A DNA stretch of 64,000 bases from Tremella fuciformis (taxonomy: Eukaryota; Basidiomycota; Tremellomycetes; Tremellales; Tremellaceae): NCBI GenBank assembly GCA_032768795.1, contig CP136490.1:2728001-2792000 (forward strand), in the 5' to 3' direction. The notes under the pieces are model-generated. The model saw nothing but the letters and a program-made list of their open reading frames with translations, had not been told where the DNA came from and ran no database searches. A program made the position numbers and the translations under genes. Every line of letters starts with the position of its first letter. Positions within the stretch are counted from its first letter, which is position 1. Shown here in pieces: positions 1 through 64,000 of the stretch.

Positions 1-3000
1 CGAGCTGGAAAGACGTCAATGTATACGCTTTGCGAGCTAGTGCGCAGAAGACGCATCGACAACTCCACCGAGCCATTAGGAAATTCCGAGATATCCTTCG
101 ACAGCCGGTCTCACCTCTACTCGCCGACATGACGTCCTTCAGCGCACAAGAAAATCCGGTCGCTTCCGCTTTCACGGCCGCGCCAATCGCTGTATCTGCT
201 CCCGAGCTCGATGAGCAGTATCTCCTTCAGCGCCCGACCGGCGCCGTGGTACCCGAGCCGCTCAAGAATGTTGCCGTGACCTATCAGAGGTTCCGCGCGG
301 TGCATCAGGCTTTCGGCGAAGCTCAAAGGTCTCAAGCGCCCGAAGATATCGACACGTTTGCCGTCGATATCATCGAGACGGCCGCCATGCTGGCGAAGGC
401 CACGCCGTCTATACTCACCAAAGAGAATGCAAAACTGGTCAAGAATCTGGCCACCCGAAAACGCAAAGCCTTTGCAGACTTGCTTTCGGCCTTACGGGAG
501 ACCGGATTTTCATCGAGCGTCCGTGCGGATCTTCTAGCAAAACAAAATTCCAATCAATGGATCCTTGAACGCCTCGCTCTACCGGTACATCTCGGCGAGC
601 AGGCAACCAAGAAGATCGAGTCGTATCACCATCGCCTTGCTGTCATAATGGCTACCCTCAGAGCGGCTTTCAACGGGCACAATGACGACATCGCCAGCCA
701 GGACCTGCAGAGGGGTATCGGCTTCACCGAGAGTGTCTATGCTGTGGCGTTGACGGAAAGGGACAGGTGAGTATTCCCCCTCTACGTTGGCTGTCCTTCT
801 GACTTGCTTAGGGCGGCGGGCTGGCTTTCTGCTCTCGTCAAGACTTCCTACAGACTCGAACGGCTCAGTGCTTGTGCCGCATCGACAGCCACCTACGGCG
901 GTCCGCCGGTGCTGGCGGCCTTCGAGGCTACATTGCGCAGACTCTGCGAAATCCAGAATGCTATGCAAGAGGCAGAGACCGGTATCCGAGATTTGAGAGA
1001 GCTTCAGGCCCGCTCCCCTGCCGATGCTGACCTCGGTCTCGTGCAGCGCCTCAAGCAACGCACTGCGGGCGACACTGCGGCTTTGCGGACAGCATGTGCA
1101 GCTGCTCAGGCCTCTGGATGCTCTTTATTCACGAACGGTCAGCTCCAGCAGCCGTCTTGTCCCGAATACCGAGCTGACGTTTCCAGAAGAATACGGGGCT
1201 CTGACCCAGGCCAAGACGACGTTCGAGCACGTACAGCAGGAGCTTCGGCAGCAGGCTCATCAGATGCCGGAGCTGCGACACCTCTTGATCCCAATCGCCG
1301 ACATGGCTGTCGTGCCGCCCGAGAGCAACTTGTCGGGAACATCTAGTGATGGCGCCACCGAGGCGGTGATGGAGAAGAGCGACAATCTTATCCAGAAGCT
1401 GCTCGTCGTGACCCAGCGCCTCGACACTGTTCCACCTGCAGCGCTCGATGACGACACACGCCTACGGCTCACCGACGACCTTTCCTCGCAACGCAAGTTG
1501 TACGATTCCTTACGCCTGGCAGACATATTGCAGACTCTTGACGAAGTACTGTCTCTCGCTTCGCAAAGCGCCACCGCTGCTGGCTCTCCCGACTTCTCAA
1601 AGAGCCTTGCCGGTCTCGTTCCGTTCTTGCAAGTCTTCACCGACACTCTGAGCCATCGCATTGCCACGCACCTTCATACAGTGCAGTCGACTTACAAGCT
1701 TTGCTATGTGGTAGCTCGAGTAATGCTCGATCTCGCCACTAAAGGGTTCTGCAAGCCGCAAGAGGCATCGGACGATGCCGAAGGCGATGGCGGAGAGACC
1801 GTTGAGGGCACCGGCATGGGCGCCGGAACGGGCGATAAGAATGTCTCGTCTGAGATCCAAGAAGAGTCTCAAGTGGAAGGGCTGCAAGGCGAGCAAGAGG
1901 AGGATGGGGAGCAGAAAGCGGATGGGGAGAAGGAGGGAGAAGACGACGCAGTCAGTATGGACGAAGATTTCGAGGGAGCATTGGAGGATGGAAAGGAGAA
2001 GGAAGAGGGCGGCAACGACGATGACGAAGAGGGAGAAGAGGAAGATCATGACGAGCATGCGGGCGACGTGGACCCCTTGGATCCCGGAGCAGTGGACGAG
2101 AAGTTCTGGGGGGAGGAGAAGGACGAGACCAAGAAGGATGGAGACGACAAGATGAACGAGCAACAGCAGACGCAGGAACAGGAGGGCGAGAGTGAAATGA
2201 CGGCCAAGGAAAACGACCAGAAGGGCAAAGACAAGAAGGAGAAGAAGGAGGGTACCGACAATGCCGCAGGCGAGCAAGAGTCCGCACTCGAAGCTGAAGG
2301 AGAAGGTGTCGAGGATCTTCCAGAACCTCAAGAAGATGCCGGGCATGGCGATGAGGACGAAGGGGAACAGCAACAGCAGCAAAAGCCGGACGAGGTGGCA
2401 GCACCAGAAGGCGAGAACCTGGATCTCCCGGAGGATCTTGATCTGGGGGAAAACGATGCTGCAGACGACATGGACGGAATTGACGATGACGATCTCTCCC
2501 TTCCTGCCGACGAAGCTGAGGGTTCGGACGACGACATGAACGCGGATGGAGAACGCGCGCTTGACGACGAGATGGAAGGAGAGGCAACCGAAGATGCCCC
2601 CGATGCCGCTGGTGTCGGCGAGGACGATGCCATGGAGCAGGAAGAGACGCTGAACCAAAATGTCGATCTCTCAGCCTCGAATGACGCCTTTGCTCAGGAG
2701 TCCCAGGACTTCAGCAAGGGGCAGAGTGGCTCGACTCAGCAGCAGCAGAAGGAAGCAGCGGAGAATGAGGCCCCCGAGACCAAGCCAGACGAGGAGGAAG
2801 CAAAGGAGCCCCAGGGCGACGGGTGAGTTGGCCTTGGCAGCGTGACTTCTATTCTGACAGACAGCGTGGCTCCACAAGCCGCTGCCGGCGGTGCGACGAC
2901 GGAACAGCAAGACCAGCAGGACGGGCCAACGGATTCGGCTGGGGCGCCCATGCCGGCTGAAACTTCTGCTCAGCAAGACAACCGATCCCTAGGCGATATC

Positions 3001-4449
3001 CTCAAAGACATCCGTCGGCGCCGCGACGAGATTCTGGCTCAGCAAGAACGCGCAGAACAGTCGGCCGATGCCCCGAACGAAGCTCCAGGTCAAGTTGAGT
3101 ATCTGCGAGAGGATCAGTCTGCCGAAGACGAGACACAGGCTCTGGGAGCTGCCGGCGAGGACGAGCGGCAGAAGCTCGAAGACCTCAACATCGTGGACGA
3201 CGAGCAAGAGAATGAGGATCAAGCCATGCCGATGGAAGACGATGTCGAGGGCGATGGAGATGAGGCAAGACGACCTCCAGCTAGTCATCCTGAGAGGGCT
3301 GCACCGCCCGAACGAGGCCTTGATGAAAGTATCAGCGCCGAGAAGGCATTGACCCAGACCGATATCAGAGGCAATGCCGAGCCTGCCCAGACGGAGCTCG
3401 GCGAGGACTTTGACTTGGAAAGGGGTGACATGGCGCATGAGACGACCGCTGAGATAGTCGACCCTCAAGGTCCAGAGCAGATCAAGCTCGAGATCGTTGA
3501 CCCCTCTTCCCAGGCGATGGTACAGACTGGTGAAGACACATGGCGGCAATACGCCTCTCTCACCTCCGAACTGTCTTATGCCCTGTGCGAACAGCTTCGA
3601 CTCATCCTCGAGCCTACGTTGGCCACTCGTCTGCAGGGCGATTTCCGGACGGGCAAGCGACTCAACATGCGTAAGATTATCCCCTACATCGCTTCCGAGT
3701 ACACGAAAGACAAGATCTGGCTTCGACGCACTAAGCCCTCAAGGAGGGAGTACCAGGTCTTGCTCTCACTGGACGACTCGCGATCCATGTCCGAGTCACA
3801 TTCCGTCCATCTCGCCTATCAGACCCTTGCTCTGGTCTGCCAAGCCCTCAACAAGCTGGAAGTGGGTCAAGTGGCCGTTGCCAAGTTCGGAGACGGCGTC
3901 GACATACTTCATCCTTTTGGCGAGGGAGGCTTCACCGATCGCGATGGCGCCAAGGTCGTCCAGTCTTTCGGCTTTGATCAGCAGAGGACCGACGTCGCTC
4001 GACTGGTCGAGAAGACCCTCGAGTACCTCGCCCAAGCCCGTCAGAGCCAGTCTGCAACCCAGACCAGCGCGGATTTGTGGCAGCTGCAGATCATCATCTC
4101 GGACGGCGTGTGCCAAGACCATCACAAGCTGCGCACGCTCCTCCGTCGCGCCGTCGAAGAAAGGGTCATGGTCGTCTTCATCATCGTCGATTCGCTCCAC
4201 CAGCAACCCAGCGCCAGCTCCCAATCTGCTCCCAGCACTGGCTCGGCAGCCGCCCGCCCTAGCATCCTTTCGATGCAGAGCGTCGAGTACACCAACGTCA
4301 ACGGCTCGATGGAGCTGGAGATGAAGCGATACCTCGACACGTTCCCCTTCGAGTTTTACGTCGTCCTGCGGGACGTCGAGGCGCTGCCGGGAGTGCTGGC
4401 GGATACGCTGCGGCAGTGGATGGCGCGGGTCTCGCAATCGCAGGAATAA
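1..4449 (+). CDS. MDN1: Midasin (dynein-related AAA ATPase), 3' part only
   Basis: Midasin is the giant AAA ATPase that pulls assembly factors off pre-60S ribosomal particles in the nucleolus and nucleoplasm. The 5' part lies outside the window. Four exons (1-766, 812-1137, 1187-2822, 2865-4449) join in frame and give 1,436 visible residues. The opening WKDVNVYAL context and the helical repeats that follow match the midasin tail. From about 1,760 to 3,450 the protein is an extremely Asp/Glu/Gln-rich linker, as known for this family. It ends in a VWA domain with a MIDAS motif (DDSRSMS near 3,772-3,792) and the IIISDG strand near 4,090, the part that in yeast binds Rsa4 and Ytm1. The AAA modules cannot be seen. 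The stop at 4449 faces MIM2. Identification is secure; exact splice sites inside the linker are inferred from reading frame. Confidence 0.93.
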
Positions 4450-4579
4450 CGAATTCGATGTCATAGTTATTGTTGTATACAAACCTGTTGTATGCCTAGA
4501 ATGCATAATGCTCAGTGATGTGTGTGCCGTTGCGATCGTTACGTTCATATGTCTTCTCCAGTCTCGCCTTGTTCCAGTG

Positions 4580-4933
4580 TCATCTCAGCCCAAAGAACGC
4601 CTTGCCCAGTCCCAAATCGAGGTATCGTGCGTACACTGCTTGTCAGCTGACGTGGGGCAGCTGCGCGCAAAGAGAGTCACTCCAATATGCAGCTCGGCGC
4701 CCATACCACTTGCCCACTGTCGGCAAGAGGATGATGGACAACACCACCTCGAGTTGCCGTAACGATTCTTCCCATTCTTCTTGGATCATTGCCGCCTGTT
4801 CCTCCTCGTCCGAGTCGAGCGAAGACAGTGTGTTGTCGGACGAGGCTTCTGATGGTGGGTAGTCCGGCAGTCGCGATGAGCTTGCTTCTGCTGTTTGACC
4901 CGCCCCTGTGGGCTTGGGATAGGGTATGGGCAT
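4580..4933 (-). CDS. MIM2: Mitochondrial import protein Mim2
   Basis: Small outer-membrane protein of the MIM complex, which in yeast inserts alpha-helical proteins into the mitochondrial outer membrane. Two exons (4681-4933 and 4580-4635) joined over a 45-nt intron give 102 residues. The N-terminal half is acidic and Ser-rich. Then comes the diagnostic block: EEWEESLRQLE, a hydrophobic stretch, and GKWYGRRAAYW, continued after the intron by MYARYLDLGLGKAF. This follows the fungal Mim2 pattern of an acidic head, a W-E-x-S-L-x-Q-L helix and a G-(K)-x-x-G-R-R segment. The frame stays open upstream to about 5164, but the short start fits the family's small size. It is convergent with MDN1 and divergent from MED12. 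Family assignment rests on motif recall, not alignment. Confidence 0.75.
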
Positions 4934-5302
4934 TGTGGGCGTCGAGCGATGGACGATGGACAGGAGATGCTCGAACACCGAGGTCGCATCCAACATCTTG
5001 CCGCAGAACCGTTTACTAATGGTTTCGCCCTCGATTAGAAACCAGATTAGCGATCTTTCTGGATGTTTGGGTAGCTTTACTAATGGACGACCTCCACAGA
5101 TGTTGTCCGAAGCGGCTCCAATCTCTTTCGACATTCCGTTCTGGACTTCCAGGACTCTGTTCATACCCCATACCTCCCGGCGAGGACGCCCCGAGTCATA
5201 TCGGCACGCAGTCGAGGATCCCTACCTGCTTCAGTATCCCGACGCCGAGACCGACATGTTCTCAAATCAGCGACGACCGAGTGATAGGCTCGATAGCCGG
5301 TG
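4934..5302. promoter_or_regulatory. Shared promoter region of MIM2 and MED12
   Basis: A 369-bp gap between two divergent start codons. The minus-strand frame of MIM2 stays open across most of it, so part may be transcribed leader. I see no clear TATA box or repeat. Confidence 0.4.
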
Positions 5303-8300
5303 ATGCCATCTTCTGGTCGAGTGCACACGGGTGTAGGCGGCAGCTCGGGAGGTCAAGCCATGTCGATTGCTGGCCCCTCACACCGCAATGTGTCGGCGAC
5401 GGCGCTGGCCGCTCAGCTTAAAGGGAGAAGAGGCTCAGCTGCCAAGTCTGCGGAATCTACCGATACCGCTGTCGATACCATCGAGGTTGAGAACTTTGGT
5501 CCTCCGGCTTGGAGGACGGTTCTCAACAAGCGAGCAGATCTGGGTGAGCTGCGATCTTCTTTGAGCCGGCCATGTTCCAGCTGACTTCTAGGCTATCCCG
5601 ACTTTTACCCATCCAGGCCAGGCTTCCATCAGCCCGAAGATGTTCTCACCGAGGAGAATGTCAAGAATGGCTACCAGGCCAAGAGCTACGTTGCCTTGCA
5701 GGTATGACTCATAATCGATGAGCGACCTGTATGTGTCGCTGACAACCAGGCCGAAGGCTTCTCTATGCATGGCCCGATATACAAGCACTTGATCGCAAAT
5801 GGCGGGTTGGAAGCCATCAACCAGCTGGCCATGGAGGTCTTGGCCAAGCGAGACGAGGGCATGCCCAAGATCAAGCGAGTTATCCTCTTCTGCAGATGGC
5901 AAGTGCTGACTAGTAGCGAGCGCGCTTTCCGGCTGCCGGTCCGAGTGACCTATACCGATGCTCGTCGGGCTCAGTTTCTCGTGGATTTGGCCAATCCGCT
6001 CATACCCCTTCATCGGCTCATGCGTATGCCTGTGCCCTACGGCTTCAAGGGCGTCGAATTGCTGGACGCCATGTTCAACCCGGTCATCACTCCGTCATCC
6101 GGGCCACCGAAACCCCGCCCGACGCCAGATCCTGTACCCGTTGAACGTGCCGTTTGGTTCATTCGGATCCTTGGTGCGAACGAGATCGTTGCACATCGAG
6201 GTCGAGCGCAGCCTGCACTCGCATCTGTCGCAGCACCATCGCCCGTCCCGGCGACTCCGTCCTCGACAGCTACACTTTCCAACATATCTGCGTTGCCCTT
6301 GTCGAGCAACGACTGGTATACACAAGAGTTCACCAATACTCTCACAACATGGCTTCGAATCCAGCTGGGCCAGCTCACGGTACCGAAGTCTAGCATCGAA
6401 GGCGCCTCTCCTGCCAAACCTGTGGCAGGCGTATTTACCGACGAGAAATTTCGAACACGGTGGACGGCCAAGTGGGAATATGGACTGGCCTTGCTGCTGA
6501 AACTCAAGGTCACACGACTGCTTTCAAATCGCATGTTCACTTCGTGGCTGTCCGATCAACTCGCCTCTTCCAATCTTGTTCAACTTCCATTTCTGAGTCG
6601 CCTCGTCGCTCTCTTCTTGCCCGAGATGGCACGTCACGTCATCAATGGTCGACAATGCATTCGGGCTCTGTGCTCCTCCCTGCTCGCAATACAGGGCTCT
6701 ACGGCGATGGCAAATCTCGAGAATGTGGCTAGTCTACTGCGGACACTGATCAGATCCCTCTATAACGCGAACCCGGAGATCATTTTCAGTCCACGAGGTT
6801 GGCGCCTGCATGCGGAAGTCCTGACGTCGATACTCAAGCCATCAGACGAGGCGTCGACTTCGCTAGACACCGGAGGAGCGCAGTTCGCGCGCCCCCAGAC
6901 AGAAGCGCGCCACCTCAATTTGTGGCATCAGCCGGTACCCACTCGGACGACGGTGTCCCGTAGGAAGCAGCAGATGGACGAGATTCAGAGGCTCGACTCG
7001 ATTTGTGCCGAAACGGTGATGCCTGATCTCTGCAAGGCTTACTTTGATGGCAACTCAGCTCCCGGGTCCCCGAATCTCGATGTCAAGCGATTACGGGAGA
7101 AAATTTCGACCATCCTGAATTGGTCGATGGGGCTCTTTCAGCTCGGATTCCATAGACCGTATGCCGTCTACACAATGCTCAAAGTGTGGCACGAGAAGCA
7201 CCACAAGAGCAAAGCTAGATCAAGCGATCTCGATTTGTTTCCGATCCTTTACGAGTGGCTCGACAAGTCTCCGGCGGCTCAGCGTGCAGAGAATGTCCAA
7301 GCTATCGGTATTACCTTTGGTGAACTGACTCGCGCTGGGCTGTTCTCTTACGGGCGCTACATGCAGACTCTGATCGCAAAAGGTCACACTGCGAGGTCGA
7401 GAACGCATGAGAGCCCGACGTCGCATCACCTCGCCATCCTACGAGTTCTACCGATTTTCGTGGATACGAAGGATCTATTACAGCAACGCCGCATAGCCCT
7501 ATGCGGCGACGACCGTCGACTTCGTCAGCTAGACCAGCAAGAAGAGGAGCAGGCGGAAGAGGCTTACATCGAGGAGATCCGAGAATACGTGCCAGAAATC
7601 TTTGGCTTTCGCAGGTACGGGAAAAGCGCTCAATTGCGGAATGGGCTTCACTACGATATGTCCAGTTCGCGAAGCATGACTCGACATCGCTTTGTGCACG
7701 CCCGATTTCGCGTCTTTCCTGCGGCAGTCCAGCACCTTACTCGACAAGGTCCCGTCCCTCCCATGGACACGTCGACCTTCTGTCGGATCGTAGACGTGTT
7801 TCGGCAGGGGAAAGGCGGCTCGACGACTGCCGACTTCCTGCTCAAAGCCCTGCAGCTGGTCCAGGACAAGGAGGTCCTCGCCATGACGGTCAACGCTGTC
7901 CGACGGGATGCGGATATATGGACCGCCATGGACCGATGGCATCAAGTCATCGACACTGTCATGGACCGCATTCAAAGCTTGCGAGAGCGGGATCAATACA
8001 ACGTCGAACTGATGGGATTGCTGCTCGATCTAGCGAAACAGGGTCGATTGCCGGCTGATGATTTGGCCGAAGTTGAGAGCATTCGGAAAGAACACGACGA
8101 GGCCAAGCCACCGGCAACTGCTGGCTGGTCGGATGCGAAGGACAGCATGGGTCAATTGCAGTCCATCGTCAGCAGCGGCGATTCCGTTGCAGCGACAGGC
8201 ATGGCGGACAAGCTGTTGTTTCGCCACGGCCCATTCGCAAAATGGGGAGATATCTGGTGGCCCTCGGTCGTTGAAGCGTCCCAATCGCCGAAACTCGGTA

Positions 8301-10782
8301 TCACCTTGGAAAAGGTTTTCGACGCCACCGTCAGCCATGCAACGGCCATGGATGAGCTGTCTGAGCGCGGCCTGGACAGTGTGATCGCTGCTTGGCTTAA
8401 CAACATGAGCCCGCAGGCCCGTATCGACGTTTTCGGACAGGCAAGTTCGAATCATATCGTCTCGCTCCTCTTGACACTGGCTGCTGGGCGTCGTGCGTCT
8501 TCCGTCACGCTATTGGAGGGCCTCGTCTATAACGCCTGGAAGCAAGCTGCGACAATCTGTCTAGGCTCGCGCGCCCGCCTATCGGCAGGTCAGCTCCGTA
8601 TGGTCGAAGCCGCAGTCACCATCTGCCAACAACTGCTCTTGACTGTTCCGCCTAGTCAAAAGTTACCTCCACAGACGCTTTGCGAGGCAGTCATTCTGCA
8701 GACGTCACGCGCACAAGCATTCAGCAATTCTCACATCACTCTTTTGATCCGGCATCTCCCGTATCTCGTCATTCTGGAGCGGTCTGCGGTTGTCTGGCAA
8801 CGTACTCGCGAGCAGATAACCTCGTTGCTGCATGACCTCGCCAACACGCCTGAATTCAAGAATGCTGCATTCAGGCACATCGATCTGCTCAAAGATGTCT
8901 TCCTGTCCAACGAGTGGAACAAGACGCATGATCTCGGCTTGGAGGCTGGTATGGTAGAGGCCCTCAAGCTGATGATGTCTGACCCGACGACGAGTCAGTG
9001 GTCATACTAGGCACCGAGCTCGGCTGACATGCAGACGAACGAAGACCCAGTACCGCTGTGTCGCTAGACGCTAGATTCAGTGCCTGGCGGTGGACACGAA
9101 TCGTGCTGGAAATGCGGGTCGAGTTCAAGCGACTGGCTCTTGTCATCGAAAATGCCGAGGACCCTACTGTCAATGTCGGCAGCGACGCCCGAAAACGACA
9201 CGAGGAGGCTGTGGGTGCTCGGCAGACGCTGTCAAGGCTCGTGCAAGAGACTTTTGACCGTAACGCCACGGCGGATGACATGGATCTCATCTGCGAAGCT
9301 TTCCGAGGCATCGAGCCGATCGTGATTCAAGAAATCCTCGTTGCTGGTCTCGATCGTTTGACGGCCCTTCTGTCACAAGTCGTCGGCGCGGACCACCAGT
9401 TCCAGTTAGAGCATGCCAGTGCCGCGATTGACCTCGTCTTGACTATCCTGAGCAGTAGCACAGGCCCCATCGACAAGCTCAAGGTTGAGAACAATGTGCT
9501 GCATGCTCGACATCGTTTGTTGGATATGGTCTCAGTCGCCTTGCAAAGCGTCGAAAGACAATTCGCCTCACGAAACGAGCAGAGTCACGTCATCGAAGCG
9601 ATCGCTCCTCCGCGGTTTGAAGACGCCTTCAAGGTAACGGTCAAGCTACTCAAGTATGCGCTCGGCATCAACGCAGATCGCCCAGGCGTAAATGCTAGTC
9701 CTGGCCCAGACTTTGCGCGCTTGGCCGTGGCATTCCTCCGAGTCATCGTTGTGAGTGTCCTTGTCGAGGTCGCTTTCGTGACTGAACAACAGGCACTTCC
9801 TCATCCGTCACGAGAGGGGCTGGTAGATACGCTCATCCATATCGTGGACATGGCGCCGGGGACAGGTCGGGTCGCGGTACAAAACGCGCTTCTTGCCGAA
9901 ATTCCATCGGCTGCGGTGCAGGCCGCGCTGGCGGCTACCCCTTCGCTCGTGCGAGCACTGCCTGTGCAATCTCCTCAGCGCAGACCCCTCGGCCTCACGC
10001 GGCTTGACCCGTTGCAAGAATCTAACGATCTGGTCGACGCGGCTCTCATTCATCTCGATGACAGGCCATGGGAGAACATGGAGCACTTGCAACCCCCACC
10101 GGAGATCAAGAAACACAATGACCCTCTGCTTCTGGCTAGGCCGATCAAGGACACGGGATCTGTCCCTCTGTCCTTCTTTGACCCGCATGTGTGTGCCGAT
10201 CTACCTCCTGCGTCACCAAGCACGCCTGAAGCCAGCGAAGATGGCGACGGGGCGTCCAATTCCGACTCTGAGCCGAATTGGTGGGACTTTACCTCTGAGC
10301 GAAATCTGGGCGAGGGCTTGGCGGGTGAGCCCCTCGCCGCGCGTGAAGTGGCCGGCAGCCTTTACGCCGGAACAGCAGATCGAGAGAAGGAACCTGGGCC
10401 CAAGACCCCGCGGTCCACTGCTGTGGGATTGGGCATAAGCCTGCCGGACCAGATCACTTCAGCCGACCGAGGCAGGCGTATGAGTCAGCGACTGGCGACG
10501 AATCCGATGGTCACGCCAGGCGGATCAACCCGTCCTGTGCCTCCGTCCACGACTGCGACGACGACGACCGGAAAGAAGGACAATCCGATCACGATCGACG
10601 AAGATGAGAGCAGCGATGACTCTTCTCCTGGCGAGGAAGAATCTGCGCCTCCGACAAAGAGGCCCAAGACAGGAGGCAAGACGGTCGGGAGCAAGGCGCC
10701 GAGGAAGACGACAGGAGGGAAGAATATGGGACGCAAGGCGTCCGTTGGGGGAAAGAGCACGCGCAAGGGCGTGAAGCGGTGA
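5303..10782 (+). CDS. MED12: Mediator complex subunit 12 (Srb8)
   Basis: MED12 is the large scaffold of the CDK8 kinase module that reversibly docks on Mediator and activates Cdk8-cyclin C in the nucleus. The N-terminal Med12 domain is clear: GYPDFYPSRPG, then QPEDVLTEENVKNGY, then AEGFSMHGPI. Exons 5303-5543, 5592-5701, 5750-8993, 9035-9750 and 9793-10782 give about 1,766 residues. The last intron (9751-9792) is 42 nt, contains no stop and is in frame, so it was inferred from its gtgagt donor and ctgaac...acag end. The middle is helical and poorly conserved, as usual for fungal Srb8. The last 100 residues are a Lys/Thr/Gly-rich basic tail preceded by an acidic DEDESSDDSS patch, a likely nuclear or interaction tail. 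It shares a promoter with MIM2. Confidence 0.9.
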
Positions 10783-11086
10783 AGTGAAGGACGCGGGATG
10801 TTGTATTGATCTTCATGTGTGATCTTGGTACGTGTGGCTTGACGCTCTCATTGGGCATTGTATGCATCTACGATTGTCATGAGAGCATGAGATACGAGGT
10901 GCCACATTCAAATGCAAGGAGAGAGTTGCTGCGGGAGGTCGAGATGAAAAGACGCGTTGGATTAGAGACATCTTCTGCTCAACCTTTCTATCTCCTGCTC
11001 TCACTCTCTCTCGGCCCTCGACTAGGCCGTTCCAAGAATCAGCACACCCCCCGGATCATCGTACACGCCCTCCTTCGAGCACCGCG
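10783..11086. other. Intergenic spacer, MED12 to NIPA gene
   Basis: 304 bp between tandem plus-strand genes. A CT-rich stretch (about 10,975-11,030, tctcactctctctcgg) precedes the next ATG and resembles fungal pyrimidine-rich core promoters. No other gene is visible. Confidence 0.4.
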
Positions 11087-12978
11087 ATGATCGAAGAAAA
11101 GTACATCGGGCTGGGCTTGGCATTGGGAGGGACGTTCCTCATCGGGTGTGTCTCGTCCCTAGCCTTCTCCCACCTCGCATGTACTCCGGACAAGCGCAGC
11201 TGACTCCCAGCTCGAGCTTTATCATCACGAAGAAGGTCAGCTAGACTCTGGCTAGTATGGACGAAGCTGACATGTCAGGGGCTGAACGATGCCGCCCGCC
11301 AGACGAACGAGTATCCCCACTCTCACCAGCGCAGCAACGCCCCTCGGATAGCATGTGAGCGGCTCGGCTACCCCTCTCCCCCCCCCCCCCCCCCCCCCTC
11401 CCTCCGCGCGCGGCAAGCGGCTGACGTGCAGCGGACGACCATGCGTACTTGCAAAACCCCATCTGGTGGGCCGGAATGATCACAAGTCAGCTAGGTTTGC
11501 TTCGAAGTGAGAGGGGATGAGCTGACGGGCAGTGGTGACGGGTGAACTGGCCAACTTTGCCGCGTACACATTTGCGCCTGCTATTCTCGTCACGCCCCTC
11601 GGTGCCATGAGCGTCATCATCGGGTGAGCCCTGCCTCTCGAGAGGGAGGTAGTGCTGATGGACGATAGTGCTATCCTCGCGTCGTTTCTCCTGGATGAGA
11701 AGCTGGGCCGGCTGGGCATATGCGGCTGCGCCTCGTGTATCGTACGTCCTCCACCTGATCTCAACCCCGGAGGAGAGGTGTGGGGCTGAGGGCAGATTGG
11801 CACCGTCGTGATCATCCTGCATGCGCCTTCGGACAAGGACGTCGAGACGGTAGATGAGATCCTTGCCTACGCCGCCCGGCCCGCGTTTGTCGGCTACTGT
11901 CTCTTCGTCACGGCGTTCTCGGCGTACATGCTGGTCAAGGTCGTCCCGAAGTATGGCACCAAGAATCCGGCTGTGTACTTGTCCATCTGCTCCCTGGTTG
12001 GGAGCATATCTGTCATGGCTATCAAGGTGAGCTCTCGTGCAGCACTGGAACGGTTTGGTCGATGTTGATGTGCAGGGCTTTGGTGTCGCCCTCAAGCTCA
12101 CGTTTGCGGGCAACAATCAGCTCACGCATATCTCGACATATGTCTTTGGCATCGTTACTCTTGGCTGTATCCTCGTGCAGATGGCGAGTTGCGCCTCACA
12201 TTAAATCCCGCTGTAGCTGATTCCACAGAACTTCTTCAACAAGGCTTTGGACACCTTCCCTACCAACACGTGAGTTCAGGTCTCTGATAGGACCGTGAGC
12301 GATACTGAAGAATAGCGTCAACCCCATCTACTTTGTCTTCTTCGTGTGTCACCTCTTTCTGCACGTCAAAATGGTTCGCTGATTGCAGACCACTGCGACC
12401 ATCGTTGCATCTGCCATCCTCTTCCAAGGCTTCAACACCACTGACGCTGTCAACACGCTGTCTCTCATCTGCGGCTTTCTCATCATCTTCATGGGCGTCT
12501 ACCTGCTCAACGTCTCGCGTGAGCCACAGAAGCCTCATCACCACGGATCGCTCGAAACCGGTCTCATGAGTGCGTCTCAATAGCCACGTGTACTTGCGAG
12601 AGTTGTGCTCACACGCCAGACCCCCGCATGAGCATGTCTGGACGATTGTCGATGGAGTCAAATGGACCTACCATGTGGAACTACGGCTCTGTTCCAAACA
12701 ACCCGTCTTATGCCCCTGACGGATCCCTTCTGTCTGCGGGACACGGTCGACGCAGCTCGATCTACCGACAACAGAACTCGACGCTGTTCTCTGCATTCGA
12801 GGGTGACGATGTGGCATTGAGTGATCTGCCCGAAGAAGACGAGGACTCGGACGAGGATCGTCGTCGAGCAGGCGCTGGGGCCCATGGCCAGGCCAGGAGC
12901 CTACTTGGCCAGCGCCGGGAGGGAGGTGCGGAAGGAGGAAGACATCCGGCATATCAGGACGAAGAGGCGGGACGATAG
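11087..12978 (+). CDS. NIPA-type magnesium transporter (DUF803)
   Basis: Multi-pass membrane protein of the NIPA family, which moves Mg2+ across the plasma or endosomal membrane. Twelve exons splice in frame. The signature order is visible: [67 protein letters not shown], then [18 protein letters not shown] and VNPIYFVFF. About nine hydrophobic segments are present. The C-terminal tail (from about 12,620) is soluble, Ser/Arg-rich and acidic, with no family match that I know. One intron (12184-12228) has a GC donor (ATG|gcgagt). Another carries a 21-base C run. The gene runs tail-to-tail with RPC25. The substrate is inferred from the family; other divalent cations are possible. Confidence 0.88.
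11378..11398. repeat. Poly-C tract inside an intron
   Basis: Twenty-one consecutive C on the plus strand, inside the third intron of the NIPA-type gene, between its gtgagc donor and the gctgac...cag end. Length is likely variable and prone to sequencing error. Confidence 0.9.
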
Positions 12979-13250
12979 ATTCTTTTTCGCAGGGCAGGCT
13001 GGAAAAGATGGACATTTGGCATACTACATACTGGCATGCTTGGCTGGGAGAGCGATAAACATGGCAAAACAACATGCCACGGATATGTTGTAGGATACCC
13101 TGCACTCGCATCGATATCATGCATGCAGTCAAGGCTCGTGCGGCACAGGTCGAATATCGTTTACATGCAAGATAGAATGAGTTCCCAGAAGATAGATGGG
13201 TAACCCAAAAGTGGTCGTATGACAGAATATCGTAGATGTTCCGAGATGTG

Positions 13251-14276
13251 CTATGCTTCCTCCATCCCCTCTCCTTCGCCCTCTCCCTCCATCTCCTCGC
13301 CCTCACCCTCTTCTCCCGAGGTGTCCCACCAAGAGATGATCCCCAGACCAGATTCGCTAATGGTGCCCTGTGCGTCAGCTCGGTAACTGGCAGCTGATAC
13401 CCACCATCACCCGCATCCCTGCCTTCTCATATGGATCCTCTTGCGGCAGTTCGATTGTGGGGTCAAGGACGATCGGCGGCGGGCGGATGTCTTGGTACTC
13501 TATCGAGTCTACGCGGAAGCGGATTGGCTCGCCCGTATCTATGTACAGCCGGTCTATTCATCAGTCATACCCCTACGTGTGCCGGGGTAGGAGCTCACTA
13601 GCCACGGGCGTATTGAGCTTTTCTTCCTTGGTCAACTCGCTCTCGTCCTCCGTGGCGACCCAGAACCACCGCTGCTCAGCCTCGTCGCTGCGCGTCAGCC
13701 GCGATCGGTAGAACCACGAAACGAGAGGAAGGTGACGCACAAACAGTTGTTGGCTGGTAGTGAGGCAGGCAAGACGAAAACATCGCGGAAGAAACCGAGG
13801 GTGACTGCTCGTCAGCTGGATCACGAGTGTCAGGCAGCTGGTTCACTCCGCACGTATCGCCGGCAGGACGAGAGCACCCGGCCTGCAATCACCTCGGAGT
13901 GGAAGGGCGAGAACAGCATGAGGCGGAATGATACTTAACAATCAGCAAACAGATGGCAGGGGAGGGATGGACACACCTTTGTAGTACATCAGGCCGTTGC
14001 CCCATGTCACCTTGCCGTCCTCGGCAGTCAAGAGGTCCCATATCGACAGGGCCATGCCCTTGTCCGCGATGAGCCGATTGGCATATCTGCCATGAGCGCA
14101 CTTTTCCTATTCTTTGGATGGGACGGCCTACTTCCGGTTCAGCGCGTCTTTGATGGTGATGTGCGCAGGGATGTCGAAGGCTTTCGGCGCCACCGGTACC
14201 GTGTCCTACACCATCAGCACCTCTCTTCTAGGTAATGCGAGAATGGGTAAACCTTGACGGCGAGGAGGACGAACAT
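13251..14276 (-). CDS. RPC25: RNA polymerase III subunit RPC25/RPC8
   Basis: Rpb7-like stalk subunit of RNA polymerase III, needed for initiation on tRNA and 5S genes. Eight exons give about 237 residues. It starts MFVLLAVKDTV and has the Rpb7 N-terminal fold (IKDALNRKYANRLI, GMALSIWDLL, GNGLMYYKVSFRLM, FHSEVIAGRV). The S1/OB half follows: RITLGFFRDVFVLP, then FDEAEQRWFWV, LYIDTGEPIRFRVDSI and MGTISESGLGIISWW, which is the RPC8 ending. The C-terminus adds a Glu/Gly-rich acidic tail of about 25 residues. Seven introns of 37-60 nt have clear CTGAC/CTGAT branch sites. Its start faces the STB6-like gene across 321 bp. Identification is secure from these blocks. Confidence 0.9.
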
Positions 14277-14597
14277 GTCGCCGGGTCCTGCTTTCCCAGA
14301 CTGTGTTATCTCCTTCGCATCCCAGCTTTATAGCTTTGCCGTAGAGTCGAAAGCTCAAGAATCAAGTCTGACGGTGAGGTATCAAGTGGTACTGATGAAC
14401 ATTTGGCCACTCGAGACAGAAATGATCAACGGGAATCACGGAGTTCGAGGTAATCTCCGTCGAGCAAGCGGGTTGGGATGACGACAAGGCATCTCGGACC
14501 GACGACCAGTGGTCGTTGAACTGCAAACTCATCCTCAGCAGAGCCCACAGCATGGTATCCATACACAGATAGCCCAGGCGCGCCTTTGGGGACGACC
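14277..14597. promoter_or_regulatory. Shared promoter region of RPC25 and the STB6-like gene
   Basis: 321 bp between divergent start codons. It is rather AT-richer around 14,340-14,420. I see no recognisable operator. Confidence 0.4.
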
Positions 14598-17500
14598 ATG
14601 TCTCTCGTGGCTTCGCCCAGCTCGCTCCTCCACTCCCCGCCCACGGTCCACTATGCCGCTCAGAGCCCAATGCCCTCTCCGACAGGCAGCCACCGCACCT
14701 CGCCCTTCGAGAAGAGCGTGCAGGGGCTGCTCGTGCCGACCGACAGGAGCCGCGATGACGTCGAGGAGAAGTGGCTGCCGCGCCTAGGGCGCCTGCGGGT
14801 CGATCGAGAGGTCGTACTTGAGGGTTACTCGCTCTACCTCCTGCGATCGTGGTATGTCCAGCTGACTCTGAACCGTCTTGAGGACAGCAGCTGACTGCGA
14901 GGTTCCTCTCTCGGACCCATTGGAGCCATACGATCGTCACGCAGACCGGCAAGCCCACTGAGCACATCACGGCCTATGTCCTCGTGCCCGATCCGGAGCT
15001 GTCGCCCAACGTTGGCCGATTAGAGCTGGACACGGCCACGCAGCTGCTCGCGAGCGAGACGCGCTCTCAGCCGCGCAAGACGGACCATGGCACTCTACTC
15101 GTCACGACACCCTCGGCGTTCGGGCAGGACGTGTCGTCTCTTGCGGCTGGAGACCTGCGTGTGGCGCGTCCGTATCTGACTCTTGCGACTGGACTGCGGC
15201 GCCTGGGGTGTGGAGGACGGGCGGCAATCGGGATGGAGTTTCCTGTGCAAGTCCTTCTATGCTTACCTCTCACATTGATGCTGAACCCTTCAGACCCGCA
15301 ATACGGCGCAAATTTCATGACTTATACCGTATCCCTGCTCCCGCTCACACCAACAATATATCGCAAGCCCCTTCGCCGACGAGCTCGCCTGTCGGCCAGG
15401 CCGGTAGTCCGCAGGCACCCAGCCCAGGGCTGCACATCGAGAACGAGCCGTTCTATCTGACCGTCATCGAGCTTATCAAGCTCATACAGGCTTCTCTGGC
15501 TTTATGGGGCTTGTTTGGCGCAGACCGATATGACTTGGAAATCAACGGTCTTTTCTGCGACGAGACCAAGGCTGGCATGTTCGAGTGGCGGCGGCTGATG
15601 GGAATGGATACGGAAGACTCCCTCAAGCTCGAGGCGAGTCTTTCCCTCCGTGTGCAGATCTGTGTGGCTGATCAGACCAGAAAGAGACGTCGGGCGGGTG
15701 TATCGATCCTCGTACTCTCGCGGCCTTGCTCAGTTCCATCACGAGTGTGCATTATCAGCTCGAAGCCCTGGGCGTCGAGCGGGTCCCGAAAGACCCTTTC
15801 ACCCATGTTCACCGATTCCTCAGTGCCTGGGATTCGTACCAAGTCAGCTTGCGGTTGTACAATGACTAGGCCTGAAGCTGACGCAACAGATTGTCTATGG
15901 CCGCGCCCATTCCAAGACACACTACCTTTCCGTGGCTTCCATACGCTATCTGCGACAGCAATATATCAACGAGCGCACAAACCGGTCGATCGGCTCCGAT
16001 GCCCTCAAAGCGCCAAAGGCTTTCCTGTCCGGCGTCGCACATGCCACCACCAACTTTGCCAATCTGCGCAGCGTGCATGATGACATACCCCTTCATAAGC
16101 GCGAGCACCACCTGCGCTTCAAGCACGGTGTCGATGGCTTGAACGAGCACGGCCACGATCATGAGAACGGCACCGATGCCTCGCCTGCAGGCAGCGGGGG
16201 CGTCGCGCTGATCACGCCCGATGTGGGGCACGTGGCCCCTCCAGACGTCATCACGACCGACCTCGACGCCTACTCCAGGGGCATGCACAAGACCAAAGAC
16301 AAGGACCTGGCTATCCTGGGAGCGCGGCGCATCGCGGACCTATGGAACGGTCACTTCATCGAACAAGGGGAGAAGAAACGGCATAAGCTGGAAAAGGTCT
16401 TTTACAAGCAGAGACAGGCCTCGAGGCTCGTATCTGAAGACGATGGCGAGACGTCGGGCGGCGGGCCACGAGGCGCCCTCAAGGGGATTGGGAATCGGAC
16501 CGGTCAGGCCATCAAGGGCGTTTCAAACTTTGTAGGACGCAGAGGTGGGGATACGAGCGATTCGGAGGGCGGACCTGGACCGAGCAGTATGCGCAACATG
16601 CTCAACAAGTCGAGGCAGAATACAGTGCCGACGGTGGTGGAGCCGTAAGCTGGCGGGGTTTCCGTGAGATTCCAGCTGACGGGTAGCGATGTGGAAGAAG
16701 TGGACGAGCAGCTGCACTATGCTGACCGATCGCCCTCTCCCTTGTCTGGCAGAGGCAATGGATGGCACGACTTTCAAACAAACGGTTCCCTGCGACATTC
16801 GTTTCTCAACACGAACAACAATCTGACCGCCACCTCACGCCCGGCCTCGCACCGCCCTAGTCTGGTCACGGCCTTCTCGAATGACAGCGCCGACCATCTA
16901 TCTCGGCGGTCTTGGGTACCCAATGCGAATGGCGATCACCTCAGCGCAGTCGACGGGACCTGGGGTGACCCGTCCTCGAGCAGCAGCCGACCAGGAATGG
17001 CTGACAGGGCGATGATGTGGCGTAGTCGAGGCAGGGCGACGGCGATGCTTCGGACGAGCAGCGATGGTGCGGATGTTGCTGTCGAGGAGAACGGGCTGGA
17101 GTGGGAGGTCTTGAACCCGCATGGGACGAGCAAGGGGCAGCATGCCTCGACCACGGATGCGGAGGAGAGGGCTCGGCTCAGACGAAGGTGTGTTTCTCTG
17201 ATTCGCTGGAGACATTAGTGCTGAGTCCAGATGCTCGTTACAGAACGACGTGGAGTACGATAATGTCAGAGTCACGTCGCCGTGAGTTGTTGTCACAGTG
17301 TGAGGAGTGCATGCTGAGTGACTAGCGAACATCTGCAGGTCGATGTCGACATGTGTGGCTTGGTTTGGGATCTTCGCGAGAGAGAGCGGTTATTGGCCAC
17401 AAAGGCGAGGGACTTCAAGGTGTGTCGGGCTATGGACCCGAGGCTGGCTAGACAGCTGATGCCAGACCCTCGAGGATACCGTGTTCAAGGCCTCGCAGGA

Positions 17501-17909
17501 TGTGATCACCGCCATCCATGCGAGAAACGATCGCTTGCAAGAGCTCATGGTGAAGCATCGCGAGGCCGAATTGTCGCTGCGCGATACAATCCGAGGTCTG
17601 GATGAGGATGAGAACTTGCGAGATGCGGGCGGCAGGATCGACTACAACTTGTCTGGCGATCCGGGAACCCACGAGGTCATGCTGAACCTCCGCCAGCTGC
17701 GAATGGTCTGGCGGAAGGCTCAGCAGGGGATGGAGATGCGGAGGAAGGAGATGTTGGGTGATGCGGATATCCCTGATCCGCCGTTGAATGGGCTGGCGAA
17801 CGGGAATGGCAATGTGAATGGGAATGGGACCGGCGAGGGGCATGAGTCGAGCGGTGTGGATGGCGAGGTGAAGCCAGAGGAAAAGAGGTGGTGGCGATTA
17901 GGCTTCTGA
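14598..17909 (+). CDS. STB6/STB2-like fungal protein
   Basis: Nine exons (14598-14851, 14902-15237, 15294-15637, 15676-15842, 15890-16644, 16687-17187, 17231-17281, 17326-17419, 17466-17909) give 981 residues. The N-terminal third has LEGYSLYLLRSWFLSRTHW, AYVLVPDPELS and a WGLFG...LEINGLFCDETKAGM block, which resemble the conserved N-terminal domain of the yeast Sin3-binding paralogues Stb2 and Stb6. The middle has GVERVPKDPFTHVHRFLSAW. The C-terminal third has helical heptad-like segments (LQELMVKHREAELSLRDTI and LRQLRMVWRKAQQGMEMRR) that look like coiled coil, before an Asn/Gly-rich tail. In yeast the Stb proteins associate with the Sin3 deacetylase; that role here is inference. It could be another fungal-specific regulator. 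Its stop is 18 bp from the COX19 stop. Confidence 0.6.
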
Positions 17910-17927
17910 TGACGGTCATGAATAATG

Positions 17928-18409
17928 TCATATGCGTTCTGGTTCTCTGGGAGGTTTTGCTTGTGGTGCGCTCTGTGAGGGTGTCGGCGTTGCTGGCTGT
18001 GGTGAAGTAGCGGTTGAAGATGAGGATCGGTCGAGCACGTCGCCCAGACCAAGGTTGGCCATATCGTCTCGCTCCATCAACCCGCTATCCATCAGCCTCA
18101 AGGTCCACTAGAGGTGTAGGTGCAAGGGCGCACTTGTCCATCCTGCACTCTAGGTATTTTCTCGCCTCGAGCCTGCACTGGCCGTTATCGTACTTGTTCG
18201 CCTTGAGACATCCCAAGTAAGCCTTCATGAACTGCTTGCACTCGCCTAGACATGAATAAGCCAGCTGCCCTCCCTCCCTCCCCCCCTCCCCCCCCCCCCC
18301 CCCCCTCTCAAGGGGAAGAAGACTCACCGTCGTGGTCCAGTGGAAAGGAACCTCTTTCAGGTGGCGAGACGCGGAATGCGTCGAATGCGCCTGGCCGACC
18401 GAACGACAT
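17928..18409 (-). CDS. COX19: Cytochrome c oxidase assembly protein Cox19
   Basis: Small twin CX9C protein of the mitochondrial intermembrane space that takes part in copper delivery to cytochrome oxidase. Exons 18328-18409, 18134-18245 and 17928-18084 give 116 residues. It starts MSFGRPGAFDAFRVSPPERG, continues SFPLDHDGECKQFM, and has CKQFMKAYLGC and CRLEARKYLEC (both CX9C), then CRMDNGLMERDDMANLGLG, which is the Cox19 order. The tail is Ser/Thr/Pro-rich. The first intron holds an 18-base G run on the coding strand; the second is 49 nt. Import through Mia40 is expected from the family. Its 3' end almost touches the STB6-like gene, so the two transcripts must overlap. Confidence 0.92.
18288..18305. 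repeat. Poly-C (poly-G on the coding strand) in a COX19 intron
   Basis: Eighteen consecutive C on the plus strand, flanked by further C-rich triplets from 18,270. It lies wholly inside the first intron of COX19 (18246-18327), so on the mRNA strand it is a G run. Confidence 0.9.
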
Positions 18410-18769
18410 CCCCTCAGAGTCCCAAGAAAGTATCAGAAGAAGTGTAGGTGTACAGTAAAGTGCGAAATTGCGGAGTGGATGAAAGTGATCTTGACGTGCC
18501 TTTTTTGCCGCTCAACTCTGACCAACTTACTTGTCTTTCCATTTTTCTCGCGTCGTATGCTTCGTAGAGCTCTCAAATCACCATCATTCGAGTCAGCGCC
18601 TCAAGATACGCTAACCGACACCCTCTGATCACCTTTGGACGTTGTCTAGAGCGATTTCTACATGGCGGGTTGATTGATCGCTTCCGTCGTCGACTGATCG
18701 CGACTGATCGACTGATGGGCCCTCACACTAGCTCTGTTCTCCAAGAGAAGGTGTGTCCTACAGCCTCTC
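18410..18769. other. Spacer between COX19 and the 18.8-kb gene
   Basis: 360 bp between divergent genes; holds both promoters. A possible first ATG of the plus-strand gene lies at 18,715, followed by a gtgtgt that could be a donor, but I could not settle it. Near 18,665-18,715 the bases tgatcg and gactgatcg recur several times. Confidence 0.35.
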
Positions 18770-21756
18770 GTGCGTCAACAACACGGCTGCGCCATCAATC
18801 TCTATCCTTGGGACTCTACGTTCCCGAAATTGCGTTCAGCAGCTCCCCTGCTGCTGCCGCTTAGTACGGCAACATGCCAGAGTCTTCGAGGGGGTCGGGG
18901 TCGGGGACGGCGACGGAGCCCTCAGCCTCACGTCAGCCGCGAAGACACCGTCTCCACCCGTACGACTTCGGAAGAGTTCGACCCCAACGACCCTTTGAAA
19001 TCTCTCGTGAATCTCATGATTGCGAGCAGCATTAGAACGCTCTTCGAAGGTCTCGTCTTCACTTTCATTCCAATGGAGTGGGAAAATCATCGGCTGCCTG
19101 AGGCCGTCCGCAGGAGTATTCTCGTGAGCTCGCTGTCTCCCTCCTGACCCGTTCCAAAGACATCCATCTGGGTCCAAGTTCCGCTCGCACTCGCCACTCC
19201 CCTGCACGTCATCGAGTCCAGACTCCCTTTAAACCGTCTCTTCTGCCAACCCGATGTTCGCTGTCTCGCGCCTCGCATCTTGCTTCACAACGATTGCATC
19301 GCTGACATTCTCAGGAAAATCGGGGACAGATCCATGACTTTCCCACGTCTTATCACGTACTCATACGCCCCGAACATCCACCAGCAGCTGGCCTTTGTCA
19401 GGATGCCCATGCCGAAATGGGAAACCGAGACGCTGTCAAAGGATGGCAACCTACTCAGACTCCAGAGAGCATGGCTAGAGCCGTCGAGTGTCTGACAGAG
19501 TTTCTATCACCTGATCGCAAAAGTTGGCCCAAATTCATCATGCGACCGCATGAGATCGAGCGCAGTCTAGAGCGTGGGGAGCTGACAGGCTACTCTGTCA
19601 GCTCCAAGAAAAGAACTCGCCGAAGCAGCGCGCCAGATCGATCGTCAAGAGCGGGGGATGTAGAGTCGCACATCGAAGACCAGGATATCGTGCGATTTAT
19701 TTCTGTGTTATGGGCACTACACAGCTGGACGTTTGTTTATGAGAACAATGGCCGTAGGGGTCACTTGTCACTGCCGAATGCCGGAACCGATATCCGAGGG
19801 CCAGGCCGCGGTTCGCTCAATCAGTTTAAAAAGCACTGGAAGGTAGGTGTTTGCCTTTGACTGGACATGCGGCCCGCCACTAAGTCAAAGTCACAGCATC
19901 TCCCAGGTCTTCCCCACATAATGCGCACATACCGGCCTTATCTCTGGACCATTTACCCCGAGGCAACCTTCGGGCGGAGCAACAACACCTTGGGGAGACC
20001 CAAGGCTTCAGACTCATACACGAAGCGGTCTCGCAAACGATCCAAGGTCGGCCGCGATAGCAGCCATCATGGTCTGCAAGACGACGGACATGGTGAGATT
20101 GGGACTCGCTCATCTCGGCCCATATTGCCATTGCCTTCGAGTGGCGCTCAAAGCCGTGGAAGCTTTCTCGATACCGCTGCTAGTAGATTCCGCTCCCCGG
20201 AGCTTGCGGAACCTTGTACCCAGCCGGTCCGGTCCGTAGGGGATGGGGATGGCCCCTCCGCTGCAAGTTCCAGCCAAGACGAAGTCAGCCCGCGCGCAAT
20301 GCGTAATATACGATGCCTGTCCACTACATCAGCTTCTCCACTCAGGTCAATGCGATTTTCCCTTTGGGAGCCTTTGGACGTGAGTGCTCGCCAAATGCTG
20401 TATAGTGCACTGCTTATGACAGGATCAACAGGCAGTGAGCATAATCGGATCACATCAATCCCCGCAATTCGCTAAAAGTTAGCATTTGGGTAAATTATTC
20501 CTGCGAAGTGAACGGGAGTTCATCCGACGAGTCGTTCAGGCGGGGGACATTCCGTGTGTACCTGCAAGAGACACGCCCCTCCCCATCATCTTGCCACGGC
20601 TAGGTCCATTCGATCCCCTGCTTCATAAAGGGACATTAGCTGGAGTGGAATGGTGGGAGATAGCAGAGTCTATCAGGTGTCTCGAAGCCGGCACAGTGTC
20701 AAGGACCACAGATCTGATGATGCCTGAGGCGGTCAAAGCCCTAGCTCGAGCTATGATGACCTCCTGTCAAGCTTCGGCTGCCTTGCCTTTTTGTTTGAGA
20801 GGATCATCCATCGATCGTAAGTTCCTCGTCAATCTCTTCACTTGCCAGAGATGACAACGCTTCCCTGGTTCTTTGATGGAAAGGGAAGTCCGCATCGACT
20901 GATCAATAGTCCGCAACGCATTGTCACCAGACGTCATGCTGCTAGAGCCTATCGTCACGAGTCGAATGCCCCCGGTAGTCCTTGTAGACCCTCAACTCCA
21001 GGAGCGCATCACCACTGGCCTAGACTCGGTGCGCCTGCGTCCCTAAATCTTCACGGTGAGCACAATGGTTGACCATGCAGGACCCCGCCAGAGGGATCGC
21101 GACTTGCTATTCCGGGTTACAGCGTATCAAACAGCAGTCTACGTTACGTGGCATCATCCCGATCTTCCACGAAAATCGATGGCTTATTCTTGTCCTCGAC
21201 AGAGAGGCAGATTCCGGTCCCACAACAGCTAAAATCTGGCCAGACAACCACCGCATCACTAGCGGAATAGAGGTAGTACGTTCTCCCGGCCCGTTTTGCG
21301 AAGTGAGAGAGATGCTTATGCGGCTCCCAGGCTTGCTCAGTCCTTGTGGAGAAGTCAGGCCTTTTCCGCCTCCCCCCTGTGCAGGCATGGAACAAGATGG
21401 AAGTGAGCCGCCGCAGTTCTGCTCGGCCGGTTCTGACGATTGAGTGCCCTTCTCTGCCTTCCCCGTCGGAAATGGCGCTGGTCGACAAGGACCTACAGTT
21501 CGCTTTGGTGCTCGAGCTTGTTATTCGCGGCGCGGAGGATCTGATGTTCTGTCCTGCGAGTACGACTCTAAATACGAGCGAGCGGAATTCGAGCCAACAT
21601 GCCAAGTCCGACAGTCTCGACAGCGAGGCAGCAGAATCTGGATGTCTGCGTGGTTGGGAAAAGGGGTCGCTTGGCCGGAAGATCATGTTTTGGCTCGCAG
21701 AGTATGGTTTCCGTAAACCTAGCGTCCTTGAATGCTTGGTTTCTGGTAGCATATAG
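18770..21756 (+). CDS. Unknown protein with a weak, degenerate Ulp1-like segment
   Basis: Not recognised as a named gene. Exons 18770-19123, 19160-19255, 19315-19842, 19885-20379, 20483-20816, 20910-21028, 21081-21302 and 21385-21756 keep one frame for about 839 residues, which argues it is a real gene. The intron at 20380-20482 could instead be two introns flanking a 12-nt exon. The start is uncertain. The first half is basic and Ser-rich. Near 21,140-21,240 the protein reads GIIPIFHENRWLILVLD, then AKIWPDN. This resembles the strand around the catalytic His-Trp of Ulp1/SENP (C48) cysteine proteases, but Arg replaces that His and no downstream DCG active-site motif is seen. If it is related at all, it would be an inactive relative. 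Base composition looks less GC-rich than the flanking genes. Confidence 0.5.
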
Positions 21757-22112
21757 AGCTCAACTGCCAACTGGGGTAACGTATACAGAATGGACTAGCT
21801 TCATGTCGGCGGAAAGTAGGAAAGAGGCTGTAGAAATACCACCCAACCCACCGTGACGCGTCCGGTGTCGGTCGCCCCCTCTCCAGAGGCCAGAGGGCGT
21901 ATGCATGGAAATCATGTCGCGTAATCTCGGTGACTGAGTCGACTGGCGGTGGTTTGGAAGCGCCATCTTCAGAACTGACAGAGATAGATGGAATGACAGC
22001 AAGGTCAAGGTGATGGTGCTCGGGACTTTTGGCCGGAAAGATCCGACGACGACTCGACTACTGACCAAGGTATATCCATTCCATCTCGTCTACATCCACC
22101 TGAGACAGCACC
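21757..22112. other. Spacer upstream of the FAHD1 gene
   Basis: 356 bp. It contains one ACGCGT at 21,856-21,861 and a short upstream ATG (about 21,993) with a few codons. No further gene is supported. Confidence 0.35.
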
Positions 22113-22948
22113 ATGGCTAGCTTTGCACGGACCGGGCGCAAGGCGAGCCTCATGCTGTGAGGGTGGGCACGCAGCTGACACGCCCCGCAGATAGTCGCCA
22201 TTGGGCGCAACTACGCCGCGCACGCCAAAGAGCTGGGCAACGCCGTGCCGAAAGAACCGTTCTTCTTTCTCAAGCCGACGTCGTCGTATCTCTCCCCTGG
22301 CGAGGGCCCCATCGAGTTGCCGAAAGGCACAGACGTGCACCACGAGGGTGGGTCGTCTCTCCTCTACACCACAAGCTCGAAGTCGAGGTCGAAGGCGCTC
22401 GTATCTGTTTGGGCGAGGGCTGATACCCAGTCGAGCTCGGCGTCGTGATTGGCAAACCGGGGCGGGACATCCCCGCCGCCTCGGCCGAGTCGCACATCGC
22501 AGGCTACGCACTGAGCATCGACATGACCGCGCGCAACATCCAGGACGCGGCCAAGGCCAAAGGCCTGCCGTGGAGCACCGCCAAGGGCTTCGACACGTTC
22601 ACGCCCGTCGGGCCGTTCATCCCCGCTGCGCAGATCCCATTTGGCAAGATTGGCGAGGTGGGCCTGCACCTGAGCGTGGACGGCGCCGTGCGGCAGTCGG
22701 GCCTGGCTGAGGGCATGATCTTCCCCGTGGGCCGGCTGGTCGAGTTTGTCTCGAGCATCATGAAGCTGGAAGAGGGGGACCTGATCCTCACTGGGACGCC
22801 GCCGGGCGTGGGGCCCGTCTCCCCTGGCCAGCGAATCGAGGCGCGCTTGACGTTTCCGGGGCTGGAGGGCCCGGTGTTGAGTGAGCTGGAGTTTGAGTGC
22901 GAGACGCGCAAGGGGAGCTACGAGTTTGTCCCGCCCGCCAAAGCATAG
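22113..22948 (+). CDS. Fumarylacetoacetate hydrolase family protein, FAHD1 type
   Basis: Acylpyruvase/oxaloacetate decarboxylase family enzyme, mitochondrial in animals. Exons 22113-22142, 22191-22347 and 22431-22948 give 234 residues, close to human FAHD1. It starts [20 protein letters not shown], then HAKELGN. It has the metal site [11 protein letters not shown] (two Glu) followed by the Asp in [11 protein letters not shown], then [12 protein letters not shown] and the ending [13 protein letters not shown]. No long presequence is seen. The first intron (22143-22190) has a GC donor (AAG|gcgagc); without removing it the N-terminus is lost, so the ATG at 22113 depends on it. It faces the unknown Ser-rich gene tail-to-tail. 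Confidence 0.93.
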
Positions 22949-23149
22949 CGCGCAGCGCATAAAGCCTAACAGGTCATCAGGTCGTAATGCATGTGTAGGG
23001 ATACATCGTACGTCGGCGTAGTGTAGCGTACAGGGTCGTTTCTATCTAGATCGTAAGGCGTAGGATAACCAGGACTGACAACGGGTCGTCATACTAAAGT
23101 AAGAATAGGCAGAGAGATGAAGATGGATTATCCCATACGGCTCGACACA

Positions 23150-24814
23150 CTACGCAAACGTCGGCAGCTTGCCTCGTTTTGGCAGGCGGCCCGAACGTCT
23201 CGACGAGCTGCTGCGCGACGAGGTCGTGCTGGAGGCGAGTGACGACCCCCATGAGTCTGCCGACGACGAGGCTGTACCGGTGGACGATACGAGCGACGGG
23301 GTGCTAGACCCGCTCGACCAGCCCTGCAGCACGTCGTGCCTGCTCATCTGCCACCGTCCTCTCGCCGAATCCTCGTCGTACTTTCGCAGCGGGACGAATG
23401 GCGTGGACGGCATGACAGCGCTCTTCAGCCGTGGATACTGCAATGGCGGCGTGTTGAATCCGTCTCTGGCCGAGCCGGGCGCGCGCAAGTCCGCGCTCCA
23501 CGGCGTGTCCGGCTCGTCAGACGACTTGGCGGATAGTGGGCTTCCGAGCGAAAGCGAGGACCGCACAGGCGGGAGCGGGAAAGCCATACCGAGCTGAGCG
23601 AACGACTCGTCGTCGGTATCTGACGCCGAGGAGATCTCATCGTTCGACTCGCCGGCCTCAAGGACCAACGATGCGAACGCCTTCTGAGGGTCGACAGCGT
23701 GATATCCATCCAAGACGCAAGACAGCGAATGATGAGCGCGGCGGACCTGGGGCGTGGTCTCGAGTGGCGGCGATGCAAGGCGGTTCTTCGGGGGCCGTGG
23801 ACCGCTACGCGAAGGTGTGCGCGGTGTCGCATACCTGGACGGGAGGATCTCGGCTGGTGGTAGCAGCTCTTGTCTTTTGGCGATGCCGCGGGACTTGGGG
23901 TAGGACAGGCGCCGGCGATCGGCAGCAAGGTCAAGACGAGGCGGCGGGGGTGCGCTGCGCCGGAAGAGCGGGGCGTTGCCGGACCACGAGCGAGCGCCAA
24001 AGTCTCTCGGGAGAGTAGATGTGGAAGCGAGAGCGGCGGCGGAGAAAGGGTGTGCGGGCTCGCTGTCGGCCAGCTGGATGACGGTCTTGTCGAAAAAGTC
24101 GTTGGCGGCCTGGGCAAAGTCGAACGAGGGCGAGGAGAACTTGAAAGCTGACCCGAGAGACGGTAGTTGTGCAGGGGAAGTCTCGGCGACGGCGGGCTCG
24201 GATTCATTGGGAAGGACGAGTGCTGGTGTGGACAGCTCAGGCCACTCGGGGCTAGTGCGTCCGAAGGTGAATGGCGAGGGGGAGAAGAACGGGTCGTCTT
24301 CTTCGAGATTAGGGGTAATGACCCGCAGGCTCTCGTCCGAGCTGCGGCTCTCGGTCGACTCCCAGGACGCTCTGCGATCTCGGCTGCTCATGTCGACGTC
24401 ACTCAGCAGGATCTCCTCCATGTCTGCGTCCATATCCACGTCTTGGGGAAAGTCGGTTGCGGCTTCGGCTCTAGACGATATACGGGGCGAAGGAGCCAGG
24501 CACTCGCTCGAAGCGCTGGCCGAGGGGATTGATTGGAGGTCGGAGCGAGTGGACGCCTTGAGCGATACGGGGGAGATGGGCTCGGCTTCCTCGGTAACGG
24601 TGAATAGGCCAGACAGTGCCGGTGCACGAATGGGCATATGCCTCCCCCGTCGACGTCGAGGGGTGTACGTCGGGGGCTTGGGTGCCCGGCGATGCGGCGC
24701 AGGCGGAGAGATGGGCAGAGCGCGCTCGTTCAGATTCTCAAACGAGAAGACGTTCTCCCAGTCATTCTCAAGGGGGGCGGGGTATAAATGACGGGCGAAC
24801 ATGGTGGTCGTCAT
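23150..24814 (-). CDS. Unknown Ser/Pro-rich disordered protein
   Basis: A single uninterrupted frame of 554 residues from a proper ATG. I do not recognise it. It opens with a short ordered-looking segment (WENVFSFENLNERALPI), then an Arg-rich patch (PRRRRGRHMPIRAP) that could be a nuclear signal. The rest is low-complexity Ser/Pro/Asp sequence with many S-P sites, an acidic patch (DVDMDADMEEILLSDVDM), a short block with SCVLDGYHAVDP, and a Ser-rich C-terminus ending in basic residues. The many S-P/T-P sites suggest phosphorylation by proline-directed kinases; this is inference. It lacks introns, unlike nearly all neighbours outside the 38-48 kb array. Confidence 0.7.
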   Translation of the reverse strand: MTTTMFARHLYPAPLENDWENVFSFENLNERALPISPPAPHRRAPKPPTYTPRRRRGRHMPIRAPALSGLFTVTEEAEPISPVSLKASTRSDLQSIPSASASSECLAPSPRISSRAEAATDFPQDVDMDADMEEILLSDVDMSSRDRRASWESTESRSSDESLRVITPNLEEDDPFFSPSPFTFGRTSPEWPELSTPALVLPNESEPAVAETSPAQLPSLGSAFKFSSPSFDFAQAANDFFDKTVIQLADSEPAHPFSAAALASTSTLPRDFGARSWSGNAPLFRRSAPPPPRLDLAADRRRLSYPKSRGIAKRQELLPPAEILPSRYATPRTPSRSGPRPPKNRLASPPLETTPQVRRAHHSLSCVLDGYHAVDPQKAFASLVLEAGESNDEISSASDTDDESFAQLGMAFPLPPVRSSLSLGSPLSAKSSDEPDTPWSADLRAPGSARDGFNTPPLQYPRLKSAVMPSTPFVPLRKYDEDSARGRWQMSRHDVLQGWSSGSSTPSLVSSTGTASSSADSWGSSLASSTTSSRSSSSRRSGRLPKRGKLPTFA

Positions 24815-26026
24815 GCCGATCTCTGGCGAGTCTATATAGATAGGGTTACGCCCTGGGGCAGCGGCGGAGCCTGGACATGGTCAGCCGACACTGTCACAGG
24901 GATAGTCCGATCTGAGAGATGCAGGCCTGGAATCGGGAGAGAAGAAGAGGGAAGCGGACTTACGCTTGCGATGGGACGCTGGTCTCGGATGGGCAGGTCG
25001 CGCTGCGGAAAAGTGAGACAGTGGGCCAGGCTAGGAAGGCGCGTCGAGGGGTTTATGACGAGGTCGGCGACGCGAACTGACTGCTCTTGGCTCTATCGTT
25101 GCTACGTTACTGGGTTTGCTGCTCGTATCGGTCGTGAGGGTCGTCAATGTAATTGTGGAGTGGGTCAATGACAGAGCGACAAGTGACAAGGTCAGTCTGG
25201 CGCCAGGCAGACAGACGGGTGTGAGACTATAAAGACAAGAACAGGCGGGCCTCGTGCGCTGCACGGCGGGCCGATGCTTCTTTTCTGCGCTTCGAGCGTC
25301 ACGAGGACAATAGAGAAGCCTGCCAGAGGCGTGGAGTGGGTGGTGCGGCGTGGCCGAAGGGTGGCCGGGCGTCGGACACGGGGCGTGGAAGCGAGCCCGC
25401 CAAGGAAAGAACCAAAGAACCAAGAAGCAGAGTGGAGCGGGGAGGGGAGGAGGGGGGATCTGTGATGGCATGACTCGTGTTCGTTGGTCTTTTGTACGAT
25501 GCGCAATGACAATAGACGTGGACGGGAAGGAGGAAGAAGGTTGAAAGGCAGCGAGCCTAGGGCAGGGGGATCGGAATGTTGAACGATCATTGTCCTCTTG
25601 CTGCTAGTCTGTGCACTCGGACGAGGGGGCAGGTCCCGGGGCCACGAGCATGATGACCCGTCTAGCTGCACCCTTCGACATTCTCCTCGATGGATGGGCT
25701 GGGGGCAGGGAAGAAGAGGAGCGGCGTGTCGGAGATGAGCAATGAGAACAATAGCGAGTCCGAGTAGCTGGCGGGCGTTCTTCATTGTTCTTTCCTCCTG
25801 GGCCGTGGCTCGTGGCTCGTGTCTTGTGGCCGAGCTGTTCCTGTCACCTGCCCCCTTGCTCCGACGAGCATGTCAGCGCTATGCATACCAAGATGAGGCG
25901 TCAGGAAGAGGACAAGGGACGACAGGACAGGACAGGTCGAAATGAAGGCACTACAACTCCCCGCGGCACTGGCAATTCCTCCAAAGGCACCGAGGTTCTC
26001 TCTCTTCCATCTCTCTACTCTACTGC
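24815..26026. other. Long divergent intergenic region
   Basis: 1.2 kb between the Ser-rich gene and SOM1, unusually long for this window. A TATA-like ctatatagat lies at about 24,834, only some 20 bp from the Ser-rich ATG. Open frames here (for example 25192-25785 on the minus strand) are low-complexity Pro/Ser/Arg and show no conserved block. The last 60 bp before SOM1 are CT-rich. Confidence 0.4.
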
Positions 26027-26346
26027 ATGTCTACTACCGCTCGACCTGGGCCAGACTCGGCGGCATTCCCTGCTCCGAGTGACGACTGCGACCTGTTTAG
26101 TCTGACGCAATATCAGTGCCAGCCGACCGGGACCAAGATCACCTGCTGGCCGCTGGAGCGTATCTTCCGACAGTGAGTAGACGTTTCAGCCTTCCCCCTC
26201 TTTTACTTGTCCTGCCCAGTGTCCAACTGACAGGCCGAGCTGGCGCTGAGTCCAGGTGCGGCAAAGACAAGCCTGCTATCGAGGTCACCAACGTGATGGT
26301 CACCGCTGAAGACGGAAGACGGGTGGTGGACGCGGCTTTTCTGTGA
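26027..26346 (+). CDS. SOM1: Mitochondrial inner-membrane-peptidase subunit Som1
   Basis: Som1 is a small partner of the inner membrane peptidase (Imp1/Imp2) in yeast mitochondria. Exons 26027-26172 and 26256-26346 splice in frame to 78 residues. The hallmark is a four-cysteine core, DCDLFSLTQYQC and then TCWPLERIFRQC, that is C-x9-C-x8-C-x9-C, with the QYxC and P-x-x-R-x-F positions of fungal Som1 proteins. The second exon gives GKDKPAIEVT and ends at a TGA that also overlaps a potential gtgagt donor. The intron falls just before the last core cysteine, so no single frame shows the whole motif. It is tail-to-tail with RIM2. The assignment is from motif recall. Confidence 0.8.
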
Positions 26347-26691
26347 GTCGCTATGGGCCTCGAACTGCGGCGACCGCGCTCATGCCAGTGAGAACCCTCC
26401 GAGAGGCCGGAACTGGGCAGACGTGCGTTGATGGCGAGCAGAGCGACCGACAGCCTGCCTGCCTGCGGAGTCGCCCCAACGACGCGTCGTCCACTGTCAA
26501 GCGACGCTCAGTTGGCGATGGCAGTCTGGTGCTACCCGTCTGTCGCCGACGCCACGGGCTCGGCCAGACAGCAGCGTCGACATACCGCCAAAGCCGGAGT
26601 CATGCTCCTCGCCTTGGCATGCATGCGGCGATACATTGCGAGAGGTGTTGTCTACTTCTCTAACTTCTCTCTACTCTTTCCCCCGTGACCC
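26347..26691. other. Convergent 3' spacer, SOM1 and RIM2
   Basis: 345 bp between facing stop codons. Holds both 3' untranslated regions. Frames across it are short and unspecific. Confidence 0.4.
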
Positions 26692-28102
26692 CTATGACCC
26701 TAGTCTCTCCGCCACCAGCTCGTATATCAAAAACATACACGCGGCATTCGGCACCACCCTGAACATGTGCGCCGTCAGGCCTCCATACAGCCCAGCCATG
26801 CCCTCTTCTCGCGCGACCAGTTTGAGCGTCTGGAGCAGCCCGGTGTACTTCGTGCGGCCCTCCACTGCCGGCTGTCGTAGCCGTGTCCGCACAACCTCGT
26901 GCGGGTAAGTGATGAGCGATGCAACGGCCTTGGCGCCGCCCGAGGCGCCGACGATACCGGTCACGTAGCCGAGGATGGACTGCTTCGTATCGGGATTCGA
27001 CGGGTGGGCGTTGCTGAGCCGCTTGAGCCGTTCGTAGAGGACCCATTGGATGACGCCTTCCGATACGCCGAGGTAAGAGGCAGACAAGCCGCGGTACAGC
27101 CCTGGCAGGCCTTCTTGACGAATAATAGATAATGTCATGGACAGGGCGTCGTGTCTTCTAACAGCAGCGACGGCAGGGTTGGCTGTTGTTGCTGGACGAG
27201 CTGCTCCAGCCGCCAGTGCTGCGGCTGAGCGGGCTATCGGTCCTGGGAGGGTGGACGAGGGTGCTGGTCCTGGTGTTGACGACGAGGCGATGGGAGTTGG
27301 GCGTGTCGGTTGTGTCTTTTTGGCGGAAAGCTGCAGGCGGGTCTTGACGACTGCTCGTCAGCGACATCCCTATGCCTGTATGAAGCTCTTACCCCATATT
27401 GGGTTCGTCCCTGTGGCCGTCATGATGCCCGCAATGACCGCCGCGCTCAGATGGATCAACGGGCTGTCTTCCGACGTCTGGCCAGCTTTCTCCGTCGGGG
27501 CATTGGGGAACTTGTTCGCCAAGTATGCTTTGGACGTGGGGTAGAAGTAAAAGTTGATGGCACTGGGGGTCAGCACCGCCTCGAGCCAGCAAGAGAGTGG
27601 GTGCTCACCGAGCTGGGATGATACCGACCAAACTCGGCCCCAAGCCCTTATACAGCGCCCGCCAGCCCTCCTCCACTCCTATCCGGCGAATCAAGACAAC
27701 CGTATCGACAAACGCCCACAGTCCGCCGCTGGCACCTGGCCGCGAGGCGCTCGCTGCGCCCGCAGCAGCCGAAGAAGAGCTCGGGAGGGACGACGACGCG
27801 GCTGCCTGACGAAACATGTCCGATTGCAGGCGCGTCTTGACGACATCAAAAGGCGAAGTGACGATGGCGCCCGCCATACCGCCTATCGAGCCTGCTGCTG
27901 AGTGTTTCCATCCCTGCAGCTCGCGCTTTTTTCGGGCCGGCATGGGAGGCGAGGCGGTGGAAGGCGGAGAGGATGAGGAGGCAGATGCGCTGGGGATCAG
28001 TCCGGCTTGGGTCTCTGGTCGTGCTGAGTCGCTGGGGCTTGAGGAGGAGGACCACCCGGAGAAGAGAGAGCGTTTCGAGGACGACGGCGTGGGATGGGCC
28101 AT
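26692..28102 (-). CDS. RIM2: Mitochondrial carrier, RIM2/SLC25A33-36 type (pyrimidine nucleotides)
   Basis: Six-helix inner-membrane carrier; the Rim2 branch exchanges pyrimidine nucleotides and supports mitochondrial DNA and RNA synthesis. Exons 27609-28102, 27393-27562 and 26692-27350 give 440 residues. The three carrier repeats show the P-x-D/E-x-x-x-x-R family motif: SPFDVVKTRLQ, NPIWVVKTRLQ and YPHEVVRTRLR. Typical Rim2 features are the long Ser-rich insertion after the first motif, GWRALYKGLGPSLVGIIPARAI, and the tryptophan in the second motif (PIW). FRVVPNAACMFLIYE closes the third repeat. The Ser-rich N-terminus of about 60 residues may face the matrix or intermembrane space. It shares a 241-bp promoter with DBP7. 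Substrate is inferred from the family. Confidence 0.88.
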
Positions 28103-28343
28103 CGCTGCGGGTACAGGGGAGCGCAGCGGCCTCTCTCGAGTATGGCGATGTCGCAGAGACAATAACGATAAGATGTAACGAAAGTATCCCCCTGCAATCC
28201 CATCTGGACCATGTTCTTTCGGTCGTCATCACCCGGCTCGCTCGGCGGCAAAAATTCCCTCAGGCACCGTTCAGCAATCACCTCCAGAGACAAAGATTTC
28301 CGGTCCACTTTGCATCTTGGAAAGCCTACTGGTAGCAGGCAGT

Positions 28344-31253
28344 ATGGACGACGGGATCGAGCTCAACTTTGCGGCGCCGTCTTCGAGCGAGCCGGTCAGG
28401 CGGCATGTGGCCGTCAAGAAAGGGGGTCGGTGGACGGACCGGTAAGTCCACCTCAATTCGCTCGTCATTTGGGCAGTCCTGACTGGCAGTGTCAAGGCGA
28501 AGCGGGAAGCGAGGGATGCCGTGCGACATAGTGTAGCTGCCCGGCCAGAGGGAGCCCCTTCTCAGGCTTCAGCTCCCCCCAATCCTGCGCAGCCGGCGAG
28601 AGAGGTGCCGCCGCCCCCTGCACGATCTCGGAATCCCGAAACAGGCATCGCTGCCCCTGCTCCTCGAGTGCTTGCGCCTGCTCGACCCACGCAAGTGATC
28701 TCCAAGCCTTCAGTTGCTCGTGCAGTATCCCACTCATCCCCTGTCTCAACGCGGAATGGCATCTCGTCCCCTTCGAAAGCGACAGCTCGGCCTCCGGTAC
28801 CAGCAGCACGAGCCGAGCAGTCCCCCACGGCTGGACCGTCTCGCCCCTCCCACATCCCTATCCCTCAACCGACCGCCTCGAAGGCCAAAGCCCCACAGAT
28901 CATCTCGTCGCTCTTCACATCCGGCCCGTCCGTCCCTAAACCCATCTCGACTCGGCTGGCCGAACGTCCGGCCGGTGTTCCCAGTAACGCACCGCTGGGC
29001 GACACGTCGACCTTCGCAGGTCTCGGATTGCACCCGTTACTTGACCGGCACTTGAAGAGCAAGATGGGCGTGTCGGCGCCGACCGCCATTCAACGATCAT
29101 GCCTACCGTACCTTCTCTCTTCTCCCCTCGACCTATCGTCGCCCGACGACGAAGACGACGATTACGAGACCAGGACCGAGGTTGTCACCTCGCCAAACGG
29201 TAAGGGCAAAGAGCCGATGCGCGACGTGTTCATACAGTCTCAAACGGGATCCGGCAAGACGCTCTCCTACCTCCTCCCCATCATTCAGACCCTTCTTCCA
29301 CTCTCCCAGCTTTCCTATATCGACCGCAGCATCGGTACACTGGCCATCATCCTGGCCCCGACTCGTGAACTCGCACAGCAGATCTCGAAAGTGCTCGAAG
29401 CGCTGCTCACTATGTCTCTTGCCTCAAGCGACCAAGAAGATGACACACACTACACTCGCTGGCTCGTGTCTGGTCTTCTGACCGGCGGCTCGACCAAGAA
29501 CCACGAGAAGACCCGGCTACGGAAGGGCGTCCCGATCCTGGTGGCTACGCCGGGACGGTTGCTGGATCATCTACAGAACACGTCGTCTTTCAAGTGTGCC
29601 AAGACCATGTTCCTCGTGCTGGACGAAGCGGATCGCCTTATGGACCTCGGCTTCGAGGAGACCATTACTGGTATCGTCAAAGCTCTCGATGGGCGGCGGA
29701 AGATCGAGATGGCCGCAGAGGACGAAGTCGAGGGCGGGGTCATGAAGTGGGATTACTGGTCTCGGGGCCGCAGGAACATCTTGTGTTCAGCAACGATCGA
29801 CGCAAAGGTGGAGAAGCTGGCTGGGGTCATGCTGAAAGACCCTGTCGTCTTTCGCGGTCAGGCGGACAATGCAAAGAAACCCAACAAGGAGGATGCCGTG
29901 CTGCGAGAGGCCTTGGGGGAGGGGAACAAGGTTGTCCTGCCCAACATGGCCGAGGACAAGTTCACCCCTCCCAGCCAACTCAGCCAGAAGTACGTGGTGG
30001 TTCCTACCAAGCTGCGACTGGTCACGCTTGTCGCGCTTCTACGGAGCCTGGTGGGCAAGGCAGGGCGAAACGGAGAAGAAGGCACAAAGGTCATTGTCTT
30101 TCTCAGCTCGACGGATACGGTCGACTTTCACTGGAAACTGCTTGGCGGGGTCAAGATGGGCGACGATGATGTCGCTCCTGAAGCCGCTTCCGCCTCAGGG
30201 GAGGACGGCGGCGAATCTGCATATGAGGACGGGGATAGCCACCCAAAACCCAATGGAGCCGATCCTCAAGCTCGGAAATCCTCCGCAAAGAAGAAGCCGG
30301 CCGCTGAGGTTGTTGCACTATTTTCGCCGCTGCTGCCGAATACAACAATCCACCGTCTGCACGGCTCGCTGCCTCTCCGCACCCGTCTCGCCTCTCTCGC
30401 TTCCTTTGCCGGCGCCTCGGCTCACCCGTCCATCCTGCTCGCCACATCCGTCGCATCTCGGGGGCTAGATTTACCGCTCGTCCGCGCTGTTGTGCAATAC
30501 GACCTGCCCACTGAGGGCGGGGCGAACGAGTACGTGCACCGCGTGGGCCGTACAGCCCGCGCGGGAAAGGGCGGCGAGGCATGGGCGTTCGTCGGTCCGT
30601 CCGAGGCCGGATGGGTTCCATGGGTCGAGGGCAAGATGGGCGCTGCGAGCAGTGCAAGCAGTGGCGGGGCTGGCGACGTACGGCTCGGCCAGGTGGGCGT
30701 GGAAGACGTGCTCAAGCGCGGTTTCGGTGGGAAAGGCTTCGAGTACGAATCCCGCGCGACCGAAGCGCAGCTGGCAATAGAGCGCTGGGTGCTGGCGGAC
30801 GAGCCGAGTGCTTCTTTGGCGCGCAAGGCCTTTGCTTCATTTGTGAGGGCGTACTCGACTCATCCGGCCGAGGAGAAACGCTTCTTCCATCCCAAATCGC
30901 TCCACTTGGGTCATCTCGCCAAAGCGTTCGCCCTGCGCGAGGCGCCGTCCAGTCTGGCGGGCGCAGCGGCGACTGGTGCTGCCAAGGCTAGCAAGGTCAA
31001 GAAGCGCAAGAGGGAAGAAGGGGCGGCGGATGAAGAGGAGGAGACCGGCGAGACGGGCAGGAAGAGCAGGACCGAGGAGATGGCGCGCAACGAGACCGAG
31101 CGGCGGATGTACGAGGCGGTCCGGAAGGCCGGGAGGATGAGCAAGGCCAAGGGCGTCATGGGGCAGTTTGACACGGCCAAGTCGAATGCCGCTGGAGGCG
31201 AGTTTCACGTGATGGGCGCCGGGGAGCTGGAGAGGATGGTCAAGCGGCGCTAA
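28344..31253 (+). CDS. DBP7: ATP-dependent RNA helicase Dbp7 (DEAD box)
   Basis: Nucleolar DEAD-box helicase for early 60S assembly. Exon 1 (28344-28441) gives MDDGIELNFA...GGRWTDR, the short start typical of Dbp7, and exon 2 (28490-31253) the rest; 953 residues in all. Motifs in order: SAPTAIQ (Q), SQTGSGKT (I), PTRELAQQ (Ia), TPGRLLDHL (Ib), VLDEADRLMDLGFE (II), CSATID (III), TSVASRGLDLP (V), HRVGRTARAGKGG (VI). A Pro/Ala-rich linker separates exon 1 from the Q motif, and a basic, Glu-rich C-terminus ends near KRR. The insert between motifs III and IV (about 30,160-30,310) is acidic and probably disordered. Its stop lies 54 bp from that of the next gene. Confidence 0.92.
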
Positions 31254-31307
31254 GACCTGCAGGGGATGTCATGATAGTGCATGCCACATCTATACTCGTG
31301 TATACTA

Positions 31308-32465
31308 CTATTGCAGCTTGGCAACGTCGGTATTGATAAAGGTGTCCATGCTCCACGGCTCCTCCCGACTTTTCACAACGCCAGCCGTCTCAAGCACACT
31401 ACCATCAGCTCCCCATTCACATTGACGGGTGAAGCAGGCCTCACCTGAGCGTATCCCGCACCACCTTCTCCTCTACCACCCGCAGGCCCTTGACCCACCG
31501 ATGACTCGCCAGCCACTCGACCACGTCCTCGCGCTTCTGCCCGAAAGTATCCACGACAAAATCCACATCCTCTTTCTTCCGCGCCTCGGCGGAGTCAAAG
31601 TGGTCCACATACGGCTCGAGCTTGGCCAGGAAGTCCGACACCGTCTCAGAGGGCACATTGGGCGAGGCGGCAATGTGCCAGCACGGCCAGGGTGCTCATC
31701 TTCAGCCTCACGCACATGCCTCAGGGGTGGAGACGTACTGTAGACTGAGCCGATGAAGCGAACTTCGCCCGAGTCGACATAGGGTTTGGTCGTGAACCAC
31801 TCCCACATGAATGCCGAGGTGGTCCCGTCGTTGACGCTATCTCTGAGCGGCTTGAACTGGCCCTTGACTACCGGCGTCAGCTTCCGGCGTCCATTCGAGG
31901 AAAACAACAGCTGACCCTCGTATTTCGGCTGCTCGTCTGCTTTCCACCCTTCTTGCGTGGCCAGCACGGCCACCATCACCTGCGAGCCGCTACACATCAG
32001 TCTGGTGACTCTCTTGCAAGCTTTGGCCGTGCTGACCTGCCCTGGCGCGAAATGCCAAAGGTCGTGCCCTTCAGGTCGTCCACAGTGTTGTACTGGCTCT
32101 CTTTCCCAGTGATAATGGCCCTGCTGATCAGCGCCTCCCATCGTGCGCGAGCTATCTATCAACACACCATCGCAGCGGGGTCGCAATGTATCGCCCGACC
32201 AGCTTGTAGCTCGTCTGGCCATTCGCCAAACCAGCAATGAGGGCATCAGTCAATGCTGGCTCCAGTCAGCCTAGGCTATCGTGCAAGGCGAAGAATGCCG
32301 ACCGATGCACAGATCGATCTCGCCTTCTCGCAACTTGACCTGCATCTCCCCTGTCCCACCTGGGCACTCCACCAGCGTGAACGTCTCGCCATTGTCTTTC
32401 GCAGCGAGCTGCAAGAGGGGCGAGAGGAAGTGCTCTCTGTGCCATGCGACGCGGAGAGGGGCCAT
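31308..32465 (-). CDS. Periplasmic-binding-protein-fold protein (Ca3427-like)
   Basis: Soluble protein with the type 2 periplasmic-binding fold, similar to the fungal Ca3427 group, which itself resembles bacterial alkanesulfonate or THI5/NMT1-type binding proteins. Six exons (32303-32465, 32168-32255, 32037-32120, 31739-31989, 31445-31694, 31308-31398) join in frame to 308 residues. Visible blocks are LRVAWHREHFLSPL, ECPGGTGEMQVKLREGEID, GTTFGISRQGSGSQVM, SAFMWEWFTTKPYVDSGEV and PWPCWHIAAS. The last exon was missed by the open frame, which ends at 31441 if the final intron is retained. No signal peptide is seen, so it is probably cytosolic. Ligand unknown. It is divergent from the CFEM gene. 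Confidence 0.8.
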
Positions 32466-32936
32466 GTTGTCGGCGCAGTGCAGCTCAGAACTAATAAATG
32501 TAGAGTACAGCTCAAGAAGTATCTCAGTCAGTTGTCGGAGGGAGAAGTGGAGGTCGGCCACATCCGCAGGTCACGCGTGTGACACGTGGCAAATGTCAGG
32601 CTCACAATCAGGGGTCCTCGCCCACTCAGGCACCAAGTTGCAGCGATGCTATTGTTCTCTGTTCGACATCTATTGTCCCCTCTCTGTCCGCCATGCCCAC
32701 GCACAGCACAATAAGAAGACAAGGAGCGCCAGGCTGCAGTCGCAATCGTCCCCCTGCTTCGTCTGCCCGACCGAGGCCCTGATCACCTGCTTCTCGCCGG
32801 GCGAGGCTATTGTCTCGGACGCCGCCGGACCAGAGCTAGAAGGAGTGCAGAGAAAGAAGGCCATATACATACACAGGCAGCACTGGCATGCATTGACTCT
32901 TCCTCTCCCTCACATCTTTGCGTCACAGCTTCTACC
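32466..32936. promoter_or_regulatory. Promoter region between the Ca3427-like and CFEM genes
   Basis: 471 bp between divergent starts. ACGCGT (about 32,573-32,578) and CACGTG (about 32,583-32,588) lie next to each other. The plus-strand frame through it (32281-32955) is long but featureless. Confidence 0.4.
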
Positions 32937-34094
32937 ATGCCCCTCGTCATGTTGACCACTAGGGCCGATGCCTCGACATTGACAGCGTGCACGTCGGGAT
33001 GGTGAGTCTGACGGACTCAGCACGAGCAGAGAAGGACTGAGGGCAGTATGGCTTCGGGCGACATTACGGGCTGTTCGAGCGTCACCGATTATGCGTGTCT
33101 GTGCCAGAGCACAGCATACCAGAGCTCTGTGCAGGTGCGCGCCCTGCTGGTAATTCGGTGGGGAGATGGCTGACTGGTAGGAATGCTGGGCGGCAAACTG
33201 TACGGCGTCTGATACGACAGCGGCGCAGACGTACTCTGAGCAGGCGTGCGAGTATTACTTGGGCGGCACTGGCAATAGCACGACAGGGACATCCAACTCG
33301 ACCTCGTGAGCTGCCTCTTGAGAGCAGGCAAGCCCTTCTGACTGGTCAACAGATCAGCTTCGTCCACTGCGACTGCCTATGCCACCGACGCACCGAGTGT
33401 CATACCACACTCATTCGTCATTCTTCAGGCGGTGGTGAGTCCCCTCGTTTGGATGCGAAGACAGATACTGACCCCGACACAGATGAGCACCATCTGCTCC
33501 CTCATCCTCGTCGCCGCCATCTGCCTCGGCCTCCTCGCGTGCCGGGCCAAGATCAGACGAGAAAACGCTACGCAGCACAGGCATGTCCCCCTTTCTTGCC
33601 TACAAGGTGCTCGAGCTGACTGGCGCAGAAGCTGGACAGGCGTCGGCGGCTCGACGTACGGCCCATCGTCCATGGGTGGAGACACCAAGAACAAATTCGG
33701 CTTCCGCTCGGCCAAATCAGGCGCATCGTCCAATATGGGCGGCACGGCCTCGGGGCACACATCGGCATTCACCAACTCGCGCGGCGGCACCTCGACATTC
33801 GGCGGGACCGACACGTTCGGGTCCGCCTCCCAGACCGTGTCGTTTGGCGCGGTGGGTCCGCACGGCCAGGGCGGGTTCGGCATGCGCGATGGCGCCCAGA
33901 GGGGATTCACCAACCGCCTCACGCTCGGTGAGCTGGAGCAGGAGGCCGAGGGGGAGGAGTGGGAGATGGAGATCAAGGAGGACAAGAGTGCGGTGCTCGA
34001 GAGCCCTACTCGCGGCGAGAGCGAGGTCGAGTATGGGGGCAGCACCGTGCACCTCAACACGCTTGACAAGGGCCAAGGGGGGCATGCGGTGTGA
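32937..34094 (+). CDS. CFEM-domain single-pass membrane protein
   Basis: CFEM domains are fungal extracellular eight-cysteine folds, some of which bind haem. Spliced exons (32937-33001, 33047-33134, 33181-33305, 33353-33434, 33483-33580, 33629-34094) give 307 residues. The eight cysteines run CTSGC, ITGC, DYACLC, QECWAANC and QAC, with spacing 3-8-7-1-11-4-15, which fits CFEM. A Ser/Thr-rich stalk with NxS/T sites follows, then a transmembrane helix (STICSLILVAAICLGLLAC), a basic stop-transfer segment and a Gly/Ser/Thr-rich cytoplasmic tail. The intron 33581-33628 has a GC donor and is in frame without stops, so it may be retained in some mRNAs. No convincing signal peptide precedes the domain; a further 5' exon may be missing. 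Confidence 0.8.
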
Positions 34095-34216
34095 CACCCT
34101 CCCCAAGCCTGTATAGATAGACTCCCACCTCCTCTTCTCCCTGTGTCTGCTTCATCTGGGTACAGCGCGGTGTATAGTCCTGACGATTGACGAGAACAGC
34201 AGTGTATGCATATGTG

Positions 34217-35271
34217 CTACTCCTTCGCCACAGCCTCCGTGCGGGAAATCTGCACTCGCTCCACGGCGCGCAGCAGCTCTGCCTCGCGCTTGTCCCTCTT
34301 CTCGGCGATATCCCGCATGGCGTTCCCCTGACATCAGATCGCTCCTCACACACAGTCTTGGGAGCACTCACCATGTTGTCGCTGCGGCTGCGCCAGCGGT
34401 ACCCCTTGAACACCTTGGCGCGCATGCGGTCGCGATACCGGTCCATCTCCGTCTTGGCAAACGCCTTCTCCAGCATCGCCTCTCGCGCCTTGGCCCACTT
34501 GTCTCCCACGCCCATGCGCTCGCCCTGGGCGTACAGCTCCTCGATATCGTCCGGATAGTGGAACGGCTCTTCGAGCCCGACGACCGCACGCTTATAGTTA
34601 TCCCTCGCGCCGCCTTTACGAACCAGGTTGCCGGGACGCACGCGGGTGACCTCGCCGATATAATTGTCTGTGCGGATGAATGTCACCTTCAGTCCGTACA
34701 CCGCGAGGAGGTACGACCGCAGGTCGGTCTTGGTCATGGAGGGCGGGATGCGGAACGTCGCGATGAACGGGTTGTACGCTTCGCCGGGCGGAGTGTGGTT
34801 GCGCACGAGCCGGATCTGTATGTTGGGTAGGAAGATGCGCTGGCCGACGATGCGCGATGGGCCGGGCGTTATGGATGCTTCCCCCTCTTGCGAGGTCTGA
34901 GATGGGTCGGTGGACTGCAGGAAGGACAATTTGCCAGGGACAGCGATACCTCTCATCCGAGATCGCCAAGCCATTTGGCCCTTCAGGAAGGCCTGCCTGC
35001 CGCTCGTCTCATCGCCCTTGTATTGCCCTTGAGCACGGAGGGACTGGAACTCCTGCTCCAGCTTGGGCGGTAGTAGTTTGGGCGTCTTGCCAGTCGAAGT
35101 TGTCGACCCGAGAAGGGCTGGATCCGAGAAGGGGGACGGAGAGGATGAGGGGTGTGGAGGATGCTCGGCCCGCCGCCGACGGACCGCTTGCGGGAGTGTC
35201 GAGGTCGATGCAGCGAGTGACGGCGGCAGTGCCGCGGGCGTGGCCAGTCCACGCCGTATGATATGCGACAT
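34217..35271 (-). CDS. MRP20: Mitochondrial large-subunit ribosomal protein uL23m
   Basis: Homologue of yeast Mrp20 (uL23m), which sits at the exit of the mitochondrial ribosome tunnel. Exons 34372-35271 and 34217-34327 give 336 residues. The N-terminus (MSHIIRRGLATPAALPP) looks like a mitochondrial presequence. The uL23 core is visible: GQRIFLPNIQIRLVRN, FIATFRIPPSMTKTDLRSYL, VYGLKVTFIRTDNYIGEV and RKGGARDNYKRAVVGLEE. A long helical C-terminal extension follows, with many Lys/Arg/Glu residues. The 44-nt intron is close to the end and its last exon (GNAMRDIAEKRDKREAELL) is outside the long open frame. The start is divergent from BIR1 with a 189-bp gap. Confidence 0.88.
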
Positions 35272-35460
35272 GACTACGGATGATCTGCAGAGAGTCGATA
35301 GCAGGACGAACTTCGAAGTCGCTCCTCCGAAATTCAGTGATGGGAGAGGCTGACGTAATCAATCCCCCCACTTTGTATACGCGACTGCTATTTCCCTGCC
35401 GACGCGAGCAAAACACCTCTCAATCCACCTCTTCATCTACAGTCGCCGAGCGCCAGCATC

Positions 35461-37292
35461 ATGGCGCCCTCGTCGCCCGACATGAGTCACCTCGACGTCC
35501 GCCTCAACTCGTTTGCAGCCATTGTTAAGCCGAAAACACGGGCCAAACCCGCGTTCCCGCACTCACCAGCAACCCATCCTAACCTCTCGGCACAAGCACT
35601 GGCAGAAGCAGGGTTCTACCACACGCCGGGCTCGTCCTCCTCGTCGCTCGACACGGTCCGGTGTTTCCTATGCGCCTGTGAGCTGGGAGGTTGGGAAGAG
35701 ACAGATGATCCGTTCGAAGAGCACGTCAAGCGCAAGGGCTGCGCGTGGGCGGATATAGTGTGTCAGGGCAAGCTCGATGTGAGCCGCGGCAGGTTGAGGG
35801 ACGATTACGATGAGCCGGAGGAGCTGCCGGGGAGCAAGGAGAGCGCCAAAGTCCGCGAGAGGACGTATGACGGGTGGCCGCATGGCCGTAAAGCTGGCTG
35901 GCTACCGACGCCAAAGAACGTGTGTCTTTCGTAGAATAAAGCGGAGATGAGCTAATGAATAGCTTTCCAAGGCTGGTTTTGTGTTCTTCCCTTCGTCAGA
36001 TGCGGCAGACTGCTGTCTTTGTCCTCTCTGTGACCTCTCCATGGACGGCTGGGAGGCGACAGACGACCCGAGGTAAGCCGGATAATGTGCAGTGGGTTCA
36101 GCGGCTGACAGCCAGGGCGGTTCACCTGCGCAAGTCGCCTGATTGTCGATTCTTCACGGCGACATTGCGTGGTCAAGCGGCAGAATCATCAGTATGTCGC
36201 CGATCCTGAAACATGAGCCCAAAGACTGATGGAAAGACCAAAGCCCTGCAAAAGTCTCAAGTTGGTCGGGGGCGACAGACTCGAGCCCAGACAGTCGCCT
36301 CGGAAGTCCCCGAATCGGTCGCCGAGCCGGAGGAGCGGGAGCATGCGGTTGCGGACGTGGACAAGCCCAAACGGCAAAGAAAGCCAAGAGGGACGACTGT
36401 AGCCAAACCCAAAGCAGCTGGCAGATCGACCCGGAAGAAGGCGGCGCCGGCAGAAGACGAGCCCGAAGAGCCTGACGAACCCGATGGCGAGGCGCAGTCT
36501 CAGGCAGAAGACGAGGTCGCGAACGATACACAGCTGACCGAAGCCGCTTCGCAATCGTCAAAGACACGCAGAGCACGACCACCGAAATCTCAAACTGTGG
36601 ACGACGACTCTCAAGAAGCGAGCAAGAGCCAACGAAGCACCCAGTCCAAATCGTCCCGGTCTAAGAAAACGGCACCGCCAGCAGTCGAGGCGGTCACCGC
36701 CAGTGAAGCAGAAGAAGAGGTGCCCGAGGCAGAAGACGAAGAGGCGGAAGAGCCTTTGGAGGAAACGCCGAAAGCGTCCAAATCGTCCCGAGCGACATCG
36801 CGGCCGTCCAAGCCATCTTCCCGGTCTGCCGGCCCACCGCCTGCACCCTCGGAAGAAGCACCGGTCGTGCTAGCGCCCTTGTCTCAGCTACAACGATTTG
36901 CGAATGTACCGCCCCTCTCCCCGGTCCCAGACCAGGTACCCGATTCGTCCCGTCCGATCAAACCTCTCAAAGGCAGCAAGTCTTCGCGCAGTATCGCCAA
37001 CATACCTCGCGAATCGCTGAACAAGTCGCTGCATCAGGGGGCTCTGGCGGCACGGGGCGTCGTCGAAGTCATCGCTGCATCTCCGCCGATACCAGTGCCA
37101 GAGTCGAGAGCGAAGGAGGCTGAGCAACTCGACCTGCCCTTGGGCGACGACGAGAACAAGATGACGGTCGAACAGCTCGTCCGGTCCGAGATGAAGAAGC
37201 GCTATGACCTCATGGAGCGCGAGGGCGAGGAGATGATTCGCAAATGGGAGATGGCCACCATGGACGCTCGGAGGAAGATTGAAGGGTTGTAA
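35461..37292 (+). CDS. BIR1: Bir1/survivin-type chromosomal passenger protein
   Basis: Fungal survivin homologue; in yeasts it links Aurora kinase and INCENP to the inner centromere. Exons 35461-35919, 35963-36072, 36116-36191 and 36237-37292 splice to 566 residues. Two BIR zinc folds are present: CFLCACELGGWEETDDP with H and C in EEHVKRKGC, and CPLCDLSMDGWEATDDP with VHLRKSPDC. The second domain is split over three exons. The middle is a long Ser/Glu/Lys-rich disordered region with S-P and S-K-S sites. The C-terminus (MTVEQLVRSEMKKRY and GEEMIRKWE) is helical, like the INCENP/borealin-binding end. Joining the BIR part with the disordered part depends on a 45-nt intron at 36192-36236; otherwise they would be two genes. 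I favour one gene. Confidence 0.88.
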
Positions 37293-37680
37293 TTGGCTGT
37301 ACTGCCTTGCATGAGGGTATGTCGACAGCGGCTTCGTTTCACCCAGATGAAAGCTGTGTGTACATTTGCCAAGGCTGGGACGAGGTGTTCAACAGGCTTG
37401 CCATTCCCTATCTGGTCGTGGTAGTCTACATAGGCCAGGGGCAAGCACTTGGCATTGGCACTGAGAAAGGTGATTCACGCCGCTTCGTTACGAGCCCTGC
37501 GTGGCCGCTGTTGTTGTTCAACACTAGGTTCGCACGGTTCTTCGGTCTCGGCAACGTCTCAGAAAATGCATGAAGGGTTACTGTACACGTCTAATTGCCA
37601 AAGAAGAACAATTGCATATATATATACAAACCACTGCCGTATCCTGTCAATGACGGAGAAGGGCATTCAGCCAAACGCTG
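37293..37680. other. Convergent spacer before the paralogue array
   Basis: 388 bp between BIR1 and the first array gene. It includes a short TA run (tatatatata, about 37,616-37,625) and otherwise nothing recognisable. Confidence 0.4.
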
Positions 37681-38844
37681 CTACTCCGCCGGACCCGACT
37701 GTGGAGCAGGTGCATTCCACTGTGAAATGATGCCTCCGGCATTGATCCTCTCCGTTCTGGTGCACGCCCATCCTATCTCCGACGCGCGGCAAGTCAGGCA
37801 ACCTTCCAACAAGAAGCTCCGATGCTCCGCATCGATTCGAGTCACAATTGTACAGGCGTACCTCTGTGGACAGAGGGTGCATCTATCGTTCTCCCTAATG
37901 ATCGGGAAGGCGTTGTAGGTGTTACGCAAGCCTTGGCGGGCCGCGGTCCATTCTGGTCCAGCCTGATTAGGGTGTTCCGCACTGTATCGTGCGGTCCGCT
38001 CGTTCAGCGCAGAGATGAAGGAAACCCACGTAGCGACCGATGCTCGTGTCCACTCCATGCTCATCTGCCAACATTCATTGGCCTCGATCGCCGGAGACGT
38101 CCAGACGCTATCAGAGTTGAGCATTCTGTCGACCAATTGTGCCCTTTCCCTGGTAGGCGGCCAGTACGTTCGAACTCGATTGAAAACACGTGCTAGATTC
38201 TCCCCCTCGGCTGATAAGATGGCGTGCGACCGGTCGCCCGCAATCGCCGCACGAAGCTCTCGAAAAGTCTCCTGGGACACCAATGGACGCGCTGCCTGAG
38301 ACAATTCTGCCCAGACGTTGGTGTTCCAAGGGGCGATGTCGAGGGGCGTGCCACGGGTCACTTGACGATTACGACAGGCGCTCTTCGGGATTTCCATTGT
38401 CGTCCACAGTACCTCTCGCAACGCCGCTGTTATTGTTTGACCTTGAGCAAGGAGATCCGAGTAAGGACCGTTCAAATGCTCCAATAGGTCCAATGCATTT
38501 GTGTTCAAGGGAAGTCCCCACCACTGGGGCGGAATATCAGCAATTTCGGGGATGGTCCCAGCCTCGCCCAAGACGGGCCGTGTGGCTACCATTGCCAAGA
38601 GGGATCGCCCTGGCGCTTCAGCCGCACTGGTTCGCAGCATCGCTGGACCTGGAATGTGAAGTCCAAGGGGACCCGAAGATCCTGATGCGCCTGAGTTTGC
38701 CCCAGTGACATCACGTATAGGTGGCAAAACGGGCCGATCATTTTCAGACCATGGATGTGATCGCCCTCGATTCTCCTGTTCTTCGCCTTCCTCTTCGCTG
38801 GAGTAATTATCCCAATTCTGACGATGACCACTAGGATGACTCAT
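37681..38844 (-). CDS. Array paralogue 1 (group A), unknown function
   Basis: 387 residues from the ATG at 38844, single exon. Acidic start (SSEEEGEEQENRG) and a Pro/Gly/Ser-rich first 100 residues. Core: YWPPTRERAQLVDRMLNSD, then the group A mark MEWTRASVATWVSFISALN, then CTLCPQRYAC, EGCLTCRASE and WAC (spacing 2-5-17-2-8). It has the tightest first cysteine pair in the family. It is the last gene of the array and faces BIR1. Compared with paralogue 3 it keeps the EWTRAS and aromatic helix best; the W-x-x-V-R block is replaced by EWTAARQGL. No targeting signal or membrane segment is seen. Role unknown. Confidence 0.75.
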   Translation of the reverse strand: MSHPSGHRQNWDNYSSEEEGEEQENRGRSHPWSENDRPVLPPIRDVTGANSGASGSSGPLGLHIPGPAMLRTSAAEAPGRSLLAMVATRPVLGEAGTIPEIADIPPQWWGLPLNTNALDLLEHLNGPYSDLLAQGQTITAALREVLWTTMEIPKSACRNRQVTRGTPLDIAPWNTNVWAELSQAARPLVSQETFRELRAAIAGDRSHAILSAEGENLARVFNRVRTYWPPTRERAQLVDRMLNSDSVWTSPAIEANECWQMSMEWTRASVATWVSFISALNERTARYSAEHPNQAGPEWTAARQGLRNTYNAFPIIRENDRCTLCPQRYACTIVTRIDAEHRSFLLEGCLTCRASEIGWACTRTERINAGGIISQWNAPAPQSGPAE

Positions 38845-39428
38845 GATTGCTTAAGCTTGGAATGGGGAAGTCGAAGGTTAAAGTCAATCAGAAAGCTGAT
38901 GAGAAGACTCCGTGTTCAGAAACGTTGCTCGCTTACTGCAGATTTGAAAGGATTGGTTGTCTCAAAGGACGATTTCCTCCCCAGGCCATTTTTTCCAAAT
39001 CACCGTGGGCAGCGGCTAAGGCGTATGCTTTGGCTCCTAGCAGGCGTACAGTGCTAGATGATCGGTAAATTTGGATTTCACCCAGCAGGATATCCGATAA
39101 CTGAGAGTCAGGGGGGTGCCGGATCGCGCACGGACCAGTTACCGGACTCCAGCTGGGGCTTATAGCCCATCTGAGAGTCGCAACGCTCCTTGCAAGCCCG
39201 TTGAGTTTCAGTCGATTGGGGGTCCTTCACTTACGCCTCCGGAAGAAGCCGCACTGTGCTCTGCCAGGAAGGAAGATCTCCACGCTCTCCAACCTGTGCG
39301 CAGCTGAGTGCGATCCAGGAGAACCTCAACACAGCCTGAATAGCGTGTAATACAGTCACGTACGAGCGGTGGCATAGCATACTTAGGGATGTCATGCTAT
39401 GGGGTTACTGAAGTATCATCCGTTTGCA
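38845..39428. other. Array spacer 1-2
   Basis: 584 bp upstream of paralogue 1 and downstream of paralogue 2. AT-rich just before the start (about 38,850-38,960). No cysteine-core remnant was seen in a plain reading of both strands. Confidence 0.35.
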
Positions 39429-40658
39429 CTATAACGCCGACGGTCGCCAACTTCCAACATTGTGGTTCCTGGGCACTTTGCCCTCGGCTGAACAGAATGG
39501 GCTGAGTGTCGAAATGCATGACAAGCACCTTCCCATCGTGAAGGGAGGCCTATGAGAGGTATCGTACACCATCGGGACCACGCAATGGGAGGATCGGCAT
39601 TTTATTGTGTGCTTGCGGACCGTGTTACACCTGCTATGGTCTGTCCGAACGAGGGGAACTTGGAGGTGTTGGCTTTTCAGGGTGTCGCGAACCGTGTCCC
39701 AGCCTACATCTGTCGTGTGATTCCTATAGTATAAGGACCGCTTCCCTGTGGAGCATGCCACCGTAGCCGTGCTCATAATGAAATTGGCGACTGCTCTACA
39801 CTCTCTCGCCATTCGGTCACGGTCCTCGATTGTATACTGCGGATCAAGGTCCTGAGAAGGCTCGCAAATCGAGCGTGTAGCTCCAGTCCAAATCTCGTCC
39901 GTATTGAGAGCACGGTGGATCTTCTCTGTCCACGATGCATCCATTGGCCATACCTTGCTGAGCGCCAGGAATGGTGGAGCCCGAGCCTCCTCACGGACCT
40001 CAAAGTCGATAGCTTGTTCTTTGATCCGGCTCAAGGCTTCGAAAACCTCTTGCGCTGCAGTTTTGGCTCCTGAGACTGGACTTTCCCTTTCCTTGGGGTG
40101 TAACGCGATCAATGATGGTGTCAGAGCGGTGTCCTTTTCTACCATATTTTGGAGACGAGGGGTGATCGAACGAGACATAGAGGTCAAAGGAGATGAAGGC
40201 TGCTTGATTTCCAAAGGCCATTCACATGTCTCTGAGGGTGTCGGCTCCTCGGTAGCGGGACTTGAACACATTGAAGAATCAAAGTCGGTGCTTGCCGCAT
40301 CGCGCATCTCATCGTCAAGGCACATCTGGGACTGAGCCTCGAGGTCTAGCTCGGGCGTGGGCGGAAGGGGCGAGTCGGCCCAAAAGATCGCTTCGTCCTG
40401 CTCGTCTAAACTCCACACCGAGCTCGACTCTGGAAATAGGGAGGAATCATCCACGTCATTTGCGACCGGTTCTTCAGACTCAGCGAATCCGCCGCCGAAG
40501 CTTGGAGTCCACTTCGAAAGGGTCACCTCGTCCACAGGAGAGTCTTCAGGCTCCCAGAAGCTCCGCAGTACGTGCTGCGAGCGCTGAATGTCCAGCCATC
40601 GATCGTTCATGTAAGCTGTCTCTGGATCTTGAAAGTCCATGTCGGGTACGTTCGACAT
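39429..40658 (-). CDS. Array paralogue 2 (group B), unknown function
   Basis: 409 residues from the ATG at 40658 (MSNVPDMDFQDPE). The frame is open 16 codons further up, to another ATG at 40706, but the shorter start matches its sisters. Strongly acidic N-terminal half with SSVWSLDEQDEAIFWADS. The core begins KVWPMDASWTEKIHRALNTD and continues EIWTG, then CRAVANFIMS, VGWDTVRDTL, LQVPLV, and the cysteines in RCN, KCRSSHCVVPM, GRCLSC and PFC (9-4-18-2-7). It ends with NVGSWRPSAL, a short tail that recurs as S/N-x-G-S/D-Y/W in the other members. The acidic half plus putative zinc site would suit a nuclear regulator, but that is only a guess. Confidence 0.75.
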   Translation of the reverse strand: MSNVPDMDFQDPETAYMNDRWLDIQRSQHVLRSFWEPEDSPVDEVTLSKWTPSFGGGFAESEEPVANDVDDSSLFPESSSVWSLDEQDEAIFWADSPLPPTPELDLEAQSQMCLDDEMRDAASTDFDSSMCSSPATEEPTPSETCEWPLEIKQPSSPLTSMSRSITPRLQNMVEKDTALTPSLIALHPKERESPVSGAKTAAQEVFEALSRIKEQAIDFEVREEARAPPFLALSKVWPMDASWTEKIHRALNTDEIWTGATRSICEPSQDLDPQYTIEDRDRMARECRAVANFIMSTATVACSTGKRSLYYRNHTTDVGWDTVRDTLKSQHLQVPLVRTDHSRCNTVRKHTIKCRSSHCVVPMVYDTSHRPPFTMGRCLSCISTLSPFCSAEGKVPRNHNVGSWRPSAL

Positions 40659-41271
40659 GACCGCGGGCTGGCAGCTTGGAGGGGATGCACAAAAAGACAG
40701 AAACAATAATCATTTGAATGCTGTGATGTGCAAATCGACTCATGTCGTGCGAGTCAGGCGAAAGGAGGCGTTTTGACAATGGATGCGGTGGCCCTTCGAA
40801 ACACGTTGCTCTTGGGCGGGGATTCCTCACAATGGATGAACTCACACACTGATATGTGCAAGCCCTTTGAGGGTGTGAATAGCGGGCTTACTTCCCGTGG
40901 CCCAAACTTATCAAGGCGAGGCGCGCGCGCGCTGACCTGTGCCCAGTGCGACCTTCAGAATCTCTCTGCCTCCCGGAGAAGCCATATAACCGCCCATGGG
41001 GTCCGCAAACGATCTCGAAGGCGGTGCGAACGCCTGCCAGCTTTTTAACTCTTCTGAGGTCTGCCTCAAGGAGGCTTGGGAGATCGATCCAGTGACATGT
41101 ATGAGAAACGTACCGTTTCCCCCGCACTGTCTCGAGGCCTCTGGACCATTTCCATTTACGGTAAGAACGGAGATATGCATACACGAGAAGGAGTAGCGTA
41201 CTAGGGACAGCCGATGCTGCGGCGAATCTAAGTCACATGGAGTGTTGCTCAGGTGGGCCATATGTCTACAC
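40659..41271. other. Array spacer 2-3
   Basis: 613 bp. A gcgcgcgcgc run lies at about 40,919-40,930. A minus-strand frame (40888-41184) has no start context or family core and was not called. Confidence 0.35.
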
Positions 41272-42507
41272 TCAACATCCGATACGCCAATTGCGAGATG
41301 AACCTAGGGATTTGACTTGGTATTTAGCCTTGCTGCATCGATGTGGGACATTGTCTTCTCTACAGTGATTGCAAGCTTGGATCTTGTACTTCGTTTCCTG
41401 TTTGCTGTCGTCCCATAGCGATTGTACGAAAACTGTGCACACGTATCTACTCCGGCACGGCGCTGTCCGGATGCCCGAATTGCCTCGCGAGCACTTGCGA
41501 ATGTCCGCACCGATTGAAAACGGAGAAGAGCAGCCTTTCAGAAAGGATCGGACGCGCATCGACTGCTCGTCAACACGGTCAGGATTTCTGTTGAGAAACA
41601 GCGCTGTTCTGAGAGTCATGGCTGAAATGTACGAGATCCAATTCGCAATTGAGGCTCGTGTCCACTCCAGCTTGAAGTCCAGCTCTTCATTCCGCTGACC
41701 TTGGCGAGTGTGCCAGTTGTTGTATTCTTGCATGAAGGCGTCGGCTCCCCTCCCCCTTGACTCTTGCACACCCCAATAGCGATGGACTACATCGAATGTT
41801 TTCACAAGGGTGTCACCCTCGCTGAACAGAATGTCTTCGATAGGCGCCTCATCAAGTGTCGTTGCCCTCTTGAGCTTTTCAAAGACGTCGGAAACGTGGT
41901 CGATTCCTTGTTTCCCGATCTCTGTCTGAAAGCCCTCCCAATCAAACGTGGGGGACTTCCAAGGTGGACGTACCGCTTCCAGTAGGGCCTCTGGGCAGGA
42001 GCCATCGACGTCGACAATCATAGCATCCAATCTTTCAAAGGCACGGAAAACGATCTCCTCCGTTCGGTCTTCGGGAGGATCTGTCACAGGCTTGCTCAGT
42101 CGTTCCTCAAGAACAGATTTCCAGTTCGGGATCTGTATGTTGCTATCGCTTGGCCGCTGGCTCATGGTACGCATAGTGGAAGACCGCGCAGCAGATCGTC
42201 CTCGTGTGCGAGCAGAGCGGCGTCCTGAAACAGCCCTGGCGCTGCGGCTCCTGGCGTTCTCTCGGGCTCGCGTGTTAGGATTCGGCCTGGCAAGCGGTGA
42301 AAGGCGGTGCAGCGGGTTCCCGCTGGAGGAACGAGCCACACCTGGACTTGAGGTGGATGCCGTGGCCGCGCTGAGAGTCAGACCAGGGTCATGAGTGGGT
42401 CTCGCGACTGGTGCTAGTGTCGGCGTATGGTCACTGGAGGACGATGACGAGGAGTGGCTAGTCACGATCTCATCTTCGCTTTGGCTCTGCTCCCGAGCCT
42501 GATTCAT
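41272..42507 (-). CDS. Array paralogue 3 (group A), unknown function
   Basis: 411 residues, single exon, ATG at 42507. The N-terminus is Ser-rich, followed by an Arg-rich stretch (SRSARAVSGRRSARTRGRSA), the only strongly basic segment in the array and a possible nuclear signal or nucleic-acid contact. Group A mark: LEWTRASIANWISYISAM. Cysteines: KCSRG, PCRSRYVC, QACNHCREDN and RC (11-5-21-2-8), the longest central loop of the family. It ends LGSSRNWRIGC. Closest to paralogue 1 over the helix that follows EWTRAS. Two large spacers flank it. Confidence 0.75.
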   Translation of the reverse strand: MNQAREQSQSEDEIVTSHSSSSSSSDHTPTLAPVARPTHDPGLTLSAATASTSSPGVARSSSGNPLHRLSPLARPNPNTRARENARSRSARAVSGRRSARTRGRSAARSSTMRTMSQRPSDSNIQIPNWKSVLEERLSKPVTDPPEDRTEEIVFRAFERLDAMIVDVDGSCPEALLEAVRPPWKSPTFDWEGFQTEIGKQGIDHVSDVFEKLKRATTLDEAPIEDILFSEGDTLVKTFDVVHRYWGVQESRGRGADAFMQEYNNWHTRQGQRNEELDFKLEWTRASIANWISYISAMTLRTALFLNRNPDRVDEQSMRVRSFLKGCSSPFSIGADIRKCSRGNSGIRTAPCRSRYVCTVFVQSLWDDSKQETKYKIQACNHCREDNVPHRCSKAKYQVKSLGSSRNWRIGC

Positions 42508-43472
42508 GTCGTCTTGTCTTTGTGTGGAATTCGGGTTGCGCTTGGAGAACTACTGCTGGGTTCAGTAGAGAAGCAGGTCGATTTCGATCCAACAGCTTGC
42601 AGCTTGCATTCTCACTGCAAGTGGAAGGCTACGGGACACAAAGGATGCTGTGTGGCCTGGAGAGCGGTCCTAAGGAGAAAGTGAAAAAGTTGAACTGGTC
42701 AGCACGTCAGCCATTCGATATTTCCAATCGAAGGAGAACCAGGCAGAGGTAAGGGATTCGCCCACATCTCGATCCGTCATCGATGCATAACCATGCTGTG
42801 ATACTGAATGACATCGATGCTTTACACTAGGGGTACTCTATCAGTCCAATCGGGACATTAGCACGATACAGTCGGGTACCGAAAGTCAGATCCAGGTATC
42901 AAGTGATGAAGACTTCTGGTACCCGATGGTACCATTCACGTCGCATTCCTCTGCTGCAAACGTAGATCTGTTCGCGAGGCATGTCTACCGGCTCTCAAGC
43001 TCCATCTGGGGCGCTGTCTCAGACGGCAAGCTAAACATATATATTCAAGAGGCGAAAATCTAGGAAAAGGAGGGACGGTCTACATATTTGCACTTTAAGA
43101 GGTGTGGGGGCTTCAGATGAAAGGGCTATACGATGACCCGTGCGCTCGAATACGTTGCCAAAATCCAAGTCTTGCACAATCGACTCAATTCTTGCCTCTT
43201 ATTTGAGCGGGTCTTCGAAACGGGGCTTATCCAGCGCCTGACGGGCCAATGACGGGCTGGATGCCACTTTGATGCTACAGAGCCCGGTCAGAGGACTTCA
43301 AGATCCGTGGCAGCCACCTGAAAATGCTTTGCATATACCCACATTTTGAGAGTGTTTCCATAGCTGCAAGGAGCTGGAGACGAGAACAGCGGCGAAGAAC
43401 GGCAAGGGTGCATGTCATGGGAAGGTAAACAGAAGTACTCGTTAGATACCTTAGCTAGCCCTGAGTCCCACA
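42508..43472. other. Largest array spacer, 3-4
   Basis: 965 bp, long enough for a gene, but no frame shows the family core. Includes a gtaccgaaa/ggtaccattc segment (about 42,875-42,935) with several GGTACC-like hexamers. Could be a decayed copy or an extended promoter for paralogue 3; nothing decisive. Confidence 0.35.
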
Positions 43473-44927
43473 TCAATAGACCTCAAGCTTATAAGAACCG
43501 ATGCCAAGCTCGGACAGCCGCTTCCCCGAATGGCTACAAGGTGCCTCTGGGGTTCTGCTCGCACAACAGACGCAGCGACCAATCACGGCACTGGCCGTCG
43601 AAGTCCTGGTCACGGGCACAACGCACGTCGCTACTGGACATGGACCATCTCGGATCTTAAGCCCCAGCTCTCTCAACCTGTGCTTACATCGATGTTGCTG
43701 AGAGAGAGGCACGGCAATCTCGGCGCCATTCCAAAAAGTGTGTCGTACACTGTTCCAGTCGGCACCGCGTGGCACCCCCCGGGGCTTGCCTATCTTGGGA
43801 TCTTTGCGCTCCTTGAAAGCGGTGTCCATTGTGCGAAGGGCGAAATTGGAGATATCACGGACCTGTTTCGACAAGGGCATGCGGTCCTCTCCGGTCCAGG
43901 GTCTCTGCTCGTTGAGAAACTCATGCACGGTCCTGGTCCACTCATGATCGAACCGCCAGGCCTTTTGGAGCTCCCTGAAGCTAGATGCACTGTCCATGAG
44001 TGGACCCTCGAAATTCAAATTCATGTTTCGCACATTTTGGAGCGCTTGACGAACCGCATTGGCTTGGTCGTATGCCTGCAGGCTGCGAGGGGTCGGAGTG
44101 GCGGCGCGTAGGGCTCGGTATGCTGTCAGAAAGACTTTCTTGCGGGACGTTCGATCTCGTTTTGACGGCATCGACGTCCTGGTGGAAACCCACGCAGCAG
44201 GGGTGGACGCAGCCAAATTGTGATCTTCACGGATGCTGCCAACGCATAAGCGTCTCGGCGGAGCGACTGCTGTTATCGCGCCGGGAGGCGTCTCGTTGGG
44301 GCCAGAGCACCGTTGAGCCTGTTGGGGGGTCACAGTCTCGTTGGTGGATTCGCCAGCCACAGATCTAAATCCAGACTCCACTTCTGAATAGCTGGGGACC
44401 TGGAACTTCTGTTGTGGCACTCTCTGATGGGGCGCGGGAATCATATCGGAAGGCTCTGTCACTTCGAATGCACTGACCACATGTGAAGTCTGAGCAGTGT
44501 CCGCCTCGGTCAACCAGGAATCCCAGTCCATTTCGTCGTTCGCAGTTTGCACCATAGTGATGCAGGCTTCATCGAGTTCCAGAGGCACGTGCTCTGAAAG
44601 TTGTACCGAAGTAGCGCTCAGCAGCGGGCTGAGGCAACCGGTCGGGGTGAGGGAAAGTGATGGAGTGTCGCTCGTGAGTGGTGGGGAAGCCAACCGATCT
44701 TCCCATTCTGCGAGAGGGTCGGGGAGGTCGACCAAACCCGAATGAGATGTGTGATCTGCCCGGTCGAGAGCGTCCAGCGCATCGTATACGCTACCACCAC
44801 CATTGTGCTCGATGCTACGTAAATATGGGTTTTGCTGGGTGTGGTCTTTCACGCAATGGTCGGACAGCAGCTGGAGGAATTCCAGGGCGGTGTCTCGGGA
44901 AAGTTCGGGTGTTTCTTGAGGGCTCAT
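43473..44927 (-). CDS. Array paralogue 4 (group C), unknown function
   Basis: The longest member, 484 residues from the ATG at 44927 (MSPQETPELSRD). The N-terminal 250 residues are acidic and Ser/Thr-rich; a small basic patch (KRDRTSRKKVFL) precedes the core. Core: AWRFDHEWTRTVHEFLNEQ, then PWTGEDR, VRDISNFALRTM, ADWNSVRHTFWNGAEIAVPL, and cysteines in RCKH, PCPVATCVVPVT, GRCVCC and PC (15-4-16-2-8). It ends LSELGIGSYKLEVY. Its FWNGAEIAVPL is almost repeated in paralogue 6 (FSNGAEIALPL), the closest match between any two members. Upstream lies a cluster of GCCACA repeats shared with paralogue 6. Confidence 0.78.
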   Translation of the reverse strand: MSPQETPELSRDTALEFLQLLSDHCVKDHTQQNPYLRSIEHNGGGSVYDALDALDRADHTSHSGLVDLPDPLAEWEDRLASPPLTSDTPSLSLTPTGCLSPLLSATSVQLSEHVPLELDEACITMVQTANDEMDWDSWLTEADTAQTSHVVSAFEVTEPSDMIPAPHQRVPQQKFQVPSYSEVESGFRSVAGESTNETVTPQQAQRCSGPNETPPGAITAVAPPRRLCVGSIREDHNLAASTPAAWVSTRTSMPSKRDRTSRKKVFLTAYRALRAATPTPRSLQAYDQANAVRQALQNVRNMNLNFEGPLMDSASSFRELQKAWRFDHEWTRTVHEFLNEQRPWTGEDRMPLSKQVRDISNFALRTMDTAFKERKDPKIGKPRGVPRGADWNSVRHTFWNGAEIAVPLSQQHRCKHRLRELGLKIRDGPCPVATCVVPVTRTSTASAVIGRCVCCASRTPEAPCSHSGKRLSELGIGSYKLEVY

Positions 44928-45399
44928 TTTGGACGACGACAATTGGTGACGATGCGTTCAGTGTAGAGAGGGATGCATCAGATTCAGAATGCAGGCCTGA
45001 CACAGGTGAAGCGTTCGCGCGCACCTTTGAAACCCAATACAAGCTCAAATGCCCATTCCATTAAGAAAGCATGGCCTTCAGCAACCGCCACACTGCCACA
45101 CTGCCACGCCACCTTGCCGCCACATTGCCTGCCCTTTCGTCAGCATGCCGCACGGATCGTTCATTGTTGTGGCGGCCCGCAAGGAGTATTGATCCATGTG
45201 TACATCGCTCCTAATTATAACATTTCTGGTAGTCCATATGATAAATAACCAATTTCTGCACAATAAGGACAAGAAATCATGGTTCCAGGCTGGAAGGGAA
45301 GACCCTGATTCCACTGACTCGTCATCCCACAATAGTATAGCGGTACTCGCTACTCCGGGCTTTGATAGGGAGCCTCGCACAAAAAAAAGAAGTTAAACC
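44928..45399. promoter_or_regulatory. Upstream region of paralogue 4 with GCCACA repeats
   Basis: 472 bp. Between 45,086 and 45,130 the plus strand carries GCCACA/GCCACG/GCCACC units repeated about six times. The rest is AT-rich, with taattataac near 45,212. Confidence 0.5.
45118..45129. promoter_or_regulatory. CGCCACATTGCC element, copy upstream of paralogue 4
   Basis: Twelve bases identical to a copy upstream of paralogue 6. It lies 191 bp before the ATG, inside a run of GCCAC units. Only the two group C genes have it as far as I can see. Confidence 0.5.
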
Positions 45400-46647
45400 T
45401 CAGTCAGTCCCTGGAAAAAGCAATGCGTAGTCTCCGATACTGGAGTTGTTTGCCTTCCTTCCCCCTTTCGAGCAATTGGAACTGTCGATTTCACAAGAAA
45501 GGCAGGTCTTGCAGGAGAAGTGCTTCCTAGCTTCGAAATCCACCGTCACGGGTAGCACACACCTGAACGCTGGACAACACTCTCCTCCGCGTCCATATTT
45601 GTCGCGACCTATCTTGCATTTGAATTTCTCGGACAAAACCATGGGAATCTCAACGCCTGGTTCTTCGAGTTCCGCTCTGACCTTTGCCCATTCCGCTCGA
45701 CCGTGGCTCTTCCATGACCTGAGGGATTGGCTTGTCTTGTTGCGTTTGACGACTGAGTACGCAAAGTACCCGGTCCTGAGCATGAAACAGGCGATTGCAC
45801 GGCTCTCGCTGGCGATTCGCTCACGGGATTTCTGAGTCAAGTGCAAATCCTCTTTCCAATAGGCCTCCTGGTCCTCCGTATCGGGCGAAGCCCAGATCTC
45901 ATCGCTGTTCAGAACTCGATGGATCTTCGCGGTCCAGGCTCTGTCCATGGGCCATATGTCCTGAAGTGCGAAGAATTGGGTCACACCCTCCTCCAAGGGA
46001 ACTTGAAGATTGACTTCTTGTGCTTTCAGGCTATCGAGCGCTCGCAAGATCTCCAGTGCCTCGTTCTTCGCTTCACTGAGCGTAGTCGGAACCGGTGATG
46101 GGTCCCTTCTTCGGGACGAACGGGTGTTCTGCGCCACCGAGGTGGACGCAACAGAAATTGAAGTGTCCATCTCTTTCGCCTTCGCGGGTTGCAAGTCGCG
46201 TGAGCGGGTGACCGGCACACGCATCACCCGCGAGCCTGTTGGCTGAGAGGTCTGCTCTGCGGTCAGCTCGGGGTTTGACTCTTCATGCACGTCCTCGTAG
46301 TGCTGCATGTCGGATAGAGAACCGGAAGGCATCTCCCAGCTTGACTCTGCAGGTGACCTGGGATCTGACACCTCTTGCGCGTCCTCGTCGCCCTCCATAT
46401 CGAACAGGACGCCCGAAGGCGACGAGCTTCGTTCGATTTCCAGGTCTAATGAATGATCTGAATCAGTGAACCCAGACTTGGATTGCGACACATGTGTAGA
46501 GAGGGTGTCTTCGTCCACCGAAGTTCTCTTGCGCTCCCGCTGCTGGGGCTGTTCGATGGTCGGCTGCCCGACTTGCTCATGAGCCCAACTTGTAAGAAAG
46601 AACGCTTCCGGCTTGTCAAAGTCGATCGTTGAGCCGGTATCCATCAT
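45400..46647 (-). CDS. Array paralogue 5 (group B), unknown function
   Basis: 415 residues from the ATG at 46647 (MMDTGSTIDFDKPEAFF). The frame is open to 46920, overlapping the end of paralogue 6, but that extension looks unlike any sister and was dropped. Acidic middle; Arg/Ser patch SSRRRDPSPVP. Core: DIWPMDRAWTAKIHRVLNSD, EIWASP, SRAIACFMLR, AEWAKVRAELEE, VEIPMVL, then cysteines in KCKIG, CCPAFRCVLPVT, TCLSCEIDSSNC. It has two extra cysteines (CC and CKTC), so the metal ligands could differ. Ends SIGDYALLFPG. Closest to paralogue 2 over WPMD to EIW. Confidence 0.75.
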   Translation of the reverse strand: MMDTGSTIDFDKPEAFFLTSWAHEQVGQPTIEQPQQRERKRTSVDEDTLSTHVSQSKSGFTDSDHSLDLEIERSSSPSGVLFDMEGDEDAQEVSDPRSPAESSWEMPSGSLSDMQHYEDVHEESNPELTAEQTSQPTGSRVMRVPVTRSRDLQPAKAKEMDTSISVASTSVAQNTRSSRRRDPSPVPTTLSEAKNEALEILRALDSLKAQEVNLQVPLEEGVTQFFALQDIWPMDRAWTAKIHRVLNSDEIWASPDTEDQEAYWKEDLHLTQKSRERIASESRAIACFMLRTGYFAYSVVKRNKTSQSLRSWKSHGRAEWAKVRAELEEPGVEIPMVLSEKFKCKIGRDKYGRGGECCPAFRCVLPVTVDFEARKHFSCKTCLSCEIDSSNCSKGGRKANNSSIGDYALLFPGTD

Positions 46648-46864
46648 CAACAGCCTCTCGGAGTGAGTCAGATTGATGGGATAGACACAAGCGGGTTCTT
46701 CAGACGGAGCAAGCCCGGTAGTGAAACCATAGAGCTGAAACGATACCTCAAGCCAGCTTCGTTCCTTTCTAGTGGACCTTGGAGCTGGGGAATGACCGAA
46801 GGTCACTAAGGCTGGAGCTGTTGTGTGGCTCACAGGGTGTACAGTATGTATGCATGCGGAATGA

Positions 46865-48112
46865 TCAGAGTGGCTGCCCCTCAGAAGCAGCATCACATGC
46901 AACTGCGGACATGCCCGCATTCGATGAGGGGCTGTAATCCAAAAATCTCTTCCACGGAAACACCCCTGATAAGCTGCAGTACTTCCTTCCCACAGTACAT
47001 GAGATGCAGGCTTGCATTTTGGCCGAGTCCTCGTCGGACCTAAACGTCACCGGGGCCACGCAGATGCCTTGACATTGTGCCTCGCGAGTGCTCTCATCCC
47101 TGCACCGAACCGCGTCGTTCAGGGGTAACGCGATCTCAGCCCCGTTTGAGAATCTCGATCGAATGCTATCCCACACTGGGCCAGCACGGCGAGCCCGCAC
47201 ATTCTGGCCGTCGCGCAGTCTGACTGCTGAATTCAACATTCGGGTCGCAAAGCCGGATATGTCATGAATCGCTTTCTGTAGCGACTCTCGGTCTCTCCCA
47301 GACTGACCCACGGGAGACCCCCGCGCTTGGCGTTCCAGTTTCACCGCCGTCCACAGACAGTCGTCGTTGAGGACGCTGTAGAGCTGCTTGGTCCACTCCT
47401 CGTCGAATCTCCACACTGAGGAGAGCCGTGCGAATGTCTTTGGGCGTATTACTGAACCAGGTTGGAGGTGCAGATTGAGTGCTTGGACTGCGTAAACCGC
47501 TTGACAGACCTGGGTAGCTGCTTGAAGTCGGCCTTCCATGTCGGTGGGATGGGTGTATCTGGCGGGGAGCGAGATGGATGTGTGCGAGGCTTGCTGAGGG
47601 TACGAGGGGACTTGTCCCGCCTGAGAGTCAGGTGCCTCTCGCTCAGAGTCTTGGTGGACGCGATAGGCCCTCGAATATTGACGAAGAGCGTCAGCGTAAT
47701 GCTGGCTCCTCTCTTCAAGACTACCGTCCGATTGATGGGGATGATCATCTTGACGTGGGTTGTCGGTCTCTCTTGAGGGGGACAGAGAAGGAGTCATACC
47801 CATCCCGAGGGTCTCAATGTAGTTTGGGGTAGCGGGAAAACTCAACTCCAACTCGTCCATGCCATCCTGCCATGATCCTGCCACTTCACTTTCGCCCATC
47901 GAGTCTTCCCCCATGAGGCTCGACGCTATCCAAGCGTCTTCGGGTGCGAAGGCATCAGCGTTCCTCGCCTGATTGATGATCCCACCGGCCGACGGCTCGT
48001 ACATCGGAGCCGAATGGTCAAGCGCGTCCCACTCACTGTGGCTCGAGGTCAGCAGGTCAAGCAGTCCGTCGACCGGCCAGTCAGGGCGCACTTCAGGCAT
48101 CTGAGCGCTCAT
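46865..48112 (-). CDS. Array paralogue 6 (group C), unknown function
   Basis: 415 residues from the ATG at 48112 (MSAQMPEVRPDWPVDGLL). The frame is open a little further up but only to a GTG. First gene of the array in transcription order. Core: VWRFDEEWTKQLYSVLNDD, LWTAV, IHDISGFATRML, VWDSIRSRFSNGAEIALPL, cysteines in RCRDE, QCQGICVAPVT, QACISC and KYC (9-3-17-2-6). The tail after the last cysteine is longer than in the others. Its stop is 217 bp from the start of paralogue 5. Divergent from CDC6. Confidence 0.77.
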   Translation of the reverse strand: MSAQMPEVRPDWPVDGLLDLLTSSHSEWDALDHSAPMYEPSAGGIINQARNADAFAPEDAWIASSLMGEDSMGESEVAGSWQDGMDELELSFPATPNYIETLGMGMTPSLSPSRETDNPRQDDHPHQSDGSLEERSQHYADALRQYSRAYRVHQDSEREAPDSQAGQVPSYPQQASHTSISLPARYTHPTDMEGRLQAATQVCQAVYAVQALNLHLQPGSVIRPKTFARLSSVWRFDEEWTKQLYSVLNDDCLWTAVKLERQARGSPVGQSGRDRESLQKAIHDISGFATRMLNSAVRLRDGQNVRARRAGPVWDSIRSRFSNGAEIALPLNDAVRCRDESTREAQCQGICVAPVTFRSDEDSAKMQACISCTVGRKYCSLSGVFPWKRFLDYSPSSNAGMSAVACDAASEGQPL

Positions 48113-48272
48113 AATCTGTCTCGATAATCGTAATACCTGAGGAACACCACGAAAAGACACAAGTCAGAAAGAAGCCTGCCCATGCGAAGCACGGTTTAGC
48201 TTCTCGTTGAAAAGTCTTCTAGCGTCGGTCAAAAGAACGAACCCTCAAAGGAGGCTCGCTATAAAGGATGCG

Positions 48273-48284
48273 CGCCACATTGCC
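48273..48284. promoter_or_regulatory. CGCCACATTGCC element, copy upstream of paralogue 6
   Basis: Identical twelve bases to 45,118-45,129, here 161 bp before the paralogue 6 ATG and followed by another GCCACA and GCCAC. Confidence 0.5.
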
Positions 48285-48604
48285 ACAATGCCACTCTCCC
48301 CAAAATCACGTGACGTGTCGCGACGCGACTGAATTTCCTTTGGAAGTGTGGCAGTTGATGGTTGACCCTTGATGGTTAATGTTCCTGAACTTGGCGGACC
48401 ATTTCAATGTGACACTTTCACCCTTCCTCCCCACCTCCTTCTTTCTCCTCTTCTCTTCTTTGTCTACTCTTCATCTCCACCCCCCTCCCCCCTCCTCACA
48501 CGCACACGCCGACGACCACTCCCTGCATTTCTCATGTCAAACTCGGGGTAGTCTGTGACAGAGAGACACGCCTGTGCCACCGCCGATCACCATCACTCTT
48601 CGTC

Positions 48605-48610
48605 ACGCGT
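48605..48610. promoter_or_regulatory. MluI cell-cycle box (ACGCGT) upstream of CDC6
   Basis: ACGCGT, the known binding sequence of the G1/S factor MBF, 134 bp before the CDC6 start. Function here is inferred from the family and from CDC6 being a G1/S gene. Confidence 0.5.
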
Positions 48611-48743
48611 GCTCTTCCCACTCGTCCCGTCCCGTCTCGGGATAAGACATAAATGACCACTGCTCCCTCTCTCTAGACACTCTTCTTTCACACCTTGCCG
48701 TCTCTTGTATTCTCATTGTTTCTTGTAGTATCCACGCTTCATC

Positions 48744-51244
48744 ATGCCACCCGCCAAACGCACCCGATCACCGACCAACGAGAACAGGGAGACCGAGGAG
48801 AACAGCCACCGAGGAGACCCCACGACTCCGACTCCATCTCGCACGACCCATACCCGAAGACAGTCCCAAAATGGTCTGCCAACACCCAACACCACTCCCC
48901 GGCCCATCCTCACGCGTTCAGCCACCATCCATCTGTCCACGACAACGGCTTTCACCCCCTCGACACGACGCGGCAACGCCCCTTCTTTCCCTTCCGGCAA
49001 CTCGTCTCTCAATCTCCCCGGCCCGTCCAGGCTGGGTGGGAGCACAGGAGGTGTGGGCGTGTTGACGCGCACACAGTCGTCGCCTGCCATAGGCAGTCCG
49101 AGCAATCTCAAAGCCCTGACGGGTGCTGGTGCACCAGGGGGCAGCGGAAGGGGCAAAGGCGACCCTGACTTTGGTGCTGGACCGAGTGGTGGTAGGAAGT
49201 GGGGCAGGGGCAAGGAGAACATCCCACCGAAGAAGGAAGACGAGAACGATGCGCAGGTCGCACCGCGGAAGAGGCTGCGTGTTGGAAGCGGCAGCAACGG
49301 TCGCGGGAGGAGTGGCAGTGTGAGCAGTCTGCGCAGCGAGGCAACCTGTGAGTGACCGCCCTCACCCTGCTTGCTAGCCTGCTAATGCGTGCAGCATCGC
49401 GAGCATCTCTGGGTGCTACGTCTTCCCTCTCCCGCATCGGGCGTCTGCTGTCTCCCTCTCCATCACCCTCATCGGCCACGACTCAATCTTTCGACTCGAC
49501 AACGTCTACATCCATCAACAGTACATCCAACTCGGAGTATTCGGCGGCCGATGTCACCCCTACGAAGCCTCGAGCGCAGCAATCGACCAATGCTCTGCCT
49601 ACGCCTCCGCCCTCATCTCCCTCCCTCAGTCTCGACGTCGTGCAGTCCACGACCGAACGCGTCGAGCTGTTGCGCATGCAGAGTTTCTCTAGCACTGCTT
49701 CAATCCTGACCGAAACGGATTCGACCGACGTCTTCATGGAGGACCCGGCCAAGAAGAACCCTTACAAGGTCTTGAAGACTTTCCTACGCCTCTCCTCGGG
49801 TTCGGACGCCTCTTCGGATCGGGCTGTCGTCGGACGAGATCTGGAGAAAGACACATTGAGGTCTTACCTTGCGGGACAGGCTGAAGTTGGCATGTACGTG
49901 TCCGGGCCGCCAGGAACGGGAAAGACAGCCACCGTGACTGCCCTTGGAAGGGACCTGCGGGGTGAGGGCTGGAACGTGATCGACATTGGGTGTATGGGGC
50001 GCAAAGTCGCGGACATGTGGGCTTTGTTGGCGGACAAACTCGGCTGCGAGATGACCGAGGAGGGCGTGCAAGGCGCCCTTGCTGAAGCGTCAAAGACGTC
50101 AGTTACTCAGTGACTGTCTCCTATAGAGCCCGGGCTGACTGCTAGTCTCATTATCCTCGACGAGATCGACTCTTTGCTTCCCCCTCCACCTGCAACCCCT
50201 CCACCAGCAACGTCGCACCTCTTGACGAAGCTCTTCCGTCTACCTGCCTTATCCAAATCTGTCAAGCTCGTTGCCATTTCCAACACCCTTGACCTCACCT
50301 TGCGTGCCAACTTGCTTCTTTTGGACAGCCAACAACCTCTAGTCTTGCCTTTCAAGGCATATGCCGCGGCGGACATGGTCGAAATCGTCAACGCCCGTTT
50401 GGCACTAGTCGGTCCCGATGGTGTCAAAGCCGATGGCAAAGCGGTCGAGCTCCTCACGCGCAAAGTTGAGGCTCAGAACGGTGATTTGAGAATGTGCCTC
50501 GGGTGCTTCTCCTCGGCAGTATCGCTGGCAGAAGCGGAATGGCTGAAGAAGTGCCAATCTGCCACGACAGCGGACGATGTGCCCTTGATCAAAGTCGGGC
50601 TTGGCCATACGATCAAGGCGTTCAATTCGCACACACAACAACTGAAGGCGGCTGCTGGGTCTTCGAATGCGGCTGCCAGCGCTGTCAGCAAGAAAATTAG
50701 GTCGGTCCAACTACAAGGCAAGATGGTCCTTGCAGCCTTGCTTGTCTTCACCGCTCGAGCGCGCGCGGGGTTGCCGGGTCTGCCCTCTTCGCCTGCGACT
50801 TCGAACGTGGCATCGCCGACCGCGACACCTACCAAGTCTGTCGAGACGCTCACTCCTGGCAAATTGTATGCGACGTACACCCATCTGCTGTCGCACAAAA
50901 GCTCGCCTTTCCCACCTTCGGCGGAAAGTGACTACCGAGATCTCCTCTCGAATCTGGAAGTCTTGGGTCTGGTAGCACTGCCTGGAGGAGGGCTAGCCGG
51001 GAGCATGACCATGTCGCGATCCTCGTCAGGAGTTTCTGGTCGAGGTGCAAAAGGTGGCAAGGTGGAATTGTTGATCCGAGAAGAGGAGCTTCGAGAGGGA
51101 TTGGGTCTGGTGGGAGGGGCCGGTGGAAAAGGCCTGGCCGAGGAGGAAGTGGCCAAGATCTGGGAGAGGGAGGAGGGAAGGATTTTGCGAGCGAGGGAGA
51201 AACAGAGAGAGGCGGCCGAAGGTTTGGCCAACGGATTTGCTTGA
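48744..51244 (+). CDS. CDC6: Replication licensing ATPase Cdc6
   Basis: AAA+ protein that works with ORC to load the MCM helicase at origins. Exons 48744-49347, 49395-50097 and 50146-51244 give 801 residues. The N-terminal half is basic, Ser/Thr/Pro-rich with many T-P/S-P sites, expected targets for CDK control. AAA core: VVGRDLEKDTLRSYL, Walker A GPPGTGKT (about residue 371), Walker B LIILDEIDSLLP (split by an intron), sensor 1 AISNTLDL, and the RKVEAQNGDLRMCL sensor 2 region. A winged-helix C-terminus is likely after 50,850. A Ser/Pro-rich loop (LPPPPATPPPATS) follows Walker B. It lies head-to-tail with thymidylate synthase. Orc1 is excluded by the absence of a BAH domain. Confidence 0.88.
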
Positions 51245-51438
51245 GGGTGGATGGGAATCGAGGAGACTTTTTGCTTTCCCTTCCAGCCATGTTGCTCATG
51301 TTTTTGCTATTTTTACTATTATGTAGGACGAGGTAGTCACGTAGAATGAGCGACGACGATCTTTACGATGCATATGGGTGGACGATCAGACCAGATGGTT
51401 AAATGGTGGTGGTGGAAGATATTTTACCACTCGCCATG

Positions 51439-51462
51439 ACGCGTCAGTTGACGTGAACGCGT
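51439..51462. promoter_or_regulatory. Two ACGCGT boxes upstream of thymidylate synthase
   Basis: ACGCGT at 51,439-51,444 and 51,457-51,462, 64-87 bp before the ATG. Paired MluI boxes are the known MBF element that drives thymidylate synthase in late G1 in yeast. Confidence 0.6.
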
Positions 51463-51525
51463 TTCGATATTGATTTTTCTGCAAAGTCAGCAGATTCGTT
51501 TGCATCTCACTCCATCCTCAGCAAG

Positions 51526-52649
51526 ATGACAACAGACATGACGCCCCCCGCAGCCGCGACGAACGGCTCGACGTCCAACGGTCGCACTCGCTCGAACCCA
51601 GAGCACGGTAAGCCGCCCGCGCTGCCGTGCCGGAGAAGCTGACTCTGCAGAGGAATACCAATACCTCGACCTCATCGCGCGCATCATCGCCTCTGGGCAG
51701 ACACGCCCAGACCGTACAGGTACCGGCACGCTCGCGCTCTTCGCGCCGCCCTCGCTGCGCTTCTCGCTCGCCAACAACACCCTGCCGCTGCTCACGACCA
51801 AGCGCGTGTTCCTGCGGGGCGTATGGGAAGAGCTGCTGTGGTTCGTGAGCGGGTGCACGGACGGCAAGCGGCTCAGCGCGCAGGGGGTCAATATCTGGGA
51901 AGGCAACGGCAGCAGGGAGTACCTTGACCGCGTGGGCCTGGGCCATCGGCGCGAGGGCGACCTGGGCCCCGTGTACGGGTTTCAGTGGCGGCATTTTGGG
52001 GCGCCGTACGGGACGTGCGAGGACGACTATGCGGGCCAGGGGGTGGACCAGCTCGCCGAGGTGGTGCGCAAGATCAGGGAGAACCCGACGGACAGGCGGA
52101 TCGTGCTGAGCGCGTGGAACCCGAAAGGTGCCCCCCCCCCTTCTCCAACACAATATTCCTCGGTGGGGTGCTGACGCCAGACCTGCCGCTCATGGCCCTC
52201 CCGCCGTGCCACATGTTCTGCCAGTTCTTCGTGACGCTCCCCGAGAGCGCTGGCGCGCGGCCGAAGCTCTCTTGCCTGATGTATCAGCGCTCGTGCGACC
52301 TGGGCCTCGGCGTGCCGTTCAACATTGCCTCCTACGCCCTCTTGACGCACATGATCGCGTATATTACCGACTGCGACGCGCACGAGTTTATCCTGCAGAT
52401 GGGGGACGCGCATGTGTATCGGGACCATGTGGACCCCCTCAAGATCCAGCTGGAGCGCGAGCCGCGCGAGTTCCCCAAGCTCAAGTGGAAGCGGAGCGCG
52501 AAGGAGATCGTTGCATCGGGTGGGATTGACGGCTTCAAGAGCGACGATCTGGAGGTGGTGGGATACAAGCCTCTGGGCAAGATCGAGATGAAGATGAGCG
52601 TGAGCGTTGTTTGCTGCATCTGATAGAGGCTGCTGACGATCAGGCATGA
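51526..52649 (+). CDS. CDC21: Thymidylate synthase
   Basis: Converts dUMP and methylene-tetrahydrofolate to dTMP for DNA synthesis. Exons 51526-51608, 51652-52127, 52181-52599 and 52644-52649 give 327 residues. Family blocks: [81 protein letters not shown], the active-site Cys in [43 protein letters not shown]. The final exon of six bases gives the end EMKMSA, as in other fungi; if its intron is kept, the protein ends MSVSVVCCI. The second intron starts with a C-rich run. The leader of about 30 residues is Thr/Ala-rich and not part of the fold. Confidence 0.95.
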
Positions 52650-52871
52650 TGTCCTCAGCGCTCCTCTCATTTGTTGGGCCGACAGCGCCCGCTGATCTCC
52701 TGTACTTCTAGCACTTCTCGCATCGCACTCATCTGCCCCGCTTGTACCGCCTCAACGCATGCATACTATCTCACGCAGCGTCTTTGATCTCCTTGGCTGT
52801 GACGCTCGCCAAGCAGGACGGCGCAGTAGATGGAGGTGCATCGATACATCATGTACAACATCTGAGTCGGC

Positions 52872-55529
52872 CTACCTCCGATCCGGTCTTGGTGGCGGCA
52901 ACATGGAACTTCGTTCAGATTGATACTGCTTCATCCTTGCTGTCAGCTTGCTGCCACAACTAGGGTGAGGATACACTCACAACGTCCGTATAGTCGTGAC
53001 AATCTCCGACGCCTGCTTCCCATTCTCCGCCTCAAACTCGTACCTCTTAATGCCACCCTCACGCCACACGTTGATCTTGAAGCCGCCCGCCCGACCGGAG
53101 AGCTTGGCATTCGCCACCAGGGTGATATGGAACGAGGTCGTTTTCATGCTGTCGAAGAAGGCGCGCGATTCAGACGGCATGATGTGGATGTAGTCTCCGT
53201 CGATAGCGAGCACCCGCTCGTGTCGCCCGATGGCTATGCGGCGCTGGACCGTATACTTCTTGTATGTCTGGGAAAAGTCGGAAACACCCGGCGCGCCCGT
53301 TGTGATCATGCCGCCGGCGCGCTGCACACCTGCGGGCTGGGCAGACGCGCGTCTGAATATGGACGCTTGTACGGTCAGCATCATTCTTGAATCATTACGC
53401 TGCTCAAGGCTTACCATTCGGATCACCGCCACGGCGGTCTCCAATACGCAAGCCATGCTCGACGGCCCACTGTCTTCGTACCAGGGCCAGATCGGTCTTT
53501 CCCTCCAGACTTGCGACAGTGCGGTCGAGCGGCAATGCCAGAGACAAATCCGCCAGGCATAGCACCCAGTCCGAGTACGGCATCTGCAACCGCTTCTTCT
53601 TGCATAGGACTTCTGTCAGATCGGCAATGTACATATCGGCGGGTCTTCCTTGGTCAGCAGTTGTAGCTGGGGAGATACGGAACAGACGCACACGCTGATT
53701 GTGGTCGTGAAGTGAACATCGACACTGGCGGCTACCCGCACGCGAAGCAAGACCGGCTTGCTCAAGGTCGAGCTCAGACCTACAGAGCCTTTCAGCGCCG
53801 TAGAGCCCATCGCGGGACTGGTGACTGAGAGAAGCTGTTCCGTCGACGACAAGGACGTAGTAGATGACTCGGCAGATGGCTGTCGGCCGAGCTGGGGCAT
53901 CCCAGATTGCGCTGGACGCAGTCGAGACGGGCCCGCAATGATCCGTGACGGTCGGCGCACGATATGGGGCGCTTTTGCTGCGTTCTGCTTGACTGCATGG
54001 TCAGTACTTGCGCAAAGAGGTGTTGGGTTGAAACCTACCTTGAGTTGCAGTGGCTTCGACGATAGCAAATTGGCCATATGAGAATTTGGATATTTGGCTG
54101 TCTCTGTCCAGAGGCGGAAAGTCTTCGTCCACTTCCCCGTCATCTTCGACGATTCTGAGACCCCAGCCGATGGTCGACAGCTTCTCTTCGCTCTCTGCTT
54201 CACTAAAGTGCGGCTCTCGGCCATCTTCCCAATACCTGAACAGGCCATAACCGGTCGCTTCTTCGACAGTGGTGTCCTTCCTGACTTTGGCGACCAACGG
54301 CTTGGTAGGTTCGCGGGAATGGGGAAAGTATAGCTCCAATGAGATGGAAAGGGCGCTGGGAGGCGCAGCAACCGAAGCGTATAGGGAAGCAAAAGGGTTG
54401 GACAGGGTGGAGGCGCTGGGGGCGACGCTGGTGGAGACAAGATGAGGCACGTGTTTGTTGAGAGCCGCAGTCAGTGCAGATGGGCGCCTTTCCGTAGCTG
54501 GGCGAACGAGAAGGGGCACGGGCGCAAAGTCGAGCTGATCACTCTGGGATACATTGGTGCCGACCGAAGAACGTCGATCCTCCTCTACGGTCGGCATCGT
54601 TTTCCGGCGGTCCAGGGGCGGTTTGCCGACAGGTATCGGTGGGAGAGCTTGAGCATCTTCGAAAAGCTCATCCTCGTCCACGTCACTGCCCTCGTCCACC
54701 AGCTCGTCTCCACCAACAGCAGTCAGAACGAGCCTGTTGGGTCTTGCGCTTCGCCCTAAGCCGACCGAGCTGCCTTCGCCGTCGTATGTCTCGACACCAA
54801 GTCCCGTACTTCGAGTCAGATCCTCGTCATCGTCTAGGGTTTCATCCATAGATGCCGCAGAAACACTTAGGGTGTTCTCGTTCTCATCGTCGATTGTGCC
54901 CATCTGGCCTCGAATCAGGCTGGACCCAAGCGCCTGCCTGAGTGACGGCGCAGGAGCCGAGTCGGACCGAGGGCGAGCGAACTTGGGCGTGAAGATATCG
55001 TCCGTCGTTCCATCTACAGCTTGTGGGAACTTGACATCTCCGTCCACTGAGGACGGGACTCCAGTGACCGACGACGAGTTTGCGCGGTCTCGGGTGCTCG
55101 GACGGCCATTGCGTCTGTCGGCAGAGACGCGCATCCCGGCTCCGCCGATCTTGCCTGCAGGCATGATCGTCTGGGTATACTTGAGACCTCCCCCATTTGC
55201 AAAAGGTCCCGCCTGCCCCGCCTGCCGATCCGACTGCGCCCGCCGCCGCCGTCGCACCCCTTCATCAGCAGAGGATTCATCGCTGGGCGACGGCGGAGGC
55301 GAGTCGAGGGCCCGCTTGATCTCGGGCCAGCGGTCGATGTCTGCCAGACCGGACGCCGATATGAAAGGGTTGACGGAGAAGGTGGGATCAAGCGAGACGA
55401 CGCGGGCCGTTATGGGATCATCGCAGTTGCGCAGAGCCGACAGCCGTATGGCCTGGAGGATGTAGCTGAGGATCAGTATTCGCTGGATCCTGGTTGGAGG
55501 CCTTACTCGACATCTGTGACCATCGCCAT
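52872..55529 (-). CDS. AVO1: TORC2 subunit Avo1/Sin1
   Basis: Sin1-family subunit of TOR complex 2, which recruits AGC kinase substrates at the plasma membrane. Six exons (55507-55529, 54039-55465, 53692-53992, 53415-53644, 52981-53365, 52872-52935) give 809 residues in one consistent frame. Domain order: short N-terminus MAMVTDVDYILQAIRLSALR, disordered Ser/Asp region, CRIM domain (LSISLELYFPHS, ATGYGLFRYWEDGREP, GWGLRIVEDDGEVDEDFPPL), Ras-binding domain (DMYIADLTEVLCKKKRLQMP, PLDRTVASLEGKTDLALVRR), then PH domain (YTVQRRIAIGRHERVLAIDG, KRYEFEAENGKQASEIV). The last exon adds MKQYQSERSS; an alternative stop at 52977 arises if its intron is kept. It is convergent with thymidylate synthase. Confidence 0.9.
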
Positions 55530-56164
55530 ATTGCCGGGCCTCTCACAAGACAATCATGGCCGCTCTACCGCGTCATGGGCTCGTTACCACTATCGACTGC
55601 ACCGAGAGTCATTGAAGAGGTCGACGGTGTGTGACTGACACGTGTTCTCCACGTGTCTTCCGCGCGGTTCGTCCACCGTTCTTTGAGGCCGTCTGCATAG
55701 TTCTCACCTCTCTATCTTCACCATGCATAGCGGTCTGCAGCAGGCATCCCGTGAGTGCACAAACAGCCTCGAGAACAGTATACGGTAGACTGCCTGCGAG
55801 CACGGCATCCCTCGCGCGACCCTCAACGGGGACACCTGTATATATCACCCCGGCTCAGGCTGTCGGGGCCACTCGAGGCTCGTCGAAGGCACTCAATCAT
55901 CGACGATCTCCTCACGTGCGTGACAGGCGTGCCGGACTAGGACGAAGGTCGTAGCCGTGCGCTCACGGTCACAGAGGCGTGGCCGACGTGACACGGAGCG
56001 ACGATTCATATATACAGAGCTTCTGAGGTGGACGATCCATTGCTCTGATCTTTGTGTAAGAAGGAAAGCTATCTCTTCACCAATTCCGATTCCAATCTCC
56101 CCTGCCAAACAGACTAGACGAGCGCAACTGTCGCTCTTTTGCGATGCCTTCTACGGCCACTGTT
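55530..56164. other. Spacer between AVO1 and the sugar transporter
   Basis: 635 bp. Contains the AVO1 promoter and the transporter's 3' end. A cacgtgttctccacgtg arrangement near 55,640-55,656 holds two CACGTG boxes 5 bp apart. No gene found. Confidence 0.4.
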
Positions 56165-58133
56165 TTAGGCGAGCTCAATAGGCCTTTGTCCCTGCTCGAC
56201 GTGCCCCGGCTCTTTGAAATCCAGATTCTCGAGATGCAGAATCTCCGCCTTGCGCTGTGCCGCGAGATCATCGGCATTGACAGCGTATTGATTCTCCAAC
56301 CCGGCAACACGACCCGCAGCCCCGGTGGCAATGAACTGGGTGAATTTGCGAGCAGAGATGCCTTCTTCGAACGCAGCATCGATCTCTTCCATGGCTCGGC
56401 CCTTAGTTTCTGACAGGTCAGCATATCCCAGGACCACCCGTGAAGTTGACTGACCGGGAATGCAGAGGTAGCCAAAGACTGCCGATCCGATGGCGATAGT
56501 CCCGAAGATCCATCCCACGTTGCTTTGCAGATCTCCGTACCCCGCATCCGTGAGATAGGGCAGGATGAACGAGACTGAGGGTCAGACTTGGGGTGCACCG
56601 AAGTGGGAGGACTGACTGAACCATGCCGAGAACACATTCGTGGCGGCTGCAATGGCCAAAGTCTTCTCTCTCATTCGTCTGACGATAAGCACAGTGATGT
56701 GGCAACATGATCTGGAACTCACGCTGTGCCGACCTCTGCCGCCAGAATGTAAGGGATGGGCGCAAAGGTGCTCGAATATACGATCTGGTCGAGCATGACG
56801 CAAGCAACGAAGAAATGGAGGACGCCAGAGGTCGGGTTGTCAATTAACCCCATGCCGGCTTCTAGATACAAGAACAGGGTCTGTAGAAGCGAACCGGCGA
56901 TGTACTGAACATCAGCGCTGCGACTCTGAGCGGGCGACAAGACCTGCCATGGGCTTTCTCCCAACCATGTCCACCACGAAGGACATGACCGCACATGCGA
57001 ATAGATTTGCGCCGTTGACGATCATCGAATAGGTGAACGCCATCGAACCGAGGCCTTTGGCGGTGTAGAATCGCGTGCCGTACGACGCACAGAAGGCGAT
57101 TCCTGTGAACTGGGCAAAGTTGCTGGGCACAATGGCAATCATGGTACGACGACGGTTCGACTTGATGAAGAGCTCGGTCCACGGACCAGATTTCGGCTGC
57201 CCTTGCAGCACGTCTTTGATGGCTTGGACTTCGAGTTCACAATCGCCTTTGGCCACGTCTTCCTTTGGGCGGACCTTTTTAAGTACATTGACGGCGTCTA
57301 CATCTCGGCCTTGGGATATGAGCCAACGTGGAGAGTCGGGCACAAACCAGATGCCGCAGAAAAGTAAGAAGGGGAAGATGCCTCCTACGCCGACCGGCCA
57401 AAGCCAGCCCGGCGAGGCGGTACCCTTGGTGGATTCGACTTTGTTGACGATGGCCTGGATGAGACCGCCAAAGCCGTTGAAGAAGACAAGCGTAGCGATG
57501 AAAGCGCCTCGGGCGGGACCCGGGACAAGCTCAGCCTGGTAGGTTGGAACAGCGACCTCTCCGAGAGCCACGGACTAGAGGTCAGCGTCGTAAGCGTCAT
57601 GACACTTACAAAGTACAGAACGATCCGGCCCCAGAAGAATTGGATGTAAGATTTGGAAGTGAGCTGGATGGTCACGCCGATCATTCCTGAGTTGTGAACA
57701 AATGAATCGCCGAATCAGGAAGAGGTCCTACCCAGGATGGAATCGACGATGAGCACGCGACGATGTCCGAAGCGGCTAATGCAAGGGGCTGCCACGAAGC
57801 ATCCGATGACTTTCGATCAGCACTTGGCTAAATCTTGTACCCACATTTTCCGACATAGGCGATCGAGGTGATCAAGCTGACTCGCGACGTCGACAAGACG
57901 TACGTCCCGTCCGACTGCTCTTGTCCAAATTGATGGATGTATGCGGGAATCGACTGCAACGAGCCGAACATTTGCTCGTCTGCCAAGTCAGCGCACGGAT
58001 TTGAAAATAGGGAATTCGACTTGCCATATCCGAAGATGATGTTGCCCAGCGAGATGAACAGGCATATCATCAACAGTCTCGGCGTGACCTTCTCGAAGTT
58101 GCGAGGGCTCAGCGCGGCGGGTAGGAAACCCAT
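56165..58133 (-). CDS. MFS sugar transporter
   Basis: Twelve-helix major facilitator of the fungal sugar porter family, about 545 residues in nine exons. Visible marks: SLGNIIFGYDEQMFGSLQ in helix 1, SRFGHRRVLIVDSILG (motif A), ALGEVAVPTYQAELVP, RGAFIATLVFFNGFG, PDSPRWLISQGR, VDMVGRKPMYIAG (second motif A), PYILAAEVGT and PETKGRAMEEID at the end, followed by a hydrophilic tail of about 70 residues. Two introns use GC donors: 57980-58024 (ATATG|gcaagt) and 56905-56947 (ATG|gcaggt); both are needed to keep frame. The divergent neighbour is an arabinofuranosidase, so L-arabinose or arabino-oligosaccharide is a plausible substrate, but that is inference; lactose/maltose-type sugars are also possible. 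Confidence 0.87.
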
Positions 58134-58787
58134 CTTGTCGACGGTGTAGATGACCAGGTGGGAAGAATCGATCAAGATCGGGGATGAGGCCAGGCCTAAG
58201 TATGGCGAGTCCGGTCCGAACCTCCGTCCAAGCGGTGGGCCCTATTTCTTGGGTCGATGGGCCGGCGGCCGCGCTGCTGCTGCATCGCAGCAAGTTACAG
58301 AAGCTCAAAATGCCTAATAAGTGCTGGCATGCGGGGCATGCGTGGGTCTCCGCGGGCATGTCTGAGCCAAGGTTGGTATCAGGTCCAGGTGATCGAAGTG
58401 CAACTGGGTGTGGCGCCAGAGGCCGGCGGTTCCTGCAGCGGAGAAGTCATGCGGGGACAGGGTCGATTAGCATGTAGAAGCGGGATCGTGGCCGAGCCCG
58501 ATGTCCGAGGCGGAGAGTGGCACTGTCTGGACTGGGCTTGGCTGGTTTTGCTTTCTCCAGCGGGTGAGCCGGCACATCATGCAGGAAGAGAGACACGGAA
58601 TTCGGCAGTCTGCGACTTGGCGCGCTAAGCCACCTACGTCTAGCACAGCTGTCGCCGCAGCCCGTGTTCGGTGCTTCGGACCGACCACACCGATGCCGAC
58701 GGCGAAGATACAGTTGTTTCAAAGCTTGATAGGCAGCGAGATTCGGTTTCCGAATCACCAAGACTGCAGCGACCCAGTCAGTTCACG
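58134..58787. promoter_or_regulatory. Shared promoter of transporter and arabinofuranosidase
   Basis: 654 bp between divergent starts. A GC-rich ggccggcggccgcg block lies at about 58,258-58,272. I found no clear XlnR/AraR-type site; several short CGG triplets are present. Confidence 0.45.
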
Positions 58788-60882
58788 ATGGCGCAGCCAC
58801 TGCAGAATCTCACCACCCTCGACACCATCTGGCGTCGCAACTGGACCAAGGTTGACCTGCCTCGCAAGCCCAACCACCCCGAGAAGCTCAAGCCGCACCC
58901 GATCTCGATCTCGCCGTTGCGACTCGTCAACCCCAATGAGCCCCCCATATCTCGCCTTTTGTACGGTGGATTCCTCGAACATGTTGGACGCTGTGTATAC
59001 GGCGGGATCGTCGATGACGAGGATGAGCCGCGTGACGAGAAACTCATGATCCCTCAGCCAGGCGGCCGTCTGTCGTGGAGTCGGGATGTCCTGGAATGCA
59101 TGAGGGATGAGCTCGAGATTCCCCTGTACCGCTGGCCAGGCGGTGAGTCGTCTCGTCAGTTACAGACTACCTCTGACCTCCAAGGCAACTTTGTTTCAAA
59201 CTACCATTGGCAGGACGGCATCGGACCCATCGAGTCCCGCCCAGCTCGGACCGAGCTTGCCTGGCACTGGCATGACATGAACAAGTTTGGGACGGATGAG
59301 TATATCGATTGGTGTCGCGAAGCAAAAGCGGAGCCATACATCTGCCTAAACAGTGGGTGCGTCATGTATGATCCCACTAACTTGCAGTGGGGACTGGGAC
59401 CCTCGAGGAGGCTCTGGCCTGGCTTGAGTACTGCAACGGGACGGGAAAAACCACATGGGCCAACATGCGACGCAAGAACACCGGTCGAGACGAGCCTCAT
59501 AAAGTCAAGTACTGGGGTCTCGGCAATGAGAGTAGGTGGAAAGGTAATAGTGAGAGGTTGTACAAGCATTGACAACAGTGTATGGCCCGTGGCAGCTGGG
59601 ACAGATGTCGGCGGATCAGTATGCCGCCGAGGCCAAGCGATGGTCGCATGCCCTCAAGGCCGTTGACCCCACCATCGAGCTCATCTCGAGCGGTGACACG
59701 GTGAGTAGCGCCAGCGTATCGCAGCTAACATGAAGGGTGTGAACGACTGGGACCGACTCGTGGTGCAGAGCGTTGTCGGATACGCGGATCAGCACTCGAT
59801 CCACCTCTAGTATGTCATGTCCCCTACCGGAGTTCAAGCTCACCTCAGCACGATGAACGAAGCCACGATGCGAGCTGTTGCACCTCAGTATGCCTTCGAG
59901 AATAATGTGTTCGGACCAGCGGTGCGTTGTCAGGGCGTGAGCAGGACTTATTGTCAGGCTGCCGAGCATGGAATCGTCGTATGCAAGGCTCTGTGCGATG
60001 TCGCCAACTGCGAGCTGAGCCGGAACAACGTACCGACCAAGGACATCAAGATCTGCTTCGATGAGGTGCGTCTTGCTTGGCCCGAATATGACTGATGATA
60101 GTGGAATGTGTGGGACGAAACCAAGGCTCCAGCGCGCGGTCATCCCAAGACGGACATCGAGCAGCGCTACGATTTTGTCGACATGCTCGGTTTCACGGCG
60201 TGGCTGCACGTCTTGGTCCGACAACACAAGAACATCGCCATTGCCTGCCTCGCGCAGAGCGTCAACGTCATTGCGCCCATCATGACCACCAAGGATTCCC
60301 TGGTCAAACAAACAATCTTCTACCCGTGAGTCGATGCTTGACGGCTGCAGCTGATGACAGGCTCCAGCAGTTCAGCAAATACATGCACTCTGGCTACCTA
60401 CTACAGGTGCCAGTCTTCCGAGATTACTATGACGGCCCGACGTTCCCGACGTTCATACAGCAATTGTCCCTCAAGCCGACCTATATCGACGTCGTCGCGG
60501 TCTTCACACCCGCGGAAAGCGGGCAGCCAGCAGTCGTGCGAGTCAGCGTTCTCAACAGACACCCGACCTCGGATTGGGAAGCCGATTTCCGTTTTGATGA
60601 TTTCTGTCGGTTGTTTCATTGCTTGCCGGCCCCCTTGTTGACGTCTAGCCATTCAAAAAGCCTCTGTCATCGAGATGTACGAGGATGACATGACGAAGAG
60701 CGTGAGTGGATCTCCCATTCGCGACTTTTTTCGCTGAATTGCAGAATTGGTTTGACCATCCCGACACTGTGCTCCCGACCACGACCGAGCTCAAGGGGAA
60801 AGAATGGACCGCTAGGGGTGGCAAGAGGCGTGTTCAAAAGCATTCATGGGCGTTCTTCACATTCGAAGGGTTAGAGCAGTAG
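58788..60882 (+). CDS. Alpha-L-arabinofuranosidase, GH51
   Basis: Releases terminal L-arabinofuranose from arabinan or arabinoxylan fragments. Eleven exons join to 567 residues. The family order is clear: [96 protein letters not shown], the acid/base Glu in [13 protein letters not shown] and the nucleophile Glu in ICFDEWNVWDE. No signal peptide, so it is probably the cytosolic type that acts on imported oligosaccharides, matching the transporter next to it. Introns are 35-47 nt. The intron 59353-59387 must use the inner donor (AACA|gtgggt) to keep NMGTGTLEE. Regulation by arabinose through the shared promoter is inferred. Confidence 0.92.
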
Positions 60883-61546
60883 AAAAATCCAACTTTGATA
60901 GAGCGAATAGAGCGATCAAAATTGAGGGCGATGAGTCAAACAACTCCACCATATTCACTTCGCGACACGCTTGACCAATAGTCTATTCTTCCCGAGAGGA
61001 GCGAGGTCAGTTTGAAGACTCGAGTTTCCGCATGACCTGTGTCCTAGCTGGAGCTGAACCTGCGCTTCCATCGGTAAACAGCTCACAGACGCAGCACCTG
61101 CATAAATCGTTGAGGTCCCTTCCATGGAAGAGGTGTGAACCATCTTCCATCAGAGACGACGTACGCTCAGAGATGCTCGATTCAGAACGACTTTCGTGTC
61201 TTGCTAGTCACTACCGGTGTAGCGCAAGCCTGTGGCCTTGTCGCCGAAAGTGCAGGGGTGATGTTCAAGTGGCGAGCTCCCTCTGTTTGGTCACGTCGAG
61301 CGTCATCCCAGCAAATTAGGAGAGTGTCGGCGATAGCCCCACCGTCCCAAGCATAGACCGATATGCATGGGATGGTGGAATCAGTAAAACCATGCTACAG
61401 AGCTGACAAGAGATGCCCGTAGCCCCGCGACTCTCAGCCACGTGGCAGATTACGTAAGTATCGATTTTCGGGGCGAACCAGAATTTCTGAAATGCTTGTA
61501 GCTGTAGCTGCGTATCGCATCTTGTACAATCATATCGGTGGGCACC
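60883..61546. other. Spacer between GH51 and PWP1
   Basis: 664 bp. A short minus-strand frame (60955-61143) ends APLGKNRLLVKRVAK and looks slightly protein-like, but no family or splice pattern was found. The 100 bp before PWP1 hold no obvious element. Confidence 0.35.
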
Positions 61547-63420
61547 ATGTCCGGGACGCTTATATCCTCCTTGGTGTGGATCCCGAGAGGCAAAGCCGCT
61601 CTCGAGCCGAAAAAGTACCAGCTGGACGAAGATGAGATCCAGCGTGTTGGAAAGCTCGGAGGACCGGGCGTATTGGAAAAGTTGAGAGAGGAGATGGAAG
61701 CTGTGGACCTGGGCGAGGGCGACGAGGACGAGAATGAGACGAACGGCGCGGAAGGGGAAGACTGGGAAAGGTTGGCAGCTTCTGTCCCCCCTCAGAACTG
61801 GTGCTGATGCATAGCGTGGACGAGGACGGCAGCTCCTCTGGCTCTGACGGGAACGAAGATGGGGATGTGGAGATGGACGCAAAGGCGCTACCGAAACCGT
61901 CTGACCCGAACGATCTTTCAGCTTTCAAGATGGACGAGTACGACGAGGAAGAGTCTCAAGGAGTGGCCATGGGGGCTTTTGCCAATGTTAAAGGCTTGGC
62001 ATTCTACCGAGACAACAACGACGACCCATACATCACCTTGAAAGACGTTAGCTGCCTGTTCGTAAGCAAAGTCTCAGCTGACATTCAGGACGACGAGGAT
62101 GAGGAAGAAGAGCTCAAGCTCCTCCCTACAGACTCCATGCTCATCACCGCACGCACGACGTCCGACCTCTCCTCGCTCGACTTTCACGTATACGACGACC
62201 CCAATTCCTCCCTGTCTACGCATCACGACCTCCTGCTCACCTCGTTCCCCCTGTGCGTCGAGTGGCTTGACTTCCCCTCCGGCTCGTCCTCTTCCGGGTC
62301 TGGTAGCTATGTCGCCGTGGGCGGGTTCGACCCGACCATTGAGATCTGGGACGCCGACATGGTCGACGGCCTGTACCCACAGGCCATCCTCGGCCCGTCA
62401 CCCAGTATGGAAAAGCCCGAACCGAAACCCTTGGGGACAGGCAAGAAGAAGCGCAAGCAGATCGTGCAGCCGCCTCCAAACGACGAGTATCATACTCGAC
62501 CGGTCCTGAGTCTGTCTTGGACACCGAACCACCGGCACCTGCTGCTATCTGGCTCGGCAGACTCGACGGTCAAGCTGTGGGACTTGACTCGGGAGAGCCC
62601 CATGCCGGCTCTCAGGAGCTGGGACAGTATACATAAAGGCGAAGACAAGGTGCAGGCGGTCGAGTGGAACAAGAGCACGGGGGGCGGATTGGACAAAGCG
62701 GTGTTGAGCGCGGGCGAGCGGACCGTCAAGGTGTGGGACACGCGGGCGGTCGAGAGCTGGATCGGCGTGTCAGTAGGGAGCGACGTCGAGTGTGTGCGGT
62801 GGGACCCGTGGGACCCAACGAGCTTCTACGTAAGCCATCCTATGGTTTAGCAGTCGCGAGTATGTTTGCTGACCCCCAGGTCTCCCTGGAGAACGGCCTG
62901 ATCCTAGCATACGACTCACGTACACTGTCCTCGACACAAGGAGCGATATCGTCCGCGCCGCCCAAGTTCACGCTATCAGCACACGATGGCCCAGCGTCGG
63001 CACTGGACGTCAACCCGCATATCCGAGGATGCCTCGTGACTGGCGGACAAGACAAGCTGGTCAAGCTCTGGAACGTGATGGACGAGGAGACCGAGGGCGT
63101 CAAAGGCCGGTCGAGGGAGATCTCCATGACTGCCAGCCGGGATCTCGGAGTCGTATGTCTGTACATAAACTTGGGTGATCGGTGCTGATTCTCAGGGCAA
63201 GGTCTTCACGGCTCGGTTCTCGCCTGACCCGGCGACGCCCCTGACGGTCGCTGCAGCGGGCAGCAAGGCCACTTTGCAGATCTGGGATGCGGCATCAAAT
63301 CCTGGCGCGCGGAAAGCGTTTGGGGACCGGTTGAAGAGGCAAGGGAGAGATTTGGGAGAGGTGAAGAAGGGCAGTGGTGTGGTCGGCCTTGATGATGATG
63401 GGGAAGAGGACGATGATTGA
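61547..63420 (+). CDS. PWP1: WD40 ribosome-biogenesis protein Pwp1
   Basis: Nucleolar WD40 protein needed for pre-60S maturation and rRNA processing. Exons 61547-61770, 61815-62046, 62089-62829, 62880-63152 and 63196-63420 give 564 residues. Start ISSLVWIPRGKAALEPKKYQ is typical, followed by an acidic region, then ANVKGLAFYRDNNDDPYITL, LPTDSMLITARTTSDLSSL, PLCVEWLDF and the repeats LSWTPNHRHLLLSGSADSTV, KLWDLTRES, VKVWDTRAVESW, VSLENGLILAYDSRTL, SRDLGVGKVFTARF and LQIWDAASN. It ends acidic. The second intron (42 nt) is in frame without stop and was inferred from its gctgacattcag end. Runs tail-to-tail with the ArfGAP gene. Confidence 0.9.
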
Positions 63421-63629
63421 GCATTCGAAGAAGTCTGAACTCATCTGTGTATATACTGTATAGAGTTTGCTGCATTATGACAATCTTGCATGTTTCGACC
63501 AGTCGCCGTGGCCTCTGCGAGATCTGCGCGTATGATCATGGTGCATCATGTGGGCTACACTGGAGTCAGATACACAATCATCATCTTCGGTATCGTAGAT
63601 GTAGGTGGGTGCAGAATGAATGCAGAAGA

Positions 63630-63974
63630 TCAGGCGATGCCGAAGGATATCCGATCCGCAGGAGACAGCCAGACGCCATCGACATACTTCCTCTTGATCC
63701 ATGCTCCCATGGTTCTACTCATCAGCTCGGGTCTCGACATCTCTGTTCAAGCCAGAATCTACTCACTCATCCGAGGGCGCCATGTCCGAAGGTCTGTGTG
63801 CCTCCCAGACGGCATTGGCACGCTCATTACCCCATTGCCGAGCGAGAAGTATGGTCTCTGCTGGCCAGATGTCCAGATCCACAGAGCGAGGTTTCGATAT
63901 ATGGGTGCCAAGAGAGCGATGAATACCGACGCAACGTATGCAGAGGAACAGCACCATTGGTGTCTCGCGCAGAC
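63630..63974 (-). CDS. ArfGAP-domain protein, partial
   Basis: GTPase-activating protein for Arf-family GTPases, which act on vesicle coats. Only the end of the gene is in the window: exons 63767-63974 and 63630-63717. The ArfGAP zinc-finger half is clear in FLCIRCVGIHRSLGTHISKP, RSVDLDIWPAETILLARQWG and NERANAVWEAHRP, then GAWIKRKYVDGVWLSP after the intron. The protein stops soon after (RISFGIA), so it is a short type with the domain at its C-terminus or a domain-only protein. The first visible residues (ETPMVL instead of the usual N-L-G-V before FLC) suggest the upstream splice site is not exactly placed. The N-terminus and first cysteine pair lie beyond 64,000. Confidence 0.82.
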
Positions 63975-64000
63975 CTGATGAGACAAGTCAGTTTTGCTGT

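Follow-up and report, generated by a model that had tools for sequence, protein, structure and literature searches.

A tandem array of six diverged, apparently lineage-restricted paralogues with a six-cysteine signature in Tremella fuciformis

Introduction

The closest described systems to the gene family considered here are the Zn2Cys6 cluster (GAL4-type, PF00172) and the CxC clusters of KDZ transposases. The former has the spacing C-x2-C-x6-C-x5-12-C-x2-C-x6-8-C and is usually combined with long low-complexity parts, while the latter are cysteine clusters of basidiomycetes which accompany the transposases and whose function is unknown.

The family was found in a window of 64,000 nucleotides (C1:2728001-2792000) on the largest contig of the silver ear fungus, Tremella fuciformis, the genome searched here comprising 28,140,229 bases in 11 contigs. 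Its likeness to Zn2Cys6 proteins lies in the six cysteines and in the second half of their pattern, C-x2-C-x6-8-C. In contrast, the first half reads C-x2-15-C-x3-5-C, the two halves are parted by a loop of 16-21 residues and the cysteines are C-terminal, behind a helical domain. Membership of PF00172 was rejected, with C-x2-C-x6-C present in 0 of the six proteins, a loop of 16-21 residues and no profile match. With the CxC clusters the family has in common an apparently basidiomycete-specific set of cysteines; it differs in that no transposase adjoins and in having no Pfam match except DUF7187 and ARM_TT21_C, which appear at E<=5 in one member each, far below any cut-off.

Gene content of the array

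Six ORFs on the minus strand stand in a row (Table 1), which agrees with the six adjacent same-strand genes described in an earlier, sequence-only reading of this DNA. All six are intact and single-exon, without introns, and comprise 388, 410, 412, 485, 416 and 416 codons from g1 to g6, stop included. The open frame of g5 extends upstream to 47046, and 46647 was chosen as its start; the start codons of g2 and g5 are supported because the BLASTP alignment of the two proteins (3e-34, residues 1-404) begins at their second residues and runs to near both ends. The 3' part of g6 (46865-47104) is without the N-x-x-I/V-G-x-W/Y-like C-terminal tail present in g2, g4 and g5, and a so far unrecognised intron near the 3' end could possibly explain this.

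The surroundings are those of ordinary nuclear genes, namely Med12, an SPB4-type helicase, mitochondrial L23 and Sin1, together with a Cdc6/ORC-like ORF whose match falls below the Pfam cut-off. The array itself is flanked by an ORF at 36210-37289 on one side and by the Cdc6-like gene on the other. The GC content of the array is 0.533-0.564 in 2-kb steps; low GC was rejected as its hallmark, as 0.539-0.549 is also found at 18-22 kb and 56-62 kb of the window.

Table 1. Features of the array, its surroundings and related loci (plain positions refer to the window, prefixed ones to contigs).
Feature	Position	Strand	Remarks
Array	37681-48112	-	six ORFs
g1	37681..38844	-	single-exon, 387 aa, subgroup A; leave-one-out profile E 8.2e-14
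g2	39429..40658	-	409 aa, subgroup B; leave-one-out profile E 2.2e-31
g3	41272..42507	-	411 aa, subgroup A; leave-one-out profile E 3.7e-14
g4	43473..44927	-	484 aa, subgroup B; leave-one-out profile E 4.3e-30
g5	45400..46647	-	415 aa, subgroup B; leave-one-out profile E 1.7e-36
g6	46865..48112	-	415 aa, subgroup B; leave-one-out profile E 6.5e-26
g1 six-cysteine stretch	37762..37881	-	spacing 2,5,17,2,8
g2 six-cysteine stretch	39492..39629	-	spacing 9,4,18,2,7
g3 six-cysteine stretch	41335..41493	-	spacing 11,5,21,2,8
g4 six-cysteine stretch	43536..43688	-	spacing 15,4,16,2,8
g5 six-cysteine stretch	45472..45618	-	spacing 13,4,18,2,6
g6 six-cysteine stretch	46976..47104	-	spacing 9,3,17,2,6
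GTGGC/GCCAC words upstream of g4	45087..45173	-	six, partly at 8-base steps
GTGGC/GCCAC words upstream of g6	48274..48352	-	four, three at 8-base steps
Med12 ORF	5708-9007		window neighbour, control for the protein search
Ordinary ORF	23153-24880		comparison for acidic/aromatic windows
Seventh family member	C2:1856367-1857498 (L016 8368-9499)		GC 0.48, split over two frames
Second orphan array	C3:829873-837125 (L071 2374-9626)		five same-strand single ORFs, open frames 232-348 aa

The six-cysteine signature and the conserved core

The signature C-x2-15-C-x3-5-C-x16-21-C-x2-C-x6-8-C, which the sequence-only reading had given as part of a shared core, proved sound, being present in 6/6 members as against 1/12,000 shuffles. 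Among the 112 ORFs of the window with at least 150 aa it occurs only in g1-g6 (0/106 others). The cysteines are located in the last quarter of proteins of 387-484 aa, behind long polar N-termini, and in an alignment of the six they account for six of the 11 invariant core columns, the others being F, W, W, R and R.

The further landmarks that had been proposed hold less strictly. W-x-x-V-R is found in its strict form in g2, g4 and g5, while V is replaced by A in g1 and by I in g6, and g3 lacks the W; I/V-P-L/M is strict in two members (g2 and g5) and departs from that form in the other four. Acidic N-termini are a feature of five of the six proteins (pI of the N-terminal halves 4.05-5.07), with the exception of g3, whose N-terminal half is basic and Arg/Ser-rich (pI 9.09). 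C-terminal halves have a pI of 7.8-10.3, giving g2, g4, g5 and g6 an acidic N-half and a basic C-half, with g1 at 5.07/7.77.

Paralogy and divergence

All six proteins are joined by all-against-all BLASTP (g2-g5 as above, g4-g6 5e-25, g1-g3 5e-21, g1-g5 9e-8), g3 having a significant link to g1 only. A profile made of any five recovers the sixth in 6/6 cases (E 8e-14 to 2e-36), as compared with E 0.14-1.1 when the best-scoring of 999 shuffles per gene is set against the same leave-one-out profiles. The six are true paralogues and form a real family. In the tree g1 and g3 are split from g2, g4, g5 and g6 with 100% support, g4 and g6 are joined at 97%, and g2 is joined to g4 and g6 at 61 only; this leaves g2 and g5 without support as sisters, although they are the best BLASTP pair.

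Pairs of members are 15-35% identical in the core. Similarity is greater at second than at third codon positions in 15/15 pairs, and greater at first than at third positions in 14/15, as measured on a protein-guided alignment, which favours that outcome. Third positions are near random among the six genes, their synonymous divergence being saturated; the six frames have therefore long remained open, which points to selection acting on the proteins. The best reading is that the array represents a set of diverged paralogues, old tandem duplicates, with one copy elsewhere in the genome.

That copy, a seventh member, lies on C2 and matches the core profile in two pieces in different frames (E 4.3e-16 and 6.5e-14), the C-terminal piece carrying the six-cysteine pattern. 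The N-terminal piece is 41% identical to g1 (E 3.5e-19) and 32% to g3 (1e-7), which places the copy with these two genes in sequence. Its frame split may be either real decay or an assembly error. Conservation outside the array, to which the sequence-only reading had attached weight, is borne out insofar as this copy exists, but it is split between two frames. With seven protein queries (g1-g6 and the C2 piece), no further member was found in the genome at E<0.01 by a six-frame, exon-by-exon search, which can miss diverged or intron-split copies. Weaker rows, at E 0.037 on C6, 0.097 and 0.34 on C5 and 0.15 on C3, were rejected as members; their best core-profile score was 9.0 bits (E 0.014), on the opposite strand of the C3 locus.

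A further tandem family of orphans is present on C3. Its five ORFs are linked to each other by BLASTP at E<=0.01 as paralogues of about 25% identity, and no Pfam match was obtained at E<=0.1 in the three that were scanned. It resembles the array in being single-exon, same-strand, tandem, about 25% identical and without a Pfam match, but the two families have no sequence similarity (best BLASTP E 0.11). With this second example, such arrays may be a habit of the genome and not a peculiarity of one family, and intronless, deeply diverged orphan paralogue arrays may recur in it.

Comparison with sequence and structure databases

The curated cut-offs of Pfam and NCBIfam are reached by no member (six scanned; Pfam at E<=1 and E<=5), and nothing better than E 2.4 was found among PDB sequences. 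Against 5.8 billion proteins, neither g6 (5453 candidates) nor the six C-terminal parts (6637 candidates) gave a match at E<=1, in a search which requires shared 5-residue words and which relatives of 30% identity can escape. As a control, the Med12 ORF retrieved 32 proteins from the same collection (7991 candidates scored). These include two environmental proteins at 98% and 88% identity, Tremella mesenterica at 59%, other Tremellales such as Kwoniella, Cryptococcus, Vanrija and Cutaneotrichosporon at 43-49%, and two distant basidiomycetes. As the control shows the Tremellales to be well represented, a close relative of the family in annotated T. mesenterica or Cryptococcus is unlikely. The open-licence literature yielded no description of the family.

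The sequence-only reading had suspected an undescribed, lineage-expanded system. Within the Pfam, NCBIfam, PDB and 5.8-billion-protein libraries the family is indeed undescribed, no profile search having placed all six members in a known one, and its place in a fungal genome and its expansion in one lineage are likewise supported. On present comparisons it is best read as lineage-restricted and without a named domain. A partner gene that would make the array a "system" was not identified.

Structure models, which rest on six sequences, show helices followed by strands around the cysteines in the core of g2 (pLDDT 74, pTM 0.77) and the same order of elements in the C-terminal part of g1 (pLDDT 62, pTM 0.61). 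Confidence is intermediate in the strand-and-cysteine part of the models, with block means of about 54-86 in the g2 core. A Foldseek comparison of these two moderate-confidence models with the PDB gave no match at E<=0.001. Neither the six members in sequence nor the two models in structure matched a known DNA-binding fold. By a crude hydropathy measure the best 19-residue mean is 0.86-1.18 in the six members, with no strongly hydrophobic stretch.

Candidate function and alternative explanations

The reading preferred here, with a probability of about 0.4, is that the genes encode lineage-restricted intracellular proteins, most likely nuclear regulators with a putative zinc module. Each would have a long, fast-changing and probably disordered N-terminal part, followed by a conserved module of some 200 residues at the C-terminus in which a helical bundle with W and R landmarks would precede a small, strand-rich six-cysteine part. 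With six invariant cysteines and no evident signal sequence, the proteins would seem to have a fold held by zinc and not by disulphides, a zinc fold being what the sequence-only reading had considered for the pattern; the strand-rich part would accordingly be held by the cysteines, most likely via zinc. The basic C-half, the mostly acidic N-half and the cysteine module together give a plan which resembles that of a transcription regulator. The six genes would be expressed and their products would act in the nucleus, the basic C-terminal module binding DNA or chromatin while the N-terminal part, variable and in most members acidic, would make contact with the transcription machinery, perhaps as an activator, or with other partners.

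Against the regulator reading stands the basic N-terminus of g3, as does the distribution of acidic windows containing W/F/Y/L/M, which are lacking in g1 and g3 and at chance level in g5 (133/500 shuffles). They exceed the shuffles in g2, g4 and g6, where the observed number is reached by 1/500, 0/500 and 4/500 shuffles, respectively. Such windows were rejected as a mark of activation domains, as two unrelated ORFs of the window have equally many, an ordinary one (40; Table 1) and Sin1 (28).

The same proteins could, though this is rather doubtful, be regulators or scaffolds inside the cell with proteins and not DNA as their targets, such as recognition or incompatibility factors, in which the cysteine module would be a zinc or cysteine fold for protein binding and the N-termini would diverge because their partners diverge. 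The structural scores, however, lie in the chance range for helical models, no partner or recognition domain was found, and no mating-type or incompatibility locus is known to include the array; PMC10696834 places the P/R and HD loci of T. fuciformis on Chr08 and Chr07, respectively, and the window is on the largest contig. It is unlikely that a known zinc family lies behind the array in a form too diverged for profiles, for example a modified Zn2Cys6 cluster or, following a helical domain, a finger of treble-clef type. In its second half the signature is that of Zn2Cys6, g1 has C-x2-C-x5-C as its first half and true Zn2Cys6 sites abound in the genome, with at least 151 matches, but none of the matches listed is inside the array. 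Zn_clus is also absent from the Pfam scans of all members at E<=1 and E<=5, the first-half spacing is wrong in at least 5/6, and HHalign comparison with 19 Zn2Cys6 domains from the same genome (19 of 30 used) gave probabilities of 2.8% and 1.6% over 8 columns. Among the Zn2Cys6 matches listed there are about ten same-strand pairs 90-290 bases apart (e.g., C1:2815307 and 2815594, C5:523839 and 524016), an arrangement that would fit the presence of two such clusters in many proteins of this genome.

Capture of the genes from a mobile element, or their origin as accessory genes of one, is improbable, even with a C2 copy that lies in two frames about 5 kb from the start of a Ty3-type gag-pol element and with ORFs that are all intronless. 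No domain of a transposase, gag or other element protein is present in any of the six, the largest spacer occurs only once in the genome, direct repeats of at least 20 nt within 36500-49500 amount to only three short two-copy families, and the seven protein queries returned the seven members only. With element domains, dispersed copies and flanking repeats looked for, the genes were not classed as those of a mobile element. Tremella lives together with other fungi, and secretion is common among cysteine-rich, lineage-specific, tandem families, both of which would suit effectors aimed at a partner fungus. Such a role is nevertheless very improbable, given that the cysteines sit at the far end of long polar chains and that a hydrophobic N-terminal segment is lacking, the highest mean over 10 residues within the first 45 positions being -0.73 to 1.13 in the six members; by this crude hydropathy measure no signal peptide was recognised and the proteins were not classed as secreted.

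A more specific form of the nuclear-regulator reading, put forward only tentatively, is that the family embodies an undescribed zinc-dependent module for binding DNA or chromatin, which may have originated in Tremella or close to it and been retained as a tandem set of six diverged regulators, in one of the intronless orphan arrays of this genome. Should the module prove to be such a new zinc fold, it would show how a fungal lineage produces new regulators that belong to none of the known factor families, and a testable, lineage-specific gene set would be available in a fungus of relevance to breeding. If the proteins are not regulators, the array is still a clear-cut tandem family of orphans whose frames have stayed open while divergence reached saturation, and one on which the origin of such genes can be studied.

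Sequence words upstream of the genes

A promoter word common to all six genes was not found, the commonest upstream 8-mer occurring in 3/6, as in most shuffles. The 450 bases upstream of g4 contain six GTGGC/GCCAC words, a value reached by 7/1271 stretches of the window, while the four in the corresponding 450 bases of g6 are reached or exceeded by 63/1271. These clusters lie at nearly equal distance upstream of the two genes, which are sisters.
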